A DNA stretch of 64,000 nt from Bradyrhizobium sp. Y36 (GTDB lineage Bacteria > Pseudomonadota > Alphaproteobacteria > Rhizobiales > Xanthobacteraceae): the NCBI RefSeq assembly GCF_002531575.1, contig NZ_NWTI01000003.1, positions 1 through 64,000 of the forward strand. Reading direction: 5' to 3'. Within the stretch, counting starts at the first letter, position 1. Each line of letters starts with the position of its first letter. The position numbers and the translations under genes are program-made. Shown here piece after piece: positions 1 through 64,000 of the stretch. The notes under the pieces are model-generated. The model worked only from the letters and a program-made list of their open reading frames with translations. It was not told where the DNA came from and made no database searches.

Positions 1-221
1 GCGCTAGGCCGCTTCGGAGCTGGCGCCAATCCATCGGATTGCCGCTGCCTTTTTCAACGAAATCGACCCAAAGCGGAAGTCAACAAAGTTGCAGTTGGAG
101 CAAACTGTGCCTTAACCTTCGGTTGCGTAAGTTGCGGTCGTCGATCGTGTTGCGTGTAGGGGAGGAGACTGCCCCGGGCGCGCGCCGGGCCGTCGTGACC
201 GTTGGAACCCTTGAAGCAAGT

Positions 222-1508
222 ATGAAGGCCAAGATAGCTCTCCTGTTCCTGGTCGGAGTGGTCGCATCTGCTGCGGCCATCGTTGCTGCGAAGCATTCAC
301 CGGTCATCCAAGCACTTCGCGGCAACTGGGATTTTGTCAAATCTGTACAGGAGGAAACCGGGACCTACTATCGCTTGAAGGTAAAGCTTGCCTATAAAGG
401 CGAGCCGCAAGACTTCGACATCGTCGTCACTTGCGGGGGGCGCCAAATCAATTACGCGGATGGTAGTCGCACGTCAGAGCTTGGGGTTGCGCCAGGCGTG
501 TTCGGCCGGCGGATGAGTGATGGCAAAGGGCTTGTCCTTGTTCCGCCACAAGCCTGCCGCGGTGAGACAACTGAGAACGGCGGAGTTGCCAAAGACTTGT
601 TACCGGCCGTCGTCGTCTTTGATGATGCCGAGACGCTGGCGTTTGGCACGGCCTATATGTCGGACGATGCGTATGACAGTCCGCTATCAGTCCTGAGGTT
701 TGGCGGCGCTACGATCGAACGCGCCGATCGTAAGGGATTTGATCAATTTCGTCGCGAGCAAGCCAATCTAATCACACGCTCTTCGTATTGGACGCGGGCC
801 GGCGCGGCAGCGCTCAAGAGCCGCGGAATACCCGCAGCGCGTATTCCAATGGGAGTTGTTTGTTTTAGCTACGCCCGCTATCGGCTCTTCGGGCAAGGGA
901 AAGACCGTGCGCATGAACTTTGGCCGGCCGAAAGGCCGCGGTTTTGGCTGCCCGCGACGCAGCACGATAGCGAGGCGATCCATCCATTCACTTACGGTCA
1001 CCCCGTACTGACGGATCATGATGGGGCGACACCGTATCCGGCCAATCAAGTCATGCAGCATGAATTTGTGCCGACGTTAGGGATGCCCCGACGCGGTTTG
1101 GACCGACCTGAAAAGCACACGCGGTTCATTGCCTCTTCTTATTATCCCGATATTGGCGGCTGGATTACCTTGCCGTGGCCCCCAGACGCCGCGACACGCG
1201 CGGAGACTCTACTTCGAAACGGGCCGCATGTTGGTGCAAGTATCGATTTCCGCGACGGAGCAACTAGAGGATTTGGGTACTGCCGGCCTACGGTCTCGGA
1301 GTTCCCCACCGGCGTGGAGTATTCCGATCCCAACGCACATCCGTCCATTCCCTACATACGCTTGCCCCAGGTCAACTTCATCGACGGCATTGAGGTCTCC
1401 GGTCACTCAAACTGGGGCGGGATGGGCCCACCAATGATCATCGAGCGCGATGAGTTCGTCTTTCGGTCGTTCACCTTCGGCTTTGCTACGTTGTGGGGCG
1501 ATGTCTGA
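222..1508 (+). CDS. Conserved hypothetical protein with N-terminal membrane anchor or signal
   Basis: 428 aa; family not recognised. The start at 222 was chosen because the protein then opens with MKAKIALLFLVGVVASAAA, a typical signal peptide or anchor, whereas the longer reading adds an Arg-rich stretch with no sense of a domain. The rest is a soluble, probably periplasmic body with no repeat or catalytic motif I can name. To the eye its base composition is less GC-rich than its neighbours, which could mean transfer. The Shine-Dalgarno is weak. No operon partner lies in the window. Confidence 0.6.
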   Translation: MKAKIALLFLVGVVASAAAIVAAKHSPVIQALRGNWDFVKSVQEETGTYYRLKVKLAYKGEPQDFDIVVTCGGRQINYADGSRTSELGVAPGVFGRRMSDGKGLVLVPPQACRGETTENGGVAKDLLPAVVVFDDAETLAFGTAYMSDDAYDSPLSVLRFGGATIERADRKGFDQFRREQANLITRSSYWTRAGAAALKSRGIPAARIPMGVVCFSYARYRLFGQGKDRAHELWPAERPRFWLPATQHDSEAIHPFTYGHPVLTDHDGATPYPANQVMQHEFVPTLGMPRRGLDRPEKHTRFIASSYYPDIGGWITLPWPPDAATRAETLLRNGPHVGASIDFRDGATRGFGYCRPTVSEFPTGVEYSDPNAHPSIPYIRLPQVNFIDGIEVSGHSNWGGMGPPMIIERDEFVFRSFTFGFATLWGDV

Positions 1509-1632
1509 GGCGACTTGGGAAGTGTTTTCTTCTGCTTCTGGCCCATCAGCGACCTCGGAAGCCATCCGCTGCTAGGCCGATTCCGGCGGCAAACCGGACG
1601 TCCGGCGGATAGTCGCCTGATGAGTTCAGGCC

Positions 1633-1896
1633 CTACCGGATGATCGTCGTCAGCGACGAGTAGCGCCTGTTCGGCTTGGCTTCGCCGGCCGAGAACTGGG
1701 CGAAGGCATCGCTGACACGTGTGGCCGGCGTGGTCCCGTCTGCGAAGCGGAATTCCTGGGGCCGCGGCGCGTAGAAGCTGGCGCTGTAATAATTGTCGTC
1801 GAAGCGGACCTCGCCGACCCCGAACACTGCGTCGCAGGCGAACAGGAGCGCATAGACTCCCACGACGGCAGCGACGACCTCCTTGAAGACAGACAT
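1633..1896 (-). CDS. Small exported or membrane-anchored hypothetical protein
   Basis: 87 aa. It begins with a hydrophobic segment (MSVFKEVVAAVVGVYALLFA) compatible with a signal or anchor, followed by a short polar domain rich in Tyr, Phe and Asp. The ATG at 1896 follows GGTGGGG at good spacing, so it is preferred over the longer frame. It is convergent with the gene ending at 1508. Family not recognised. Confidence 0.55.
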   Translation of the reverse strand: MSVFKEVVAAVVGVYALLFACDAVFGVGEVRFDDNYYSASFYAPRPQEFRFADGTTPATRVSDAFAQFSAGEAKPNRRYSSLTTIIR

Positions 1897-2019
1897 TTTG
1901 ATGCCCCACCCTTTTGCAGGCAGGATGCACGCTGGTTCCAAAGTCCCGGTTTACGCCACGCGGTTCTTGTCCGCAGGGTTGGCCGCCGCTGAAGGGAATG
2001 CAGACAATTTTATCGATCT

Positions 2020-2056
2020 TGAAAAGAGGGCCCGCCTGACCGGGTCAGGCGGGCCC
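2020..2056 (-). terminator. Rho-independent terminator of the aldehyde dehydrogenase gene
   Basis: A perfect 13-bp inverted repeat (2028-2040 with 2044-2056) with a 3-nt loop. Read on the minus strand it is followed by TCTTTTC. It sits 23 bp after the stop of the minus-strand dehydrogenase. Confidence 0.8.
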
Positions 2057-2079
2057 AGGATTGGCCGATCGGGAGGTTT

Positions 2080-3564
2080 TCAGACGGCCAGATTCATCCA
2101 GACAGCCTTGGGCTCGGTGAAATTGTCGAGTGCGGCGGTGCCGTGCTCGCGGCCGAGGCCGGAGTCGCGTTCGCCGCCCCAGGGCAGGCGCACGTCGGTG
2201 TAGCCATAGGTGTTCATCCAGACCGTGCCGGCGCGCGCCCGTTTGGCGAAGCGCTGCAGCTTGCCGATGTCGCGGCTCCAGACGCCGGCGGCAAGGCTGT
2301 AAGCCGTGCCGTTGGCGATCCTGAGCGCATCGGCTTCGTCGGTGAACTTGATGACGCTGACGACGGGGCCAAAAATCTCCTCCTGCGAGATTCGCATCTC
2401 GTGGGCGACATCGGCAAACACGGTCGGGCTGATGAAATAGCCGCGGTCGCCGATCCGCATCCCGCCGGTGACGAGCCGCGCTCCCTCCCTCTGGCCGATC
2501 TCGACATAGTCGAGGATCGATTTCATCTGCTTCTCGGAGATGACGGGGCCGAGCGCCGTCTTGCGATCGAGCGGATCGCCGATCCGGATCGACTTCGCGC
2601 GGGCCGCCAGCCGCTCGACGACTTCGTCATAGGCCTTCTCCTGCACCAGCACGCGCGAGCCGGCCGAGCAGACCTGCCCGGCATTGAAGAAGATGCCGGA
2701 GGCCGCGGCCTTGCTGGCGGCCTCGAGATCGGCGTCGTCGAAAATCACATTGGCCGACTTGCCGCCGAGTTCGAGCGAGACGCGCTTGAAGTTGCTCGCC
2801 GCGCCCTTCATGATTCCGCGCCCAACACCGGGCGAGCCGGTGAAGGTTACCTTGTCGACGTCGGGGTGATTGACAAGGGCATCGCCGACGACGCGGCCTG
2901 GCCCGGTCACCACGTTGAACACGCCCGCCGGCACACCGGCTTCGAGCGCAAGCTCGGCGATGCGCAGCGCCGACAGCGAGGTCAGCTCGGCCGGCTTCAT
3001 CACGATGGTGCAGCCGCAGGCGAGCGCGGGGGCGAGCTTCCACATGCCGATCATGAGCGGGAAATTCCACGGCACGATCGCCGCGACCACGCCGACCGGC
3101 TCGCGCACGGTATAGGTCAGCGCGTCCTCGCGCACCGGCACGACGTCGCCGCTGATCTTGTCGGCCCAGCCGGCGTAGTAGATCAGCGTGTCCACGGCGG
3201 CGGGAAAATCCTGGCGCGTGGTTGCGGCGATCGGCTTGCCGGCGTCGATCGACTCCAGCTCGATGATCTCCTCCGCGTTGAGCTTCAAGAGCTCGGCCCA
3301 GCGCATCAGGATCCGGCCGCGCTCCGACGCCCGCATCGTGCGCCACGGTCCCTCGAACGCCCGGCGCGCCGCCGCCACGGCCATCTCGACGTCGGCCTCG
3401 CCGCCCTCGGCGATGGTTGCGATGACCTGCCCGGTGGCGGGATTGAGCGACTTGAAGGTGCGGCCGGAGCTGGCGGGGACGCGGCGGCCGTCGATGAGCA
3501 GATGCTGCGGCCGGGCCATGAATTCAGTGGCCGGCGAATGTGCAAAATCATATGCAACAGACAT
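2080..3564 (-). CDS. NAD(P)-dependent aldehyde dehydrogenase
   Basis: 494 aa, the usual length for the ALDH superfamily; it oxidises an aldehyde to the acid using NAD(P)+. Visible hallmarks are the LELGGKSANVIF motif with the general-base Glu, the catalytic Cys in FNAGQVCSAGSRV, and the cofactor-loop TGSPGVG. The closest feel is betaine-aldehyde/gamma-glutamyl-aldehyde-type enzymes, but the substrate cannot be fixed from sequence. A perfect AGGAGGA sits 7 nt before the ATG at 3564 (an ATG immediately upstream at 3567 is equally possible). It is divergent from a ModE-like regulator, which may control it. Confidence 0.9.
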   Translation of the reverse strand: MSVAYDFAHSPATEFMARPQHLLIDGRRVPASSGRTFKSLNPATGQVIATIAEGGEADVEMAVAAARRAFEGPWRTMRASERGRILMRWAELLKLNAEEIIELESIDAGKPIAATTRQDFPAAVDTLIYYAGWADKISGDVVPVREDALTYTVREPVGVVAAIVPWNFPLMIGMWKLAPALACGCTIVMKPAELTSLSALRIAELALEAGVPAGVFNVVTGPGRVVGDALVNHPDVDKVTFTGSPGVGRGIMKGAASNFKRVSLELGGKSANVIFDDADLEAASKAAASGIFFNAGQVCSAGSRVLVQEKAYDEVVERLAARAKSIRIGDPLDRKTALGPVISEKQMKSILDYVEIGQREGARLVTGGMRIGDRGYFISPTVFADVAHEMRISQEEIFGPVVSVIKFTDEADALRIANGTAYSLAAGVWSRDIGKLQRFAKRARAGTVWMNTYGYTDVRLPWGGERDSGLGREHGTAALDNFTEPKAVWMNLAV

Positions 3565-3579
3565 CATATTTCCTCCTGT

Positions 3580-3593
3580 TCTGGTATACCAGA
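3580..3593. promoter_or_regulatory. 14-bp perfect palindrome, probable operator
   Basis: TCTGGTATACCAGA lies directly upstream of the dehydrogenase Shine-Dalgarno in the 113-bp divergent intergenic region. A protein bound here would block the dehydrogenase transcript. The TGGTATACCA core resembles sites of GntR/FadR-type dimers more than ModE boxes; this is inference. Confidence 0.45.
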
Positions 3594-3677
3594 CTAGGCG
3601 CAAGTCGCCCGAAGTAAATATGAGACGGTCTGCAAATGGACGCCCCATATATGAAGTCTAGTTCATAAGGAGGCACG

Positions 3678-4760
3678 ATGCTCCAGATCGAGATCGAGGC
3701 CGTCTGGCGGTTTCGCCGGGAGGGCAGCCCGCGCACCGTCGTCGTCATGCTCGGCGTGCTCAACGAGATCCGCAAGACCGGCAAGATCACCAGCGCCGCC
3801 AGCGATGCGCACCTCTCCTACCGGCACGTCTGGAATTTGATCGAGCAATGGTCGGAGTTCTTCGGAACGCCCCTGGTCGAGACCCAGCGCGGCAAGGGCT
3901 CGAAACTCACGCCGTTCGGCGAGCGGCTGGTCTGGGCGGGCGAACGCATGCAGGCGCGGCTCGGGCCGCAACTCGAAAACCTTGCGCAGGAGCTGGCCAG
4001 CGAGATCAAGCCGTTCCTCGAACAGCGCCCCTCCGTGATCCGCGTTCACGCCAGCCACGGCTTTGCGGTCGCCAAGCTGCGCGAATTCCTCGACCGCGAG
4101 CCCGGCATCGGCGTGGACTTACGCTATGTCAGCAACCAGCATTCGCTGGTCGCACTGGCGCAAGGCGCCTGCGACCTCTCCGGCCTGCATCTGCCGCACG
4201 GCGCGCTGCGCGCGCAGGGCATCAAGGCCGCGCGCGAATGGCTCGATCCGCGCGAGGACCGCATCATCAGCTTCGTCACCCGCGAGATGGGCCTGATGGT
4301 GGCGCGCGGCAATCCGCAGCGCATCGCCTCGCTCGACGACCTTGCCAGGCCAAACGTTCGGTTCGTCAACCGCGACCACGATTCCGGCACGCGCCTGTTG
4401 TTCGACCAGCTGCTCGCGGCGCACGGCATCGACGAGAGCAGGATCAACGGCGCCCAGCAGATCGAGTTCACCCATGCTGCGGTCGCGGCCTATGTCGCAA
4501 GCGGCATGGCGGATGCGAGCTTCGGCGTCGAAGCCGCCGCCCGGCATTTCGGGCTCGACTTCATCCGCATCCTCACCGAGGACTATTTCTTCGTCTGCAA
4601 GCGGACCTTTCTCGAGACGGAGCCGATGCAGCGCATCCTGGAGATCATCCGCAGCGCCGATTTCCGCGCGGCGATCGCCACCCTGCCCGGCTACGTGCCG
4701 TCGGACACCGGCACCGTGACCGGCGTGAAAGCATTTCTGGAGATGCACGCCGTGCGCTGA
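3678..4760 (+). CDS. ModE-type HTH regulator fused to a periplasmic-binding-protein-like domain
   Basis: 360 aa. Residues ~1-110 form a LysR/ModE-type winged helix-turn-helix (GKITSAASDAHLSYRHVWNL, then KGSKLTPFGERL). Residues ~120-355 resemble the PBP-like effector domain of COG1910 molybdate/tungstate regulators. It lacks the TOBE domains of classical ModE. AAGGAGG precedes the ATG at 3678. The position divergent from the aldehyde dehydrogenase suggests local control; the ligand is unknown, and an oxyanion is the family expectation. Confidence 0.8.
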   Translation: MLQIEIEAVWRFRREGSPRTVVVMLGVLNEIRKTGKITSAASDAHLSYRHVWNLIEQWSEFFGTPLVETQRGKGSKLTPFGERLVWAGERMQARLGPQLENLAQELASEIKPFLEQRPSVIRVHASHGFAVAKLREFLDREPGIGVDLRYVSNQHSLVALAQGACDLSGLHLPHGALRAQGIKAAREWLDPREDRIISFVTREMGLMVARGNPQRIASLDDLARPNVRFVNRDHDSGTRLLFDQLLAAHGIDESRINGAQQIEFTHAAVAAYVASGMADASFGVEAAARHFGLDFIRILTEDYFFVCKRTFLETEPMQRILEIIRSADFRAAIATLPGYVPSDTGTVTGVKAFLEMHAVR

Positions 4761-4841
4761 GCGAGATCGCATGGCGCGGCCGCGCTTGTCCGCGACGGGC
4801 TGGAGTGGCAAGGTCGGACAGCAGAAATTGAGAGACCCGTC

Positions 4842-5216
4842 ATGTCGCGCGCGAGCGCCAGATCGCTGCCCCAGCTGAGCCTTCGCATCGACCTCGATGC
4901 CGAGGACCGGATCGGTCCCGGCAAGATCGAGCTGCTGGAGCAGATCCGCGAGCACGGCTCGATCTCGGCGGCCGGCCGCGCCATGGACATGTCCTACAAG
5001 CGGGCCTGGGATCTCGTCGGCGAGATCAAGCGCATCTGCGGACATGCCGTGGTCGAGCCGCAGGCCGGCGGCAAGAACGGCGGCGGCGCGATGCTGACGC
5101 CGTTCGGCGAAGGCCTGGTCGCACGCTACCGCAAGATCGAGCGCGACGCCGCACGCGCCGTCCGCAAGGAGCTGCAAGCGCTCAGGAGCGACATCGCCCG
5201 TTCGCGGAAATCATGA
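4842..5216 (+). CDS. ModE N-terminal-domain (LysR-type HTH) regulator
   Basis: 124 aa, DNA-binding domain only. HTH signature GSISAAGRAMDMSYKRAWDL followed by the wing sequence GGGAMLTPFGEGL, as in ModE N-terminal-domain proteins. With no TOBE or PBP domain it may bind DNA constitutively or act with a partner. It follows the larger ModE-like gene by 81 bp and overlaps the next gene by 4 nt (ATGA), so the two downstream genes are translationally coupled. Confidence 0.8.
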   Translation: MSRASARSLPQLSLRIDLDAEDRIGPGKIELLEQIREHGSISAAGRAMDMSYKRAWDLVGEIKRICGHAVVEPQAGGKNGGGAMLTPFGEGLVARYRKIERDAARAVRKELQALRSDIARSRKS

Positions 5217-5677
5217 ATGGATCGGCCGCGTTGAGCGATCAGATAAGACTTGCGGCCCTTCATCGGATCGAAAGCACAAATCCTCAGAAACTGGAGCGGC
5301 ACTCGTTTGATTTTATCGTCAACGGCGTATCTCTCTTCGAAGCCACCCGGGCCGCCGAATACGACATGTGCGGCTCTCTATCGAATCCGCAATTCGAACG
5401 CGAGATAGCGCGGCGGGTCAACGGCGAGACGGCTGCTCTGTTGACTTCGGATGTCCCTACAGGGGGGCACCGCGTGGCCTTGTTTGTCTGCCCGGAATGT
5501 GGCGACGTCGCTTGTGGTGCGATTACCGCTCGTGTTTCGCGAACCGACGGGGGCGTGCAGTGGTCCGATTTCGCGTATGAGAATGGATTCGATCCTGCGT
5601 CCACGCTCGACCTTGGCCCCTTTCAATTCGATTGGGCCGCCTATTTGAACGAGATGGGACGCGCGAAGGCCGATTGA
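5213..5677 (+). CDS. Hypothetical oxyanion-operon-linked protein with C-x2-C / C motif
   Basis: 154 aa, family not recognised. It contains CPECGDVACG in the middle, a plausible metal-binding or redox knuckle, inside an otherwise acidic soluble protein. It is translationally coupled to the preceding ModE-type HTH gene through an ATGA overlap, which is the only functional hint. Base composition looks a little less GC-rich than the flanks. Confidence 0.6.
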   Translation: MNGSAALSDQIRLAALHRIESTNPQKLERHSFDFIVNGVSLFEATRAAEYDMCGSLSNPQFEREIARRVNGETAALLTSDVPTGGHRVALFVCPECGDVACGAITARVSRTDGGVQWSDFAYENGFDPASTLDLGPFQFDWAAYLNEMGRAKAD

Positions 5678-5857
5678 GCCGCAAGTTCGGCCGCTCCGTC
5701 ATTTCGGGCATCGGCTGGGGCAGGACTTGTTGCGACCGTGCCCCGTTCGATGCCTCGTGATGAAGGGCGACAGACCCGCATGCGGGCCAAACAACCGCAC
5801 GCGACGAACCGTGTGTTCAATCAGGCTTCATGGCGCCGGAGGCCCCTCGCCGCGGGT

Positions 5858-6439
5858 TCAGCCGTGGTCGGCCTCCTTGCGATGGCCGTTGTCGCTGAGG
5901 CGGTCGACCCAGGCGATGCCGATCGCGGAGACGATGAAGGTCATGTGGATCAGCACCTGCCACATCACACCGGTCTCGGTGAAATTGCTGCGCGTCGTGC
6001 CGAGATTGCCGGCCTCGATGAAGGTCCTGAGCAGCGAGATCGAGGAGATGCCGATGATCGCCATCGCGAGCTTGATCTTGAGCACGCTGGCATTGACGTG
6101 GCTGAGCCATTCCGGCTCGTCGGGATGGCCGGTGAGGTTCAGCCGGGACACGAAGGTCTCGTAGCCGCCGACGATCACCATGATCAGAAGGTTCGAGATC
6201 ATGACGACGTCGATCAGCCCGAGCACGACCAGCATGATCTGCTGTTCGCTGGCGTCGAACGAGTGCAAGACCAGATGCCAGAGCTCCTTCAGGAACAGCA
6301 GCACGTAGACGGCCTGCGCGACGATCAGGCCGACATAGAGCGGCACCTGCAGCCAGCGCGAGCCGAAGATGAGCTGGGCGAACAGGCCGAGGCGCGGCGG
6401 CACCGGCTGCGCCGAAGGTGCTTTGGGTTCGGACGTCAT
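5858..6439 (-). CDS. UPF0114 / YqhA family membrane protein
   Basis: 193 aa. At least three to four hydrophobic segments, with the family-typical stretches LVVLGLIDVVMISNLLIMVI and GGYETFVSRL, match TIGR00645/YqhA. Molecular function is not established for the family. It ends the minus-strand operon TerB / PGPGW-like / TerC / YqhA, 29 bp after TerC, which suggests a membrane or metal-stress role. Confidence 0.8.
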   Translation of the reverse strand: MTSEPKAPSAQPVPPRLGLFAQLIFGSRWLQVPLYVGLIVAQAVYVLLFLKELWHLVLHSFDASEQQIMLVVLGLIDVVMISNLLIMVIVGGYETFVSRLNLTGHPDEPEWLSHVNASVLKIKLAMAIIGISSISLLRTFIEAGNLGTTRSNFTETGVMWQVLIHMTFIVSAIGIAWVDRLSDNGHRKEADHG

Positions 6440-6468
6440 GACTTACTCCGGATTGTCAAAATACCGCG

Positions 6469-7104
6469 TCAGAGACTCGCGATGACGGGGGCGAGCTCCA
6501 GCGAGCCCCGATAGATCATCTCGAAGGCGACGTAAATGATGATGGCGAGGCCGACATAGGCGATCCAGCGCTGCTTCTGGAGCACGCGCCCGAGCAGATC
6601 GGCGGCGACGCCCATCAGGGCGACCGACAGCAACAGGCCGAAGGCCAGGATGTAGGGATGCTCGCGCGCGGCACCCGCGACCGCGAGCACGTTGTCCAGC
6701 GACATCGAGACGTCGGCGGCGATGATCTGCAACGCGGCCTGGCCGAAAGTCTTTCGCTGCACCGACGCGCCGGCCGCGCCGCCGCCGTGGCTGAACGCGA
6801 GCTGGCCTTCATGGGCCTGCTCGCGCAGCTCCCGCCACATCTTCCAGCACACCCAGAGCAGCAGCACGCCGCCGGCGAGCAAGAGGCCGATGACCTGCAG
6901 CAGCTGGGTCGCGACACCGGCAAAGACGATGCGGAGGACCGTGGCGGCCGCGATGCCGACAATGATGGCGCGGCGGCGCTGCTCGGCCGGCAGGCCGGCG
7001 GCGGCAAGGCCGATGACGACGGCGTTGTCGCCGGCAAGAACGAGGTCGATCAGGACGACTTGGAGCAGCGCGGTGAGCGCGTCGGCAGTGATGAATTCAG
7101 TCAT
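6469..7104 (-). CDS. TerC family integral membrane protein
   Basis: 211 aa, about seven membrane segments. Both TerC signatures are present with their paired acidic residues: LVLAGDNAVVIGLA near the N terminus and ADVSMSLDNVLAVAGAA near residue 120. TerC proteins are linked to metal export (manganese in several bacteria) and tellurite resistance. It overlaps the upstream small membrane-protein gene by 4 nt, and TerB lies one gene further upstream. Confidence 0.85.
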   Translation of the reverse strand: MTEFITADALTALLQVVLIDLVLAGDNAVVIGLAAAGLPAEQRRRAIIVGIAAATVLRIVFAGVATQLLQVIGLLLAGGVLLLWVCWKMWRELREQAHEGQLAFSHGGGAAGASVQRKTFGQAALQIIAADVSMSLDNVLAVAGAAREHPYILAFGLLLSVALMGVAADLLGRVLQKQRWIAYVGLAIIIYVAFEMIYRGSLELAPVIASL

Positions 7105-7463
7105 GATTGATCATTTTTCGGTGCGGACGGGTCGAGCCAGTGCGGCCTCTTCCGCTCGACCCAATCCAGCACCTTCGAACGTGAGGAGCGCAGCGCAGGC
7201 ACGTCCTCGGCAAGCAGCGCGAGGCCGAGCGGCAGCATCCAGACGCCGAGAATCGGCAGGAAGGACAGCACGCCGCCCACGATGAGCAGCGCGCCCGAGG
7301 GAATTCTGACCCAGCGGTTCGACGGTTTGAGCAGATAGGTGACCGTGTCACCCATTCGTGGCGGCAGCCGATCGACGAGCTTGTCGAGGCGCGGGTCACC
7401 GCCGGCCATCTCGCCGGCGGAACCTGCAGCCTCATTGCCACGCTCGTTCGATGCTGCGCTCAT
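7101..7463 (-). CDS. Small PGPGW-like transmembrane protein
   Basis: 120 aa. A hydrophilic N terminus of ~45 residues precedes RIPSGALLIVGGVLSFLPIL, a long hydrophobic hairpin of the kind seen in tellurium-resistance-associated (PGPGW-type) membrane proteins, then a basic C terminus. It sits between terB-like and terC-like genes, 2 bp after the former and overlapping the latter by 4 nt, so the proteins probably act together at the inner membrane. Confidence 0.65.
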   Translation of the reverse strand: MSAASNERGNEAAGSAGEMAGGDPRLDKLVDRLPPRMGDTVTYLLKPSNRWVRIPSGALLIVGGVLSFLPILGVWMLPLGLALLAEDVPALRSSRSKVLDWVERKRPHWLDPSAPKNDQS

Positions 7464-7465
7464 GC

Positions 7466-7936
7466 TTACTCCTCTGTCATCGGCTGTCCGATGCGCTCCT
7501 TGACCGATGTCACCGGCTTGGCACGCGGCAGCACCAAGGTCAGCAGGCGCAACAGTTTGATCGCCTGCACCTCATGGGGATGAACGTCTTCGTCGGCGGC
7601 GGCGACGCGCTCCGACAATTCCATCAGATGCGACGACAGCGGCATGTCCGAGACCGGCCGCAGCGTGTCGATCACAACATTGGCGAAATCCGGCTCCTCC
7701 AGCCGCTCCGCGAGGGCGTCGAACATCGCAAACAGCCTCTCGTCGTCGAGATGCGGCGCCAATCCGCGATCGCGGATGAACCGGATCACCTCGTCACGCT
7801 CGACCGGCGAGACCTGCCGGTCGGCCACGGCAACGAGCGCGCCGGCAATCACCAGCGCGGCCGCAGCCTGCTCGTTCAGGCTGGACGGCTCCGCGATCTC
7901 GATCTCGATAGGATTTGAATGCTTGGCGTCAGTCAT
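7466..7936 (-). CDS. TerB family tellurite-resistance protein
   Basis: 156 aa, all-helical TerB/DjlA-like fold with the conserved acidic positions (VAVADRQVSPVERDEV and AAADEDVHPHEVQAI) that bind metal in TerB proteins. GAGGAG precedes the ATG at 7936. First gene of a four-gene minus-strand operon with TerC. Likely cytoplasmic partner of the membrane proteins; tellurite resistance itself is not implied. Confidence 0.8.
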   Translation of the reverse strand: MTDAKHSNPIEIEIAEPSSLNEQAAAALVIAGALVAVADRQVSPVERDEVIRFIRDRGLAPHLDDERLFAMFDALAERLEEPDFANVVIDTLRPVSDMPLSSHLMELSERVAAADEDVHPHEVQAIKLLRLLTLVLPRAKPVTSVKERIGQPMTEE

Positions 7937-8364
7937 CGTTGCTCCTCAATCTTGCGAAATGGCCGCACGGAGCTGCGATGGGGACGATGGGGTCGGAGAG
8001 AACATCGAGGGCCCGACGATCGGCCAATCCATCGCATTCGCGCGGGACAGGTCATCCGACATCGCGAGGTTTGCCGACATTGTCGGCGTCCTCGCCAGAG
8101 GGGCCCGGATTCTTGTTCGTGTCAGAGATAAAGCTGGGCTCGTCGGAATCAAGGCGAGAGGACTGCGACCAGCCGCCGCATCGGGTTCCATGTTGCCGGG
8201 CTGACTGATCCAGCCTCGTGCGTGCGGCTCTGCACTGCCCACTGCCGCCGGCCGGCTCGCAACGTCTAACAATCACTAACGGGCCAACAATCCGATTAGG
8301 GTGCAGATTACCGTGCGGGCGCCCCGCCAGGTCGGGGAATACGCCTCCACGATCGAGGAAACCG
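7937..8364. other. Divergent intergenic region, no gene supported
   Basis: 428 bp between the terB-like gene (minus) and the MOSC fusion gene (plus). It must hold both promoters. Several open frames cross it but none has a start with a ribosome site or a recognisable product. No strong inverted repeat was seen. Confidence 0.5.
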
Positions 8365-10110
8365 ATGGCTCGTCTGCTCTCCCTCAATGTCGGCTTGCCG
8401 CGCGACGTCGCCTGGCAAGGCAGGACCGTCCACACCGGAATCTGGAAGACTCCCGTCACGGGCCCGCGCCGGGTACGCCGGCTCAACATCGACGGCGACG
8501 GCCAGGGCGATACGGCGGGTCACGGCGGCGAGCAGCGCGCCGTCTTCGTCTACCAGGACGAATCCTATCGATACTGGCAAAAGCATCTCGGCCGGTCCGA
8601 CCTCGTTCATGGTCAATTCGGCGAGAACTTTACCGTCGAGGGCCTGGCCGACACCGAGGTCTGCATCGGTGATCGCTACAGGATCGGCACCGCCCTGTTC
8701 GAGGTCACGCAGCCGCGCGTCACCTGCTACCGGCTCGGCATTCGCATGGACGAGCCTGATATGCCCGCGCTGCTCGTCAAGCACGGCCGGCCGGGCTTCT
8801 ACTTCCGTGTCATCGAGGAAGGCGACGTCGAGGCCGGCGACGAGATCGTGCAGGTCGAAAGCGGTCCGGAAGGCATGAGCGTAGCCGAGATCGATGCGCT
8901 GCTTTACTTGCCCCCTCATCCGCCCGAGCGCCTCGCGCGCGCGCTGAAAATTCCGGCGCTGAGCCGCGGCTGGAATCAGTCCTTCGCAGCGCTGCTCGCG
9001 CAGAAGGACAGCCCCGCAGCGGGAAACGCCGGGCTTGGCCCAACCGCTAGTCCGGCGCCGGCCTGGCGCGGCTTCCGCCCCTTCCGCGTGACGCGCAAGA
9101 TCACCGAAAGTGCCAGCGTGACCTCGCTGATCCTCGAGCCTGCGGATGGACAGCCGTTGGCGGCCGCTCTGCCAGGTCAATTCGTGGTCGTGCGGCTGGG
9201 GCCGTCCGCGATGACGCGCAGCTATTCGCTGTCGAGCCGCGCCGACGCGGCATCCTATCGCATCAGCATCAAGCGCGAGGCGCACGGCGCGGCCAGCTTC
9301 TATGTCGCCGAGACGATCCAGGCCGGCGATATCGTGCCGGTCGGTGCGCCGCGCGGCAGTTTCACCCTCCACGCCGATACACGGCCCGTGGTGCTGCTGA
9401 GCGCGGGCATCGGCGTGACGCCGGTGCTCGCCATGCTGCACGCCCTCGCCGCGGAGCACACGACGCGGGATGTCTGGTGGCTGCATGGCACACGCAACGG
9501 CCGTGAGCATCCGTTCGCGGCCGAGGCGCGCGGACTTCTTGCAGGATTGGCGCGTCATCACAGTCATGTCTGCTTCAGCGCCCCCGATCCGGCCGACCGT
9601 CCGGGAGCCGATTTCGACAGCATAGGTCGCCTGGATCGACAGCGGCTCCAGATGCTCGACGTTCCCAGAGACGGCGATTTCTATCTCTGCGGACCTATGG
9701 CCTTCATGAGCGCCCTGACCACCGGTCTCGCCGCGCTGGGTGTCGCGCCCGATCGTATCCACACCGAGCTGTTCGGCAGCAAGCCCTCGCTGACACCGGG
9801 TATCACGGCTGCGGCGAAGACGATTCCCCATCAGCCGGCCGGAGCGCGCGGCCCGGGTCCCATGGTGTCGTTCACCCGCAGCGGCCTCAATGTCTGCTGG
9901 GGACCATCCTACGCCAGCCTGCTCGAGCTCGCCGAGGCATGCGATGTCCCGGTGCGCTGGTCGTGCCGAAGCGGGGTTTGCCACAACTGCGAGAGCGGGC
10001 TCGTGGCCGGAGAGGTCAGCTACGCGCCGGATCCGCTCGACCCGCCGGCAGAGGGAAATCTGCTGATCTGCTGCGCACGACCGCAAGGCGACGTCGTGAT
10101 CGATCTCTAG
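8365..10110 (+). CDS. MOSC domain - ferredoxin reductase - 2Fe-2S ferredoxin fusion protein
   Basis: 581 aa, three modules. Residues ~1-165: MOSC domain (GDTAGHGGEQRAVFVYQ, GQFGENFTVEG, CYRLGIRM) for molybdenum-cofactor sulfur handling. Residues ~230-470: FNR-like FAD/NAD domain (RSYSLSS, GIGVTPVLAML, YLCGPMAFM). C-terminal ~90 residues: plant-type 2Fe-2S ferredoxin with C-x4-C-x2-C (CRSGVCHNC) and a distal Cys. The architecture suggests an electron-delivering partner of an MOSC/Moco reductase such as N-hydroxylated-compound reduction. The start at 8365 follows GAGG; upstream codons read an Arg/Pro-rich non-domain. Confidence 0.85.
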   Translation: MARLLSLNVGLPRDVAWQGRTVHTGIWKTPVTGPRRVRRLNIDGDGQGDTAGHGGEQRAVFVYQDESYRYWQKHLGRSDLVHGQFGENFTVEGLADTEVCIGDRYRIGTALFEVTQPRVTCYRLGIRMDEPDMPALLVKHGRPGFYFRVIEEGDVEAGDEIVQVESGPEGMSVAEIDALLYLPPHPPERLARALKIPALSRGWNQSFAALLAQKDSPAAGNAGLGPTASPAPAWRGFRPFRVTRKITESASVTSLILEPADGQPLAAALPGQFVVVRLGPSAMTRSYSLSSRADAASYRISIKREAHGAASFYVAETIQAGDIVPVGAPRGSFTLHADTRPVVLLSAGIGVTPVLAMLHALAAEHTTRDVWWLHGTRNGREHPFAAEARGLLAGLARHHSHVCFSAPDPADRPGADFDSIGRLDRQRLQMLDVPRDGDFYLCGPMAFMSALTTGLAALGVAPDRIHTELFGSKPSLTPGITAAAKTIPHQPAGARGPGPMVSFTRSGLNVCWGPSYASLLELAEACDVPVRWSCRSGVCHNCESGLVAGEVSYAPDPLDPPAEGNLLICCARPQGDVVIDL

Positions 10111-10143
10111 AGATGAAATCGGCGCCGGACACAGGAGAGCTCG

Positions 10144-10740
10144 ATGCGAACTGACATCATGCCGGGCGTGACCTTCCCGGATTACGAACTCAGCGACCAC
10201 ACCGCAAAGCACCGCAAGCTCTCCGAGCTGCAGGGCGACGATCCCATGATCGTCGTGCTCGGCCGCGGCGGATTTTGCCCGAAGGATCGTCGCCAGACCG
10301 AAGGGCTGGTTCAGCTCCATCGCGAGATGGAGGTCGGCTATTGCCGGCTGGTCACGATCACCACCGACACCATCACCGAGACCAATGAATATCGCAGCGG
10401 CGCCGGCGCGCACTGGCCCTTCCTCTCGGACCCCAGGCGGATCGTCCAGAAGGACCTCGACATCGCCGAATACACCGATCCGGTCCACAATCCGATGATC
10501 CCGCATGTCATCGTGCTGGAGCCCCGTCTCGTCATTCACAAGATTTACAACGGCTACTGGTTCTTCGGGCGTCCGACCATGGAGGAGCTGCGCCAGGACC
10601 TCAGGGCCGTCAGCATGAAGTGCCGCCCGGATTGGGACATCACAGCGCCCGGATTCAGGGCGCTCTGGGACCAGGGCCGCAAGGAGTATTTTTACCCCTA
10701 CGGCAAGGCTTATCGCGAAACGCTCGGCGGCCGGGACTAA
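10144..10740 (+). CDS. Redoxin / AhpC-TSA-like domain protein
   Basis: 198 aa. Thioredoxin-fold peroxiredoxin-like layout: VVLGRGGFCPKDRRQ carries the single Cys at the peroxidatic position, followed by strand-helix elements and HWPFLSDP. A resolving Cys in the usual place is not evident, so it may be a 1-Cys peroxidase or a non-peroxidase redoxin. AGGAG precedes the start at 10144. It follows the MOSC fusion gene by 33 bp, so joint transcription is likely. Confidence 0.75.
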   Translation: MRTDIMPGVTFPDYELSDHTAKHRKLSELQGDDPMIVVLGRGGFCPKDRRQTEGLVQLHREMEVGYCRLVTITTDTITETNEYRSGAGAHWPFLSDPRRIVQKDLDIAEYTDPVHNPMIPHVIVLEPRLVIHKIYNGYWFFGRPTMEELRQDLRAVSMKCRPDWDITAPGFRALWDQGRKEYFYPYGKAYRETLGGRD

Positions 10741-10823
10741 CGCACGAGCGACCGGATCTCCCCGGGAACGCAGCCCGGGCCTAGTTGTTGGTGCTGTCAG
10801 GACATATCCCCGACAGGAACCTC

Positions 10824-11651
10824 ATGTGCCGCTGGATCGCATACCGAGGCGAGACCACCTCGTTCGAGCCTTACGTTACCGAGCCCGAGCATTCGCTGAT
10901 CGCGCAGAGCATCCGCTCGCTGCAATCGACGGCGGGCTCGAACGGCGACGGCTTTGGTCTCGGCTGGTACGGCGAGCATCCGGAGCCCGGGCTCTATCGC
11001 GAGACGCGGCCGGCGTGGTCTGACGAAAACCTGCGCTATCTCTGCCGGCACCTGCGCTCGCATCTGTTCTTCGCCCATGTGCGCGCCGCGACCGGCACCG
11101 CGGTCACGCGGCAGAATTGCCATCCCTTTGCCTGCGGCCACTGGATGTTCATGCACAACGGATTCGTCGGCAGCTGGAATCGGCTGCGGCGCAAGGTCGA
11201 GGCCCTGATCCCCGATGCCTACTATCCGTCGCGCCTCGGCACGACCGATTCCGAAGCCGTCTTCCTGGCGATGATGGGCGCCGGCCTCGACGGCGACCCG
11301 CTTGGAGCGACGCAGCGCGTGCTGCAGGCCCTGGTCGGCCTCGTCAACGAAGGCCGCTTGCGCGAACGGCTGCGCTTCACCAGCGCGATCGCCAACGGCC
11401 GCGATCTCTACGCCTTCCGTGTTGCGGTCAACGACGACGCGAACACGCTCTACTTCCGCGAGGACGGCGGCCAGGTCATCGTCGTGTCAGAACCGTTCGA
11501 CAAGGAATCGGACTGGACCGAGGTGCCGCCGAACCACGCACTGATCGCGCGCGGGTCCGAAAGCGTGAAAATTGTTCCGTTCGACGCGACAATTTGCAGT
11601 AGCACCGAGCGGGAACCCGCCCCGGCCAGAAGGATTATTGCCCGCAGGTAA
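10824..11651 (+). CDS. Class II glutamine amidotransferase (EgtC/YafJ-like)
   Basis: 275 aa. The ATG at 10824 is chosen because it places Cys at position 2 (MCRWIAYRG), the N-terminal nucleophile of class II amidotransferases, and ACAGGA lies just upstream. NGDGFGLGWY, AHVRAATGTAVTRQNCHPF and MFMHNGFVGSW match the glutaminase core. No synthetase domain follows, so it is a stand-alone gamma-glutamyl hydrolase/amidotransferase as in EgtC. The next gene, 19 bp away, is a YbdK-type ligase; the two may add and remove a gamma-glutamyl group. Confidence 0.85.
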   Translation: MCRWIAYRGETTSFEPYVTEPEHSLIAQSIRSLQSTAGSNGDGFGLGWYGEHPEPGLYRETRPAWSDENLRYLCRHLRSHLFFAHVRAATGTAVTRQNCHPFACGHWMFMHNGFVGSWNRLRRKVEALIPDAYYPSRLGTTDSEAVFLAMMGAGLDGDPLGATQRVLQALVGLVNEGRLRERLRFTSAIANGRDLYAFRVAVNDDANTLYFREDGGQVIVVSEPFDKESDWTEVPPNHALIARGSESVKIVPFDATICSSTEREPAPARRIIARR

Positions 11652-11670
11652 TGCCTTTGCCGGGTGGCCA

Positions 11671-12900
11671 ATGACATTTGCTTCGGACGTCTTGAAACTG
11701 CTTCGCCTAGATTCCTCCCAGGACAAGCAGCATCTCGTGATTCGCTCCGCCGGTGGCGGCGGCAAGGCGGCTGAGTATTCGTTCGGCATCGAGGAGGAAT
11801 ACTTCCTGGCCGACCGCCGCACCTTCGAGGTCGCGATCCAGACTCCCAACGAATTGTTCGAGTCGGCGAACTGGTCCACCGGCGGCCAAGCCATGCGCGA
11901 GATGCTGCAGTCCCAGCTCGAGGTCGCCACCAACGTCCACGTCGACGTCAACGACGCTCGCGAGGAGCTTCGCTTCCTGCGCCGCGAGGTCGCGAACGTC
12001 GCCGGCCAATATGGCTTCGTCATCATGGCCTGCGGCACGCACCCGACCGCGGTCTGGCGCATGTCGCAGCCGAGCCCGAAGCCGCGCTATGAGGAGATGA
12101 TCGAGGATCTGCGCAGCATCGGCCATCGCAACATGATGTGCGGCATGCACGTGCACGTGCAATTGCCCGATCCCGAGAAGCGCATGGCGGTGATGCGGGC
12201 GATGCTGCCGCATCTGCCGCTGTTCATCGCGCTGTCGGCCTCTTCCCCGTTCTGGAATTCGCACAAGACGGGGCTGAAGGGCTACCGGCTCGCCGCCTAT
12301 TCCGAGCTGCCGCGCACCGGCCTGCCCGAGCTGTTCGAGAGCCGGCAGGACTACGACGAATATATCGGCGCGTTGCAGCGCTCGGGCGTCATCCCCGACG
12401 AGAGCCACATCTGGTGGGCGATGCGGCCCTCGATGCGGCACCCGACGCTCGAGCTCCGCGCGCCCGACACCTGCACCTTCGTCGACGATGCCGTCGCCAT
12501 CGCCTCGCTGTATCGCTGCCTGACGCGGCACCTCTATTTGCGGCCGCATCTGTCGAAGGAGGTGACCGTGGTCGAGCGCGCGATTGCGGTCGAGAACAAA
12601 TGGCGCGCGCAGCGCTACGGCACCGATTGCATCTTTGCCTCCAGGGACGGTCCGGTCACGATCTCGGAGATGCTGTCCCGAATCATCGACGACATCGCCG
12701 GGGACGCGGAGGCTCTCGGCTGCACCGCCGAGATCGGGCATTGCCGCACCATCGTGGACCGCGGCAGCTCGGCCGAATTCCAGCTTCGCGCCTATCGGGA
12801 GAACGGCGACGACATCGCAGCAGTGTCACGATGGATTGCTACATCGACGATATCAGGGACGAGTGCCCCGATCGGGCAAGGCGCAACAGCGCCGTCATAG
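11671..12900 (+). CDS. Carboxylate-amine ligase, YbdK / GCS2 family
   Basis: 409 aa, normal for the family. FGIEEEYFL at the N terminus, HRNMMCGMHVHVQLPDPEKR, WWAMRPSMRHPTLELRAPD and the C-terminal AEIGHCRTIVDRGSSAEFQ are glutamate-cysteine ligase 2 family motifs (COG2170). These ATP-grasp-related enzymes form an amide on the gamma-carboxylate of glutamate; the natural amine is unknown. The start at 11671 was preferred to an upstream in-frame start inside the amidotransferase gene because family similarity begins near here. Confidence 0.85.
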   Translation: MTFASDVLKLLRLDSSQDKQHLVIRSAGGGGKAAEYSFGIEEEYFLADRRTFEVAIQTPNELFESANWSTGGQAMREMLQSQLEVATNVHVDVNDAREELRFLRREVANVAGQYGFVIMACGTHPTAVWRMSQPSPKPRYEEMIEDLRSIGHRNMMCGMHVHVQLPDPEKRMAVMRAMLPHLPLFIALSASSPFWNSHKTGLKGYRLAAYSELPRTGLPELFESRQDYDEYIGALQRSGVIPDESHIWWAMRPSMRHPTLELRAPDTCTFVDDAVAIASLYRCLTRHLYLRPHLSKEVTVVERAIAVENKWRAQRYGTDCIFASRDGPVTISEMLSRIIDDIAGDAEALGCTAEIGHCRTIVDRGSSAEFQLRAYRENGDDIAAVSRWIATSTISGTSAPIGQGATAPS

Positions 12901-12964
12901 TGCTCGCGCAAGCTTCACGAACGAGAACGTCATTTCCAAGATTTGGTCCGTCCCAGAGGAATGC

Positions 12965-13150
12965 ATGACTGACATCGCCTGGTGCGCCGGTTGCGGCCAC
13001 AGCCTGGTCCCGATCCTGTCCGAAAAAGGCCGCGCACGGCCGAACTGCTTCTGGTGCGAGGGCGTCGACGCACGGACCCTGGAGATGGCAAAATGGGCGG
13101 ACAGCCCGGCCGGCAAACCGGACCGGGCTGCGCCTCACGCTTTGGATTGA
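12965..13150 (+). CDS. Small zinc-ribbon-like protein
   Basis: 61 aa with two CxxC knuckles (CAGC near residue 7 and CFWC near residue 28), a likely zinc ribbon. GAGG precedes the ATG at 12965. It follows the ligase gene by 64 bp and is convergent with the small gene ending at 13164. Family not recognised; a nucleic-acid-binding or metallochaperone role is only a guess. Confidence 0.55.
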   Translation: MTDIAWCAGCGHSLVPILSEKGRARPNCFWCEGVDARTLEMAKWADSPAGKPDRAAPHALD

Positions 13151-13163
13151 GCGCCCCTTCGCG

Positions 13164-13472
13164 TCAAACCCGCGCCACCACGCGCGGACGGAACACGGAT
13201 GCGGCGGTCGGCGCAGGCGCCGCGGCGGGCTTTCGCACCGGCCGACGCCGCGGGATGAAGAAGCTGTGCACGATGATCGGCTCGTGATCGCCGAGCGCGA
13301 TCCGCTCCTTCGCGAGCAGGCTCATGACCGAACGCATCTTCATGACTTCCTGCGCCACGAAGCTGCAGTCCTCACCGCGATTGACCTGCTCATGCATGAT
13401 CGCCTCGGCTTCGCGCATGCTGACGCGGAGCGCTCTGATGGTTCTGCGAATTTCGTTGATGCGGTTGTCCAT
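13164..13472 (-). CDS. Small hypothetical protein, probably SOS-regulated
   Basis: 102 aa. An amphipathic, probably coiled-coil N-terminal half (MDNRINEIRRTIRALRVSMR) is followed by a basic, Pro/Ala-rich tail. The ATG at 13472 has GGAGG at 5-nt spacing, which decides the start over longer readings. A GTTC-N7-GTTC element lies 28 bp upstream, so LexA control is likely. No family recognised; the basic tail would suit nucleic-acid binding. Confidence 0.65.
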   Translation of the reverse strand: MDNRINEIRRTIRALRVSMREAEAIMHEQVNRGEDCSFVAQEVMKMRSVMSLLAKERIALGDHEPIIVHSFFIPRRRPVRKPAAAPAPTAASVFRPRVVARV

Positions 13473-13848
13473 GGCTGCCTCCATCTCGGTCGCAGCATAA
13501 GAACAAAACATGAACAATCTGTCAATCGCCGCCTCGCCGGCCGCGGCGCAAACTCCGGGCGCTGGGGAAGGCATTGCGGCGATCCGACCGAATGCCCCTG
13601 CACACGCCCTGGCGAGGCCTGCTGCCAAATTAGACAGGCCCCGCAGCTCCAGTGAAGGCGGCGCTTCTCGCACCGCGTCTGACGATCGGAACAAGCCGTC
13701 GATCTAACGTCCCGTGCAACCTCCGGATTTCTCCCGCGCGGGCACGCTCGAATCGCGACGCCGGGCCCGCCTGCTGCCTCGCAAACCAACTGGCCCAGAA
13801 TTCGCAATGACGTTGTCAGCGAAGCAACGGCGCAGAGCGGAGAACGTC
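13473..13848. other. Divergent intergenic region with LexA-type box
   Basis: 376 bp between the small minus-strand gene and the cupin gene. It contains the GTTC-N7-GTTC box at 13501-13515 near the minus-strand promoter. Nothing else was recognised; open frames here lack ribosome sites. Confidence 0.5.
13501..13515 (-). promoter_or_regulatory. Alphaproteobacterial LexA (SOS) box
   Basis: On the minus strand the sequence reads GTTCATGTTTTGTTC, exactly the GTTC-N7-GTTC direct repeat bound by LexA in alphaproteobacteria. It ends 28 bp before the start of the 102-aa gene, where it would overlap the promoter or transcription start. Confidence 0.7.
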
Positions 13849-14988
13849 ATGAACGTGCATGCTGCGGGCGATCTCAAGACGACCGGCCTCACCCGTCCGA
13901 ACGGCGTACCGCTCCGCCTCAACATGCAGGACTTTGTCGCGATCGATCGCGACAAGAACGCGAAGTTCGAGGCGACCTATCGTCCGCAAGCGCTCTACAA
14001 TCGCGCCAACGAAGGCTTTCACGCCAACAACGAAACCTTCCTGCTCCACGAAGTCGCGACCAACCTGCCGATCTACCGCCCCGACACCGGCCCCACCGAT
14101 TTCCATCTGCATCTGCCGCCCGGCGGTTTCCAGCTCGTGCTGGTCACCTCGGGCGCCTTCACCTTCGACTATGACGGGCGCTTCTACAATGTCGGCCCCG
14201 GCGCGGTGATGCTGCAGAGTGCGATCGTGCACCGCCAGCTGTTCTACACCTGGTCGGGCCTGCCGACCGAAGAGAATTTAAAGACACCGCAGACGGTGGT
14301 GCCCGATCCGATCTCGATGGGCTATTCCGGCAAATTCCTCGAAGCCTTCATCACCGATCCCACCACCTTTCCGAATCCGACCATCGTCGGCCCGGATCAG
14401 ATCGACGAGGCCGAGACGCCGCGCGTGGCCTGGAGCCATCCGCTGCACGATCGCCCTGCCAACGCCGGCTTCTGGCTGCAGGATCCGCTGGCGCTGGATG
14501 CGCTGTTCAAGCCGGTCGCGGACCGCTCGATCAAATCGGCGCTGCCGGTCTACGTGCGCGACATCGGCATCGAAATTCCGAGCGGCCAGCTCGTCACCGG
14601 CCACATCATCGCAACCGACCCGCGCGGCCAGTCGCTGCTGCCGAAGAGTGCATCGGCATCTGTGGATGCCGCCTCGTTCGCCAAGGGCGAAGTCGTGATC
14701 TATCGCGTCATTCGCGGCACGGCCGAGTTCAAGAGAAAGTCCGGCGAGACCTTTGAGCTGTCAGCCGGCGATGTGGTGACGGCGGGCAAGGAGTCGATCG
14801 GCCTCGTCGCAGTCGGCGAGAACACGCAGGTGCTCCGGCTCGGCCTTCTCAAGGGCATCGACAACCTTCGCAGCTGGACACCGACCCAGCGCGACGAGAT
14901 CGACGGCCTCGCCGGCCAGCTCATCACCCAGAAGGAGGTTCGTCCGCTGCGCACCGACGGCAAGCCGGTCGGATATCTGTACGCTTAG
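13849..14988 (+). CDS. Cupin-domain protein of unknown function
   Basis: 379 aa. Two beta-barrel-like halves: FHLHLPPGGFQLVLVTSGAF and DYDGRFYNVGPGAVMLQ near residues 80-125, and VIYRVIRGTAEFKRKSGETF with ELSAGDVV near residues 285-310, the spacing of cupin motifs 1 and 2. Metal-ligand histidines are not all conserved, so it may be a sensor or isomerase rather than a dioxygenase. The ATG at 13849 follows GGAGAA; an in-frame ATG at 13807 lacks a ribosome site. Convergent with gor, 7 bp between stops. Confidence 0.65.
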   Translation: MNVHAAGDLKTTGLTRPNGVPLRLNMQDFVAIDRDKNAKFEATYRPQALYNRANEGFHANNETFLLHEVATNLPIYRPDTGPTDFHLHLPPGGFQLVLVTSGAFTFDYDGRFYNVGPGAVMLQSAIVHRQLFYTWSGLPTEENLKTPQTVVPDPISMGYSGKFLEAFITDPTTFPNPTIVGPDQIDEAETPRVAWSHPLHDRPANAGFWLQDPLALDALFKPVADRSIKSALPVYVRDIGIEIPSGQLVTGHIIATDPRGQSLLPKSASASVDAASFAKGEVVIYRVIRGTAEFKRKSGETFELSAGDVVTAGKESIGLVAVGENTQVLRLGLLKGIDNLRSWTPTQRDEIDGLAGQLITQKEVRPLRTDGKPVGYLYA

Positions 14989-14995
14989 GAGGCCC

Positions 14996-16384
14996 CTACT
15001 CCGCCGCCTGGCGCACGTGCCGCGCGGTCGGCGTGCGCATGGTGACGAGTTCCTCGGCCGCGGTCGGATGCAGCGCGATGGTGGCGTCGAAATCGGCCTT
15101 GGTTGCCTTCATCTTCACCGCGATCGCGACAACTTGCGTGACCTCGGCGGCGCAATCGCCAACGATGTGACAGCCGAGCACGCGATCGGTCGAGCCGTCG
15201 ACCACGAGCTTCATCAGCACGCGGGTATCGCGGCCCGACATCGTCGCCTTGATCGGGCGGAACGTCGTCTTGTAGATGTCGACGTGGCTGAACTGCGCGC
15301 GCGCCTCGGTTTCCGTCAGGCCGACGGTGCCGACCTCCGGCTGCGAGAACACCGCGGTCGGAATGTGCGAGTGATCGACCTGCACCGTGCGATTGCCGAA
15401 CACGGTGTCGGCGAAGGCATGGCCCTCGCGGATCGCGACCGGCGTCAGGTTGAAGCGATGGGTGACGTCGCCGATCGCGTAGATGCTGTCGACCGAGCTC
15501 TTCGAGAAATGGTCGACCGCGATGCCGCCATTGTTCGGGTTGATGGCGACACCGGCGTTCTCCAGGCCGAGATTGGCCACGGCCGGGTGGCGGCCGATCG
15601 CGAACATCACCTGGTCCGAGGCGATGCTCGATCCGTTCGACAGATGCGTGGTGAATTCCTCGCCATGGCGATCGACCTTCGCCACCGTGCAGCCGGTGAG
15701 AATGGTGATGCCCTGCTTCTCCATCTCGGCACGAACGTGGGTGCGAACATCCTCGTCAAAACCGCGAAGGATGTTGTCGCCGCGATAGATCACGGTGACG
15801 TCGGAGCCGAAGCCGGCGAAGATGCCGGCAAATTCCAGCGCGATATAGCCGCCGCCCTGGATCACGATCCGCTTCGGCAGCTTCTTGAGATGAAACGCCT
15901 CGTTGGACGAGATCACGTGCTCGATGCCGGGAATCGAAGCGCCGTGGTTGGGCGCGCCGCCGGTGGCGATCAGGATGTATTTCGCGGTGATCTTCTTGTC
16001 GTCCGAGAGCAGGCGAACGGTGTGCTTGTCCTCGATCACCGCGCGGCTCTTGACGATCTGGGCGCCCGACTTCTCGACATTCGCGGTATAGGCCGCCTCC
16101 AGCCGCGCGATCTCCTTGTCCTTGTTGGCGATCAGCGTCGGCCAGTCGAAGCTGGCGGGCGGAACGGTCCAGCCGAAGCCGGCGGCATCTTCCAGCTCGT
16201 GACGGAAATGCGAGCCGATCACGAACAGCTTCTTCGGCACGCAGCCGCGGATCACGCAGGTGCCGCCCATGCGGTACTCTTCCGCGATCATCACGCGGGC
16301 GCCGTAACCGGCCGCGATGCGGGCGGCACGCACGCCGCCCGAGCCACCACCGATCACGAAGAGGTCGACGTCGAATTCAGCCAT
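14996..16384 (-). CDS. gor: Glutathione-disulfide reductase
   Basis: 462 aa flavoprotein disulfide reductase that reduces GSSG with NADPH. FAD-binding GGGSGGVRAAR at the N terminus, redox-active CVIRGCVPKK at residues ~43-52, second nucleotide site GGYIALEFAGIFAGFG with the following Tyr-Arg that fits NADPH, and C-terminal ALHPTAAEELVTM carrying the catalytic His-Glu pair. Last gene of rpiA-DUF2059-gor, 46 bp after the DUF2059 gene. Confidence 0.92.
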   Translation of the reverse strand: MAEFDVDLFVIGGGSGGVRAARIAAGYGARVMIAEEYRMGGTCVIRGCVPKKLFVIGSHFRHELEDAAGFGWTVPPASFDWPTLIANKDKEIARLEAAYTANVEKSGAQIVKSRAVIEDKHTVRLLSDDKKITAKYILIATGGAPNHGASIPGIEHVISSNEAFHLKKLPKRIVIQGGGYIALEFAGIFAGFGSDVTVIYRGDNILRGFDEDVRTHVRAEMEKQGITILTGCTVAKVDRHGEEFTTHLSNGSSIASDQVMFAIGRHPAVANLGLENAGVAINPNNGGIAVDHFSKSSVDSIYAIGDVTHRFNLTPVAIREGHAFADTVFGNRTVQVDHSHIPTAVFSQPEVGTVGLTETEARAQFSHVDIYKTTFRPIKATMSGRDTRVLMKLVVDGSTDRVLGCHIVGDCAAEVTQVVAIAVKMKATKADFDATIALHPTAAEELVTMRTPTARHVRQAAE

Positions 16385-16430
16385 TGTCCACTCCGACCTC
16401 TTTCAGGAACTCCCTCTCAGATAGTGTCGG

Positions 16431-16970
16431 TCAGATTTCCTTGCCACGCTTGCGCATCTCGGCGCGGAAGGCTCCCATCACGGTCTCGGAGAAGTTCTGG
16501 GCCCAGGAGTTCATGAAGGCCATGGACAGGCCGATGGCGCGCGGCTCGGCGTCGATCAGCTTCTTGCCCAGCGGCGACTTGTAGAAGGTGACGAGGTCCT
16601 TCAGCTCCTGCTCGGTGAACTCGCTGGCATAGATCTGTGCCATGCCGTCGCCGATCTCGTTCTGGCGGCCGTTGAGCTGCTGGGCGACGATCCCTGCCAC
16701 CTCGTTGAGGTCCTTCTGGTAGTTCAGGTTCTGCTGAATCAGCGCGATCTTGGTCTTCTCGACCAGGCCGGGCACGGCGCCCTGGTACATCGCGGTGGCG
16801 TTCTTGATCTGCAGGATCTCCTTGGCCGCCGCAACCGCCGCGGGCGAGGCCTTCGGCTGGGCGGGCGCCGCCGCGGCCTTGGGGGCCGGAGCCGGCTGCT
16901 GCGCCATGGCCGGGAAGACCAATCCCGCAGCGAGGGTCACGGCCGGCAAGAACTTCAATACGATCTTCAT
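16431..16970 (-). CDS. DUF2059 domain periplasmic protein
   Basis: 179 aa. A clear Sec signal peptide (to about AMAQ at residue 23), an Ala/Pro-rich linker, then a helical DUF2059 domain (FTEQELKDLVTFYKSPLGKK). Function unknown; DUF2059 proteins are exported. It starts 2 bp after the rpiA stop, so the two are co-transcribed. Confidence 0.8.
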   Translation of the reverse strand: MKIVLKFLPAVTLAAGLVFPAMAQQPAPAPKAAAAPAQPKASPAAVAAAKEILQIKNATAMYQGAVPGLVEKTKIALIQQNLNYQKDLNEVAGIVAQQLNGRQNEIGDGMAQIYASEFTEQELKDLVTFYKSPLGKKLIDAEPRAIGLSMAFMNSWAQNFSETVMGAFRAEMRKRGKEI

Positions 16971-16972
16971 TC

Positions 16973-17686
16973 CTAGTCTCCTTTCGGCTTGCGCCGTTCA
17001 ATCACGCGAATTCCCTCAGCCCCCGCCAGAACGGCAGAGCTGGCCAAGCCGATGAACAGCCCGTGCTCGACCACACCTGGAATGGCGCTCAACGCCTTGG
17101 CGAGGCTGGCAGGATCCTCGATCCGTCCGAGCTGGGCATCGATGATCCAGTGGCCGCCGTCGGTGACGAAAACGTGGCCGTCCTTGCCCTTGCGGACCGC
17201 CATTTGCCCGGAAACGCCGCATTCGGCAAATGCCTTCTCGATCGCCCGGCGCGTCGCGCCGAGGCCGAACGGGATGACCTCGACCGGCAGCGGAAACTTG
17301 CCGAGCGTCGGCACCCATTTGGTGTCATCGGCAATCACGATCATGCGATCCGAGGCGGCCGCCACGATCTTCTCGCGCAGCAACGCGCCGCCGCCGCCCT
17401 TGATCAGGTTGAGCGCGGGATCGATCTCGTCGGCGCCGTCGACGGTGATGTCGAGATGGTCGACCTCATCGAGCGTGGTCAGCGGCACGCCGCAGCGCTC
17501 CGCGTCCGCGCGGGTCTGCTCCGAGGTCGGCACGCCGATCACCTTGAGCCCGGCGGCGACGCGCTCGCCGAGCAGCTCGACGAAATGCTTGGCGGTCGAG
17601 CCGGTGCCGAGCCCGAGCTGCATGCCGTCCCGCACCTCTTCGAGCGCGCGCGCCGCAGCCTGCCGCTTCAACTGGTCCATATTCAC
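16973..17686 (-). CDS. rpiA: Ribose-5-phosphate isomerase A
   Basis: 237 aa; interconverts ribose-5-phosphate and ribulose-5-phosphate in the pentose phosphate pathway. [43 protein letters not shown] (catalytic Asp/Lys region) and [10 protein letters not shown] are all in place. First gene of rpiA-DUF2059-gor. Supplying NADPH/pentose flux and glutathione reduction from one operon is physiologically sensible. Divergent from gph. Confidence 0.93.
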
Positions 17687-17843
17687 GTTTGCGCCCGCCT
17701 CTGAAGTCTCGAACCTGCCGGCCGATCCCGGCCCGCTTTCGGCGGCCTATGTAGCCTCGTTTTCCTCGCGGGAACAGGCCTATAAGGTGAACTTATGGGC
17801 CCGCCCCTTGCGTGGACACGATCGGGCCGGTAGCGCTTGGATC

Positions 17844-18518
17844 ATGACCTCCGCTCACACCATCGTCTTCGATCTCGACGGCACGCTTGTGGATACGGCG
17901 CCCGACCTGATCACCGCGCTGAACTATGTGCTCGACCGCGAAGGGCTGCCGCCCGTGCCAATGGCCTCGGCCCGCAACATGATCGGCGCCGGCGCCCGCA
18001 AGCTGATCGAGCGCGGGGTTGAAGCGGAGGGCCGCATCGTCACCCCCGCCGACATGGACCGGATGACCGCGGATTTCATCGACTATTATGCCGATCATAT
18101 CGCGGTCGAATCCCGCCCCTTCGAGGGGCTCGAGGCCGCGCTCGACCATTTTTCGGAACAGGGCCATCGGCTCGCGGTCTGCACCAACAAGCTGGAATGG
18201 CTGTCCAAGCGCCTGCTGGACCAGCTCGGCCTCAGCCGCCGCTTCGCGGCGATCTGCGGCGCGGACACTTTTGGGGTCCAAAAGCCCGATCCGACCATCT
18301 TCCGTGAAACCGTGGCGCGCGCGGGCGGAGCGGTCAAAGCCAGCATCATGGTCGGCGATGCCGGAACCGACGTCGGGGTGGCCCGCCGCGCCGGCGTCCC
18401 GGTGATCGGGGTCAGCTTCGGCTATACGGACGTGCCGATTGCCGAGCTGAAGCCGGACCGGCTGATCCATCATATGCGCGACCTCCCGGCCGCGGCGTCC
18501 AGCCTGATGTCGGCATAG
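17844..18518 (+). CDS. gph: Phosphoglycolate phosphatase (HAD family)
   Basis: 224 aa. HAD motif I FDLDGTLVDTAPDL, motif II with CTNK, motif III KPDPTIF and motif IV GDAGTDVGVARRAG. The ATG at 17844 puts motif I at the N terminus as expected; the frame stays open upstream but antisense to rpiA. The cap-domain pattern suits phosphoglycolate phosphatase, which removes 2-phosphoglycolate, though other small phosphate esters are possible. Confidence 0.85.
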   Translation: MTSAHTIVFDLDGTLVDTAPDLITALNYVLDREGLPPVPMASARNMIGAGARKLIERGVEAEGRIVTPADMDRMTADFIDYYADHIAVESRPFEGLEAALDHFSEQGHRLAVCTNKLEWLSKRLLDQLGLSRRFAAICGADTFGVQKPDPTIFRETVARAGGAVKASIMVGDAGTDVGVARRAGVPVIGVSFGYTDVPIAELKPDRLIHHMRDLPAAASSLMSA

Positions 18519-18565
18519 CGCCACCAACCCACTGAAATTGCATTATCATTCTGCTGTACCCGGCG

Positions 18566-18581
18566 TTAACCACTCGCTAAC
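18566..18581 (+). promoter_or_regulatory. Near-match to a CtrA box
   Basis: TTAACCACTCGCTAAC has the TTAA-N7-xTAAC layout with one mismatch to the CtrA consensus, about 93 bp upstream of the lipoprotein start. Weaker than the element at 35073. Confidence 0.25.
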
Positions 18582-18673
18582 CATGCGCGGCGCGCCGGTT
18601 GCCTGCCTGCAACGACGCTCCTAAGGTCCGCGCGGGTTATGTGGCGGTTCGTCGCAGTTTGAGTGGATGGGTC

Positions 18674-19168
18674 ATGCGTCGTGTCATCGCGGTTGCGTTA
18701 GCGGGAACGGGTCTGTTGGGAGCGGCAGGCCTTGGCGGCTGCTCCTCGATGTCCTGGGACATGTTCAAATCCGCCCCGCCACCGCTCCAGGTCAGGCTCG
18801 AATCCAATCCTCCAGGCGCGGACGCCACCACCTCGGTAGGTCCGGGCTGCAAGACCCCCTGCTCTGTCTCGGTTCCCGCCCCCGATGCTCCCTTCACGGT
18901 CACCTTCGCGCTGCCCAAGTACCAACCGGCGAGCGTCCCGGTGAACGTGATCAAGAATCCCGGGGATTTCACCACACCGGCCTCGGTGACATCAGACCCG
19001 AATCCGGTGTTTGCGGAACTCCAGCCGGCCACCCCGCCGAAACCGGTTCGCAAGCCGCACCGGCTCCGGAAGCCCAAACCGGCCGCATCCGCGCCTGTGG
19101 CAGCACCCGTCGAGACCGCGCCGGCCGCAGCCTCGCCGTTCCCCGACCCGAATGCAGGCAGGCGCTGA
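18674..19168 (+). CDS. PEGA-like lipoprotein
   Basis: 164 aa. The N terminus MRRVIAVALAGTGLLGAAGL is followed by GGCSS, a lipobox, so it is probably lipid-anchored. Residues ~38-100 resemble a PEGA domain (VRLESNPPGADATTS, then CKTPCSVSVPAPD), which is usually surface- or cell-wall-associated. The tail is Pro/Lys/Ala-rich. It precedes moaA by 108 bp but has no evident link with it. Confidence 0.75.
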   Translation: MRRVIAVALAGTGLLGAAGLGGCSSMSWDMFKSAPPPLQVRLESNPPGADATTSVGPGCKTPCSVSVPAPDAPFTVTFALPKYQPASVPVNVIKNPGDFTTPASVTSDPNPVFAELQPATPPKPVRKPHRLRKPKPAASAPVAAPVETAPAAASPFPDPNAGRR

Positions 19169-19276
19169 TCTACGTATACCACCCGATTGTCCTCGCCGCG
19201 TCCGATGCTTAGATTGGATCCCAAGCACCGCTGAAGCCAAGGTGCGCCCGTCGCCGTAAGTGACAAGGCCTTTTCC

Positions 19277-20296
19277 ATGAACGGATCCACCGCGCTGTCG
19301 ACCCCGATGACCGATCCGTTCGGTCGGACCATCAGCTATCTGCGCGTCTCCGTCACCGACCGCTGCGACCTGCGCTGCTTCTACTGCATGTCGGAAGACA
19401 TGACGTTCCTGCCCAAGGCGAATCTGTTGACGCTGGAGGAACTCGACCGGCTCTGCTCGGCCTTCATCGCCAAGGGTGTCAGGAAGCTGCGTCTGACCGG
19501 CGGCGAGCCGCTGGTCCGGCGCAACGTGATGACGCTGGTGCGCTCGCTGTCGCGCCATCTGTCCAGCGGCGCCCTGAACGAGCTGACGCTCACCACCAAC
19601 GGTACCCAGCTGGCGAAGCACGCCGCCGAGCTCGCCGATTGCGGTGTTCGCCGCATCAACGTCTCGCTCGACACGCTCGATCCCAGGAAGTTTCGCGAGA
19701 TCACCCGCTGGGGCGAGATCGACAAGGTGCTGGAAGGCATCGAGGCCGCGCGCGCCGCAGGGCTTGCCGTGAAGATCAACGCGGTGGCGCTTAAGAACCT
19801 CAACGAGGACGAGCTTCCCGAACTGATGCGCTGGGCTCACGGAAAAGGCATGGACCTGACCCTGATCGAGGTCATGCCGATGGGCGAGATCGGGTCGGGA
19901 CGGATCGACCAGTATCTGCCGCTGTCGCTGGTGCGCGCGCGCCTCGCCCAGCAATTCACGCTGGCGGATCTGGCCGAGAGCACGGGCGGGCCGGCGCGCT
20001 ATGTCAGCGTCGCCGAGACCGGCGGCAAGCTCGGCTTCATCACCCCGATGACGCACAATTTCTGCGAATCCTGCAATCGGGTTCGGATTACCTGCACGGG
20101 AACGCTGCACACCTGCCTCGGCCACGAGGATGCGTCGGATTTGCGCAAACCCCTGCGTGCATCCGATGACGACATGCTGCTTGCGGATGCGATCGACCGC
20201 GCCATCGGCCTGAAGCCGAAGGGCCACGATTTCATCATCGACCGCCGCCACGACCGTCCCAGCGTCAGCAGGCACATGAGCGTCACCGGCGGCTGA
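19277..20296 (+). CDS. moaA: GTP 3',8-cyclase MoaA
   Basis: 339 aa radical SAM enzyme for the first step of molybdenum-cofactor synthesis. N-terminal C-x3-C-x2-C cluster (CDLRCFYC), [12 protein letters not shown]-binding region, and the C-terminal second cluster [13 protein letters not shown]. The C-terminal double Gly is intact. No other moa gene is adjacent. The ModE-like regulators lie 14 kb away, so a direct link is not claimed. Confidence 0.95.
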
Positions 20297-20463
20297 TATC
20301 CGCGGGTCGCGGCCTTATTCCCCTGAACTATCAACAAACTTCCAATTGACTGGCGGCACGCCCGCTGGTCTGGTGCAGCGGCCTCGTGCCTGCGCGGCGG
20401 AATAAGCCACGCGGCCGCTCGGCGCCGTCAAAGACGCCGCGGCACAATCGGGAGGACAGATCA

Positions 20464-21045
20464 TTGCAAGCGCTCTTGAAGCTGAGCCAGGGGATTGACG
20501 CGTTCACGCGCTGGACGGGCAAGCGCCTGGCGTGGCTGATCGTGGCCGCCGTCATCATCTCGGCGGTCAACGCGATCATCCGCAAGGTGTTCGACACCTC
20601 CTCCAATTCGTGGCTCGAGCTGCAATGGGTGCTGTTCAGCGTCGTGTTCCTGCTGTGCTCGCCATGGACGCTGCTCGACAACGAGCACATCCGCATCGAC
20701 ATCGTGAACAACGCGCTGCCGAAGCCGGTCCGCAACATGATCGACGTGATCGGCCACCTGTTCTTCCTGATTCCGCTGTGCATCGTAATGATCATCACGG
20801 GCGTGCCGTTCTTCCAGCGCTCGTTCCACATCAACGAGCAATCCGGCAATGCCGGCGGCCTGCCGCAATGGCCCGCCAAAGCCCTGATCATGATCGGGTT
20901 CGCCTTCCTGCTCGTTCAAGCCATCTCCGAGCTGATCAAGCGGATTGCGGTGATGCGCGGAATGATACCGGACCCGCATGAGTCCCAGGTCTCCGCGCTC
21001 GAGGCCGAAGTCGAGCATCTCGTCGAAGCGATCGAGCAAAAATAG
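20464..21045 (+). CDS. TRAP transporter small permease (DctQ-type)
   Basis: 193 aa with four membrane segments, the DctQ layout; LELQWVLFSVVFLL and NEHIRIDIV are family-typical. The TTG at 20464 is chosen because GGAGG lies 8 nt before it; an upstream GTG at 20386 would add an Arg-rich stretch without a ribosome site. The large permease follows 26 bp later. Partner binding protein may be one of the two DctP-type genes at 28-30 kb. Confidence 0.85.
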   Translation: MQALLKLSQGIDAFTRWTGKRLAWLIVAAVIISAVNAIIRKVFDTSSNSWLELQWVLFSVVFLLCSPWTLLDNEHIRIDIVNNALPKPVRNMIDVIGHLFFLIPLCIVMIITGVPFFQRSFHINEQSGNAGGLPQWPAKALIMIGFAFLLVQAISELIKRIAVMRGMIPDPHESQVSALEAEVEHLVEAIEQK

Positions 21046-21071
21046 CCGTTGGCGACGGTTGAGGGGGAACC

Positions 21072-22727
21072 ATGACCGCATTCATCATCGCCAATCTGGC
21101 GCCCATCATGTTCGCGTCGCTGGTCGTCATGCTTCTGCTTGGCTACCCGGCGGCCTTCTCGCTCGGCGCCGTCGGCCTGTTCTACGCCGTCGTCGGCATC
21201 GAGCTCGGTGAATTCCGCCCCGACTTCCTCCAGGCGCTTCCGGAGCGGGTCTACGGCGTGATGAACAACGACACGCTGCTCGCCATTCCCTTCTTCACCT
21301 TCATGGGGCTGGTGCTGGAACGGTCGGGCATGGCCGAGGACCTGCTCGACACCATCGGCCAGCTGTTCGGCACCATCCGCGGCGGTCTTGCCTATGCGGT
21401 GATCTTCGTCGGCGCGCTGCTCGCCGCGACGACGGGCGTGGTCGCGGCGTCCGTGATTTCGATGGGCCTGATCTCGCTCCCCATCATGCTGCGCTACGGC
21501 TATGACCGCCGCGTGGCAGCCGGCGTCATCGCCGCGTCCGGCACGCTCGCGCAGATCATCCCGCCCTCGCTCGTCCTGATCGTGATGGCCGACCAGCTCG
21601 GCAAGTCGGTCGGCGACATGTACGAAGGCGCGTTCATTCCGGGCCTCGTGCTCGCCGGCCTCTACGCCCTCTACGCCTTCCTCGTCAGCATGATCTTCCC
21701 GAAGGCGACGCCGGGCCTGCCGAAGGAAGCCATCGGCTTCCGCGAGAACAATGGCGACCGCGGCCTCGTCTCACTCGGCATGCTGTTCCTGGCGAGCTGC
21801 GTGTTCGGCTGGTTCATGATGCGCAATTCGACCGTGCATGGCGCCGATTACGTCGTGCTCAGCATGTTCTGCGGCATCATCTTCGCTTTCGCCGTCGCCG
21901 TGGTGAACTGGGTCATCGACAAGCTGACCGGCTTCCGCTTCCTGTCGAAGATGGCGCAGCAGACCACCTTCGTCATGGTGCCGCCGCTGTTCCTGATCTT
22001 CCTGGTTCTCGGCACGATCTTCATCGGCATCGCGACCCCGACCGAAGGCGGCGCGATGGGTGCTGCCGGCGCCCTCATCCTCGGCGCCGCGAAGCGTCGG
22101 CTGAGCTGGGACCTGATCCGGCAGGCCACGGAATCCACCGCCAAGCTGTCGGCCTTCGTCGTCTTCATCCTGGTCGGCGCCCGCGTGTTCTCGCTGACCT
22201 TCTACGGCGTCAACGGGCACGTCTGGGTCGAGCACCTGCTCACCTCGCTGCCCGGCGGACAGGTCGGCTTCCTGATCTTCGTCAACGCGTTCGTGTTCGT
22301 GCTGGCCTTCTTCCTCGACTTCTTCGAGCTGGCCTTCATCGTGATCCCGCTGCTCGGGCCTGCCGCCGAACACCTCGGTATCGACCTGATCTGGTTCGGC
22401 GTCATCCTCGGCGTCAACATGCAGACCTCGTTCATGCATCCACCATTCGGCTTCGCGCTGTTCTATCTACGCTCGGTCGCGCCGAAGGAACGCTACACCG
22501 ATCGCGTCACCGGCAAGCGAATGGAGCCCGTCACCACCGGGCAGATCTACTGGGGTGCGGTTCCCTTCGTGGTCATCCAGATCATCATGGTCGGTCTGGT
22601 GATCGCGTTCCCGTCGATGGTGATGCACTACAAGGGCGTGCAGTCGAACATCGATCCCAACACGATCAAGATCGAGGTGCCGCAGATCGAGCTGCCGCCG
22701 CTGGATCTTGGCCCGCCATCGAAGTAG
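21072..22727 (+). CDS. TRAP transporter large permease (DctM-type)
   Basis: 551 aa, longer than the ~430 aa norm because of an internal insertion around residues 210-260 and an extended C terminus. About 12 or more membrane segments; LLAATTGVVAASVISMGLIS and GTLAQIIPPSLVLIV are the DctM signatures. Sodium-driven uptake of an organic acid is the family role. It forms a unit with the small permease. Confidence 0.9.
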   Translation: MTAFIIANLAPIMFASLVVMLLLGYPAAFSLGAVGLFYAVVGIELGEFRPDFLQALPERVYGVMNNDTLLAIPFFTFMGLVLERSGMAEDLLDTIGQLFGTIRGGLAYAVIFVGALLAATTGVVAASVISMGLISLPIMLRYGYDRRVAAGVIAASGTLAQIIPPSLVLIVMADQLGKSVGDMYEGAFIPGLVLAGLYALYAFLVSMIFPKATPGLPKEAIGFRENNGDRGLVSLGMLFLASCVFGWFMMRNSTVHGADYVVLSMFCGIIFAFAVAVVNWVIDKLTGFRFLSKMAQQTTFVMVPPLFLIFLVLGTIFIGIATPTEGGAMGAAGALILGAAKRRLSWDLIRQATESTAKLSAFVVFILVGARVFSLTFYGVNGHVWVEHLLTSLPGGQVGFLIFVNAFVFVLAFFLDFFELAFIVIPLLGPAAEHLGIDLIWFGVILGVNMQTSFMHPPFGFALFYLRSVAPKERYTDRVTGKRMEPVTTGQIYWGAVPFVVIQIIMVGLVIAFPSMVMHYKGVQSNIDPNTIKIEVPQIELPPLDLGPPSK

Positions 22728-22846
22728 CGGCGGGCGCCCCTCGCCGTCGTGCTCCGCTCAAGCGGCGCATGACGCGCGATGGCGCGCGTGACAAGCACCG
22801 GAAACGGAGGCATACCGGGCCATCCCAAGTCCATGGATGGCCGCTC

Positions 22847-24136
22847 ATGCCCCGATTGCACCCTGCTCCCTCAGTCCTCGGCCCCTTGATCGCCTCGCTC
22901 TGGCTGACATGCGCCGCAACGATGGTGCGGGCCGAGCCGATCGCCGATGTCCACGCGCTGGCGCAAAAGGAGCAGCAGCCGCTGCTCGACACGCTGCGCG
23001 ATCTCGTCAACATCGAATCTGGCAGCAAGGACATCGAGGGCCTGAACCAGATCGCCGAGCGCGTTGCCGGCCAGCTCAGGCAACTCGGCGGCACGGTGGA
23101 GATCCTGCAGCCCACCGACATCACGCGTCTCGACGACACGCCGGAGAAGATCGGGCCGGCCGTGCACGCCGTGTTCAAGGGCACGGGAACCAGGAAGATC
23201 ATGCTGATCGCCCATATGGACACGGTGTACCTGAAGGGCATGCTGAAGGACCAGCCGTTCCGCGTCGACGGCGACAAGGCCTACGGGCTCGGTATTGCCG
23301 ACGACAAGCAGGGCGTCGCGCTCATTCTCCACACCGTGGCCCTGCTGCAGAAGCTGGCTTTCAGGGATTATGGCACGCTCACGGTGCTCACGAACGGCGA
23401 CGAGGAGATCTCCTCCCCCGGCTGGCGCAGCACCATCACCAAATTCGCTTCGGACCAGGACGCGGTGTTCTCGTTCGAAGGCGGCGGCACCGACGGCACG
23501 CTGCGCCTCGCCACCAGCGGCATCGGCTCGGCCTATCTCTCCGTGAAGGGCAAGTCGTCACACGCCGGCGCAAGGCCCGAGGGCGGCGTGAATGCGCTGT
23601 ACGAGCTCTCGCACCAGGTGCTGCAGATGAAGGACCTGTCGAAACCCGAGCAGGGCCTGAAGCTGAACTGGACGGTCGCTCAATCGGGTACCAACCGCAA
23701 TGTGATCCCCGCCGAGGCCAGCGCCCAGGCCGACGCGCGTGCGCTCAAGGTGTCCGACTTCGACGAGCTGGAGAAGGCGCTGCGGGACAAGATCAAGAAC
23801 CGCCTGCTGGCGAATTCCAAGGTCGATTTGAAGTTCGAGGTGCGTCGCCCGCCGCTCGAAGCCAGCGAGGCCTCGCGCCAGGTCGCGGCCCACGGCAAGA
23901 CGATTTACGGGGAGCTCGGAATGCCCCTCAAGGTCGACGAGAGAGCGACCGGCGGCGGCACCGACGCCGCGTTCGCCGCGCTCAAGGCCAGGGGAGCCGT
24001 GGTGGAAGGCATGGGCCTGTCGGGCTTCGGTGCGCACTCCAACGACGCCGAATATGTTCAGATCAACAGCATCGTCCCGCGGCTGTATCTGGCGACGCGC
24101 ATGATCATGGACCTGTCCACTGGCAAGCTGAAATAG
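22847..24136 (+). CDS. M20 family metallopeptidase (glutamate carboxypeptidase-like), exported
   Basis: 429 aa. A signal peptide ends near residue 27 (ATMVRA). Zinc-site motifs of M20 enzymes are complete: IAHMDTV, GIADDKQG, NGDEEISSPG with the catalytic Glu pair, and FGAHSNDAEYV. Closest to Cpg2-type carboxypeptidases that hydrolyse folate-like or N-acyl-glutamate substrates in the periplasm; the substrate is uncertain. The ATG at 22847 gives a clean signal; the longer reading is Arg-rich. Confidence 0.85.
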   Translation: MPRLHPAPSVLGPLIASLWLTCAATMVRAEPIADVHALAQKEQQPLLDTLRDLVNIESGSKDIEGLNQIAERVAGQLRQLGGTVEILQPTDITRLDDTPEKIGPAVHAVFKGTGTRKIMLIAHMDTVYLKGMLKDQPFRVDGDKAYGLGIADDKQGVALILHTVALLQKLAFRDYGTLTVLTNGDEEISSPGWRSTITKFASDQDAVFSFEGGGTDGTLRLATSGIGSAYLSVKGKSSHAGARPEGGVNALYELSHQVLQMKDLSKPEQGLKLNWTVAQSGTNRNVIPAEASAQADARALKVSDFDELEKALRDKIKNRLLANSKVDLKFEVRRPPLEASEASRQVAAHGKTIYGELGMPLKVDERATGGGTDAAFAALKARGAVVEGMGLSGFGAHSNDAEYVQINSIVPRLYLATRMIMDLSTGKLK

Positions 24137-24199
24137 CCTGATACGTGGACATCGCATGCACCTTTCCAATAGTATCGTCCCATTATGAGTGGGGGCGAT

Positions 24200-24622
24200 A
24201 TGAGATCATTGCTTTTTCTGACCGTTGTCCTTGTCCTTCAATACGCATCGCCCGCCCGCTCGGAGGAATCGGAAGCTGAGCGCCTCGTTCATCGCGAGGG
24301 CCGGGCTCTCTTCGACGAAGGGCACGACGCCTACAAAGCCAATGACTTCAAGACGGCGCTCCGGAAATTCCAGCAATCGAGGATCAGATACGCGTCGCTT
24401 CGATTGCCCGACGACATCGACAAATGCGACCGGGCCATTCACGCTGCCGCCTGCATGGACCGCATCGATGAAAAGAATCTCAATCAGCTCAAGGAGCTGG
24501 TCGGCGAGCCGACGGACAAGCCGCCGAGATCCAACGACCCCTATGTCGGGGCGTGTCTGCCTTTTCCTGATCTGTCAAAACGGGTGAAGGCGAACATTGC
24601 GGTGCTCGAGGGTCAGCGGTGA
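24200..24622 (+). CDS. Small exported hypothetical protein
   Basis: 140 aa. MRSLLFLTVVLVLQYASPARS is a typical signal peptide; the mature part is helical (TPR-like: KANDFKTALRKFQQSRIRYA) with two Cys that could form a disulfide. GGGGGCG lies just before the ATG at 24200. Composition is noticeably less GC-rich than the neighbours. Family not recognised. Confidence 0.65.
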   Translation: MRSLLFLTVVLVLQYASPARSEESEAERLVHREGRALFDEGHDAYKANDFKTALRKFQQSRIRYASLRLPDDIDKCDRAIHAAACMDRIDEKNLNQLKELVGEPTDKPPRSNDPYVGACLPFPDLSKRVKANIAVLEGQR

Positions 24623-24739
24623 AGTGAGCGAAGCCGCAGCCTGCATGAATTGAGAGATCGACCACCCCGCCACGACCGCCTCCTGGCCTACCTTCTCCGC
24701 CGTTCTCCCGTCCTCCTGCCCCCGGGAGAGGATGTCGTG

Positions 24740-26122
24740 TCAGTGCCTGGCGATGTCCGCGTCGACCTTCACCTCGTCCGCCAGCCGAAACTGCAGCGTG
24801 AACTCGGCCCCGCCTTCCGGAAGATTCACCACCGCGATCGTCGCGGCATGGTCGTCCGCCACCGCGCGCACGATGGAAAGCCCCAGGCCCGCGCCGTCGC
24901 TGCGCTGGCGGTCGGCACGCCAGAAGCGCTGGAAGATCAGCTCGCGCTCGGCCTCCGCAATGCCCGGGCCGCAATCGCGCACCCGCATCGAGCCGTCCTC
25001 GCGTACCTCGACGTCCACCGCCGTATTCGTTGCGGTGAACTTGATGGCGTTTTCGGCGAGGTTGAAGATCGCACGTTGCAGCATCTCCGCATTGCCGTGA
25101 ATCAGCACCGGCGCGTCGGTGCCCTTGAGGGCGATGTCCTTGTGCTTGGCGATCGCGAAAGGGGCGATCGAGGCGACCACCTCGGCGCAGACGGCGCGCA
25201 AATCCGCGGTCTCGCCGGGGTCGAGCACGAGGGTATCGAGCTCGGCAATCTCCAGGAGCTGGGCGACGATGCGGCTCATGGCTTCGATGTCGGCATGCAG
25301 CGCCTGCCGCGCCGCGCGATCGTCGAGCGTCTCGATCCGCGTGCGCAGGATCGCAAGCGGCGTGCGCAGCTGGTGCGCGGCATCCGCCGTGAACTGCCGC
25401 TGCACCCGAAAGCCGCCCTCGAGGCGGTCGAGCGCCTGGTTGACGGCAGTGACCAGCGGCAGGATCTCGCGCGGGATCTGCTCCGTCGGCAGACGGATGT
25501 CAGTGCGCGCGGGACCGATGTTGCTGGCCTTCTCGGAGGCCCTCCACAGCGGCGCGATCGCGCGGCGAAAGATGATGATGTCGGTGGCGAGCAGAACCAG
25601 GAGGATCGGGATCGTGATCCATCCCACGCGCCGGAAGAAGTTCGAGACGATGTCGTCGATGATGACATCCCGGTGCGCGAGGTCCTCTGCGACCTGGATG
25701 CGCACCGTCTTGCCGTCGATGTCGCGGGTAACCGTCGCGCCGGAAATGCTCTCCGACAGGCGCGCCGCGGGAGCCGAGCGCCGGTGCGAGGAAAACAGCA
25801 AGCGGCCCTCGGCATCGCGAATATCGTATTGATAGCGGCCATACGCATCCGAATAGAGGCCCCTGAGGCTGTCGGGCAGATTGAACGTCAACTGGCCGTC
25901 CGGCTGCACGACGATGCGCTCGGCCAGCACTTCGGCCTGGGCGCGCATGGCATCGCGATGCAGCTGGTCGATCTCCGAATTGAGCAGCCAGAACAGCACG
26001 AGCGGCAGGAAGATCGCGACCACCGCGACCGCCAGGATGTGCAGGAACACGATGCGCCAGATCAGCGATTTGAAGGTCGGCGACCTGCCATAGGACCCGG
26101 CGTTGGATCCGACCGTGGCCAC
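24740..26122 (-). CDS. Two-component sensor histidine kinase (TctE-like)
   Basis: 460 aa. Membrane segment at ~20-45, a periplasmic sensor domain of the 2CSK_N type (~45-165), a second membrane segment near 170-190, HAMP, then HisKA (AAHQLRTPLAIL, phospho-His) and HATPase (NLAENAIKF, DCGPGI, GAGLGLSIV). It begins 1 bp after the response-regulator stop. TctDE-like pairs often control carboxylate uptake, which fits the TRAP genes nearby, but this is inference. Confidence 0.9.
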   Translation of the reverse strand: MATVGSNAGSYGRSPTFKSLIWRIVFLHILAVAVVAIFLPLVLFWLLNSEIDQLHRDAMRAQAEVLAERIVVQPDGQLTFNLPDSLRGLYSDAYGRYQYDIRDAEGRLLFSSHRRSAPAARLSESISGATVTRDIDGKTVRIQVAEDLAHRDVIIDDIVSNFFRRVGWITIPILLVLLATDIIIFRRAIAPLWRASEKASNIGPARTDIRLPTEQIPREILPLVTAVNQALDRLEGGFRVQRQFTADAAHQLRTPLAILRTRIETLDDRAARQALHADIEAMSRIVAQLLEIAELDTLVLDPGETADLRAVCAEVVASIAPFAIAKHKDIALKGTDAPVLIHGNAEMLQRAIFNLAENAIKFTATNTAVDVEVREDGSMRVRDCGPGIAEAERELIFQRFWRADRQRSDGAGLGLSIVRAVADDHAATIAVVNLPEGGAEFTLQFRLADEVKVDADIARH

Positions 26123-26123
26123 G

Positions 26124-26798
26124 CTATTTCTCCACGTCCATGAGATAGCCGACGCCGCGGATGGTATGGATCACGACCTTGGCGCCATGTTCGGCGAGCT
26201 GCTTGCGCAACCGCGAGACATAGACCTCGACCGCGTTGGAGGCGACCTCGCCGTCCAGTCCGAAGATGTGGTCCTCGACGTTCTTCTTCGGTACCACCCG
26301 CCCCTGCCGGCGCAGCAGGATCTCGAGCACCGAGGTCTCCCGCGCGGAGATGATCCGCGGCTGGTCGTCGACGAAGATCTGGCGGCTCTCGGTGTCGTAG
26401 ACGAGGTTGGCGAGGCTGAGCGAGCGACCGAGCAGCTGGCCGGGCCGGCGCAGGATCGCCTCCAGCCGCGCCACCAGCTCCTCCATCGCGAACGGCTTCG
26501 CGAGATAGTCGTCGGCACCGCTGCGCAGGCCGCTGACGCGATCCTGCAGGCCGCCGCGTGCAGTCAGCACCAGCACGGGAAGCGGCTCCATCTTGAGGCG
26601 TAGCTCGCGCAGCACCGACAGTCCGTCGCCGTCGGGCAGTCCGAGGTCGAGGATCATCGCAGCATAGCTGACGCTGCTGACCGCCTCGCGTGCTTCGGCC
26701 GCGCTGCCCACGATGTCGCTCTGATAGCCGGCCGCCGCCAGCCCGGCCGCGACGAGCCGCGACAGCTCGGCATTGTCCTCGACGATCAGAAGGCGCAT
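26124..26798 (-). CDS. OmpR-family response regulator (TctD-like)
   Basis: 224 aa. Receiver domain with the acidic pocket (LIVEDN), phospho-acceptor Asp in MILDLGLPDGDGLS, and the Thr/Lys sites (LTARG, YLAKPF); then a winged helix DNA-binding domain (VEVYVSRLRKQL). Co-transcribed with the kinase. Confidence 0.92.
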   Translation of the reverse strand: MRLLIVEDNAELSRLVAAGLAAAGYQSDIVGSAAEAREAVSSVSYAAMILDLGLPDGDGLSVLRELRLKMEPLPVLVLTARGGLQDRVSGLRSGADDYLAKPFAMEELVARLEAILRRPGQLLGRSLSLANLVYDTESRQIFVDDQPRIISARETSVLEILLRRQGRVVPKKNVEDHIFGLDGEVASNAVEVYVSRLRKQLAEHGAKVVIHTIRGVGYLMDVEK

Positions 26799-26878
26799 TG
26801 CGGTCCTGCGGGATAGCCAGATCAGCGCACGGCTCGCGCCGCATTCGCGTTGTCTTCCATCATTCGACCGGTTTCAGC

Positions 26879-26908
26879 CAGCAAAAAGGCAGGTCTTGCC
26901 CGCTTTTT
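26879..26908 (-). terminator. Putative terminator after the small membrane protein gene
   Basis: On the minus strand GGGCAAGACCTGCC forms a short stem directly followed by TTTTTGC, at the stop of the 26908-27267 gene. Confidence 0.4.
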
Positions 26909-27267
26909 CATATCTTGTCAGATTCGTGTAAGTTTCGCGCGCCGGCCTGTTGATCGGAACACCGGCGCTCGATCAGAAACGAGCTGCCGGCCGCGGCGGC
27001 AAACATGCACGCCACCGCGAGGATGCTCATGGGCAGCGAGATCAGGCCATGCTCATGAGCGTTAATGGCGGCGGAACCAAATGTCAGCCAACACCCCGTC
27101 GTGATGAAGCTCGCGGCGGCTTGCAGGACCGCGCACCGCGCGACCGGCTCATCATTCAAGAACTTCAGCAGCAGCGGCCCGGCCGTCAATGCAAGCGTGA
27201 AGGCCCATGCAAGGATCAGCGTCGGGATGTGAAACAGATCGATCAGACCCGGGGACAAGGCAAGCAC
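26908..27267 (-). CDS. Small multi-pass membrane protein, hypothetical
   Basis: 119 aa with three or four hydrophobic segments (LILAWAFTLALTAGPLLLKFL, AVLQAAASFITTGCWLTFG, MSILAVACMFAAAAG). The start used is a GTG with no well-spaced ribosome site, so the N terminus is uncertain. A short stem and T-run follow the stop. It lies downstream of the MarR gene on the same strand. Confidence 0.5.
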   Translation of the reverse strand: MLALSPGLIDLFHIPTLILAWAFTLALTAGPLLLKFLNDEPVARCAVLQAAASFITTGCWLTFGSAAINAHEHGLISLPMSILAVACMFAAAAGSSFLIERRCSDQQAGARNLHESDKI

Positions 27268-27344
27268 CCTTCAGCATCCCGGGTTGGACGTCCTCCGCCG
27301 GAATGAGGTTCAAGGGCGATTGCGCCGCAGCAGAGGGGACTTCT

Positions 27345-27908
27345 TCAGCTCCGCCCCTCGAAATAGGTGCACAGCTGGCTCGTCTCCTTCGGGGCGATCG
27401 ATTTCCGAAAGAGCCGGCACTTGAAATGACGGTCCTTGCCCTCTCCGTTCTCGACCAGGAACACACATTGATTGCAAACGTCAGTATGATGACGGCGCTC
27501 GGCAACATCGAGCCCGACGAGGACGCGGCGAAGCGTATCGCGCAGCCGCGATCGATCGGAGCCTTCGAGTGCCACGATCTGGTCTCGCAGGGCGTTAATC
27601 GGATCTTGCTTGAGGAACTTCTCGCCTTCAGCCGTGAGACATAGCGTGATCGAGCGCTTGTCCTCCTGGGAGGGCTTGCGGACCACCAATCCCCTGTCCA
27701 GGAGCGCGGCGGTAATCTGAGATGCGCCGCCGCGGGTCGTCCCCAGAAAGCCGGCGAGAGCCGTCGGCGTCCTCGAAAGTCTGTTTGCGAGAGCGAGAAA
27801 GCGCAAGGCCATCCATTCTCGATCGCTCAGGCCCGACCGCGTGCCTTCGAACAGCCAACTGCCGGCCGATTGCACGAGGAGTTGTACGATTTCAGTTGCC
27901 ACGCTCAT
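27345..27908 (-). CDS. MarR-family regulator with C-terminal four-cysteine motif
   Basis: 187 aa. Winged HTH of the MarR type: TALAGFLGTTRGGASQITAALLDRGLV and RKPSQEDKRSITLCLT (wing). The C terminus carries Cys145, Cys148, Cys164 and Cys180, spaced C-x2-C-x15-C-x15-C, which MarR proteins normally lack and which could hold zinc or an iron-sulfur cluster. The ATG at 27908 starts the family domain; upstream in-frame codons are low-complexity. Confidence 0.8.
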   Translation of the reverse strand: MSVATEIVQLLVQSAGSWLFEGTRSGLSDREWMALRFLALANRLSRTPTALAGFLGTTRGGASQITAALLDRGLVVRKPSQEDKRSITLCLTAEGEKFLKQDPINALRDQIVALEGSDRSRLRDTLRRVLVGLDVAERRHHTDVCNQCVFLVENGEGKDRHFKCRLFRKSIAPKETSQLCTYFEGRS

Positions 27909-28330
27909 TGATAGATACCGACCGGAAACGGCTCTTCGACATCTCGATCGAGGATCGGATGTCGCCGCATTCGATGAAGTGCTGAATTTGGTCGGGACTG
28001 GTTGAGTCCGGTATATCGTACCGTGAAGTCCGGATGGCGCAGACATGCGCCGAAGGCCGCGACTCCAGCCCGATTGCAGGCTCCCGATAGCCCGCCCCTT
28101 CCGCGAAAGGAACACCGCAAAACTACGCATCGTGTTCACGGCAAGGTTACGAGCACCGAGCTTCGGGCGCGCAGGCGACGAATCCTATTTCGGATTATTC
28201 GACGATCGTATCCAGCCCCTGTTTTGCCCGACGCGCCAAAGTGCTCTTGCGTTCACTGGGACCGCCGAGGCGCACAAGAAAACGTCCCGGAGCCGTCGCT
28301 CCGGGACGCTGCATTTCATCGGGCATGCGC
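27909..28330. other. Intergenic region with terminator, no gene supported
   Basis: 422 bp between the MarR gene start and the end of the first DctP gene, both minus strand. It holds the terminator at 28275-28308 and an inverted pair CGGTA-N5-TACCG at 28010-28024 that might be a MarR operator. No convincing reading frame. Confidence 0.45.
28275..28308 (-). terminator. Rho-independent terminator of the first DctP gene
   Basis: 11-bp perfect stem (28283-28293 with 28298-28308), 4-nt loop, followed on the minus strand by TTTTCTTG. It lies 23 bp after the DctP stop. Confidence 0.85.
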
Positions 28331-29419
28331 TCAGCTCTGCGAGCGCCGCGCCATGAAGATGTCGTAGCCGACCTCGGCGACCTGGAACCAGGAGTAACCG
28401 TCGCCCGTGAACTTGGCGAGGGAGTCGTGCACCTTCTTGAAATTGGCGTTGGTCGTGCCGACTTCGGCGTGCAGCTCCTTGGCGGCCTTGTAGCAGGCAT
28501 CCATGATCGACGGCGAGAAGGCGTGCAGCTTGGTGCCGCCGGCGATCAGCTTCTTCAGCGCCAGCGGATTGGCGGTGTCGTAGCGCGCCATCATGTAGTT
28601 GTTGGCGTAGTGCCCGGCCTGCTCCAGCACGCTCTGGTAATACTTCGGCAGCGCGTTCCACTTGTCGAGGTTGACGAAGGCCAGCAGCATCGGCCCGCCT
28701 TCCCACCAGCCGGGATAGTAGTAGTGCGGCGCGATCTTGTAGAAGCCAAGCTTCTCGTCGTCATAGGGGCCGACCCACTCGGCGGCATCGATCGTGCCCT
28801 TCTCCAGTGCTGGATAGATGTCGCCCCCGGCGAGCTGCTGCGGCACCACGCCGAGCCTCTGCAGCACGCGGCCGGCGAAACCGCCGACGCGGAATTTCAT
28901 GCCCTTGAGATCGTCGGGCGTGTTGACCTCTTTCCTGAACCAGCCGCCCATCTGGCAGCCGGTGTTGCCCGCGAGCAGCGAGACGACGTTGTAGCTCTTG
29001 TAGAACTCGTTGAGCACGTCGCGCCCGCCACCCTGCATGTACCAGGCCTGGTTGATGCGCATGTTGGGGCCGAACGGCACGGCCGAGCCGAAGGTGAAGG
29101 TCGGATCCTTGCCGAAATAATAGTAGGAGGCGGTGTGACCGATTTCGCAGGTGCCGTTCTGCACGGCGTCGAGCACCTGAAGGCCCGGCACGATCTCGCC
29201 TGCCGCGAAGATCTGGATTTGGAATTTGTTGTCGGTCGCTTCGGCGACCATCTTGCACATCATCTCAGCGCCGCCAAACAGCGTGTCGAGCGATTTCGGC
29301 CAGCTCGTCGGCATGCGCCATTTGATTTCCGGCATCGACTGCGCGATCGCGGGAGCCGCGAGCGTGGCGGCGCCGGCCGCGCCGAGCCCCGTGACCTTGA
29401 TGAAGTCTCGTCTCTTCAT
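28331..29419 (-). CDS. TRAP transporter substrate-binding protein (DctP family), copy 1
   Basis: 362 aa. The start MKRRDFIKVTGLGAAGAATL is a twin-Arg-type signal ending at about AIAQ; GCAGGA lies before the ATG at 29419. [20 protein letters not shown] and [19 protein letters not shown] are DctP/YiaO-type landmarks, the former near the ligand-contacting Arg/Trp region. Binds an organic acid in the periplasm. It is a paralogue of the neighbouring 362-aa gene and has no permease beside it, so it probably works with the DctQM pair at 20-22 kb. Confidence 0.88.
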   Translation of the reverse strand: MKRRDFIKVTGLGAAGAATLAAPAIAQSMPEIKWRMPTSWPKSLDTLFGGAEMMCKMVAEATDNKFQIQIFAAGEIVPGLQVLDAVQNGTCEIGHTASYYYFGKDPTFTFGSAVPFGPNMRINQAWYMQGGGRDVLNEFYKSYNVVSLLAGNTGCQMGGWFRKEVNTPDDLKGMKFRVGGFAGRVLQRLGVVPQQLAGGDIYPALEKGTIDAAEWVGPYDDEKLGFYKIAPHYYYPGWWEGGPMLLAFVNLDKWNALPKYYQSVLEQAGHYANNYMMARYDTANPLALKKLIAGGTKLHAFSPSIMDACYKAAKELHAEVGTTNANFKKVHDSLAKFTGDGYSWFQVAEVGYDIFMARRSQS

Positions 29420-29523
29420 GATTTCCTGCCCTGATGTACCAGTGATTGTGAGCCTTCTTGCCGAGGCTTGGAACCAGCATGGCGCAAGCCGTGGCCCAAT
29501 GCCATCCCGATCGCACTGCGGCA

Positions 29524-29556
29524 AACAAAAAGCCCGGCCTCCAGGGAGGCCGGGCT
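29524..29556 (-). terminator. Rho-independent terminator of the second DctP gene
   Basis: 11-bp stem (29531-29541 with 29546-29556), 4-nt loop, then TTTTTGTTT on the minus strand. It separates the two DctP genes into different transcripts. Confidence 0.85.
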
Positions 29557-29586
29557 TTCCAGTCTTGCGACTTTAGGATGAGGCGA

Positions 29587-30729
<1,143 letters not shown>

Positions 30730-30893
30730 TCATGCCGGCGACGCGTTTTCTGCCGCGTCGAACCGAAGGGGCTTGACTGCCGTGGGCCTTTAACACGGAA
30801 GGCCGGTTTTCGGAACGCGACAATGGCATGACGGGGCTCTACGAAAGTCGCATGTCCCCCGAAAGAACGAGAAGGCGTGCGGCGGGCCCCTGC

Positions 30894-32036
30894 TCAGGCC
30901 CGCGCGACGACGCCCTTGAGCTGGTCCCGGACCTGCCCCGCAATGGCGCGGTAGATCGCCGCATGGGGCCCGTCCGGCTCGCTGTCGACGACGGGATTGC
31001 CGGCATCCGAGGTGGCCCGAATCGCCATGTGCAGCGGGATCTCGCCGAGGAACGGCACCTCGAGCTTCTCGGCCTCGTGCCGCGCCCCGCCATGGCCGAA
31101 AATGTCCGACCGCGTACCGCAATGCGGGCACTGGAAATAGCTCATGTTCTCGACGATGCCGAGCACGGGCACGTTGACCTTCCTGAACATCGCAAGCCCC
31201 CGCCGCGCGTCGATCAGGGACAGGTCCTGGGGGGTCGAGACGATCACGGCGCCCTTCAGCGGCACGTTCTGCGCCAGGGTGAGCTGGGCATCGCCGGTGC
31301 CCGGCGGCATGTCGACCACGAGCACGTCGAGCGTGCCCCATTCGACGTCGCGCAGCATCTGCGTCACCGCCGACATCACCATGGGACCGCGCCAGATCAT
31401 CGCGGTCTCTTCCTCGACCAGGAAGCCGATCGACATGATCGCAAGGCCGAAACGCCGGAGCGGAATCATCTTGCGCTCGTCATTCAGCTCCGGCTTGTCG
31501 TGCAGGCCGGTCAGCCGCGGCACCGAAGGGCCGTAGATGTCGGCATCGAGCAGCCCGACCTTGAGGCCGAGATCGCGCAGGCCCAGCGCCAGATTGAGCG
31601 CGGTGGTCGACTTGCCGACGCCCCCCTTGCCGGAGGCCACCGCGATCACGGCGGCAACGCCTGGGATCTCCGACTGCCGCGCCATCGGCGATTGGGCGCC
31701 GCCCTGTGGCGGCGGCTTGTGGGCGTGGACCGGCTGCACGCCCGGCGTGCCGCGGCTCGGTTGCGGAGGCGGTGGCGGCGCGGAGCCGGGCTTGCGCTCC
31801 GCCGTCAGCGCCACCATGACGGTGGTGACGCCGGGAATGGCGCGCACGGCGGCCTCGGCCTCGGCCCGGATGGATTCCCAGGCCCTGGCCTCGGCAGCAT
31901 CGACATTGATCGAGAAGAACACCTTGCCGTCGGACGCGCTGATGGCGCTCAGGACATCGGCATTGGTGAGCGCGACCCCGCGGGGCGACTTGATCCTGGC
32001 GAGGCTGTCGAGAACCTGTTGCTGCGTCACGCTCAA
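30894..32036 (-). CDS. mrp: Mrp/NBP35-family iron-sulfur cluster carrier ATPase
   Basis: 380 aa. N-terminal MIP18-like (DUF59) domain, Pro-rich linker, then a deviant Walker A GKGGVGKSTTALNLALG and the Mrp signature with CPHCGTRSDIFG (cluster-binding CxxC). It assembles or carries 4Fe-4S clusters. The TTG at 32036 is preferred because AGGAG lies 7 nt upstream; the longer frame adds a low-complexity N terminus. Confidence 0.9.
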   Translation of the reverse strand: MSVTQQQVLDSLARIKSPRGVALTNADVLSAISASDGKVFFSINVDAAEARAWESIRAEAEAAVRAIPGVTTVMVALTAERKPGSAPPPPPQPSRGTPGVQPVHAHKPPPQGGAQSPMARQSEIPGVAAVIAVASGKGGVGKSTTALNLALGLRDLGLKVGLLDADIYGPSVPRLTGLHDKPELNDERKMIPLRRFGLAIMSIGFLVEEETAMIWRGPMVMSAVTQMLRDVEWGTLDVLVVDMPPGTGDAQLTLAQNVPLKGAVIVSTPQDLSLIDARRGLAMFRKVNVPVLGIVENMSYFQCPHCGTRSDIFGHGGARHEAEKLEVPFLGEIPLHMAIRATSDAGNPVVDSEPDGPHAAIYRAIAGQVRDQLKGVVARA

Positions 32037-32165
32037 AGCGCATCTCCTGAACGGAGCCTGATCCGGCCCCGGAGGGCCGCGCCAGCGCAAAGCGCTGAGC
32101 GGCATTCCGGCGAGGTCATGCTCAAGACTTTAGGATGCCCCATTAGAGCGGAAACGCCCAAAAGG

Positions 32166-32603
32166 CTACTGCCTGCCGATATCGTCAGCCATCTCGGCGG
32201 GCGCAGCCCCCTCCTCCCTGGCGGCCTCGTAATTCAGCTCGATCATGACCCCGTTGGGATCGTGAACGAAAATCTGCCAGAGGTCGCCGCCGGGCACCTG
32301 GCGGGAGTCGAACTTCATGCCCTTGGATGCCAGCCGCTGCTTCATACCGTCGAAGCCGCGGCTGACGAACGCGACGTGATGCACGACGCCGGAATCCGGC
32401 TTTTGCGGCTCCGCCGTCGCGGAAATATCGACGAGGTGCACCACCGCCTTGCCCTCGCTGTACATCCAGGCGCCGGGAAAGGCGAAATTCGGCCGAGCGC
32501 CTTTTTCCAGGCCCAGCACATCCTCGTAGAAACGGACGGTCTCGCCCAGATTCCGGGTCCGGATGTTGAAATGATCGAGGACGCCAACGCTCACACCGCC
32601 CAT
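32166..32603 (-). CDS. VOC family (glyoxalase-like) protein
   Basis: 145 aa. A single vicinal-oxygen-chelate domain: LDHFNIRTRNLGETVRFYEDVLGL, then HHVAFVSRGFDGM and DPNGVMIELNY. The His and Glu metal positions are present. Substrate unknown. GGAG lies 7 nt before the ATG at 32603. Confidence 0.82.
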   Translation of the reverse strand: MGGVSVGVLDHFNIRTRNLGETVRFYEDVLGLEKGARPNFAFPGAWMYSEGKAVVHLVDISATAEPQKPDSGVVHHVAFVSRGFDGMKQRLASKGMKFDSRQVPGGDLWQIFVHDPNGVMIELNYEAAREEGAAPAEMADDIGRQ

Positions 32604-32802
32604 GCTCTCGCTCCCTTTTTCGAAGTCCTTGGGTCCCGCCATCCTAGCACAGGGGGCCGCCAAACGAAGCCGTTGCCCTCCGCCCTTAACGGTTTATGGT
32701 GCGCCTCCGGTCCGCCTTCGCAGCGGAACTTCGAGGACGCCGCCCGGCGCCCTCGCCCGGCTAAAACCGTAAAAACTCAAAACTACGGACAAGGTACCAC
32801 AC

Positions 32803-33675
32803 ATGGCTAAAGTCGCTTTCCTCGGTCTCGGCGTGATGGGCTTCCCCATGGCCGGACACCTCGTGAAAAAAGGGGGCCATGAGGTCACCGTCTACAACCG
32901 CACCGCGGCCAAGGCGAAGGAATGGGCGGACAAGTTCGGCGGCAAGACCGCGGCGACCCCGAAGGCGGCCGCCGAAGGTCAGGATTTCGTGATGTGCTGC
33001 GTCGGCAACGACAACGACCTGCGCGCGGTCACGATCGGCGCCGACGGCGCCTTTGCCGGCATGAAGAAGGGGGCAACCTTCGTCGACCACACCACCGCCT
33101 CCGCCGAGGTCGCCCGTGAGCTGGACGCAGCCGCCACCAAGGCGGGCTTCAAGTTCGTCGACGCGCCGGTCTCCGGCGGCCAGGCCGGCGCCGAGAACGG
33201 CGTGCTGACGGTGATGTGCGGCGGCACGCAGGATGCGTATTCCGGCGCCGAGCCGATCATCACCGGCGCCTATGCGCGCATGTGCAAGCTGCTCGGGCCC
33301 GCCGGTAGCGGCCAGCTGACGAAAATGGTCAACCAGATCTGCATCGCCGGCCTGGTGCAGGGCCTCTCCGAGGGGATCCATTTCGCCAAGAAGAGCGGCC
33401 TCGACGTCGCCGCTGTGATCGAGACCATCTCGAAAGGGGCCGCGCAGTCCTGGCAGATGGAAAATCGCTACAAGACCATGAACGACGACAAGTACGATTT
33501 CGGCTTCGCGGTCGAATGGATGCGCAAGGACCTCTCGATCGCGATCGCCGAAGCCCGCCGCAATGGCGCCAACCTGCCCGTCACCGCGCTGGTCGACCAG
33601 TTCTATTCCGAGGTCGAGAAGATGGGCGGCAAGCGCTGGGATACGTCGAGTCTGCTCGCGCGCCTGCAACGCTGA
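32803..33675 (+). CDS. Beta-hydroxyacid dehydrogenase (3-hydroxyisobutyrate dehydrogenase family)
   Basis: 290 aa. N-terminal Rossmann FLGLGVMGFPMAGHLVKKG, the substrate signature FVDAPVSGGQAGAENG, and catalytic Lys in GSGQLTKMVNQICIAG. NAD(P)-dependent oxidation of a beta-hydroxyacid, or tartronate-semialdehyde reduction. A GC-rich hairpin without T-run follows the stop. Confidence 0.88.
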   Translation: MAKVAFLGLGVMGFPMAGHLVKKGGHEVTVYNRTAAKAKEWADKFGGKTAATPKAAAEGQDFVMCCVGNDNDLRAVTIGADGAFAGMKKGATFVDHTTASAEVARELDAAATKAGFKFVDAPVSGGQAGAENGVLTVMCGGTQDAYSGAEPIITGAYARMCKLLGPAGSGQLTKMVNQICIAGLVQGLSEGIHFAKKSGLDVAAVIETISKGAAQSWQMENRYKTMNDDKYDFGFAVEWMRKDLSIAIAEARRNGANLPVTALVDQFYSEVEKMGGKRWDTSSLLARLQR

Positions 33676-33685
33676 GGAATGCATC

Positions 33686-33715
33686 GGGGGCCGCAGCCGG
33701 GCAGCTGCGGCCCCC
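33686..33715 (+). terminator. GC-rich hairpin after the dehydrogenase gene
   Basis: Perfect 12-bp stem (33686-33697 with 33704-33715), 6-nt loop, no T-tract. May be a weak or Rho-assisted terminator, or an mRNA-stabilising hairpin ahead of nhaD. Confidence 0.4.
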
Positions 33716-33771
33716 GCGAGTCTCGACCGGCCCCGTATTGAGCCGAAGAACGAATTCCGGGGGGAATTGAC

Positions 33772-35052
33772 TTGCTGAGCGTGATCGCCGCCATCTTCGT
33801 CGTTGCGTATGCTGCCATCGCGCTTGAACACCCTCTCGGCGTCAACAAGAGCGCCTCGGCCCTCCTCGGAGCGGGCCTGCTCTGGACCATCTATGCAATG
33901 TCCGTCGGCGACGCCTCGCTGGTCAATCACCAGCTCGACGAATCCGTCGCCTCGACCGCGCAGATCGTCTTCTTCCTGATCGGCGCGATGACGATCGTCG
34001 AGGTGATCGACGCCCATAACGGCTTCGAAGTCATCACCTCGATCATCCGCACCACGAAGCAGACCACGCTGATGTGGATCATCGGCTTCGTGACGTTCTT
34101 CCTGAGCTCGATCCTCGACAACCTGACGACCACCATCGTGATGATCTCGCTGATCCAGAAGCTGATCGGCAACAAGGGCGATCGCCTGCTGTTCGCCTCC
34201 ATCATCGTGATCGCTGCAAACGCCGGCGGCGCCTGGACCGTGATCGGCGACGTCACGACGACGATGCTCTGGATCGGCGGGCAAATCTCGCCGGTCAACA
34301 TCATGAAGTCGGTGTTCCTGCCGTCCCTGCTCAATCTCCTGATCCCGCTGCTCATCATCGGCTATTCGCTCAAGGGAAAAGAGATCGTCCCTCCGCTGCA
34401 GGGCCGAGAACAGGCCCTCAGGGTGGAAGTGTTCGAGCGCAATCTGATGTTCTATCTCGGCCTCGGCACCCTGGTTGCCGTTCCGGTCTTCAAGGCCGTG
34501 ACGCATCTTGCGCCGTTCATGGGCATCCTTTTCGGATTGGGCATCCTCTGGCTGGTCGGCGAGATCGTCCACCGCCACAAGGACGAGGATGTGCGCCGTC
34601 CCCTCACCCTCGTCCATGCGCTGACGCGCATCGACATGAGCTCCATCGTGTTCTTCGTCGGCATCCTCATGGCCGTGGCGTGCCTGGAGCACGCCCGCGT
34701 CCTCGAGTTGCTCGCAAAATGGCTCGACGCCACGGTCGGACGCCTCGACGTCATCGTCATCCTGCTCGGGCTCTTGAGCGCCATCATCGACAATGTGCCG
34801 CTCGTCGCCGCCACGATGGGCATGTACAATCTGGTGCAATATCCGCCGGACAGCTTCATCTGGGAGTTCATCGCCTATTGCGCGGGAACCGGCGGCTCGA
34901 TCCTGATCATCGGCTCGGCCGCGGGCGTCGCCGCCATGGGGCTCGAGAAGATCGAGTTCTTCTGGTACGCCCGCCGCATCGCGGGCCCTGCGCTCGTGGG
35001 ATATCTGGCGGGGGCGATGGTCTACATCGCGCAGTATGCCGCGCTGCACTGA
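33772..35052 (+). CDS. nhaD: NhaD-type sodium/proton antiporter
   Basis: 426 aa, about 11-13 membrane segments. FLSSILDNLTTTIVMI and IIDNVPLVAATMGMY carry the Asp-Asn pairs expected of the NhaD/ArsB-like ion-transporter fold. The start is TTG at 33772, preceded by GGGGGG. Exports sodium in exchange for protons. Confidence 0.85.
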   Translation: MLSVIAAIFVVAYAAIALEHPLGVNKSASALLGAGLLWTIYAMSVGDASLVNHQLDESVASTAQIVFFLIGAMTIVEVIDAHNGFEVITSIIRTTKQTTLMWIIGFVTFFLSSILDNLTTTIVMISLIQKLIGNKGDRLLFASIIVIAANAGGAWTVIGDVTTTMLWIGGQISPVNIMKSVFLPSLLNLLIPLLIIGYSLKGKEIVPPLQGREQALRVEVFERNLMFYLGLGTLVAVPVFKAVTHLAPFMGILFGLGILWLVGEIVHRHKDEDVRRPLTLVHALTRIDMSSIVFFVGILMAVACLEHARVLELLAKWLDATVGRLDVIVILLGLLSAIIDNVPLVAATMGMYNLVQYPPDSFIWEFIAYCAGTGGSILIIGSAAGVAAMGLEKIEFFWYARRIAGPALVGYLAGAMVYIAQYAALH

Positions 35053-35072
35053 ACGGCGCGGGCGGATCCAAA

Positions 35073-35088
35073 TTAACGCCGGGTTAAC
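35073..35088 (+). promoter_or_regulatory. CtrA-type box upstream of the histidine kinase gene
   Basis: TTAACGCCGGGTTAAC is an exact TTAA-N7-TTAAC, the CtrA consensus, 102 bp upstream of the kinase start at 35190. Suggests cell-cycle-dependent transcription of the kinase. Confidence 0.55.
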
Positions 35089-35102
35089 GTAATTCTTTAG
35101 CT

Positions 35103-35122
35103 CCTTAAGTCACCTCTTAAGG
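35103..35122. repeat. Perfect inverted repeat upstream of the histidine kinase gene
   Basis: CCTTAAG-N6-CTTAAGG followed by ATTTCTT. It could be an operator close to the kinase promoter or a weak terminator for nhaD; its two TTAA units are 8, not 7, nt apart. Confidence 0.4.
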
Positions 35123-35189
35123 ATTTCTTGCCAGAGATAGACAATGCAGAAGGCCCGCGTCCGGCGTGGGCAGGAATCGTTGTTGCTTG

Positions 35190-36785
35190 ATGAGTAACCC
35201 CGCTGAAAAGCCTGAGGTAGTGCAGCTTCCGGCCGAGCCGGTGAGCGCTCCATCGGCGAGCAGCCGAAGGGCTGCGGCGCAGCGGGTGCGCGAGGCGCGG
35301 GACAAGTTAACGTCGACCAGCGGAACCCGTCCGGCCTTCGACGCCGAGATGCTGCGCCAATATGCCCAGACCCGGCTGTCGGCTTCCTATGTCGTGATGC
35401 TGCTGGTGGTCGCAACCGGCGTGCTGTTCGGTCTGTGGATGCAGCCGATCCCCGCCGCCGCCTGGACCGCCGGCATGCTCTGCCTGCACAGTGCGATGGT
35501 CCGCAGCTGCCGGCGCTTCCTGACCGAACCGGCCTCGCCCGCGGCGATGCGCACATGGCGAACGCGCTTCGTAGTGCTCGACCTGCTCTATGGCCTGTGC
35601 TGGATGGCGATCCTGATCCATCCCGTGCTCGACATGGTCACGGAAACCCTGATGATGTTCCTGATGCTGCTGGTGATCGCAGTGTCGAGCATGCTGGCCG
35701 CGAACTTGCCGATCGCCGCCCTCGCCGCCACCGCGCCGGTCGCGGTTGCGATGGCGCTGAGCTTCGCGATGACCGGCTCGCTGGATAATTACATCCTGGC
35801 TGCGCTCGCCCTCGCCGCCGAAGGCTATTTCGTGCTGCTGGCGCATCGCCTGCATTCCTCGACCTTCGCGACGCTCGAGGCGCGGGCCGAGAAGGACGCG
35901 CTGATCGGCGAGCTCGAACAGGCCAAGGCGATCTCGGACGAAGCGCGCCACCGCGCCGAGTCCGCCAACGTCGCCAAGTCGCGCTTCCTTGCGCAGATGA
36001 GCCACGAGCTGCGTACCCCGCTGAACGCGATCCTCGGCTTCTCCGAGGTGATGAAGAGCGAGATCTTCGGCGCGCACGCGGTGCCGGTCTACAAGGAGTA
36101 CTCGGCGGACATTCATAATTCCGGCGTCCACCTGCTCAACCTCATCAACGAGATCCTCGACCTCTCGCGGATCGAGGCCGGCCGCTACGAGCTCAACGAG
36201 GAAGCCGTGTCGCTGGTCGGCATCGTCGCCGACTGCCACCATCTGATGAAGCTGCGTGCCTCGAGCCGCGGCATCACCATCCACGAAGTATTCGAGCAGG
36301 CCATGCCGCGGCTCTGGGCCGACGAGCGCGCGATCCGCCAGGTGGTGCTCAACCTGATTTCCAACTCGATCAAGTTCACCCCGCAGGGCGGCGAGATCTG
36401 GCTCAAGGCGGGATGGACCGCTTCCGGTGGACAATATCTCTCGGTGAAGGATACCGGCTCCGGAATCCCCGAGAACGAGATCCCGGTCGTGCTGGCTTCG
36501 TTCGGCCAGGGCTCCAACTCGATCAAATCGGCAGAACAGGGGGCCGGCCTCGGGCTGCCCATCGCCAAGAATCTGATCGACCTGCATGGCGGCACGTTCA
36601 CCCTGAAATCGAAGCTGCGCATCGGCACCGAGGTGATCGTCACGTTCCCGCCGGAACGTGTGATGAGCGCGCTTGCGCCGCTATCGGATGATTCCCCACC
36701 GCTCCAGCCGGAGAGTTCCGTACTGCCCGACGAGAAACGCCGGCCGCGCCACAAGCCGATCATGAGCGCCGGCACGGGCTCCTAA
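35190..36785 (+). CDS. Membrane sensor histidine kinase, PleC/DivJ/PdhS-like
   Basis: 531 aa. Multi-pass membrane N terminus (~70-225), then HisKA FLAQMSHELRTPLNAILGF (phospho-His) and the extended dimerisation helix ending EILDLSRIEAGRYEL, typical of the PleC/DivJ/PdhS group that feeds DivK-type regulators. HATPase N, G1 and G2 boxes NLISNSIKF, DTGSGIP and GAGLGLPIAKN. No cognate regulator gene adjoins it, as usual for this family. Start at 35190 chosen by family length; the ribosome site is weak. Confidence 0.85.
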   Translation: MSNPAEKPEVVQLPAEPVSAPSASSRRAAAQRVREARDKLTSTSGTRPAFDAEMLRQYAQTRLSASYVVMLLVVATGVLFGLWMQPIPAAAWTAGMLCLHSAMVRSCRRFLTEPASPAAMRTWRTRFVVLDLLYGLCWMAILIHPVLDMVTETLMMFLMLLVIAVSSMLAANLPIAALAATAPVAVAMALSFAMTGSLDNYILAALALAAEGYFVLLAHRLHSSTFATLEARAEKDALIGELEQAKAISDEARHRAESANVAKSRFLAQMSHELRTPLNAILGFSEVMKSEIFGAHAVPVYKEYSADIHNSGVHLLNLINEILDLSRIEAGRYELNEEAVSLVGIVADCHHLMKLRASSRGITIHEVFEQAMPRLWADERAIRQVVLNLISNSIKFTPQGGEIWLKAGWTASGGQYLSVKDTGSGIPENEIPVVLASFGQGSNSIKSAEQGAGLGLPIAKNLIDLHGGTFTLKSKLRIGTEVIVTFPPERVMSALAPLSDDSPPLQPESSVLPDEKRRPRHKPIMSAGTGS

Positions 36786-36829
36786 CCAGATGCTTGCAGA
36801 CATGCCCGACCATCCCTCACTATGTCCGA

Positions 36830-37033
36830 ATGAACAAAGAAACGCCGTGCGTCGCCGTCTGCATGATCGATCCCAAAACCAAGCTTTGCTTCGGCTGCGG
36901 CCGAACCCTGCCCGAGATCGCGCGCTGGCACGCCATGGAAAGCCCGGAACGGCTCGCCGTCATGGCCCTGTTGCCGGCACGCATGACGGAAGCCGGACTT
37001 GTGCCGATCGCGGCATCACCGAAACGCACCTGA
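36830..37033 (+). CDS. DUF1289 small cysteine protein
   Basis: 67 aa. CVAVCMIDPKTKLCFGCGRT, the four-Cys DUF1289 signature, followed by an Ala-rich helix. Probably metal-binding; function unknown. It follows the kinase gene by 44 bp and precedes the protease gene by 28 bp. Confidence 0.85.
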   Translation: MNKETPCVAVCMIDPKTKLCFGCGRTLPEIARWHAMESPERLAVMALLPARMTEAGLVPIAASPKRT

Positions 37034-37061
37034 CCGGCCTGCGCGCCGCCGGAGGCGCGCG

Positions 37062-37616
37062 ATGATCCGCTTCCTGCTCGTTCTCGTCATGCTCGCCGGC
37101 ACGGCAGGTGCAGTCGTCGCCTACGGCGATTCCGATCAGATCGCGCGCGCCAGCCACAAGGTCTCGCACATTTTTCGTGCGCAGACGGCGACGCCCGCAC
37201 CAGCGGTGCAGATCCCTCGCGGCCAGGGCGGCGAATTTGCGCTTAAGGCGAAGATCAACGGCGTCGCAGCGCCGATGGTGATCGATACCGGCGCGACGTC
37301 GGTGGTGCTGACCTGGGAAACCGCAAAGGCGATCGGGCTGCCGCTCGAAATGCTCGAATACGATGTCGACCTCGAAACCGCGGGCGGCCATACCAAGGCA
37401 GCCCGCCTGACGCTCGACCGCCTCTCCGTCGGCCACCTCGTCGAAAAATCGGTACCGGCCCTCGTCGTTCAGCGCGGACAGATGAAGACCAATCTGCTCG
37501 GCATGAGCTTCCTCGACCGCCTGGAGAGCTGGGGCGTGCGCGCCGACAAGCTGATGCTGACAGGCTATCCCGAGCTCCAGAGCAGCCATCGCCGCTCGCG
37601 CACGGCGATCGACTGA
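37062..37616 (+). CDS. Retropepsin-like aspartic protease, TIGR02281 clan AA family
   Basis: 184 aa. An N-terminal anchor or signal (MIRFLLVLVMLAGTAGAVVA) and a single retropepsin domain with the active-site VIDTGATSVVLT near residue 88; dimerisation would complete the site. GGAGG precedes the ATG at 37062. Exported or periplasmic; substrate unknown. Confidence 0.85.
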   Translation: MIRFLLVLVMLAGTAGAVVAYGDSDQIARASHKVSHIFRAQTATPAPAVQIPRGQGGEFALKAKINGVAAPMVIDTGATSVVLTWETAKAIGLPLEMLEYDVDLETAGGHTKAARLTLDRLSVGHLVEKSVPALVVQRGQMKTNLLGMSFLDRLESWGVRADKLMLTGYPELQSSHRRSRTAID

Positions 37617-37734
37617 TCGCAGCCGCGACGCCACGCCCCTGGCCACACCTCGCCTCGGCGTGAACTATTACTTCGACCTGTTCCGCTGAAACAGAGCGAC
37701 GAAGAGCCGGATGTCGCGGCGCTTCATGGTGCAG

Positions 37735-38730
37735 CTAGGCAGCCGCCTCGGCCGGCGCGCGTGCGCCGACGCGCGCGATCGCATCGCGCAGCACGTCGAG
37801 ACCGGCACCCGGCTTCACACCTTGCTCGGCCAGATGGCGGCGGAATGCCCGTGCGCCCGGCACCGCGTGGAATGCCCCGACGAAATGCCGCGTGATGGCA
37901 TGCAACCGCGTGCCGCGCGCAAGCTGCTGCTCGATATAGGGCATCATCGCCTCGAGCGCGTCCTGCATGGTCGCGTGTGGCGCTGCCTCGCCGAAGATGT
38001 CGGAATCGACGGAGAGGAGCCGCCACGGCTCCTGATAGGCGGCACGGCCGAGCATCACGCCGTCGACATGTTCGAGATGCGCCTTGGCCTCGTCGATTCC
38101 AGGAATGCCGCCGTTGATGATGACAGGCACATCGGGCATCGCGCGCTTGAGGCGATAGACGCGATCATAGTCGAGCGGCGGGATGTCACGGTTCTCCTTC
38201 GGAGACAATCCGTTGAGCCAGGCCTTGCGGGCATGCACGATCAGCGCGTCGCAACCGGAGGCGACCACCGCGCGCGCAAGCGCATCAAGCGCGACTTCGG
38301 GATCCTGATCGTCAATGCCGATACGGCACTTCACCGTGACGGGAACGACGACCGCGCGCTTCATGGCCTCGACGCAGCGCGCCACGAGTTCCGGCTCCGC
38401 CATGAGGCAGGCGCCAAAGCGGCCGTCCTTGACGCGGTCGGACGGGCAACCGACATTGAGGTTGATCTCGTCGTAGCCGAACCCCTCGCCGATCCGCGCG
38501 GCCTGCGCGAGCTCGCGCGGATCCGAGCCGCCAAGCTGAAGCGCCACCGGATGCTCGACCGCATCGAACCCAAGCAGCCGCTCCCGGTCGCCATGAATGA
38601 CGGCGCCCGTGGTCAGCATCTCCGTATAGAGCAGCGCCCGCCGCGTCAGGTGACGGTGGAACACCCGGCAATGCCGGTCGGTCCAGTCCATCATGGGCGC
38701 GACGGAGAATTTGCTATTTAAACCGTTCAT
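37735..38730 (-). CDS. dusA: tRNA-dihydrouridine synthase A
   Basis: 331 aa. FMN TIM-barrel with VAPMMDWTDRHCRVFHR at the N terminus and LNVGCPSDRVKDGRFGACLM carrying the catalytic Cys, both characteristic of DusA; VKCRIGIDDQD follows. Reduces U20/20a in tRNA. The ATG at 38730 sits where the family begins. Confidence 0.93.
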   Translation of the reverse strand: MNGLNSKFSVAPMMDWTDRHCRVFHRHLTRRALLYTEMLTTGAVIHGDRERLLGFDAVEHPVALQLGGSDPRELAQAARIGEGFGYDEINLNVGCPSDRVKDGRFGACLMAEPELVARCVEAMKRAVVVPVTVKCRIGIDDQDPEVALDALARAVVASGCDALIVHARKAWLNGLSPKENRDIPPLDYDRVYRLKRAMPDVPVIINGGIPGIDEAKAHLEHVDGVMLGRAAYQEPWRLLSVDSDIFGEAAPHATMQDALEAMMPYIEQQLARGTRLHAITRHFVGAFHAVPGARAFRRHLAEQGVKPGAGLDVLRDAIARVGARAPAEAAA

Positions 38731-39326
38731 TTTACTGAGATATTTCGCACCGTATCGACCCCAAAAGCAATTGGAGCGATCGAGAAATCCGAGTTGACGA
38801 GGCTTCCGCTGCCGGCCCCTTCTAGGGCCATACATGCATAAATTGGAAGTGAAAATCACATCTTCGGATTATCAGTGCCGGGTATGCCAGGGAGATACAA
38901 CTGACATAGTGACGTCTGATGAGCCGCGCCTCGCAACTGCTTTGATCAAACTGCGGCGGCTCCACGCCGGCGGGCCTCATTCGTCGCCGAGCTCCTGCGG
39001 ATTTGCCGGTGGCATGACAATCGCCATCCGCAGGCCAGCCTTATGCTGCCATGGATAGGATCGTTGCGTCCGGAGGCCGCTTGGCGGGTTGCTACGAGGC
39101 CATGGGAAATCTCATTGGCATCCGTCCGAGGGTCGGCTATCGAGCCGGGAAGGACATCCCGGCGATGATGGACAACGTAACAGGAATTGCCTTGAACGTA
39201 CGACTGAGTTGGACGTCGAAGCGAACCCGGACGGCCTTGCCTTCCGATCGGCAATCATGCAACGCCGCAACACGCCGCGTGGAAAATCGTTTTCATTCCA
39301 TTCTCCGGCCTTGACGGCGGCGCGGC
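38731..39326. other. Divergent intergenic region upstream of the lasso cyclase gene
   Basis: 596 bp between dusA (minus) and the cyclase gene (plus). Must contain promoters for both. Short open frames here show no family, leader-peptide motif or ribosome site, and no third precursor with a W/Y-x-x-P motif was found by reading. Composition is less coding-like than the flanks. Confidence 0.45.
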
Positions 39327-41192
39327 ATGACCATTGCGGGCGCAATCAATTTCACGAACGATATGCCGGATCTGCCGCGCGCGCTGCGGGCGATGGCACT
39401 TGGTCCGGCCAGGCCCAGCTGGCATCGCGAGACCGGCACCATGATGGGAGTTTGCGACGACGCGGAGCTTGCTGTCGCCGGACCGATCGTCGCACTGTTT
39501 CACGGGCGCCTCGACGAAGTCACCGAGCCGGACGTCCCGCGCGCCGGCCTGTCGGCTGCGAATATCGTCATTCACGCCTACCGACGCTGGGGGCTGGACT
39601 TCCCGCTGCGGCTGATCGGCGATTTCGCCTGCGCCGTATGGGACGGCCAAACCAAACGCCTGCTGCTGGCGCGCGACGCACTGGGATTCCAGCCGCTGCA
39701 TTTCTGGCGTGACGGAAACCAGGTCTTCTTCGCGACCGAGCCCCGGGGCCTCCTGACGCATCCGCAAATCGAGCGGCAAGTCGACGAGCGCTGGATCGCG
39801 CGCTGGCTGGCGCTGCTGCCGCAGCACGATGCCTGCACGCTGTATCGCGGGATCAACCGGGTGATCCCGGGGCATGTCGCGCTGTTCGAGGACGGCACCG
39901 CGCGACAATTGCGCTACTGGCGGCCGGAAGAATTGCGTCCCATCCGGCTCGCGCGTGACGAGGACTATGCCGAAGCCATCCGCGCGCTGCTGGACCAGGC
40001 CATCCGCTGCAGGATTGCCGGCGCCGTCGCCGTCGGCAGCCATTTGAGCGCGGGCCTAGACAGCTCCAGCGTCGCGGCACTCACAGCGCGTCAGCTCGAC
40101 CAGCGTGGGCTGCGGCTGTCGGCCTTTACGGCCGTTCCCTCGTCAGGCTTCGACGGCAGCGCTGTCCGCGATCGAATCTGGGACGAAGGCCCGCTGGCGG
40201 CGCGGGTTGCGGAGGCCTATCCCAATATCGATCACGTGCTGGTGCCCAACGAGGGGCCGGCCCTGTTCGACGTCCTCGATCAGATCGGCGATGCCTCCGG
40301 CATCCCCGCCGTGAATACGATGAATCAGATCTGGAGCCATGCGCTCGGCGAGGCAGCAAAGCGCCGCGGCGTCACCGTCATGCTGAGCGGTGGCAAAGGC
40401 AACATGACGATCAGTTATGACGGCTTCGGCTACCTCACCCGGCTGGCGCGCGACGGCGAATGGATCACGCTTGGCAGGCATCTGAGGACGCTCCATCGCA
40501 CCGGGACGTCATGGCTTTCGCTCGGCAACCGGGTGATCGCACCCTTGCTGCCGCCATACATGCGCCGATTCCTGCGCGGGCTGTTTGGCCGGCCGGAACG
40601 AGGACTGCGCGAGTACTCGGCGTTACGATCCGATTTCGCCGACCGCGTCGGCGTCCTGGACGAAGCAGAATCCATGGCCGGCAATGTCGGCAATTCCGAC
40701 CTGGGGCGACAGGACGTGCGACTCGCCGTGCTTGGGCGGACTGACGGCGCGATGGTTTGGCGATCCTACAAGCGCAGATACGGCTTTACACAGTGTGATC
40801 CAACCGCCGACCGACGCCTGATTGAATTCTGCCTTGCGATTCCAGCCGAGCAATTTCTGCTTCACGGAGAAAACCGTTCGCTGATCCGCCGCGCAATGCA
40901 GGGAATTCTGCCCGACATCGTCAGGCTCGAACGGCGCAAGGGTATGCAAGCCGCCGATTGGTCGCGTCACATGATCGCAGCCCGGCCGGAGATCGAGGCT
41001 GAGATCGAAAGACTGGAACGAAGCCCCCTGGCCAAGGCCAGCCTCGATCTGCCGCGCCTTCGCAGTCTGCTCGAAAATTGGCCCGACGGCGGATGGCACC
41101 GGGCCGAGGTCGTCTACGATTACCAGCTCGCGCTGGCGCGAGGATTGGCGACGGGCCGCTTCCTTCGCCGCTTCGAGGGCGGTAACGAGTGA
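39327..41192 (+). CDS. Lasso peptide cyclase (asparagine-synthetase-like, C protein)
   Basis: 621 aa. The glutaminase-like N-terminal domain (~1-190) lacks the Cys2 nucleophile (it begins MTIAGAINF), as in lasso cyclases that do not use glutamine. The synthetase domain has the ATP-pyrophosphatase loop LSAGLDSSSVAAL near residue 240, the lasso-type stretch VMLSGGKGNMTISYDGFGYL near 350-370, and RRKGMQAADW near 535, closely matching the lasso cyclase signature. It would activate an Asp/Glu side chain of the core and join it to the new N terminus. It is convergent with precursor gene A1, only 7 bp between stop codons. Confidence 0.93.
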   Translation: MTIAGAINFTNDMPDLPRALRAMALGPARPSWHRETGTMMGVCDDAELAVAGPIVALFHGRLDEVTEPDVPRAGLSAANIVIHAYRRWGLDFPLRLIGDFACAVWDGQTKRLLLARDALGFQPLHFWRDGNQVFFATEPRGLLTHPQIERQVDERWIARWLALLPQHDACTLYRGINRVIPGHVALFEDGTARQLRYWRPEELRPIRLARDEDYAEAIRALLDQAIRCRIAGAVAVGSHLSAGLDSSSVAALTARQLDQRGLRLSAFTAVPSSGFDGSAVRDRIWDEGPLAARVAEAYPNIDHVLVPNEGPALFDVLDQIGDASGIPAVNTMNQIWSHALGEAAKRRGVTVMLSGGKGNMTISYDGFGYLTRLARDGEWITLGRHLRTLHRTGTSWLSLGNRVIAPLLPPYMRRFLRGLFGRPERGLREYSALRSDFADRVGVLDEAESMAGNVGNSDLGRQDVRLAVLGRTDGAMVWRSYKRRYGFTQCDPTADRRLIEFCLAIPAEQFLLHGENRSLIRRAMQGILPDIVRLERRKGMQAADWSRHMIAARPEIEAEIERLERSPLAKASLDLPRLRSLLENWPDGGWHRAEVVYDYQLALARGLATGRFLRRFEGGNE

Positions 41193-41199
41193 TCGCCTC

Positions 41200-41364
41200 T
41201 CAGGAAAAATCGATTCCACCACTGTCGGGAATGGCTCCGGGTCCATTTTCCGCAGTGTTCGCGTCAGCGATCGTCAGCCCAGGCTTGTGCCAAACCTTGA
41301 CCGGCGTGGACGCACTCGAAGCCTGGGCGGCTTCGCTCTTCTGAGTATTTTCCGACTCTCGCAC
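41200..41364 (-). CDS. Lasso-type RiPP precursor peptide A1
   Basis: 54 aa from the GTG at 41364 (SD AAGGGA 6 nt upstream); an in-frame ATG at 41385 would give 61 aa but has no ribosome site. Leader carries W-H-K-P-G-L, a match to the (Y/W)xxPxL motif read by PqqD-like B1 proteins. The C-terminal part reads ENGPGAIPDSGGIDFS. With Thr at -2 (TA|E) the likely core is 16 residues with Asp at position 9 preceded by Pro, as in paeninodin. The C-terminal Ser is a candidate site for the kinase. Last gene of the minus-strand operon. Confidence 0.8.
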   Translation of the reverse strand: MRESENTQKSEAAQASSASTPVKVWHKPGLTIADANTAENGPGAIPDSGGIDFS

Positions 41365-41396
41365 CACAGGTCCCTTCCAGTCCATTCGCGATCACA

Positions 41397-41424
41397 ATTC
41401 TATCACGCATTGCGGTCGGCACAA
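41397..41424 (-). promoter_or_regulatory. Possible promoter for precursor A1
   Basis: Minus strand TTGTGC (41419-41424), 16-nt spacer, TAGAAT (41397-41402), in the 75 bp between leader peptidase stop and the A1 start. Initiation near 41390 would make the GTG at 41364 the better-placed start. Inference from hexamers only. Confidence 0.3.
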
Positions 41425-41439
41425 CCGATCGTACCGGCG

Positions 41440-41904
41440 TCAATCGTCTAGCGGGACGGTCACATCGTCCTGTCCGGGTCGGAACATGGCAATGGGCCGA
41501 AACAACCCAGCCTGCTCACCGCCAACCACGATCCACCCGCTTGCGAGGCGCAACCAGACATGCGCGTCCAGACCCTGCTCCGATTTGCGGACACCGTAGA
41601 CCAGATCGGCGGCAATGCCTCGCCGCCCCAACAAGCGCTGCGCGGCAATAGCCTGGTCGAAGCAGACTGAGCGCCACGGCACGCGTTTGGACGCGGCCAG
41701 AACAGCCCAACGCACGCGCCTCGACAGCAGGTCCGGATCGTCGACCAGGGCGGAACCCGCAGGACGGGTGAGATCACGCGCGACCCGGTCGAATGGCCGC
41801 ACCTTCAGGGTGAGAGCGGCGAGCGCAAGTTCGCGCACGGCCTCGGCCAGCAGCGGGAGATCGCGGCGGCGCGCCCAGAGCCTGCAGCGTCGCTCAACTG
41901 TCAT
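41440..41904 (-). CDS. Lasso peptide leader peptidase B2 (transglutaminase-like)
   Basis: 154 aa, stand-alone PF13471-type domain. The catalytic Cys lies in SVCFDQAIAAQ and the His in DAHVWLRLA, the usual order and spacing for lasso B2 proteases; GWIVVGG follows. It cleaves the leader with B1. The ATG at 41904 gives normal length; a TTG at 41952 is in frame but lacks a ribosome site. Lies between the two precursors on the same strand. Confidence 0.88.
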   Translation of the reverse strand: MTVERRCRLWARRRDLPLLAEAVRELALAALTLKVRPFDRVARDLTRPAGSALVDDPDLLSRRVRWAVLAASKRVPWRSVCFDQAIAAQRLLGRRGIAADLVYGVRKSEQGLDAHVWLRLASGWIVVGGEQAGLFRPIAMFRPGQDDVTVPLDD

Positions 41905-41996
41905 CGCCCAGCTTCGGCCTGGACACCAGATTCTCGCGACGAACAAGTTCAAGGAAAAATTCGGAACCGAGCCAGCTCGTCAAAGGCCGCAACGGA

Positions 41997-42146
41997 TCAC
42001 GAAAAGTCAACTCCCGCATCCGGAAAAGCGCCCGGAGTATTTTCGGCGCTGTTGGCTTGCAGGATGGTCATGACCGGCTTGTGCCATTCCAAAACCGGCG
42101 TCTCCACAGCGGGTTGCCGTTCTGCCGCACTCTCATGATCCTGCAT
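41997..42146 (-). CDS. Lasso-type RiPP precursor peptide A2
   Basis: 49 aa. The ATG at 42146 follows GAGGA at 7-nt spacing. Leader motif W-H-K-P-V-M then T-I-L as in A1; the end reads ENTPGAFPDAGVDFS. Placing the Thr/Ser -2 rule on S-A gives a 15-residue core with Asp9 after Pro8, the same ring as A1. An alternative core beginning at the Gly of GAFPDAGVDFS would leave only a two-residue tail. Ends in Ser like A1. A possible promoter sits just upstream. Confidence 0.85.
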   Translation of the reverse strand: MQDHESAAERQPAVETPVLEWHKPVMTILQANSAENTPGAFPDAGVDFS

Positions 42147-42182
42147 CGATTCATCCTCGTAAGACCAAGTCTCCTCTACGAT

Positions 42183-42212
42183 ATTATCATCACCGGGAAA
42201 ACAAAAGTTGAA
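42183..42212 (-). promoter_or_regulatory. Possible promoter for precursor A2
   Basis: In the 125-bp, locally AT-rich gap between the sulfotransferase stop and A2, the minus strand shows TTCAAC (42207-42212), an 18-nt spacer and GATAAT (42183-42188). It would let precursor and protease be made in excess over the upstream enzymes. Confidence 0.35.
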
Positions 42213-42271
42213 AAGCGAATCCGCGACTCCAGTCATGCGGTCCCCGAAGAAGCCGACTGGAAAACAACCAT

Positions 42272-43105
42272 TCAATCGTCATAGCCGAGGTCCCGCATCA
42301 TGGGGCCATGATCGCGCAGAATGCGGCTGGCTTGCGCGGCCGTCAGACGCTGACGCCAGCCGCCGGCGGTTCCTGCGCCAAAAAAGCGGTTCGGCGCTTC
42401 CGGCGACGACTCGCGAAAGCCTTCGCTGCTTTCTGCGGCCTGCAGCCTGTCGAAACGGCTGGCATCGATGGCCGAGGCCAGCAGATCCGCTGGCGCGGAT
42501 TGGCCGAAAGCCCGCGCGATGGCCGCAAAGGTCGGCAGTGGATCGGCGAGCAAGTCCTCGTAACGCACGCGCGTCAGATTGAGCCCTGAATCGAGCCAGC
42601 TTGCGGTGTGAGCGCTCCAGCTGGAGACGAGCTGCGGCAATTGCGGCCGCAGACCCTGCGTGCTGTTGCCGATCGACAATTCGGGTCGCGCCATCCAGGC
42701 AATCGCCTCATCGAGTGTGACCCCGTAATAGGTCGCGAACGACGGTGCGACATCGCGCGGATCCCGGATGATCAGGACCACAGCCCCTACCGCCTCGCGT
42801 GGAAACGGTGGCTCGGCAGCTCCAGGCGCCGGCAGCCACGCGTCATGCGTCTTGATCGGGAATGATTTTCCAGGCGGCGGGACCGCCCGGTGGGCAAGCG
42901 GTCGCAATCGACGTTGCTCATCGGGCAGCAAATCAGACGTTTCGATTTCAAGCGCGTTGTCGAAAAACGAGCGATCGGAGGCGATCGGCCCCTCCAACGC
43001 GTTGATGTCGAGCGGGCCATCACCTCGCATGAGGGCCGTCAACAACGCCCGCACCCAGGTGTTGCCCGATCTCGGATAGGACGCGATCAGGTGCAGCCCG
43101 CTCAT
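42272..43105 (-). CDS. Sulfotransferase of the lasso cluster
   Basis: 277 aa PAPS-dependent sulfotransferase. The 5'-phosphosulfate loop SYPRSGNTWVRALL is at residues 9-22 and the 3'-phosphate-binding RDPRDVAPSF near residue 125; RYEDLLADP follows, as in PF00685-type enzymes. The start ATG overlaps the kinase stop (ATGA), so it is translationally coupled. Neither core contains Tyr, so a Ser/Thr hydroxyl, or a hydroxyl created by the oxygenase, is the probable acceptor. The long upstream reading inside the kinase gene was rejected. Confidence 0.9.
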   Translation of the reverse strand: MSGLHLIASYPRSGNTWVRALLTALMRGDGPLDINALEGPIASDRSFFDNALEIETSDLLPDEQRRLRPLAHRAVPPPGKSFPIKTHDAWLPAPGAAEPPFPREAVGAVVLIIRDPRDVAPSFATYYGVTLDEAIAWMARPELSIGNSTQGLRPQLPQLVSSWSAHTASWLDSGLNLTRVRYEDLLADPLPTFAAIARAFGQSAPADLLASAIDASRFDRLQAAESSEGFRESSPEAPNRFFGAGTAGGWRQRLTAAQASRILRDHGPMMRDLGYDD

Positions 43106-44058
43106 GACACCGCGTCGTCCTCGATGCTTCGAAGCAACGAATCGAGCTGGGAGAAATCGCTCCGGCGAGTCAGGCGATAGACATCGGCCGCGCTGACGAT
43201 CTGTCCGATCGCCTTGAAGAGCTCGCCTTCCCGTCCCCAGATTGCGGCGGTGCGCTTCCGATAGATCTGATCGTTCAGCCCTGCCACCGCAGCCATCGGA
43301 GACAGCTTCTGGATATCGGCTTGACCGCTGAGAGCGACGTTCTGGGCGCGGAGCAGATGAACTGCTTTCAGCGGTACCGGCGCGGTCTGAAAGTCGGCGG
43401 CGCCGGCGAAGCGCAGGTAATATTTGCGCTGGCCGAAGCGGTTCGCCTCCAGGCCATCGGATCCCATGCCCATGGCCTCCAGGGAATCCTGCCACAGTTT
43501 GACGCGCGGGAATGCCGGCCATACCACGGGCCCGCCGACGGCGCCGGTATCGATGACGCAGATATCGTCCGACACCAGCGCGTGGCCGCGCCGCGTCAGG
43601 GCGGCTGCCAGCGTCGATTTGCCGGCCCCTGACATCCCTGAAATCGCAACCCCCTTGCCGCCGATCCTTATGCACGATGCATGCAGCGGCATCAGGCCGC
43701 GGCGATGCACGAGAAGGCCCAGAACGGTGCCGAACAGGAACGTGCGAATGTCAGGGGAATCCGCGGCCATTTGCGGATCGACGACGATCTCGTGCGAACT
43801 GCGCAGCCAGTAGCTCGCGACGCCGTCGATGGAAAGGCGGGCCTGCCGCTGCGAAGTGACCTGCAACAGCGGCGAGACATCAAGCGCGCCATCGAGCCTC
43901 GCCGGGACGGCGCCGATCCGAATCGTCAGATCCGGCTCCTGCTCGTCTCCGTTCCAAGGCGCCAGTTCGGGAAGCACGAGGTCGGAGCGGACACGCCAGC
44001 CGCACAAGAACAGATCGCCGCCCGGTCCGGCCGTCACTCTGCCAGATTCACCCGACAT
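43102..44058 (-). CDS. HPr-kinase-like lasso peptide kinase
   Basis: 318 aa. Walker A GMSGAGKSTLAAAL near residue 140 and LVSDDICVID, the HPr kinase/phosphatase core, without the HPrK N-terminal domain. Homologues in lasso clusters (paeninodin PadeK family) phosphorylate the C-terminal Ser of the precursor; both precursors here end in Ser. Overlaps the PqqD-like gene by 11 nt and the sulfotransferase by 4 nt. Confidence 0.88.
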   Translation of the reverse strand: MSGESGRVTAGPGGDLFLCGWRVRSDLVLPELAPWNGDEQEPDLTIRIGAVPARLDGALDVSPLLQVTSQRQARLSIDGVASYWLRSSHEIVVDPQMAADSPDIRTFLFGTVLGLLVHRRGLMPLHASCIRIGGKGVAISGMSGAGKSTLAAALTRRGHALVSDDICVIDTGAVGGPVVWPAFPRVKLWQDSLEAMGMGSDGLEANRFGQRKYYLRFAGAADFQTAPVPLKAVHLLRAQNVALSGQADIQKLSPMAAVAGLNDQIYRKRTAAIWGREGELFKAIGQIVSAADVYRLTRRSDFSQLDSLLRSIEDDAVS

Positions 44059-44332
44059 CGATCAGCCGCTGATCGCGCAAGGACGCAAGCAGTTCGAGAA
44101 CATCGGCCGTGATCTGCTCACGATCGCCGCGGTAATTTGCCGCCATGGCCTGGCAGAGCGCTTCGACGGTCAACGGCCGCGCCAGGCGCCGCCAGATGTC
44201 GCTGGCGATCTCGTCCAGCCCGCAATACGTGCCACCCTCGATGCTCATCAGGATGAAGTTGCCGTCAACCTCGGTGGCAAGATGCTTCTGTGCCCGGGAT
44301 ACTGTATCGGTGAGGCTCAACGTGCTGCGCAT
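44048..44332 (-). CDS. PqqD-like precursor recognition protein (lasso B1)
   Basis: 94 aa, PqqD winged-helix fold: VDGNFILMSIEGGTYCGLDEIASDIWRRL followed by VEALCQAMAANYRG. Such proteins bind the (Y/W)xxPxL leader motif and deliver the precursor to B2 and the tailoring enzymes. The ATG at 44332 begins the domain; upstream residues are low-complexity. Overlaps the kinase gene. Confidence 0.88.
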   Translation of the reverse strand: MRSTLSLTDTVSRAQKHLATEVDGNFILMSIEGGTYCGLDEIASDIWRRLARPLTVEALCQAMAANYRGDREQITADVLELLASLRDQRLIDVG

Positions 44333-44460
44333 ACGGGATCGCCGACTTTCACGATATCGAAAAAACTGAGGTCCTTTAGCGTCTCCGTGCCGCAGATACA
44401 AATCTGCAGTCGAAACCGTCAGTCAGAACCATGCGGACCGGAACCGATCTTCGCGGCCGC

Positions 44461-45087
44461 TCATTCCGCCCATCGATGGCGATACCAGCAGTTGATGGCA
44501 AAGCGGCTGTCCAGAAACGCACCGGACGGGCAGGACACCCGTTGCACCTGATGGGGGACCCATGACGGAAACAGGAGCAGTGTGTCCGGGCCGGGTGGGA
44601 GATCGACGAAGCGTCGTTCGCCGTCCGCTGCGGGCGCCATCGCAAACAGCCTCAGATCGCCGCCGCCAAATCCCTTGGGCTGGCGGTGAAAATAATAGAC
44701 GCCGGTCAAAGCCCGCGCCGAACTGGCATGAGGCTCGTCCGTTGCGGTATCGATGTGCTCCGCAAAGAAGGCGCCGTCGCCATGGGCCACCAGTTCGAGT
44801 TCGAGCGGAGCAAGATTGACGGCGGAGAGGCCGAGATCCTGAATGGCCCACGCGACGACGCTGAGGAATCGCGCCTCGAGCTCGGGACGCAGATCGCCCA
44901 AGTCCCTCAGCATGCGCGAGACCCGAATGGTTTCGTTCAGCCTGCCCTTGTTGACGCGCGTCGACACGAAATCGCTTTCGCGACGGGCCGCGTAGGCCAG
45001 CAACCGTTCGACCAACGCCTCTCCCAGAAACGACTCGACGCGTCTGTAGGGCGGCAGTTGCTCCAGTGCCTTTTGAAGCGGGATCAA
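44461..45087 (-). CDS. 2-oxoglutarate/Fe(II)-dependent oxygenase of the lasso cluster
   Basis: 208 aa, prolyl-4-hydroxylase-type fold. Iron ligands His111, Asp113 (EHID) and His179 (WVPHQVQRV), 2-oxoglutarate Arg195 (DSRFAINCW). The TTG at 45087 is used because PYRRVESFLG, the family start, follows soon and its TTGA overlaps the stop of a 32-codon frame (45084-45182). First enzyme gene of the minus operon. Predicted to hydroxylate the lasso core or a residue of it; the target is unknown. Confidence 0.85.
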   Translation of the reverse strand: MIPLQKALEQLPPYRRVESFLGEALVERLLAYAARRESDFVSTRVNKGRLNETIRVSRMLRDLGDLRPELEARFLSVVAWAIQDLGLSAVNLAPLELELVAHGDGAFFAEHIDTATDEPHASSARALTGVYYFHRQPKGFGGGDLRLFAMAPAADGERRFVDLPPGPDTLLLFPSWVPHQVQRVSCPSGAFLDSRFAINCWYRHRWAE

Positions 45088-45182
45088 TGCCGACGGTCCC
45101 GGCGGGTTGAGAACTGCCGCACGTCGTGCCGGATCGCCTGTTCGGCCATCGCGGCCTCGCCTGCACTCGTGGTTTTCGTCAT
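45084..45182 (-). CDS. Possible 32-aa leader ORF coupled to the oxygenase
   Basis: Begins with ATG preceded by TAAGGCGA and ends TGA overlapping the oxygenase TTG (TTGA). The peptide starts MTKTTSAGEAAMAEQAIRHD and is basic at the end. It may be a translation-coupling leader, or the oxygenase may really start here with a frameshift; the sequence alone cannot decide. Confidence 0.3.
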   Translation of the reverse strand: MTKTTSAGEAAMAEQAIRHDVRQFSTRRDRRH

Positions 45183-45460
45183 TCGCCTTAGCCGGGGCTG
45201 AACGCCTGTGCTGTCGCCAATATCCACACATCCGCTTGCGTATCAATCCCGATCTGCCGATAGTCGGCTCGCGCGAGGGCATCAATGTCGAAGAACACCG
45301 GACCTAATGGAGGGCCAAACGCCGCCCGGATGCGCGAGCTTCTTCCCGATGGAGACATCCACCGCGAAGAACTCCCGACCTTCGCCAAATCCCTCCCTGC
45401 GATCCGCCGAGGACACCCGGTCGCCACGACCGACCAGCCTGGCAACGCGTCCAGCGGCCC

Positions 45461-47263
45461 ATGACCGGCATGCCTACTTTTCTGCGCCTGATGGCGACGG
45501 CGCCGCGCGGTCGCCTGATCTTGCTTCTCGTCCTGATGGCTCTCGGCGGCATCAGCGAGGGCGTGGGCTTGATCCTGCTCGTTCCCTTGCTCGATCTGCT
45601 CGGATCGGCGCCGGAGACCGGGGCAACGCATGGCCTGAACCGCCTGCTCGCGACATCCGGAATCCCGCTGACGTTGCACGGCGTCCTGACACTCTTCGTC
45701 GGTGTCGTGATGGCGCGAAACGGAATTCAGTTTGCGCGCGAACGGCTGGCGACGAGCGTCCAGTTCGAGTTCGTCGACGCCCTGCGCCGCGACTGCCTCG
45801 ATGCGATACTCCATGCCGACTGGCGCTGGATCGTCGGGCAACGGCAGGCGGATCATGCCAGCCTCCTGCTGACGGAGATCAACCGTGTCGGCCTCGGCCT
45901 CAACGCCGGACTGGGTTTGCTGGCCGGATGCGCAATCACGCTGGCCTATCTCTCCACCGCGATCCTGCTCTCGTGGAAGATCAGCGCGCTCGCGATCATC
46001 AGCGGCGGTAGCATCTTCCTTCTGCTCGCGCGTCATCGCCGTGCCGCATTGCGCCTCGGCCAGACACTGGGACAAGCCAGCCGTGCGCTGCACGCAGACG
46101 TTCAAAACAGTCTCTCCGGCATCAAGCTCGCCAAGATTCTTGGCGCCGAGCACCGCCAGGCCGAGGCCATTCTTTCCACCAGCCGGAACCTGCGGACCTC
46201 GCAATTGGCGTTCAGCTCCGATGCGAGCCTGTCGCGGGCGCTGTTCCAGACCGCAGGCGCGGCGCTCGTGGCCGTCTATATCTATGTCGGGCTGACCATC
46301 TGGCAGGTGCCCATGGCGGAGATCCTGACGCTGGTTGTCGTCTTCGCGCGCCTGATCCCGATGTTCGGAAACCTTCAGCAGCAATCGCATCTATGGCTGC
46401 ACGCCCTGCCCGCCTATGCCGAGGTCGAGCGATTGATCGCGGAATGCAAACGGGTCGGACGGCCGAGGGCCGGCCGCGACGATCCGGCGCTCCCGCCGCA
46501 GCGGGAGATCCGGCTCGACGGCGTGACCTTGTGCTATGATGGACGCCAAGAAGCCGCGCTCACTGAGGTCTCGCTGCGGTTCGCGGCCCGAACCACGACG
46601 GCGATCGTCGGGCCATCAGGGGCGGGCAAGAGCACGCTGGTGGACCTCCTGGCAGGGCTTCTCGGTCCGGACCGTGGCACGGTGTCGGTGGACGGCGTCG
46701 AACTGACCCCCGCCCTGCAGCCACGCTGGCGCAGGGCCGTCGGCTATGTTCCGCAGGAACTGTTTCTGTTCAACGACACCATTCGCGCCAATCTACTCTG
46801 GGCCCGACCAACCGCGAGCGAGGACGATCTGCGGCACGCGCTGAAACAGGCCGCTGCCGAATTCGTCCTGCAGCTTCCTCGCGGCCTCGATACGATGATC
46901 GGCGATGCCGGAGCACGTTTGTCCGGAGGCGAACGCCAGCGGATCGCACTTGCCCGCGCGCTTCTGACGCGACCGGACGTATTGATACTCGACGAGGCCA
47001 CCAGCGCCCTCGATTTCGACAGCGAGAGGCAGGTCCAGGCGGCTCTCGACGCCCTTCGTGGACGGATGACGATCTTCATCATCGGCCACAGATTGCTCGA
47101 CCTCGACCGCGCCGACATGGTGGTGATGCTCCGTGGCGGTCGCGTCGCTGCCGCCGGACCATGGACCAGTGTCATGCGCTCATCTGTCGCGTCTGTGCCC
47201 GACGCCGGATGCGATCCTGGCGGCGGATCGGCACCGGCATCCGTCGATCCTCGGAACCGATAA
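45461..47263 (+). CDS. Lasso peptide ABC exporter (D protein)
   Basis: 600 aa half-transporter: membrane domain (~10-320, six segments), then ATPase with Walker A GPSGAGKSTLVDLLAGLLG, signature LSGGERQRIALARALL and Walker B VLILDEATSALD. Size and position match lasso D exporters, which confer export and self-immunity. Divergent from the oxygenase, with ~370 bp of spacer holding both promoters and the 32-aa frame. Confidence 0.87.
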   Translation: MTGMPTFLRLMATAPRGRLILLLVLMALGGISEGVGLILLVPLLDLLGSAPETGATHGLNRLLATSGIPLTLHGVLTLFVGVVMARNGIQFARERLATSVQFEFVDALRRDCLDAILHADWRWIVGQRQADHASLLLTEINRVGLGLNAGLGLLAGCAITLAYLSTAILLSWKISALAIISGGSIFLLLARHRRAALRLGQTLGQASRALHADVQNSLSGIKLAKILGAEHRQAEAILSTSRNLRTSQLAFSSDASLSRALFQTAGAALVAVYIYVGLTIWQVPMAEILTLVVVFARLIPMFGNLQQQSHLWLHALPAYAEVERLIAECKRVGRPRAGRDDPALPPQREIRLDGVTLCYDGRQEAALTEVSLRFAARTTTAIVGPSGAGKSTLVDLLAGLLGPDRGTVSVDGVELTPALQPRWRRAVGYVPQELFLFNDTIRANLLWARPTASEDDLRHALKQAAAEFVLQLPRGLDTMIGDAGARLSGGERQRIALARALLTRPDVLILDEATSALDFDSERQVQAALDALRGRMTIFIIGHRLLDLDRADMVVMLRGGRVAAAGPWTSVMRSSVASVPDAGCDPGGGSAPASVDPRNR

Positions 47264-47451
47264 CTTCCCCATGACGGCGCCCTGGGACCCGGCCTGTGGA
47301 CATCGGCTGGCTTCGTCCCGCTGACGAGCCCTGCATGGCCATTTCCCGGCGGCGAGGGTCGCCGGACAGTTCTCGCTATGCTAGCAACGACAAAATCCAC
47401 TACGACTAGACGACGTCCACCACTTTTGCCTCGGAATCAGCTGCGCTCATT

Positions 47452-48684
47452 ATGATGCCCCTTGTGACTTTCGTCGTCGGGACGGTGCCCGACATCATCA
47501 AGTCGATCGATGTTGCGCGAGAGCTGGCGACGAACGGACTCAGCGTCTCGATCTACGATACGCTTCAGAACAGGTCGGACGAATTCGATCGGCATCGCGA
47601 TGTCCGAATCATCCGGAGCAGCGTGGTGCGCGCCGAGTGTCGTGACGATCTGGACTGGGTGGCCAGTTGCGCAGCCGAGATCGCCGAGCTGTGCGGCGAT
47701 CTCGTCGTAGTCCAGGGCGATACTTACAGCGCCCTGGCCGGCGCCCACGGCGCCGTCAGGGCCGGCGCGGCGCTCGCCCACATCGAAGCGGGACTTCGCA
47801 GCCATGACCCGCTGAGCCCGTTTCCCGAAGAAATGAACCGCGTGTTCATCGACACGCAGAGCGACCTGCTGTTCTGCGCAACCCGGACCGATCTCGACGA
47901 CCTCTGTGCGACCGCGAGCGTCGCGGACAAGAAGAGCTTTGTCGTCGGCAACACGGTCTGCGACCCGATCTTCCAGCACCGCGACCAACTGGCTTCGGCC
48001 GCGACATGGCCGAACGGCGTTCTCGTCTCATTGCACAGGCGCGAGAACTACCGGCATCGCGAGCTGATCCTGAAATCGCTCGCGAGGCTCATCGCGAGCT
48101 TTCCCGAGACTGAATTTCGTCTGCTGAAGCGCGGTCTGCTGGCGGCGAGCGAGGCCGCGGATTTCGGCGCCAACGCCACCATGATCGGCTTGACGGAACA
48201 TCTGCATTTTCTCGAAATGCTGACCGGGTCCCAGATCGCGATCTGCGATTCCGGTGGAATTCTGGAGGAAGCCGTGACGTTGGGCGTGCCGGTCGTGTGC
48301 CTGCGCCGGACGTTGGAGCGTGGTCGGCTGGTCGAGGGTGTCGACTGCATCGATCCGGCCGACGTTGAAGGTCCGCAGTTGCCGCGGCTGATCGAACGTC
48401 TGCTGTCCCGGCAGCGCGGCGGTCGCGGTCCGCTGCGCGAGACTTTTGGTGACGGCCAAAGCGCCAAGCGGATCGCGACACTCATTCTCGATCACCTCAA
48501 CGACAGCGGCGTTCGTGACGCGAAGGGCCGCACCGATCCTGATCGCGACCAGCAGGGGATCCTCGTTCCGTTCGCGCGTTCCAGGACGGCGGAGAGCCCG
48601 GGCCTCGTCAAGGACCTTCGGACCGGCCAGCGATCCGGGCGCTTCACTGCGGCCGCCTCGGGAGCCGATGCGTGCGATTCCTGA
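47452..48684 (+). CDS. UDP-GlcNAc 2-epimerase-like protein (WecB family)
   Basis: 410 aa. Core signatures HIEAGLRSHDPLSPFPEEMNR and SLHRRENYRHR and CDSGGILEEA match WecB. The N-terminal GTxPExIK motif is loosened to GTVPDIIKS, and the C terminus has ~50 extra polar residues, so it is a divergent member. Would supply UDP-ManNAc for the polysaccharide; the GT26 module downstream fits that. Confidence 0.82.
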   Translation: MMPLVTFVVGTVPDIIKSIDVARELATNGLSVSIYDTLQNRSDEFDRHRDVRIIRSSVVRAECRDDLDWVASCAAEIAELCGDLVVVQGDTYSALAGAHGAVRAGAALAHIEAGLRSHDPLSPFPEEMNRVFIDTQSDLLFCATRTDLDDLCATASVADKKSFVVGNTVCDPIFQHRDQLASAATWPNGVLVSLHRRENYRHRELILKSLARLIASFPETEFRLLKRGLLAASEAADFGANATMIGLTEHLHFLEMLTGSQIAICDSGGILEEAVTLGVPVVCLRRTLERGRLVEGVDCIDPADVEGPQLPRLIERLLSRQRGGRGPLRETFGDGQSAKRIATLILDHLNDSGVRDAKGRTDPDRDQQGILVPFARSRTAESPGLVKDLRTGQRSGRFTAAASGADACDS

Positions 48685-48702
48685 CGCCGGACGGCTGACG
48701 CC

Positions 48703-49989
48703 ATGACCCATGATCGACAGCACAAGAACGCTAACGAGGACGTGCTGCTCTCGGAGCTGGGGCGATCCGTGCTCCGTTTCTATCTGGACTTCGCAGCGCT
48801 GCTGGTTCCGCTGGCGTTGCTGGCGGCGCTGACGGCGGCGATCTACGTCCACACAAAGCCGGTCTACGAGGCCACCGGCCTGCTCGATGCACCGAAACTG
48901 TCGCTCGACGAATGGCGCCATCTCGGCCCACTGCTTCCGGACTCTCGCCTCATCAGCGGGACGTTCGGGCAACTCGGATGGCTCAACGGCGATGGCTCGG
49001 AAGCGACGCCGCATGCGGTGGCGGTGCGCAAGCGCTTCGCGTCCCGGACCTTCTGGGAAGGAAGTCTTCAGTACCGCAGCGCGTTGCGGCGCGAGGACGT
49101 GCGCGACGCGCCCGGCTCAGATCCGAAAGCGTCCACGACCCTGGGCATCGATGTCGCGTTACGGGCGCCCGGCCGCGAGATCGCGACCGAGCTGATGAAC
49201 GCGATCGCGCGTCATGTCGGTCAGGCCCTGTCCTGGTCGATGCTCGACACGTTCCTGCGCGATCGAAGGGACGCCACGGTCAGCCGGAAGGCCGAGCTGG
49301 AGGTCATGCTGACGAAGCTGAGCTTCGCACTCACGCAGACCGAGACGCGCATCCTGGACATGCGCCAGCTCGTCGATGCATTCCCGGATCTGAGGGACGC
49401 CGGCGGCAACACCATCGTCTCGCCCGAGAATGGTGGCGGCCGCTATCTGTCTCCGACGGCTCAACTCGTCGCGCTCAAATCGACGCTGATCGATCAGCGA
49501 GGGCAGATCGCGACCGCGCAGCGCGAGCTCGATATCCTTCGGTGGTACGAGCAGTTCTTCGCACATGCGGCTGCGCCGCCTGACGACGTTCGCTCCGGTT
49601 CGCGCCTCGCCGACTGGCTCGACGGCAAACGCAAGGCGTTCTTTTCCGCGCCGGCGGGCGCGGCGATCCAGGTCGACCAGGAGATCGCGTTCGCCATCGC
49701 CGAAGCGCGCACCCGCGGCGATCGGATCGTCTACGGCGCCGCGCCGATCGTCGACCCCCGGCCGGTCGCGACCCGGTCGCCGCTGCCGGTGGCGGGCGGC
49801 GTGTTCGTTGCGGCGATGTTGCTGTTCGGACTGCTCTTGAGCATCTATCGCAGCGCAAGGCAGATCGACGGGCCCTCCCGGACGACGCCTTGGCTGGCCT
49901 CGAAGGACCCACTCTTTGCATGGCTGCCGCAGCGACTGCGCGGCGTCCTGTTCCGCTACGAGCGGCGCTACCCACACAAGACACCCTAG
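48703..49989 (+). CDS. Polysaccharide chain-length determinant-like (Wzz) protein
   Basis: 428 aa. Two membrane segments (~27-50 and ~365-385) bracket a long helical, coiled-coil-prone periplasmic region, the Wzz/PCP layout. No C-terminal tyrosine kinase domain, so it is PCP-1/2 without BY-kinase. It follows the epimerase by 18 bp. Confidence 0.65.
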   Translation: MTHDRQHKNANEDVLLSELGRSVLRFYLDFAALLVPLALLAALTAAIYVHTKPVYEATGLLDAPKLSLDEWRHLGPLLPDSRLISGTFGQLGWLNGDGSEATPHAVAVRKRFASRTFWEGSLQYRSALRREDVRDAPGSDPKASTTLGIDVALRAPGREIATELMNAIARHVGQALSWSMLDTFLRDRRDATVSRKAELEVMLTKLSFALTQTETRILDMRQLVDAFPDLRDAGGNTIVSPENGGGRYLSPTAQLVALKSTLIDQRGQIATAQRELDILRWYEQFFAHAAAPPDDVRSGSRLADWLDGKRKAFFSAPAGAAIQVDQEIAFAIAEARTRGDRIVYGAAPIVDPRPVATRSPLPVAGGVFVAAMLLFGLLLSIYRSARQIDGPSRTTPWLASKDPLFAWLPQRLRGVLFRYERRYPHKTP

Positions 49990-50009
49990 CCAAGCCGGAT
50001 AGCCGGCGT

Positions 50010-50933
50010 TCAGGCAGACACCCTCTCCGCCAGCAAACGGTTCAAGATGCCCTGCAGCCCGAGCTGGGCGCGCCAGCCGAGCAGCGCGTAGGCCTTGCTG
50101 GGGTCGCCCAGTTGGCTGGCACGATCGGAGCGGCGGCGGCGCGTCTCGTCGATCTCGATGCGGATGGTTCGTCCCAGGCAAGTGGCAAGACAGTTCACGA
50201 GACGCTCCACCGAGTGCTCCTCGCCCGAGCACAGATTGAAGACGTCGAGTGGCTGGGGCCGTGCATCCGCCAGGATCGCAAGCAGTCCGCCGGCCACCTC
50301 GTCGGCATGCAGGTAGTCGCGGCGCGAGTCGAGATTGCCGAGCCTTACGACGTCCACGTCTGGGCGCTCCAGCTGCGCAAGGATATCGGGAAGCAGATGC
50401 GCATTCGGATCGTCACGGCCGATCGTGTTGAATATCCGCGCGATGCGGCCGGTGGCGCCGCTGCGCTCGGACCATAGCCGCAGCTGGATTTCGTTGGAGA
50501 GTTTGGACAGGGCGTAATTGTCCATCGCCTGCGTCGGTGATGTCTCTTCCTGGAGCGGGCCGTCCGTCCATTGGTAGACCGCGCCGCTGGACGCCAGAAC
50601 GACGCGCGCGACCCTGGCTTCGGACGCAGCAAGGAGCACCGTTTCCGTCCCCAGGACATTGACGTCGAGGCACCGTCGCCGGTCGATCTCGCAGGTCGGA
50701 ATATGATGGAGCGCCGCCAGATGCACGATCGCACCCGGTCGAAAATCACCAATCAACGCCTGCATCTCGCGCTCTTCGCGGATATCGCAGCGGTGCGCGA
50801 TCACGGCGTCGGCCGGCATCGGCAACCCGCTGCTTAGGTCGTCGACGACCGCGACGACATGGCCTTGGCCCGCCAGGCGGGAAACGAGGCGTCGTCCGAT
50901 CATGCCGGCACCGCCCGTCACGCACACCCTCAT
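50010..50933 (-). CDS. NAD-dependent epimerase/dehydratase
   Basis: 307 aa extended SDR. Glycine motif TGGAGMIGRRLVSRL at residues 6-20, catalytic YALSK near 165, and HLAALHHIPTCEIDR. Modifies an NDP-sugar (4-epimerase or dehydratase); exact sugar unresolved. Overlaps the ligase gene by 4 nt (ATGA). Confidence 0.85.
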   Translation of the reverse strand: MRVCVTGGAGMIGRRLVSRLAGQGHVVAVVDDLSSGLPMPADAVIAHRCDIREEREMQALIGDFRPGAIVHLAALHHIPTCEIDRRRCLDVNVLGTETVLLAASEARVARVVLASSGAVYQWTDGPLQEETSPTQAMDNYALSKLSNEIQLRLWSERSGATGRIARIFNTIGRDDPNAHLLPDILAQLERPDVDVVRLGNLDSRRDYLHADEVAGGLLAILADARPQPLDVFNLCSGEEHSVERLVNCLATCLGRTIRIEIDETRRRRSDRASQLGDPSKAYALLGWRAQLGLQGILNRLLAERVSA

Positions 50934-52252
50934 GATTGCGCCTCCCACGTGGTCTCGGCAGCGCTTCGCTCGGCACCGGGCTCGGTTGCCGGAGCAGAAA
51001 AAACCAAGGCTGCCGCCACCGAGATATGTAGCGCGAACCCGTGGAACGGCAGGTAGAAATCAAATAGCTCAAGGCCCAGTATGACGACGAGCCACGTCAG
51101 CGCCCACCGGCGGCCGGTGTTGTCGCGCGTATCGGACAGAGCGGGCAAGCCAAGCGTCATCAAGAGCCCGGTCATGGCGAGGAGCCCCATCAGTCCGGTT
51201 TCCGAGAGAATTCCGAGGACAAGATTGTGCGCATGCAGCTCACCACGCAGGAATCGCCCTCCGGTAAAATCCGGCGTCAGGAACTGAAACACCCCGGGAC
51301 CCAAGCCCCACCAGGGCCGCCCGGTCCAGGCATCAAGGGCGCCCTGCCAGATATATGTCCGGCCAAGCGAGAACATGGTGGCAAAACTTTCGCGAGATGC
51401 GCTCGTCAGCTCTTCATAGCGAAGCCAGATCACCGCCGCGACGAGCCCGGCCAGCAGCGCCAGCACGGAAAGGGCGAGCCAGCGCTGGCGGCCCCGTCTC
51501 GTGATGGCGAACACCACCGACAGCATGAGAAGCGGCACCACCGGATTGCGCGCCTCGGTCAGCAGCAATGTAGCCGCCGCGCCGGCAATCGCCGCGGTCA
51601 GATCCGGCGTACCGATCGCGCCTTCCGCACGCAACTGCGTCGCGATGACGGCGACGACCACCGCGATGGCGCCGAAGGTTGCGGGATGCTCGTAGAGCCC
51701 GATGATGCGCGGCATGTATCTGAGTGCATCGGAGCCGTGAAACAGCACGCCGAGCCGCGCGATCCAGTCGATGCCGTATCGATCGCCCAGCCCGACGGCG
51801 AGCCCGATCCAGAGCGCGATGATCAGCGCGCGGCCGGCTGCTCCGCGCAGATGGGGATAGAGGAGAAGCAAATTGAGGATGCACCAGAGCATCAAGAGCT
51901 GCGTCGCATAGCGAACGGCAAATTTCGCTGCGATCGCGCGGTGATCGGAGAGCGCGGTCGAGATGACGAGGACGCAGAGGCAAGCAACGATCGCGACGAA
52001 CGGAGCCCGCAGCCGGCTCGCGATGCCGCGCTCCCTGACCAGGAAGAAGACCGTCGATCCCAACGCGACGAGACGAAGCGCGGTTGAGCCGAGCGACAGC
52101 CCCTGCCCCTCCTCGAATGCGCGACCGATCACGACGTGCTGCAGGCAGAACAGCAGGTACAGAAGCGCAAGACCGATGGTGGCGGCGGTTTGCCGCACCG
52201 TTACGGATGCGACCTTGGGTCTCGTGTCCGGCGCCATGCTCGAGAAGGCCAT
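50930..52252 (-). CDS. O-antigen ligase/polymerase-like membrane protein (Wzy_C)
   Basis: 440 aa, ~12 membrane segments. Large periplasmic loop carrying GELHAHNLVLGILSETGLMGLL, the Wzy_C (PF04932) signature His region. Ligation or polymerisation of repeat units. Start at 52252, 1 bp from the stop of the GT4-GT26 gene. Confidence 0.78.
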   Translation of the reverse strand: MAFSSMAPDTRPKVASVTVRQTAATIGLALLYLLFCLQHVVIGRAFEEGQGLSLGSTALRLVALGSTVFFLVRERGIASRLRAPFVAIVACLCVLVISTALSDHRAIAAKFAVRYATQLLMLWCILNLLLLYPHLRGAAGRALIIALWIGLAVGLGDRYGIDWIARLGVLFHGSDALRYMPRIIGLYEHPATFGAIAVVVAVIATQLRAEGAIGTPDLTAAIAGAAATLLLTEARNPVVPLLMLSVVFAITRRGRQRWLALSVLALLAGLVAAVIWLRYEELTSASRESFATMFSLGRTYIWQGALDAWTGRPWWGLGPGVFQFLTPDFTGGRFLRGELHAHNLVLGILSETGLMGLLAMTGLLMTLGLPALSDTRDNTGRRWALTWLVVILGLELFDFYLPFHGFALHISVAAALVFSAPATEPGAERSAAETTWEAQS

Positions 52253-52253
52253 G

Positions 52254-54140
52254 TCAGGGCAGCCTGGCCTTGGTCGCCGCCATTCGCTTTTCGAACCATG
52301 CGCGTGCCAGCAACGAGGCATAGATCGCATTGGTGCGGAGATAGCGCATTGCCAGCCGTCGCGGCTCCAGCGACAGCCTGAACAGCCATTCCATTCCGAT
52401 CTTCTGCACCGCGCGCGGCGCGCGTGGGAGTCGACCCGACACGACGTCGAACGTGCCGCCGACGCCCATCGCAACGGGAACGGCGAGGCGCTCCCAATTG
52501 TCCCGCAGGAATATCTCCTTCTTCGGCGAGCTGATGCCGATGAAGAGGAATGCCGCGCCCGAGGCGTTGATCGCGTCGACGACGGCGGCCTCTTCGTGTT
52601 GCTCGAAATAGCCGCCGCGCACACCCGCAATCAGGAGCGAGGGCCAGCGCTGGCGCAGCCGCTCCGCCGCTGCGTTGACGACCTCCGGCCGCGCGCCGAG
52701 GAGGTAGATCGCAAGGCCAAGTCTGGACGCCTGCTCACAGAGGTCCAGCATTAGATCAATCCCGGCATAGCGCTCGCCTTTGACGCCGAGGGCAGCAAGA
52801 CCGAGCGCGATGCCCTTGCCATCGACGTGGACGAGCTCGGCATCCCGAAGGGCCCAAGACAGATCCGGATCGCGGCGCGCGTCCACAAGCTTGGCGACGT
52901 TCAAACCCTCGATCCGCATGCGCGGTTCTCGTCCCCGTCCGGCCGCCGCGGCGCGACGCAGCAGTTCTGCGCTGTCGAGCAGATCGACCGGGCAGCCGAG
53001 AAACCAGACTCTCTCGTTCAGCGGGGCATCCGGCCTTTCCGCGACCGCCGGCACGATCCCGGACTGGCAGGGCCGGCGATGCGCTCCGTATAGTTCGAGA
53101 ATGAGCAACGTCCGGCGCTCCCATGTGAAAGCTTCCCTGGTCCGCTCGGTCACGTCGGGCGGCATGCGCCGCCCCGCGATGTCGTTCACCGTCGCGGCCA
53201 ATGCTTCGACATCGCCCAATGGATAGAGTCCGTCGGTCCAACCTGCGGTGGCAAGTATCGCCCGATTGGCCGGAATGTCGCTGGCGACGACATTGCAGCC
53301 CATCAGCAGCATCTCGATCAGGACCGTCGGGCCGCCTTCGGCCGCGGACGGCAGCAGGAAACAGTTCGCACCCGCCGCCATCGCGGCGACCTCCGCGTCG
53401 GGCGCAAAGCCGTGGAACCGAACACGCGGCGCGACGCCCGCATGCGCCGCCAGCTTTTGGAGGCGATCGCGATCCGGCCCCCGGCCGACGATATGCAGCA
53501 CCGCCTGCGTCAGGCCCTCCCGGGACAGCGCCAGGATGGCATCGTCGAGACGCTTCACCCGATCGAGCCGCCCGACATACAGCAGGGATGGATCGCCTTC
53601 CAGGCGCCGCGGCGGCGCCGCCCGCGACAAGATCGCCGTGTCCAGCACGCAGTTCGGCAGAATAACCGGCGAACTTGCAGCCAGCCCACGGCTCCGTAAC
53701 TCGTCGGTCCAGAACCGCGCGAGCAGAACCACGGCGTGGCTTCCGGCAAGCAGGCGGCGTTCGACGGTGCGGTCCCATAACCATTTTGCGGCCCGCTTCA
53801 GCGCAGCGTCGTCATCGTAGTAGCAATGCGGCGTGTAAACGAGGCGCTTGCCGCGCACCCGCGCCATCGCCGCCGCAACTCCCGCGATCGGATTACGGGA
53901 GCCGTGAACATGGACGATGTCGGCCCAGCCCACATGATGCCAGAGGCCGCCAAACGCATCGGCCTTCACCTCATAGCCCGGCTCTGTCTCGGCAAGGAAT
54001 GCCCCCGGCGCAACAATGCGAACGTCGAACCCAAGCCTGGCGGCGGTGGTGGCCAGGCCGTGAATGTGCCGCGCCACGCCGCCTCCGCCTTGATGCGGAG
54101 CGAAATCGCGATGGACGTGCAGCAGCCGGAGACCTCTCAT
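52254..54140 (-). CDS. GT4 glycosyltransferase - GT26 (WecG/TagA/CpsF) fusion
   Basis: 628 aa, two enzymes in one chain. Residues ~1-370: GT4 with LLYVGRLDRVKRLDDAI and the EX7E-like region around PSAAEGGPTVLIEMLL. Residues ~385-620: GT26 with GVKGERYAGIDLM, FIGISSPKKEIFL and GVGGTFDVVSGRLPRAPRAV, the WecG/TagA motif that transfers ManNAc(A)-type sugars to lipid-linked acceptors. Two consecutive glycosyl additions by one protein are implied. Overlaps the polymerase gene by 4 nt. Confidence 0.88.
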   Translation of the reverse strand: MRGLRLLHVHRDFAPHQGGGGVARHIHGLATTAARLGFDVRIVAPGAFLAETEPGYEVKADAFGGLWHHVGWADIVHVHGSRNPIAGVAAAMARVRGKRLVYTPHCYYDDDAALKRAAKWLWDRTVERRLLAGSHAVVLLARFWTDELRSRGLAASSPVILPNCVLDTAILSRAAPPRRLEGDPSLLYVGRLDRVKRLDDAILALSREGLTQAVLHIVGRGPDRDRLQKLAAHAGVAPRVRFHGFAPDAEVAAMAAGANCFLLPSAAEGGPTVLIEMLLMGCNVVASDIPANRAILATAGWTDGLYPLGDVEALAATVNDIAGRRMPPDVTERTREAFTWERRTLLILELYGAHRRPCQSGIVPAVAERPDAPLNERVWFLGCPVDLLDSAELLRRAAAAGRGREPRMRIEGLNVAKLVDARRDPDLSWALRDAELVHVDGKGIALGLAALGVKGERYAGIDLMLDLCEQASRLGLAIYLLGARPEVVNAAAERLRQRWPSLLIAGVRGGYFEQHEEAAVVDAINASGAAFLFIGISSPKKEIFLRDNWERLAVPVAMGVGGTFDVVSGRLPRAPRAVQKIGMEWLFRLSLEPRRLAMRYLRTNAIYASLLARAWFEKRMAATKARLP

Positions 54141-55444
54141 GCCCCGGCCTCGGCAACTGCATCCGGGCGCTCCTGGGCGCGCGACAGCAGGCGCATGGCG
54201 CCGCCGGTCAGCAACCAGAGCGAAGCCGACCCGGACACTGACAACATATGATCGGACGTCACCAGCGTCGTCGCGAGCCCGATCATCAGCCAGAAAATCG
54301 CCAAGGCGAAGTGCGCCTGGTGCTCGCGATCGGCGAACCAGAGGCGCCTCAGACAGACGGCATAGAAGATCAGCAAGGCAAGCGCGGCCAACACTCCGCT
54401 CTGGTAAGCGATCGAGAACACCGCGCCTTCACCGCCTCCGACATTGGTGATTGAAGCCTGTGCGGCAATCGGCCCCTGCCTGCCGATGCCGTAGCCCACC
54501 ACGGGGATCTGAAAAAGGCCGTCGATATTGCGCCGGAGCGCAGCCCAGTGTCCCGGGCTCGATCCATCCGTCTGATTGATCGTTGCGTCCACGACGTCTC
54601 GTGTCGCAAGGCCGATGACCAGCACCACGGCCGCAGCCACGGTCAACCTCGCCAGCGGATGGCGCCTCAAGGCGCGACTCGTCATGAGATAACCGGTAAG
54701 AGCAATCGTTCCGGCGAGCATCGCGCCGCGGGTGCCGGACATCCAGACGCCGGCGCACAGTCCGAGCAGGATCAAGAGGAAGATCGCGACATGCGTCGCA
54801 GTGAGCCGCGCTGGCCCCGCCGCGACGAGCAAAACTGCGGCAACTGCCAATACCATGCCTTGCGCCAGCGGCGCCGCGAGAAGCCCGGCGGCCCGGCGCG
54901 TCTGATCGAGATCGATGAAGAAATTATAGGGTAGGCCGGTATCCGGTTCGGCTCCATAGATCATCCCCTTCACCTCGGCCATGTAGGAGGGAAACTGGAT
55001 CGTCCGCGTCCAGAACTCGGTGTGATGGATGTCCCATGCGCCGAAAGTGGCGCTGAGGCAGGCAATGATCACGAGACAAGCGACCAGGGCCCGGATGTCC
55101 GCGGCATCGCGGACGCAGTAATATCCGACGAGAAAGAACAGCATCGGGATCAGAAGCGTGCCGAACGATCCGACCAGGACACCGAGCGGAACTCCGCTCT
55201 TTGCGCTCGTCGCCAGTGAAAGGGAAATCAGCAGGCCATAGAGCAGAAACGGCAGCAGCAGCGAGCGCGAGATCCGCACTGTCGCCAGGCACAGGCATGC
55301 GGCGAGAACCACGGTCATGTCGCGGACCACGCGGGCCCACCCCACCTCCGGCAACGCTCCCCCCTGATAGGCCCACGCCGCGGCAAAATCCCCAAGATGA
55401 ATCCACACCACAAGAACCAGAAGGTAAGCTCGTCTAACGCTCAC
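54137..55444 (-). CDS. Polysaccharide polymerase-like membrane protein (Wzy)
   Basis: 435 aa, ~12 membrane segments with a large loop near residues 160-200 and 330-355 (VVGYGIGRQGPIAAQASI). Starts with GTG overlapping the previous stop (GTGA). Candidate repeat-unit polymerase; the other membrane protein may be the ligase. Confidence 0.7.
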   Translation of the reverse strand: MSVRRAYLLVLVVWIHLGDFAAAWAYQGGALPEVGWARVVRDMTVVLAACLCLATVRISRSLLLPFLLYGLLISLSLATSAKSGVPLGVLVGSFGTLLIPMLFFLVGYYCVRDAADIRALVACLVIIACLSATFGAWDIHHTEFWTRTIQFPSYMAEVKGMIYGAEPDTGLPYNFFIDLDQTRRAAGLLAAPLAQGMVLAVAAVLLVAAGPARLTATHVAIFLLILLGLCAGVWMSGTRGAMLAGTIALTGYLMTSRALRRHPLARLTVAAAVVLVIGLATRDVVDATINQTDGSSPGHWAALRRNIDGLFQIPVVGYGIGRQGPIAAQASITNVGGGEGAVFSIAYQSGVLAALALLIFYAVCLRRLWFADREHQAHFALAIFWLMIGLATTLVTSDHMLSVSGSASLWLLTGGAMRLLSRAQERPDAVAEAGA

Positions 55445-56694
55445 GCCGTGACCTCCGGCAACCAGTCGTCGCCGTCAGCGAAGGTGCGGTCAAGCCAGGC
55501 TTGCTGGGTCTTCATCAGCGAGGCGCGCTCGGCCGGATCGGCGAGCAGTCGCTCGATCAGGTCGCAGAGTTGATCCGGATTGTCGGCCACGACAGCGGGA
55601 CGGCCCACCAACAAAGATGCATGTGAGGCAGTGACGGGCCAGTTCATCCCGATCACGAGATGCCCCTGCTGAGCCCCCTTGATGAGCGCGGTCGAACAGA
55701 AGCCCACCAAAATCGACGACGGCCCCGTGTCGGCGCCGAACTCGCGATGCGGTGGCAATCGGCACAGACCGGCGAGCCGCGTCTTCGCAAAGGGATGCCC
55801 GAGCTTGACCTCCTCCGGATGCAGCAGAATTGCAAAATGGCCGTGTCCGGACATACGGTCCGCCAGACGTTCGGCCAGTTCGAGGAAATCGCGCGCCAGC
55901 GAGCGGCCGAAAACAGGCGTATGGGTCTGCGACACCAGCGCAACCGCGGCGGACATCGTCGCGCCCGATCGCATGGCCGGCGACGGGAACGGACCAAATC
56001 TGATCGCTTCGGGCGAGGTGCCCTGAGACACATAGGCCGCGCGGCTGCGGTCGCCCCACACGACCTGGCGCGGGGCACGCGTCGGAAAGAACTCGTCCGT
56101 CGGCAGCCCGTGCTGGATGCAGACGCCCCGCCACCGGCCCATCCCCGCCGTCAGTGCGGCAACGCAGAACAGCTCGAAGTCGTTGTGCAGAACCAGCACG
56201 CCGCCTGATCTGCCGGACAAGGCCCGCGACCAGGCACCCTGCCAGAGCCGCAGCCGGAACAGGCAGCAGCGGACCGCGAAGGCGCGCTGGTCGGGACGGG
56301 CGAAGGAGATCCAGAACGCCTGACAGGCATGGAGCCACGCGCGCGGCGCGGGGCGCAGCGGGCCGGAAGCGCCCGCCACGGCAGCGCGAAGCCGTGGATG
56401 GACCATTTTGCGATAGTCGATCCCGCGCCGGTCGAGATCGTCCATGAAGGGCTGCAGCGCGTCGAGGCCGCTGGACCCACCCCGGCTGGCGATCACGACA
56501 ACCGGCGAGGACACCGACGCCCGCGCCTCGAGACCCAGGCACAGGAAGGCATCGCGGAGAGCGGCCAGGGCCGCCCGCACGGCCGGCCAGAGCGGTGACG
56601 GCCGCGCGCACGTGAAGAAGATCTCGTGGCGGGCGCCCAAGGCTTCCTCACCATAGCGATCCCGAAGCTCAGCGACGAAATCGGCAAAGCGCAT
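55441..56694 (-). CDS. Putative GT-B-type polysaccharide synthesis protein
   Basis: 417 aa, family not certain. Halves of a GT-B/polysialyltransferase-like fold are suggested by GVCIQHGLPTDEFFP, HFAILLHPEEVKLGHPF and STALIKGAQQGHLVIGM. No membrane segment. 3 bp from the methyltransferase gene and overlapping the polymerase gene by 4 nt, so part of the same operon. Confidence 0.6.
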   Translation of the reverse strand: MRFADFVAELRDRYGEEALGARHEIFFTCARPSPLWPAVRAALAALRDAFLCLGLEARASVSSPVVVIASRGGSSGLDALQPFMDDLDRRGIDYRKMVHPRLRAAVAGASGPLRPAPRAWLHACQAFWISFARPDQRAFAVRCCLFRLRLWQGAWSRALSGRSGGVLVLHNDFELFCVAALTAGMGRWRGVCIQHGLPTDEFFPTRAPRQVVWGDRSRAAYVSQGTSPEAIRFGPFPSPAMRSGATMSAAVALVSQTHTPVFGRSLARDFLELAERLADRMSGHGHFAILLHPEEVKLGHPFAKTRLAGLCRLPPHREFGADTGPSSILVGFCSTALIKGAQQGHLVIGMNWPVTASHASLLVGRPAVVADNPDQLCDLIERLLADPAERASLMKTQQAWLDRTFADGDDWLPEVTA

Positions 56695-56697
56695 CGT

Positions 56698-57735
56698 TCA
56701 GATCCAGCCGACCCGACGCAGCTCCCGCCACTGCCGAAAGCGCTGCAGCTCTCCGACCGCCCCCGGACCGAACATCGCCAGTGCGAGATGCTTTGCGGCG
56801 CGTCGCCCGTGCCTCGCCAGCGATGCCTGCCAATCGACCGCATCGAGCCGCGCGTCGACCGCCGCAACCTCCTCCGGCTTCGCGGCAAGCGCCGGCGGAG
56901 CAACGGCGGCAGTCGACGGCTTTTCAATTTCGAGCCAGATGTTCTCCGCAAGGATCCCGCCATTGGGATGTGGACCGACATGCGCGATCCGAAAGCCCGC
57001 CGCGCAGGCCAGCCGTGACAATGTCGAGACCGTGAAATAGCTGAGATGGGCGGGATGGAAGTAGCTCGCGGAGAGCGATCCCTGCATGAGGTCGGGCACT
57101 TCGACGAAAGCCCGTCCTCCGACTTTCAGCGCGGCGTAGACGTGCCTGAGGGACGCAAGCGGATCGGCCAGATGCTCCAGCACGTGGAACGCGACGACGA
57201 CATCGATGCTATCAGGCGACGCGGCCTCGATGCCGGACACGAATTCCACGTTCGCGCTGTCGAGGAGCCGCAGCCGGTTGGCGACATCGGGTTCGACCGC
57301 GGAAAGCCGGACGCCCTGCAACGTCGCGGCGGCCCCGAGGAAGGCACCGAAGCCCGAACCCACTTCCAGCAGATGAGCCCCGGCGGGCAGATGCGGCGCA
57401 ATCCTCGCGAGCCGAATTTCGGCCACCGGGCGATCACCGCGCCAGGCGAAGAAGCGTCGTTCGCTGCGCCAGATCGTCTCGGACGGAAACAGCCTTCGAT
57501 AATGCTCGCGATAGAAGAGGTCGAGACTCTCGGGCGTGAAATCGGGTGCCAGGTAGACGGCGGCGCAGATGCCGCAACGGCGCAGCGTCTGGCCTCCGCC
57601 GAGATATGATTCGCGGCAGACGGTTCGCTGCAGGTCGATCGCTCCGCACGACCGGCACCGACCGGTATCCATCGCCAGCGCGAGCCGCACGGGGGAGACC
57701 AGGCGAGATGACAAGCGACGGAAGACCTCAGGCAT
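56698..57735 (-). CDS. SAM-dependent methyltransferase with N-terminal zinc knuckles
   Basis: 345 aa. Residues ~25-60 carry CRSCG and CGIC (methyltransferase-associated zinc ribbon); class I SAM motif HLLEVGSGFGAFLGAA near residue 120; DVVVAFHVLEHLADP. Resembles C-methyltransferases of polysaccharide loci. ATG at 57735 overlaps the AsnB stop. Confidence 0.83.
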   Translation of the reverse strand: MPEVFRRLSSRLVSPVRLALAMDTGRCRSCGAIDLQRTVCRESYLGGGQTLRRCGICAAVYLAPDFTPESLDLFYREHYRRLFPSETIWRSERRFFAWRGDRPVAEIRLARIAPHLPAGAHLLEVGSGFGAFLGAAATLQGVRLSAVEPDVANRLRLLDSANVEFVSGIEAASPDSIDVVVAFHVLEHLADPLASLRHVYAALKVGGRAFVEVPDLMQGSLSASYFHPAHLSYFTVSTLSRLACAAGFRIAHVGPHPNGGILAENIWLEIEKPSTAAVAPPALAAKPEEVAAVDARLDAVDWQASLARHGRRAAKHLALAMFGPGAVGELQRFRQWRELRRVGWI

Positions 57736-59566
57736 AGATGCTTCGATACCAAAGGGCGACCGACACGGCCAGCCAGAACGTTGTATGCAGATCGCCGAAG
57801 GCGGCGTCGCGCCGCAGCCGCGCGATGTCGAGATAGGCACCGATGCTCTCCGGGACCTCATCGAGCATCTCGCGTAGCGGCATGCGGGACACCAGGAACT
57901 GCTCGGCATGGCCAAAGCCCCTGGTCTTGGGCTGCCACGCCACGCGCTCGGGAAGGTCGCGCGCAAAGGCCTGCCTCAACAAGACTTTGCCGTGCGTGTC
58001 ATCCATCAGCCGCTGAACCGGTGTCAGCAGCGCGCGCTCGACGAGGCGATAGTCGAGAAAGGGCGAGCGCACTTCCACGCCGAACCGCATGGAATTCCGG
58101 TCGGTCATGCGAAGAATATGGGGAAGACTGGTCGTCAACACATCGCGGCGAAGCCTCTCACGGACGCCCGAGCGCATATCGTCCTGGAGCGCGGCGAGCC
58201 GTCTCCGTGACGCGGCCCATAGTGCATCCGAAATCAGACCGACGCTCGGGCGACGCCGGCGCAAGAGCTTCGCCAGCACGGGCAGAGGCAGATCCCAGGC
58301 CAGTCTGTTGGCAACGCGCGAGGGTCCGACGCCGCTGCGAGCCAGCAGGCGCAGCGCCGACGGCAATCGCCCCGCCCGCAGCGCCTCGCGAATGGCTAGC
58401 GCCTGATAGCGCGATGGATAGCCACCGAACGTCTCGTCCGATCCTTCGCCTGATATCACGACCTTGTATCCCGCTTCGCGCACCGCGCGATATGTGCGGT
58501 AGCTGGCAAGGATCGATGGTGTATTGAACGGCTCCTCCTGGACCCGGACGAGATCGTCGAGCTCATCCGCCTCCGGAAGCGCCCGCGCCTTATGGACATG
58601 ATGGCGGCCTGCCGCGCCCAGCTCGCGCATCAAATCGATCGCTGAAGCCGTCTCATCGAAGCGCGCGGACTCTTCGTCCGCATAGCCATAGGTGAATGCG
58701 CCCGCGAATGCGACGCGTGGCCCGCCATCACAGGCGAGCCCGGTCGCCGTCAGAATCGAGCTGTCGAGTCCGCCCGAGAGCAGCGAAACGGTCGGAACGT
58801 CGGAGCGCAGCCGCAACGCGGTCGCGTCACGAACCAGCTCACGCACATCCTTAGCCTCGAGCGTCTGCGCCGCGCCTGCACCAGGCCAGCGATGATATGG
58901 CCAGGTCGTGGTCGTGCCATCCTGCGCGATGCGCCACACCTGTCCCGGCGTCACCGCATCGATGTCCCGGAAGAACGTCTGCGACGCATGCTCCGACTGG
59001 CCGAGCGTCATGAAATCGAAGATGGCGTCCGGATTCGGCTCGGGATAGCTGCGTCGCATCGCTGCGATCGCCCGGATCTCGCTCGCCAGCATCAAGCCGT
59101 CTCGGGTCCGGTGGATATAGAGCGGCTTCACGCCAAGCCTGTCTCGACAGGCGATCAAGTCGCCGGAGGCGCGCTCCCAGATCGCAAGCGCCCACATGCC
59201 ATTGCAACGCGCGAACAGCTCGCGGCCCCAGACGCGCCACCCAGCGAGAAGGACTTCCGTATCGCCGTTGCCATGGAAGCAATGGCCCTTCGCCTCCAAT
59301 TGCTCGCGCAGCTCGAGGAAATTGTAGATCTCGCCATTGAAGACGACGACGTTGCCGGTCTCGGAGCAGGTCATGGGCTGCGCCGCCGCCGGACTGAGGT
59401 CGAGGATCGACAGCCGGCGATGTCCGAAGACCGTCACGGCATCTCTATCACAGGCGTGCAGACCTTCGCCATCCGGGCCGCGATGCGCGATCGCATCCAG
59501 ACCACGCCGGGCAACGATCATCGCCGCGTCACCATGGTGGCCGCGGACTGCGATCAACCCGCACAT
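57728..59566 (-). CDS. Asparagine-synthetase-type glutamine amidotransferase (AsnB family)
   Basis: 612 aa. The start at 59566 gives MCGLIAVRG, exposing nucleophile Cys2, in contrast to the lasso cyclase. Glutaminase HRGPDGEG and VVFNGEIYNFLELR, synthetase loop LLSGGLDSS, ISGEGSDETFGGYPSRY. In polysaccharide loci such enzymes amidate uronic or amino-sugar carboxylates. A longer upstream start was rejected because it buries the Cys. Confidence 0.9.
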   Translation of the reverse strand: MCGLIAVRGHHGDAAMIVARRGLDAIAHRGPDGEGLHACDRDAVTVFGHRRLSILDLSPAAAQPMTCSETGNVVVFNGEIYNFLELREQLEAKGHCFHGNGDTEVLLAGWRVWGRELFARCNGMWALAIWERASGDLIACRDRLGVKPLYIHRTRDGLMLASEIRAIAAMRRSYPEPNPDAIFDFMTLGQSEHASQTFFRDIDAVTPGQVWRIAQDGTTTTWPYHRWPGAGAAQTLEAKDVRELVRDATALRLRSDVPTVSLLSGGLDSSILTATGLACDGGPRVAFAGAFTYGYADEESARFDETASAIDLMRELGAAGRHHVHKARALPEADELDDLVRVQEEPFNTPSILASYRTYRAVREAGYKVVISGEGSDETFGGYPSRYQALAIREALRAGRLPSALRLLARSGVGPSRVANRLAWDLPLPVLAKLLRRRRPSVGLISDALWAASRRRLAALQDDMRSGVRERLRRDVLTTSLPHILRMTDRNSMRFGVEVRSPFLDYRLVERALLTPVQRLMDDTHGKVLLRQAFARDLPERVAWQPKTRGFGHAEQFLVSRMPLREMLDEVPESIGAYLDIARLRRDAAFGDLHTTFWLAVSVALWYRSIYA

Positions 59567-59615
59567 CGGTTCCTCCGCACGGCAGGGACCGGATGCTTCC
59601 GCGCGCAGTCTCGCG

Positions 59616-61040
59616 TCACGGCAAGGGCTCCACGGCGATCGCCGGCTGGCGACGAAGCAGCGGTCGATCAAAGGCCATGGCAATCACGACACCGACGAGC
59701 AGCAATACGCTGCCGAGCCATGCCAGCTGATTCATGACACCAAGTGCGGCAGATACCAGTGAACCGCAAAGGGCCCAACCCGCCGCTTCCGGCTTGATCC
59801 CGCAGCTTCGCAAGCAAGCCGCGGCTATCCCGGCCGCGGCGATCACGCGCGCCCAGAGCACACCATCGGCGGATGATTGAATAGCTCCCAGCAGCTGCAA
59901 CGCGGTGCTGATGGCAATACCGGTGAGGATGATCCTCGTCAATTGCCCCTCGAGGTGCCGCCCGATCAGCTCCGTCGCCAGCACACTGCCTATGAATGAA
60001 ATGCATCCGGCCATCAGCGAGGGCAGCAGCAGGTTCGGATGAAATGCGACGCCGCCATCGCTACGGGCCATCATGGCAAGCCACAGCATCTGAAGCGCAA
60101 CGGCGACGCCAATCGATATCAGCGCCAGCAGACGACACGACCACGCGAGGCCCTCTCGTGTGCCCAAATGCGGCAACAGCAGCCTGTTGATCTGCATGAG
60201 GACGCCGGAGGCGCCGTTGATGGCATGGCCGAGCAGCAGCATCGCGGGGAGGAAATCCGGCGCGAGCCTCGCGACGAGGAAGGGTGTCAGGCGATCATGC
60301 AGGGCGCCGGCCACGCCCATCACCGACAACCTCAGAGCGGCGGCAAACATCGCACTGCCGGCACCGAAGGCGGGAAGCAGCAGCCGTGCCCGCCCGCCGA
60401 GGCACAGCGCCACGACGGGCTGGACCAGAAAGCCGGCACTGACGATCAGGCCTGCGCGGACCGCAGAGCCATCGGCACCGCCGACGACCCACCAGACAAC
60501 AAGCGCGGCCGGCCAAGGCATCTGCTGTACGATCAGTGACGGAATGCGCCGCCCTTGCGCCAGCAGAGCGGACGCGAGGCTGGCGAGGCCGATGAGGCCC
60601 GCCGGAACGGTCGCGGCGAGATAGTCGAACCCCTCGCCGCTCCACCCATATAGCATGCTCCGGCCGGCGAGAGTGAGCGCATAGAGCGCAACCGTCACCA
60701 TGAGCCTGTGACCGAGCGCGAGCCGCCATTGCCGGTCCCAGCCCGCCGAGCTGGGTCGCTCGCGCAGAAACAACGTGCTGTAGCCGAGATCACCGACGAA
60801 GCTGACAAGCAGGAACACCAGATGCGAGAGCCCGATCCGGCCGTAGCCCTCCGCTCCAAAATGCCGCAGCAGAAGCAGTTGGAACAATAAATTGCAGCAC
60901 TGGCCTACCGCATAGATCGCGGCGCAAGCGGCAAACTCGCCCGCGCCCCGCAACTGCGGCAGGAAAGCCGGCCGCGGCCCGGCAGGACCTGGGCGTTCCG
61001 CCAGCGATCTCGCCGGGAAATCTGACTTGGACGCATGCAT
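59616..61040 (-). CDS. Flippase-like polysaccharide transport protein (Wzx/MATE-like)
   Basis: 474 aa, ~12-14 membrane segments with alternating loops and no soluble domain, as in Wzx. It may flip the lipid-linked repeat unit. The ATG at 61040 has a GGA ribosome site; a longer reading was rejected. Transcribed as first gene of the minus polysaccharide operon. Confidence 0.72.
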   Translation of the reverse strand: MHASKSDFPARSLAERPGPAGPRPAFLPQLRGAGEFAACAAIYAVGQCCNLLFQLLLLRHFGAEGYGRIGLSHLVFLLVSFVGDLGYSTLFLRERPSSAGWDRQWRLALGHRLMVTVALYALTLAGRSMLYGWSGEGFDYLAATVPAGLIGLASLASALLAQGRRIPSLIVQQMPWPAALVVWWVVGGADGSAVRAGLIVSAGFLVQPVVALCLGGRARLLLPAFGAGSAMFAAALRLSVMGVAGALHDRLTPFLVARLAPDFLPAMLLLGHAINGASGVLMQINRLLLPHLGTREGLAWSCRLLALISIGVAVALQMLWLAMMARSDGGVAFHPNLLLPSLMAGCISFIGSVLATELIGRHLEGQLTRIILTGIAISTALQLLGAIQSSADGVLWARVIAAAGIAAACLRSCGIKPEAAGWALCGSLVSAALGVMNQLAWLGSVLLLVGVVIAMAFDRPLLRRQPAIAVEPLP

Positions 61041-61191
61041 CGATTTTCCAGCTTTATCATCGAACCTTTGAACAGACGCATCAAGAAAAAACTTCGGCGG
61101 TCGCAGCAATGCACACGGCCCGCGGACAGGGTTTCGCGGACAGTCTGCTTTGCTTGTGCCGCGTCCGGCCTTGCCCTATGAACTGGCCTTG

Positions 61192-61269
61192 CGCAAGCGC
61201 ACTTTCCCGCATGCGGCTTCGCGGAAACACAGAAAGTGCCTGCTTGCGACCTTCTGTGGCAGGTTTTTT
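61192..61269 (+). ncRNA. Candidate small RNA or attenuator hairpin
   Basis: Arms CGCAAGC-GCACTTTC (61192-61206) and GAAAGTGC-CT-GCTTGCG (61232-61248) pair over 15 bp with a 2-nt bulge and enclose the palindrome CCGCATGCGG. A second small stem CCTGC...GCAGG ends in TTTTTT (61264-61269), the layout of a Rho-independent end. It could be an sRNA or a 5' attenuator for the nucleotidyltransferase gene. Confidence 0.35.
61239..61269 (+). terminator. Possible Rho-independent terminator
   Basis: CCTGC (61239-61243) pairs with GCAGG (61259-61263) immediately before six T. Only 5 bp, but G-C rich. Confidence 0.35.
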
Positions 61270-61418
61270 CGATTTGCGGCTCGTGATGTGGCGTTGATGA
61301 CCTGTAGATTGCAAAGGCCGGTCGTCGCCGGGAAGGCCGCCGCGGCGGACGCATCCTGCCGCAAAGGCCGAGGGCCGCGGATTCGCGCCACGGTGCCGGT
61401 TCCTCGAGCCTCCGCGGC

Positions 61419-62651
61419 ATGGCCCTCGTGACGATCCCGTCGTCCCAACGCGTAGCATTCGATCTGGTGCTGTCTTGCGCACGCGCGCCAAATCGCCCGA
61501 CGACCGCGCAAGCGGTCGACCAGGCAGCGCGCCGTGTCGAGGACTGGGATCACGTGCTGCGCGTGATCCGTCGTCACCGCATCGCCGGCCTAGCGCACCA
61601 GGCCCTGGCTGCGAGCGCGGCACCAATCCCCGATGCCGTGCGCGAGACTCTCGCCCGCCGGGCCAGCGCGATCGCCCGGGCCGGCCTGATGCTGGCGAAT
61701 GAATCGATCAAGCTGGACGCGGCGTTCCGCACCGCCGGCATCGAGGTCGGCTTTCTCAAGGGACCGGTGCTCTCGATGCAGCTGTATGGCGACATCGGAA
61801 GACGCCACAGCCGAGACCTCGATTTGTTCGTCGATCCCGCAGACCTCACCGCGGCGATCGGCGTCTTGCAACGCCTCGATTACCACGCGGCCGGCGGCAT
61901 GGCCGTGGACGACGTCGGCGACTGGGTTCAGCGGCTCAACCAGTGGGACTTCCGGCACAATGAGAACGGAACGCTGATCGAACTCCATTGGCGGCTTTGC
62001 CCCAATGCCGAACTGGCCGGCCCGCTCGCCGCCGCGCTCGTGTGGAGCGCGGCCGACATCGGCAGCGGACGAACTGTTCGCACGCTGAGCGGCGAATTGC
62101 TGGCCGCCTATCTTTGCCTGCACGGCGGGCTCCACGCCTGGAGCCGCCTGAAATGGCTGGCGGACATCGACGTCCTGATGAGCGCCGACCCGGGCGCGCC
62201 GCAGCGCCTGCTCGCCCTGGCAGACCGGGTCGGTCTGCAGCGACCGGTCGGACAGGCGCTCTGGCTGGCGTCGGAGTTGCTGGACATGCCACTCGACGCA
62301 TCCACGCGCGACGCGCTCGCTAGCGACCGTACGGTGCGGAATCTCGGCGAGGTTGCGCTCGATACGATCATGACCGGAGATGGCACCACCGAACTGGAAG
62401 AGACCGCACTGGGAACGACGCGCGTGCGGCTGTCCCATTTCGCGCTCGGCCGCGGCTGGCGCCATTGGCGGACGCAGGCCCTCCTCGCACTCGCGAGCGG
62501 CGAAGATCTCAAGCTGATCCGGCTGCCGAAATACCTGGCCTTCGCCTATGCCGTGTTGCGCCCCGTGTCCTGGGCCATCCGCAAGGCTGCGGCGCTCAAG
62601 GTCGGAGGCGCACGGCCGGCCGCACGCCAGGACGAGCGAGCTGTCAGGTGA
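61419..62651 (+). CDS. Nucleotidyltransferase family protein (PF14907 type)
   Basis: 410 aa. LKGPVLSMQLYGDIGRRHSRDLDLFV near residue 110 is the nucleotidyltransferase core with its acidic metal-binding residues; LIELHWRLCPN follows. This family occurs in polysaccharide loci and also beside HPr-kinase-like genes in lasso clusters, so it could act on either product. Overlaps the next gene by 4 nt (GTGA). Confidence 0.8.
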   Translation: MALVTIPSSQRVAFDLVLSCARAPNRPTTAQAVDQAARRVEDWDHVLRVIRRHRIAGLAHQALAASAAPIPDAVRETLARRASAIARAGLMLANESIKLDAAFRTAGIEVGFLKGPVLSMQLYGDIGRRHSRDLDLFVDPADLTAAIGVLQRLDYHAAGGMAVDDVGDWVQRLNQWDFRHNENGTLIELHWRLCPNAELAGPLAAALVWSAADIGSGRTVRTLSGELLAAYLCLHGGLHAWSRLKWLADIDVLMSADPGAPQRLLALADRVGLQRPVGQALWLASELLDMPLDASTRDALASDRTVRNLGEVALDTIMTGDGTTELEETALGTTRVRLSHFALGRGWRHWRTQALLALASGEDLKLIRLPKYLAFAYAVLRPVSWAIRKAAALKVGGARPAARQDERAVR

Positions 62652-63784
62652 AGGTCATTCTCTCTGTCGATGCGATCAGGCAACCACTGACCGGCGTCGG
62701 TCGCTACACACTTGAGCTTGCCCGCCATCTCGCCGCCATTCCCGAACTCGAGCTCACCTTCCTGCAAGGCGACACCCTTCTCGACACGCTTCCCGCAGCG
62801 GCATCGGGCCATCCGCTCGTCCCTGTCGTACGAGACCTGCTGTCCGGCTTCAGCCTGCCCACGTCGATCTATCGCCGCTATCAGGGATACCGCCGAGCCC
62901 GCACCTTGCGTGGCGAAACCAACGCGCTGCTGCACGGAACCAATTACTATTTGCCTGCTTTTCCCGGACGGAGCATCGTGACGATCCACGACGTCTCCGT
63001 GTTCACGAGCCCGGAATATCATCGGCCTGACCGGGTCCGCTACATGCACAAGGAGGTCGCCCTGTCCCTGCAGCGCGCCGAACTCATCGTCACGGTCTCA
63101 CAGTTTTCGAAGGCCGAGATCACGCGCGTTCTGGGAGTCGATGCCGATCGCATCAGGGTGATCCCGCTCGGCATTGGCGTGGATTTCCATCCCCGTGAAC
63201 CGGCTGAGGTGGCCAAGGAGCTGACCGCGTTCGCCCTGCAGCCCGACAAGTACTGCCTCTATGTCGGCACCATCGAACCACGCAAGAATTTACGGACGCT
63301 GCTGGATGCTTTCGAGCAACTGCCTGCACAGCGACGCTCGCAATGTCCGCTGGTCCTCGCCGGCTATCGCGGCTGGGAGAGCGCGGAACTGCATGCGCGC
63401 ATTGCAAAGGCCGTGCGTGAGGGATGGTTGACCTATCTCGGCTACGTCCCGGAATCGCAGCTTCCGGCGCTGATCGCCGGCGCACGCCTGTTCGTCTATC
63501 CGTCGCTCTATGAGGGCTTCGGCCTGCCACCGATCGAGGCAATGGCTTCCGGCGTTCCCGTCGTCTGCTCGGACGCCGCAGCACTCAAGGAAGCAGTTGG
63601 CGACGTCGCACAGACCGCACCCGCGCAAGACGCCGATGCGCTTGCGCGCGCGATTGAACGCGCGCTTGACGACGAAGCCTGGCGTTCCCAGGCGAAAGTG
63701 CGCGGCCCGACACGTGCTGCCGGCTTCCGCTGGGACCGGTGTGCGCAAGGGACGTGCGCGATCTATCGGGAACTGGCTGTATGA
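62648..63784 (+). CDS. GT4 family glycosyltransferase
   Basis: 378 aa. GVGRYTLELARHL at the N terminus, HDVSVFTSPEYH, and the GT4 donor-site region CLYVGTIEPRKNLRTLLDAF and YPSLYEGFGLPPIEAMASG (EX7E). Start GTG at 62648 in a GTGA overlap. Confidence 0.88.
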   Translation: MKVILSVDAIRQPLTGVGRYTLELARHLAAIPELELTFLQGDTLLDTLPAAASGHPLVPVVRDLLSGFSLPTSIYRRYQGYRRARTLRGETNALLHGTNYYLPAFPGRSIVTIHDVSVFTSPEYHRPDRVRYMHKEVALSLQRAELIVTVSQFSKAEITRVLGVDADRIRVIPLGIGVDFHPREPAEVAKELTAFALQPDKYCLYVGTIEPRKNLRTLLDAFEQLPAQRRSQCPLVLAGYRGWESAELHARIAKAVREGWLTYLGYVPESQLPALIAGARLFVYPSLYEGFGLPPIEAMASGVPVVCSDAAALKEAVGDVAQTAPAQDADALARAIERALDDEAWRSQAKVRGPTRAAGFRWDRCAQGTCAIYRELAV

Positions 63785-63800
63785 TGGCGGGCCGTCTGCC

Positions 63801-64000
63801 GTGAAGGTTCTGCACTTCTACAAGACCTGCCTCCCCGACACGGTCGGTGGTGTCCAGCTCTGCATCGACCAGCTCGCGACGGGCCTCGCCCGCCGCGGTG
63901 TCGACGTCGACCTGCTGGCGCTGTCGACCAAACCCGGCGAGCTCGCGCCACTGGATCGAAACGGCTACCGCATTCACCGGGTCCGCCAGAGCTTCGAGAT
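63801..64000 (+). CDS. Glycosyltransferase, partial (runs off window)
   Basis: N-terminal ~66 residues only. The GTG at 63801 starts VKVLHFYKTCLPDTVGGVQL, the acceptor-side opening of GT4 enzymes. No stop before the window end. It follows the previous gene by 16 bp. Confidence 0.7.
   Translation, partial: MKVLHFYKTCLPDTVGGVQLCIDQLATGLARRGVDVDLLALSTKPGELAPLDRNGYRIHRVRQSFE

Follow-up and report, generated by a model that had tools for sequence, protein, structure and literature searches.

A predicted lasso peptide locus of Bradyrhizobium sp. Y36 with kinase, sulfotransferase and oxygenase genes

Gene content and organization

The window, a 64,000 nucleotide stretch of Bradyrhizobium sp. Y36 DNA, was analysed by sequence and profile searches. 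At positions 39327-47263 it contains an asparagine synthetase (AsnB)-like cyclase (C), two precursors (A1 and A2), B1, B2, an ABC exporter (D), a kinase (K), a sulfotransferase (ST) and a 2OG/Fe(II) oxygenase (OX) (Table 1). All genes named in the original prediction were found. The two short overlaps it described were also recovered, K/ST sharing 4 nt (43102-43105) and B1/K 11 nt (44048-44058). It further placed all genes in one operon, which fails, since C and D lie on the plus strand and the other seven, in the order OX-B1-K-ST-A1-B2-A2, on the minus strand. This order does interleave the three tailoring enzymes with the precursors, as had been proposed. A promoter scan of the locus gave one site for a shuffle mean of 1.2, no excess over chance. 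Directly after D follow a UDP-GlcNAc 2-epimerase gene and more polysaccharide genes; the epimerase also adjoins the cluster in related loci L006 and L007.

Table 1. Positions of genes and predicted cores in the window
Feature	Position	Strand	Remarks
Predicted lasso cyclase C, AsnB-like, without Cys2, SAGLDS ATP loop	39327..41192	+	Profiles, tree, motifs
Precursor A2 (61 aa), WHKPGL in its leader	41200..41385	-	One homologue, P0001, 82% identical
Predicted A2 core NGPGAIPD-SGGIDFS	41203..41247	-	Register of relatives; start one residue earlier (Glu) possible
Leader peptidase B2, start codon uncertain	41440..41952	-	NF033537
Precursor A1, about 49 aa	41997..42146	-	ATG at 42146; second in-frame ATG at 42236
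Predicted A1 core NTPGAFPD-AGVDFS	42000..42041	-	Register of relatives
PAPS sulfotransferase ST; YPRSGNTWV loop, KTH, RDPRDV	42272..43105	-	Pfam, motifs, nearest solved structures
HPr-kinase-like precursor kinase K; H126, GxxGxGKST, D164 D165	43102..44058	-	Hpr_kinase_C
B1, PqqD-like leader-binding protein	44048..44332	-	ATG start at 44332; the open frame extends back to a TTG at 44401
2OG/Fe(II) oxygenase OX, conserved part	44461..45078	-	Open frame to 45285
ABC exporter D	45461..47263	+	Profile matches; retained in L006 and L007

The same gene set occurs in two other Bradyrhizobium genomes. Gene order is conserved in L006, with proteins 84-94% identical and A1 at 65%, as well as in L007, with proteins 63-76% identical and one precursor at 55-56%. 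Because order has been maintained in both, the grouping is more than chance.

Lasso machinery

The N-terminus of C reads MTIAGAIN, hence it lacks Cys2; SAGLDS is retained at residue 241. Its best NCBIfam model is lasso cyclase NF033535 at 257 bits (curated cut-off 525), with asn_synth_AEB at 149. In a tree of 39 rows C belongs to a clade of 19 (100/99) made up of cyclase genes of similar loci, while E. coli AsnB and the second AsnB-like gene of the window pair separately (100/99). The deep forks of this tree are weak, such that lasso cyclases are not resolved as one group against AsnB. B2 scores 80 bits against NF033537 (cut-off 33). B1 exceeds the Pfam PqqD cut-off (65.8 vs 23.4) and falls below that of the NCBIfam lasso-PqqD model (54.7 vs 80). 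The B1/B2/C/D set, the leader motif, the register of the ring acceptor and the grouping of C with cyclases of other B1/B2 loci uphold the lasso-type assignment. The predicted products of the locus are two short peptides of the lasso type.

Precursors and predicted cores

A search for A2 homologues yielded a single protein, P0001, hence conservation was read from genomes. Precursors of relatives were collected with a pattern that permitted W, Y or F at the start of the leader motif. The window leaders have WHKPGL and WHKPVM, in which W replaces the Y of YxxPxL, as in most relatives. Both precursors terminate in DFS, and the predicted cores measure 14-15 aa, with tails of 6-7 residues that hold one bulky Phe beside the end.

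In the preferred register leader position -2 is Ala13 and the ring acceptor Asp8. A2 alone would permit Thr12 with a 9-residue ring, in which case the acceptor would be Asp9. The Ala13 register is backed by the pair L047 (QQAA before NNGLVAPGD) and L048 (QQTN before NNGLVAPGD). A Thr-first rule assigns Thr to position -2 in 52/63 precursors and Ala in 9/63, but misplaces window A1: it starts the A1 core two residues late and the A2 core one early, and the register of relatives was kept instead. Asp or Glu is found at core positions 7-9 in 59/63 family precursors for a shuffle mean of 18.5, a result partly favoured by the candidate filter, which required D/E 21-26 places after W/Y. For L035 the residue at which the core begins is uncertain.

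Both window precursors and 55/63 cores end in Ser, new candidates scoring below 9 on the precursor profile (L109, L122, L135 and the second candidate of L103) being omitted from this tally. Six close cores share N1, P3, G4, P7, D8, G10 and the terminal DFS, which makes the C-terminal Ser their sole conserved hydroxyl. Among these cores residue 9 varies between Ser and Ala, residue 2 between Gly and Thr. The window cores have other hydroxyls, Thr2 in A1 and Ser9 in A2, as possible ST acceptors. The A1 core of L006 has neither and contains a single Ser/Thr/Tyr.

Tailoring enzymes

OX scores above the cut-off of Pfam 2OG-FeII_Oxy_3. Within its 205-residue domain we take H108xD110 and H176 to be the HxD...H motif and R192 to be the 2OG-binding Arg. 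Its fold and Fe/2OG residues match the prolyl hydroxylases P. putida P4H (4iw3), PHD2/EGLN1 and Tpa1, and prolyl hydroxylation is the most likely activity of OX. ST exceeds the Sulfotransfer_1 cut-off and has TEG12/Teg14 as nearest solved structures; YPRSGNTWV presumably forms the 5'-phosphosulfate loop, KTH holds the catalytic His and RDPRDV is the 3'-phosphate motif. K is above the Pfam Hpr_kinase_C cut-off, and the His-Lys-Asp-Asp motif (H126, K147, D164, D165) is invariant in six kinases. This motif is that of lasso precursor kinases, as described in the available text of PMC9266682 and PMC10368454. Ser3, the site of BsfK, was rejected as K site, as the window cores carry Pro at position 3.

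Distribution and core composition

The combination of tailoring enzymes had been called unusual, which the related stretches do not support. K and ST occur together in 21/56 and 22/44 of those examined, the pair is frequent beside lasso genes, ST often stands without OX, and the trio recurs in several families. The ten best-scoring OX genes all lie beside K and ST, at three places in the cyclase tree. Weaker OX-like genes accompany a kinase but no ST in the examined stretch of L119, L135 and L137, and the OX-like gene of L094 has no lasso genes nearby.

Cores associated with OX contain more Pro: a test that keeps the low scorers, namely L109, L122, the second candidate of L103 and L135 (OX present, five Pro), gives 2.28 vs 0.93 per core (n=18, 28) with p=2e-5, or p=0.008 at 60%. 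The replication cores with OX number three, of which L118 and L120 are near relatives of discovery cores; collapsed at 40% identity the comparison has no power (p=0.25). In an earlier test of ten residues Pro differed at p=0.0009, a value to be weighed against that number of residues; Ser (p=0.045) and Phe (p=0.015) differed as well, Asp (p=0.30) did not. This test took the second L055 core without its first residue and counts L071, which has no acidic acceptor and was dropped from later tallies. Hydroxylation of Asp as by CanE is disfavoured, since fold and proline association point to Pro and the Asp count does not differ; the target of CanE is a C-terminal Asp, whereas in the window cores Ser is the last residue and Asp lies two places before it.

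Cores with OX show no shortage of hydroxyls, at 2.94 compared with 3.05 in kinase-only cores. Non-terminal hydroxyls are more frequent in K+ST loci without OX than in kinase-only loci, for which six precursors were drawn from the pattern-based collection and the L063 candidate was excluded. L075, which has a weak ST match (125 bits), is counted here as K+ST. With L075 as kinase-only, the contrast between ST and hydroxyls is not significant in the discovery set alone (p=0.21).

Proposed pathway and alternatives

By family precedent, B1 would bind the WxxP leader, B2 would remove it, C would join the freed N-terminus to core Asp8 in a ring, and export would fall to D. K likely phosphorylates the C-terminal Ser, the likely target of OX for hydroxylation is a proline of the core (Pro3 or Pro7), and ST likely sulfates a core hydroxyl, maybe the new hydroxyproline; for this division of labour the chances stand about even. 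The linear precursor would be tailored before cleavage and ring closure, as the accessible literature describes for paeninodin, BsfA and canucin. Sulfation by ST of a hydroxyproline made by OX is the simplest arrangement that would provide K and ST with separate acceptors in every core. The calculated [M+H]+ of a cyclised core beginning at Asn is 1376.612 for A1 and 1385.633 for A2, with 129.043 to be added for a Glu start; all three groups would raise these values to 1552.530 and 1561.551. To the original prediction of a product phosphorylated or sulfated and hydroxylated it is added that the hydroxyl made by OX may bear the sulfate, so that phosphate and sulfate may both occur.

Three independent modifications, with ST on native Ser/Thr (Ser9 of A2, Thr2 of A1), OX on Pro or Asp and no relay, would agree with the several Ser/Thr of most cores in ST loci and with the frequency of ST without OX. 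We consider this rather doubtful, given that positions 9 and 2 vary and that the L006 A1 core lacks both hydroxyls. It is unlikely, by a little more, that ST and K share the C-terminal Ser, either in competition or with ST capping the phosphate as a PsmN-like mixed phosphate-sulfate, while OX acts alone. That Ser is the only hydroxyl conserved in the six close cores, and according to the available sources pseudomycoidin has second-layer enzymes acting on phospho-Ser, where kinases add several phosphates. The excess of non-terminal hydroxyls in K+ST loci without OX rather fits a separate acceptor, and a mixed phosphate-sulfate lasso peptide was not encountered in the searched literature, as far as accessible.

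Two alternatives concern the product as such. Cores of just 14-15 aa, and the 13-residue cores of L036 relatives, whose tails have no bulky residue, could form a branched cyclic (macrolactam) peptide rather than a threaded lasso, the window tails being 6-7 residues with one bulky Phe near the end. Both the register and the B1/B2/C set match lasso clusters, and we regard an unthreaded product as improbable. It is highly improbable that any of K, ST and OX is part of the polysaccharide locus that begins after D, with its epimerase retained in L006 and L007, and leaves the peptide unmodified: in other families, too, all three accompany lasso genes, and in the window they lie among B1, B2 and the precursors.

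We favour phosphorylation of the C-terminal Ser by K, hydroxylation of proline by OX and sulfation of a core hydroxyl by ST. The related gene sets of other Alphaproteobacteria probably represent a class of sulfated lasso peptides. More tentatively, and with the balance somewhat against it, we propose a full relay in which a PHD-type OX forms hydroxyproline that ST O-sulfates, next to phosphoserine made by K at the C-terminus, as the founding case of a widespread alphaproteobacterial sulfated lasso class. The lasso peptide literature searched, as far as accessible, holds no report of a sulfated or prolyl-hydroxylated lasso peptide. If correct, a sizeable and so far unread set of doubly charged lasso peptides in Alphaproteobacteria would be recognizable by K+ST, and a genome rule would predict the third change, presence of OX implying a core proline. 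The L006 A1 core, with its one Ser/Thr/Tyr, would be an unusually clean substrate for separating the sites of the three enzymes.

Comparison with known systems

P. putida P4H, PHD2/EGLN1 and Tpa1 share fold and Fe/2OG residues with OX but act, according to the titles of their structure entries, on EF-Tu, HIF and Rps23, not on RiPP precursors. CanE of canucin A is the sole 2OG hydroxylase of a lasso pathway described in the literature searched, as far as accessible. Like OX it is a 2OG/Fe(II) enzyme, and it hydroxylates its lasso precursor in linear form, as proposed here for OX. It differs in that it stems from Streptomyces and hydroxylates a C-terminal Asp, and the available text tells of no kinase or sulfotransferase beside it. 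The Bsf cluster of Bradymonas sediminis shares B1, B2, the kinase, an 8-residue ring and a leader position -2 other than Thr, but there -2 is Ile, the kinase acts on Ser3 and the partner gene encodes a nucleotidyltransferase (PMC10368454, available part). Kinase clusters of Firmicutes with a putative sulfotransferase gene are mentioned in PMC8498205, citing Zhu 2016c; its accessible text tells of no activity, product or oxygenase for them. Clusters with paeninodin-type kinases (PadeK, ThcoK and proteobacterial SyanK) are similar to the locus in split B1/B2, C, exporter, HPr-kinase homologue and C-terminal Ser. They have the kinase and, in some cases, a nucleotidyltransferase or sulfotransferase gene, as told in the accessible parts of PMC8498205 and PMC9266682, whereas here K, ST and OX are found together.

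Loci compared

The first set comprised 56 stretches (the window, the Bradyrhizobium loci L006 and L007, and L032-L084), which were picked by matches to the lasso-type cyclase (C) or leader peptidase (B2) and scanned with purpose-built profiles. A second set of 44 stretches was picked by kinase matches (28 of 82 genomes from the taxonomic order that includes genome G150, plus genome G194). Every stretch in both sets belongs to a genome from the window's class. For replication of the proline contrast a one-sided test was fixed beforehand and new loci were read by a fixed rule.

Gene content and layout

The lasso-type cluster in the window is real and complete, and three tailoring enzymes are encoded in it. 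Domain searches confirmed every enzyme, and the predicted set is all there: cyclase, PqqD-like B1 and B2, two precursors (A1, A2), the ABC exporter (D), 2OG/Fe(II) oxygenase (OX), HPr-kinase-like kinase (K) and PAPS sulfotransferase (ST). The cyclase indeed lacks Cys2, with a Met-Thr start and SAGLDS kept, and the overlapping junctions were borne out (K/ST 4 nt, B1/K 11 nt). Motif residues are intact in K (H126/K147/D164/D165), OX (H108xD110/H176/R192, domain numbering) and ST (YPRSGNTWV/KTH/RDPRDV). The original prediction's single operon did not hold: OX, K and ST share the direction of A1 and A2, but C and D are transcription units apart from this tailoring and precursor block.

Coordinates of the features discussed
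Feature	Stretch	Position	Strand	Remark
Lasso-type locus	Window	39327-47263		Order C (+), minus-strand block, D (+)
Minus-strand block	Window		-	5'->3' OX-B1-K-ST-A1-B2-A2, between C and D
Polysaccharide-type locus	Window	47452-62651		Immediately after exporter
Second Asn-synthase-like gene	Window	57728-59683	-	Full glutaminase domain
NTP_transf_5 (PF14907) nucleotidyltransferase	Window	61419-62651	+	14 kb from lasso genes
Precursors with 13-residue cores	L036	10631-11078
Small frame, QPFLVLNFCI..SGIYPSRN-type ending	L037	13824-13964
Small frame, same type	L053	11651-11791
Small frame, same type	L070	4996-5139
Small frame, same type	L072	14932-15075
Multiple lasso-type genes	L048	1-19000

The adjoining polysaccharide-type locus encodes a UDP-GlcNAc 2-epimerase, a glycosyltransferase, a methyltransferase and others. 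The second Asn-synthase-like gene groups with E. coli AsnB in the cyclase tree, apart from the lasso cyclase. As to the NTP_transf_5 gene, the available text of PMC13381572 describes both HprK kinases and NTP transferases as typical of paeninodin-like biosynthesis.

Distribution of the K+ST module and of OX

By cyclase, the nearest named loci are those of Bradyrhizobium sp. MOS003 (L006, 93%) and OK095 (L007, 76%); both have the whole gene set, and the first gene of the polysaccharide-type locus adjoins theirs too. Among 146 sampled genomes of the genus, only the window's own matches the kinase (E <= 1e-30), and the same is true of the adjoining epimerase (E <= 1e-90), so the lasso locus and its neighbour look like a single rare accessory region.

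The combination of three tailoring enzymes had been thought unusual, yet K and ST occur together in 21/56 stretches of the first set (L075 with a weak ST) and in 22/44 of the second; of these 22, L111 and L112 overlap, and neither L115 nor L141 yielded a C, B1 or B2 match. K+ST is thus a recurrent module. OX scores at least 270 bits in ten stretches, each with K and ST, and these ten occupy three places of the 39-row cyclase tree, each a starred clade: the window, L006 and L007; L035, L092, L070, L118 and two of L048's cyclases; and L047, L093 and L048's third cyclase. The trio has therefore been put together, or kept, repeatedly. Lower-scoring OX accompanies K+ST in L105, L120 and L131 (plus a fragment in L048) and the kinase only in L119, L135 and L137. 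In a class sample of 385 genomes, relatives of C were found in 15 (E <= 1e-50), the B2 gene in 33 and an OX relative in 7 (E <= 1e-25); six of these seven OX genes sit inside K+ST lasso-type loci, the exception being the weakest match, in genome G457 (L094), a lower-scoring OX with no lasso genes.

A 19-kb part of L048, all from a single genome, has three each of cyclase, precursor and ST genes and two kinase genes. Genome G194 has seven lasso-type kinase genes at separate sites (L039, L045, L047, L143-L146).

Precursors and core register

Precursors follow the plan [W/Y]xxP, about 11 residues, then the core. In L047 (QQAA|NNGLVAPGDGTFSPSPTGS), compared with the related L048 (QQTN|NNGLVAPGDGTFSPSPSGS), Ala occupies the -2 leader position expected for Thr; the available text of PMC10368454 gives Thr(-2) for every precursor reported before and newly adds Ile(-2). 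On this register the window cores are NTPGAFPD-AGVDFS (A1) and NGPGAIPD-SGGIDFS (A2), each with a predicted 8-residue ring; for A2, Thr12 also permits a core beginning at Glu, with a 9-residue ring closed on the same Asp. Core residues 7-9 include D/E in 59/63 cores (shuffles: mean 18.5, maximum 32), and 55/63 end in Ser.

The 13-residue cores of L036 (AGPTPITEPTSSS, SGATPITEGGVSS) have no bulky tail residue, which makes a stable threaded form doubtful. Similar small frames with a common ending lie near four K+ST loci; this ending is reminiscent of phage tail-collar proteins.

Predicted tailoring reactions

Gene content, motifs, register, the terminal Ser, gene co-occurrence, the predicted fold of OX and its link with proline are what the data show directly; each reaction with its target residue, the order of steps, threading and activity are inferences. 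K would phosphorylate the C-terminal Ser, a site predicted from family precedent (PMC8498205, PMC9266682, as far as available) and its conservation; HprK-type phosphorylation of Ser3 is described for a different RiPP family (available text of PMC13381572).

Structural matches to the AlphaFold model of OX (205 residues, mean pLDDT 94.6) are led by P. putida prolyl 4-hydroxylase and PHD2; Tpa1 ranks lower. Cores in OX loci carry more proline: among K+ST loci, averaged by locus, 2.26 per core in nine with OX versus 0.92 in 12 lacking it (discovery, p=0.0009). In the replication, three OX+ cores had 1, 3 and 2 prolines against 14 OX- cores (p=0.035; p=0.031 against only the 12 scoring >10), a thin replication since two of the three are close kin of discovery cores. 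Pooled values are 2.12 (OX+, n=17) versus 0.92 (OX-, n=26; p=5e-5); when kin cores are merged, identity thresholds of 60, 50 and 45% give p=0.008, 0.020 and 0.023, and at 40%, where no power is left, 0.25.

Among solved structures, ST is nearest to two glycopeptide sulfotransferases, TEG12 and Teg14; StaL ranks lower. Non-terminal Ser/Thr/Tyr average 4.96 per core in ST+OX- loci, 3.05 in kinase-only and 2.94 in ST+OX+ loci; the contrast of the first two is absent from the discovery set alone (p=0.21) but evident among the newly read cores (p=0.002). ST thus seems to accompany extra core hydroxyls, and OX loci have fewer native hydroxyls and more prolines. Together with the L006 A1 core, whose C-terminal Ser is its sole hydroxyl, this pattern suggests a relay in which OX would act first, making hydroxyproline, and ST would sulfate it afterwards, a correlational reading given that kinase-only cores have hydroxyls as few as OX+ cores.

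Comparison with known lasso systems

In the literature searched, which takes in few subscription papers, we found no recognisable report of a sulfated or hydroxyproline-bearing lasso peptide; the three 'sulf' mentions in the available text of a 2026 interlocked-peptide review (PMC13352647) do not concern sulfated lasso peptides. In the available text of PMC10040529, the genes that co-occur with halotolerance include, under adjacent numbers, those for a lasso B2, a sulfotransferase, an 'aspartyl beta-hydroxylase', PqqD and an Asn synthase; no lasso cluster is discussed there. As far as searched, the window cluster belongs to a recurrent, undescribed alphaproteobacterial subtype. Taken one at a time, related features are known: the available texts of PMC8498205 and PMC9266682 describe phosphorylation and polyphosphorylation at the C-terminal Ser, Asp hydroxylation by CanE and, for some kinase clusters of Firmicutes, the presence of a sulfotransferase gene.
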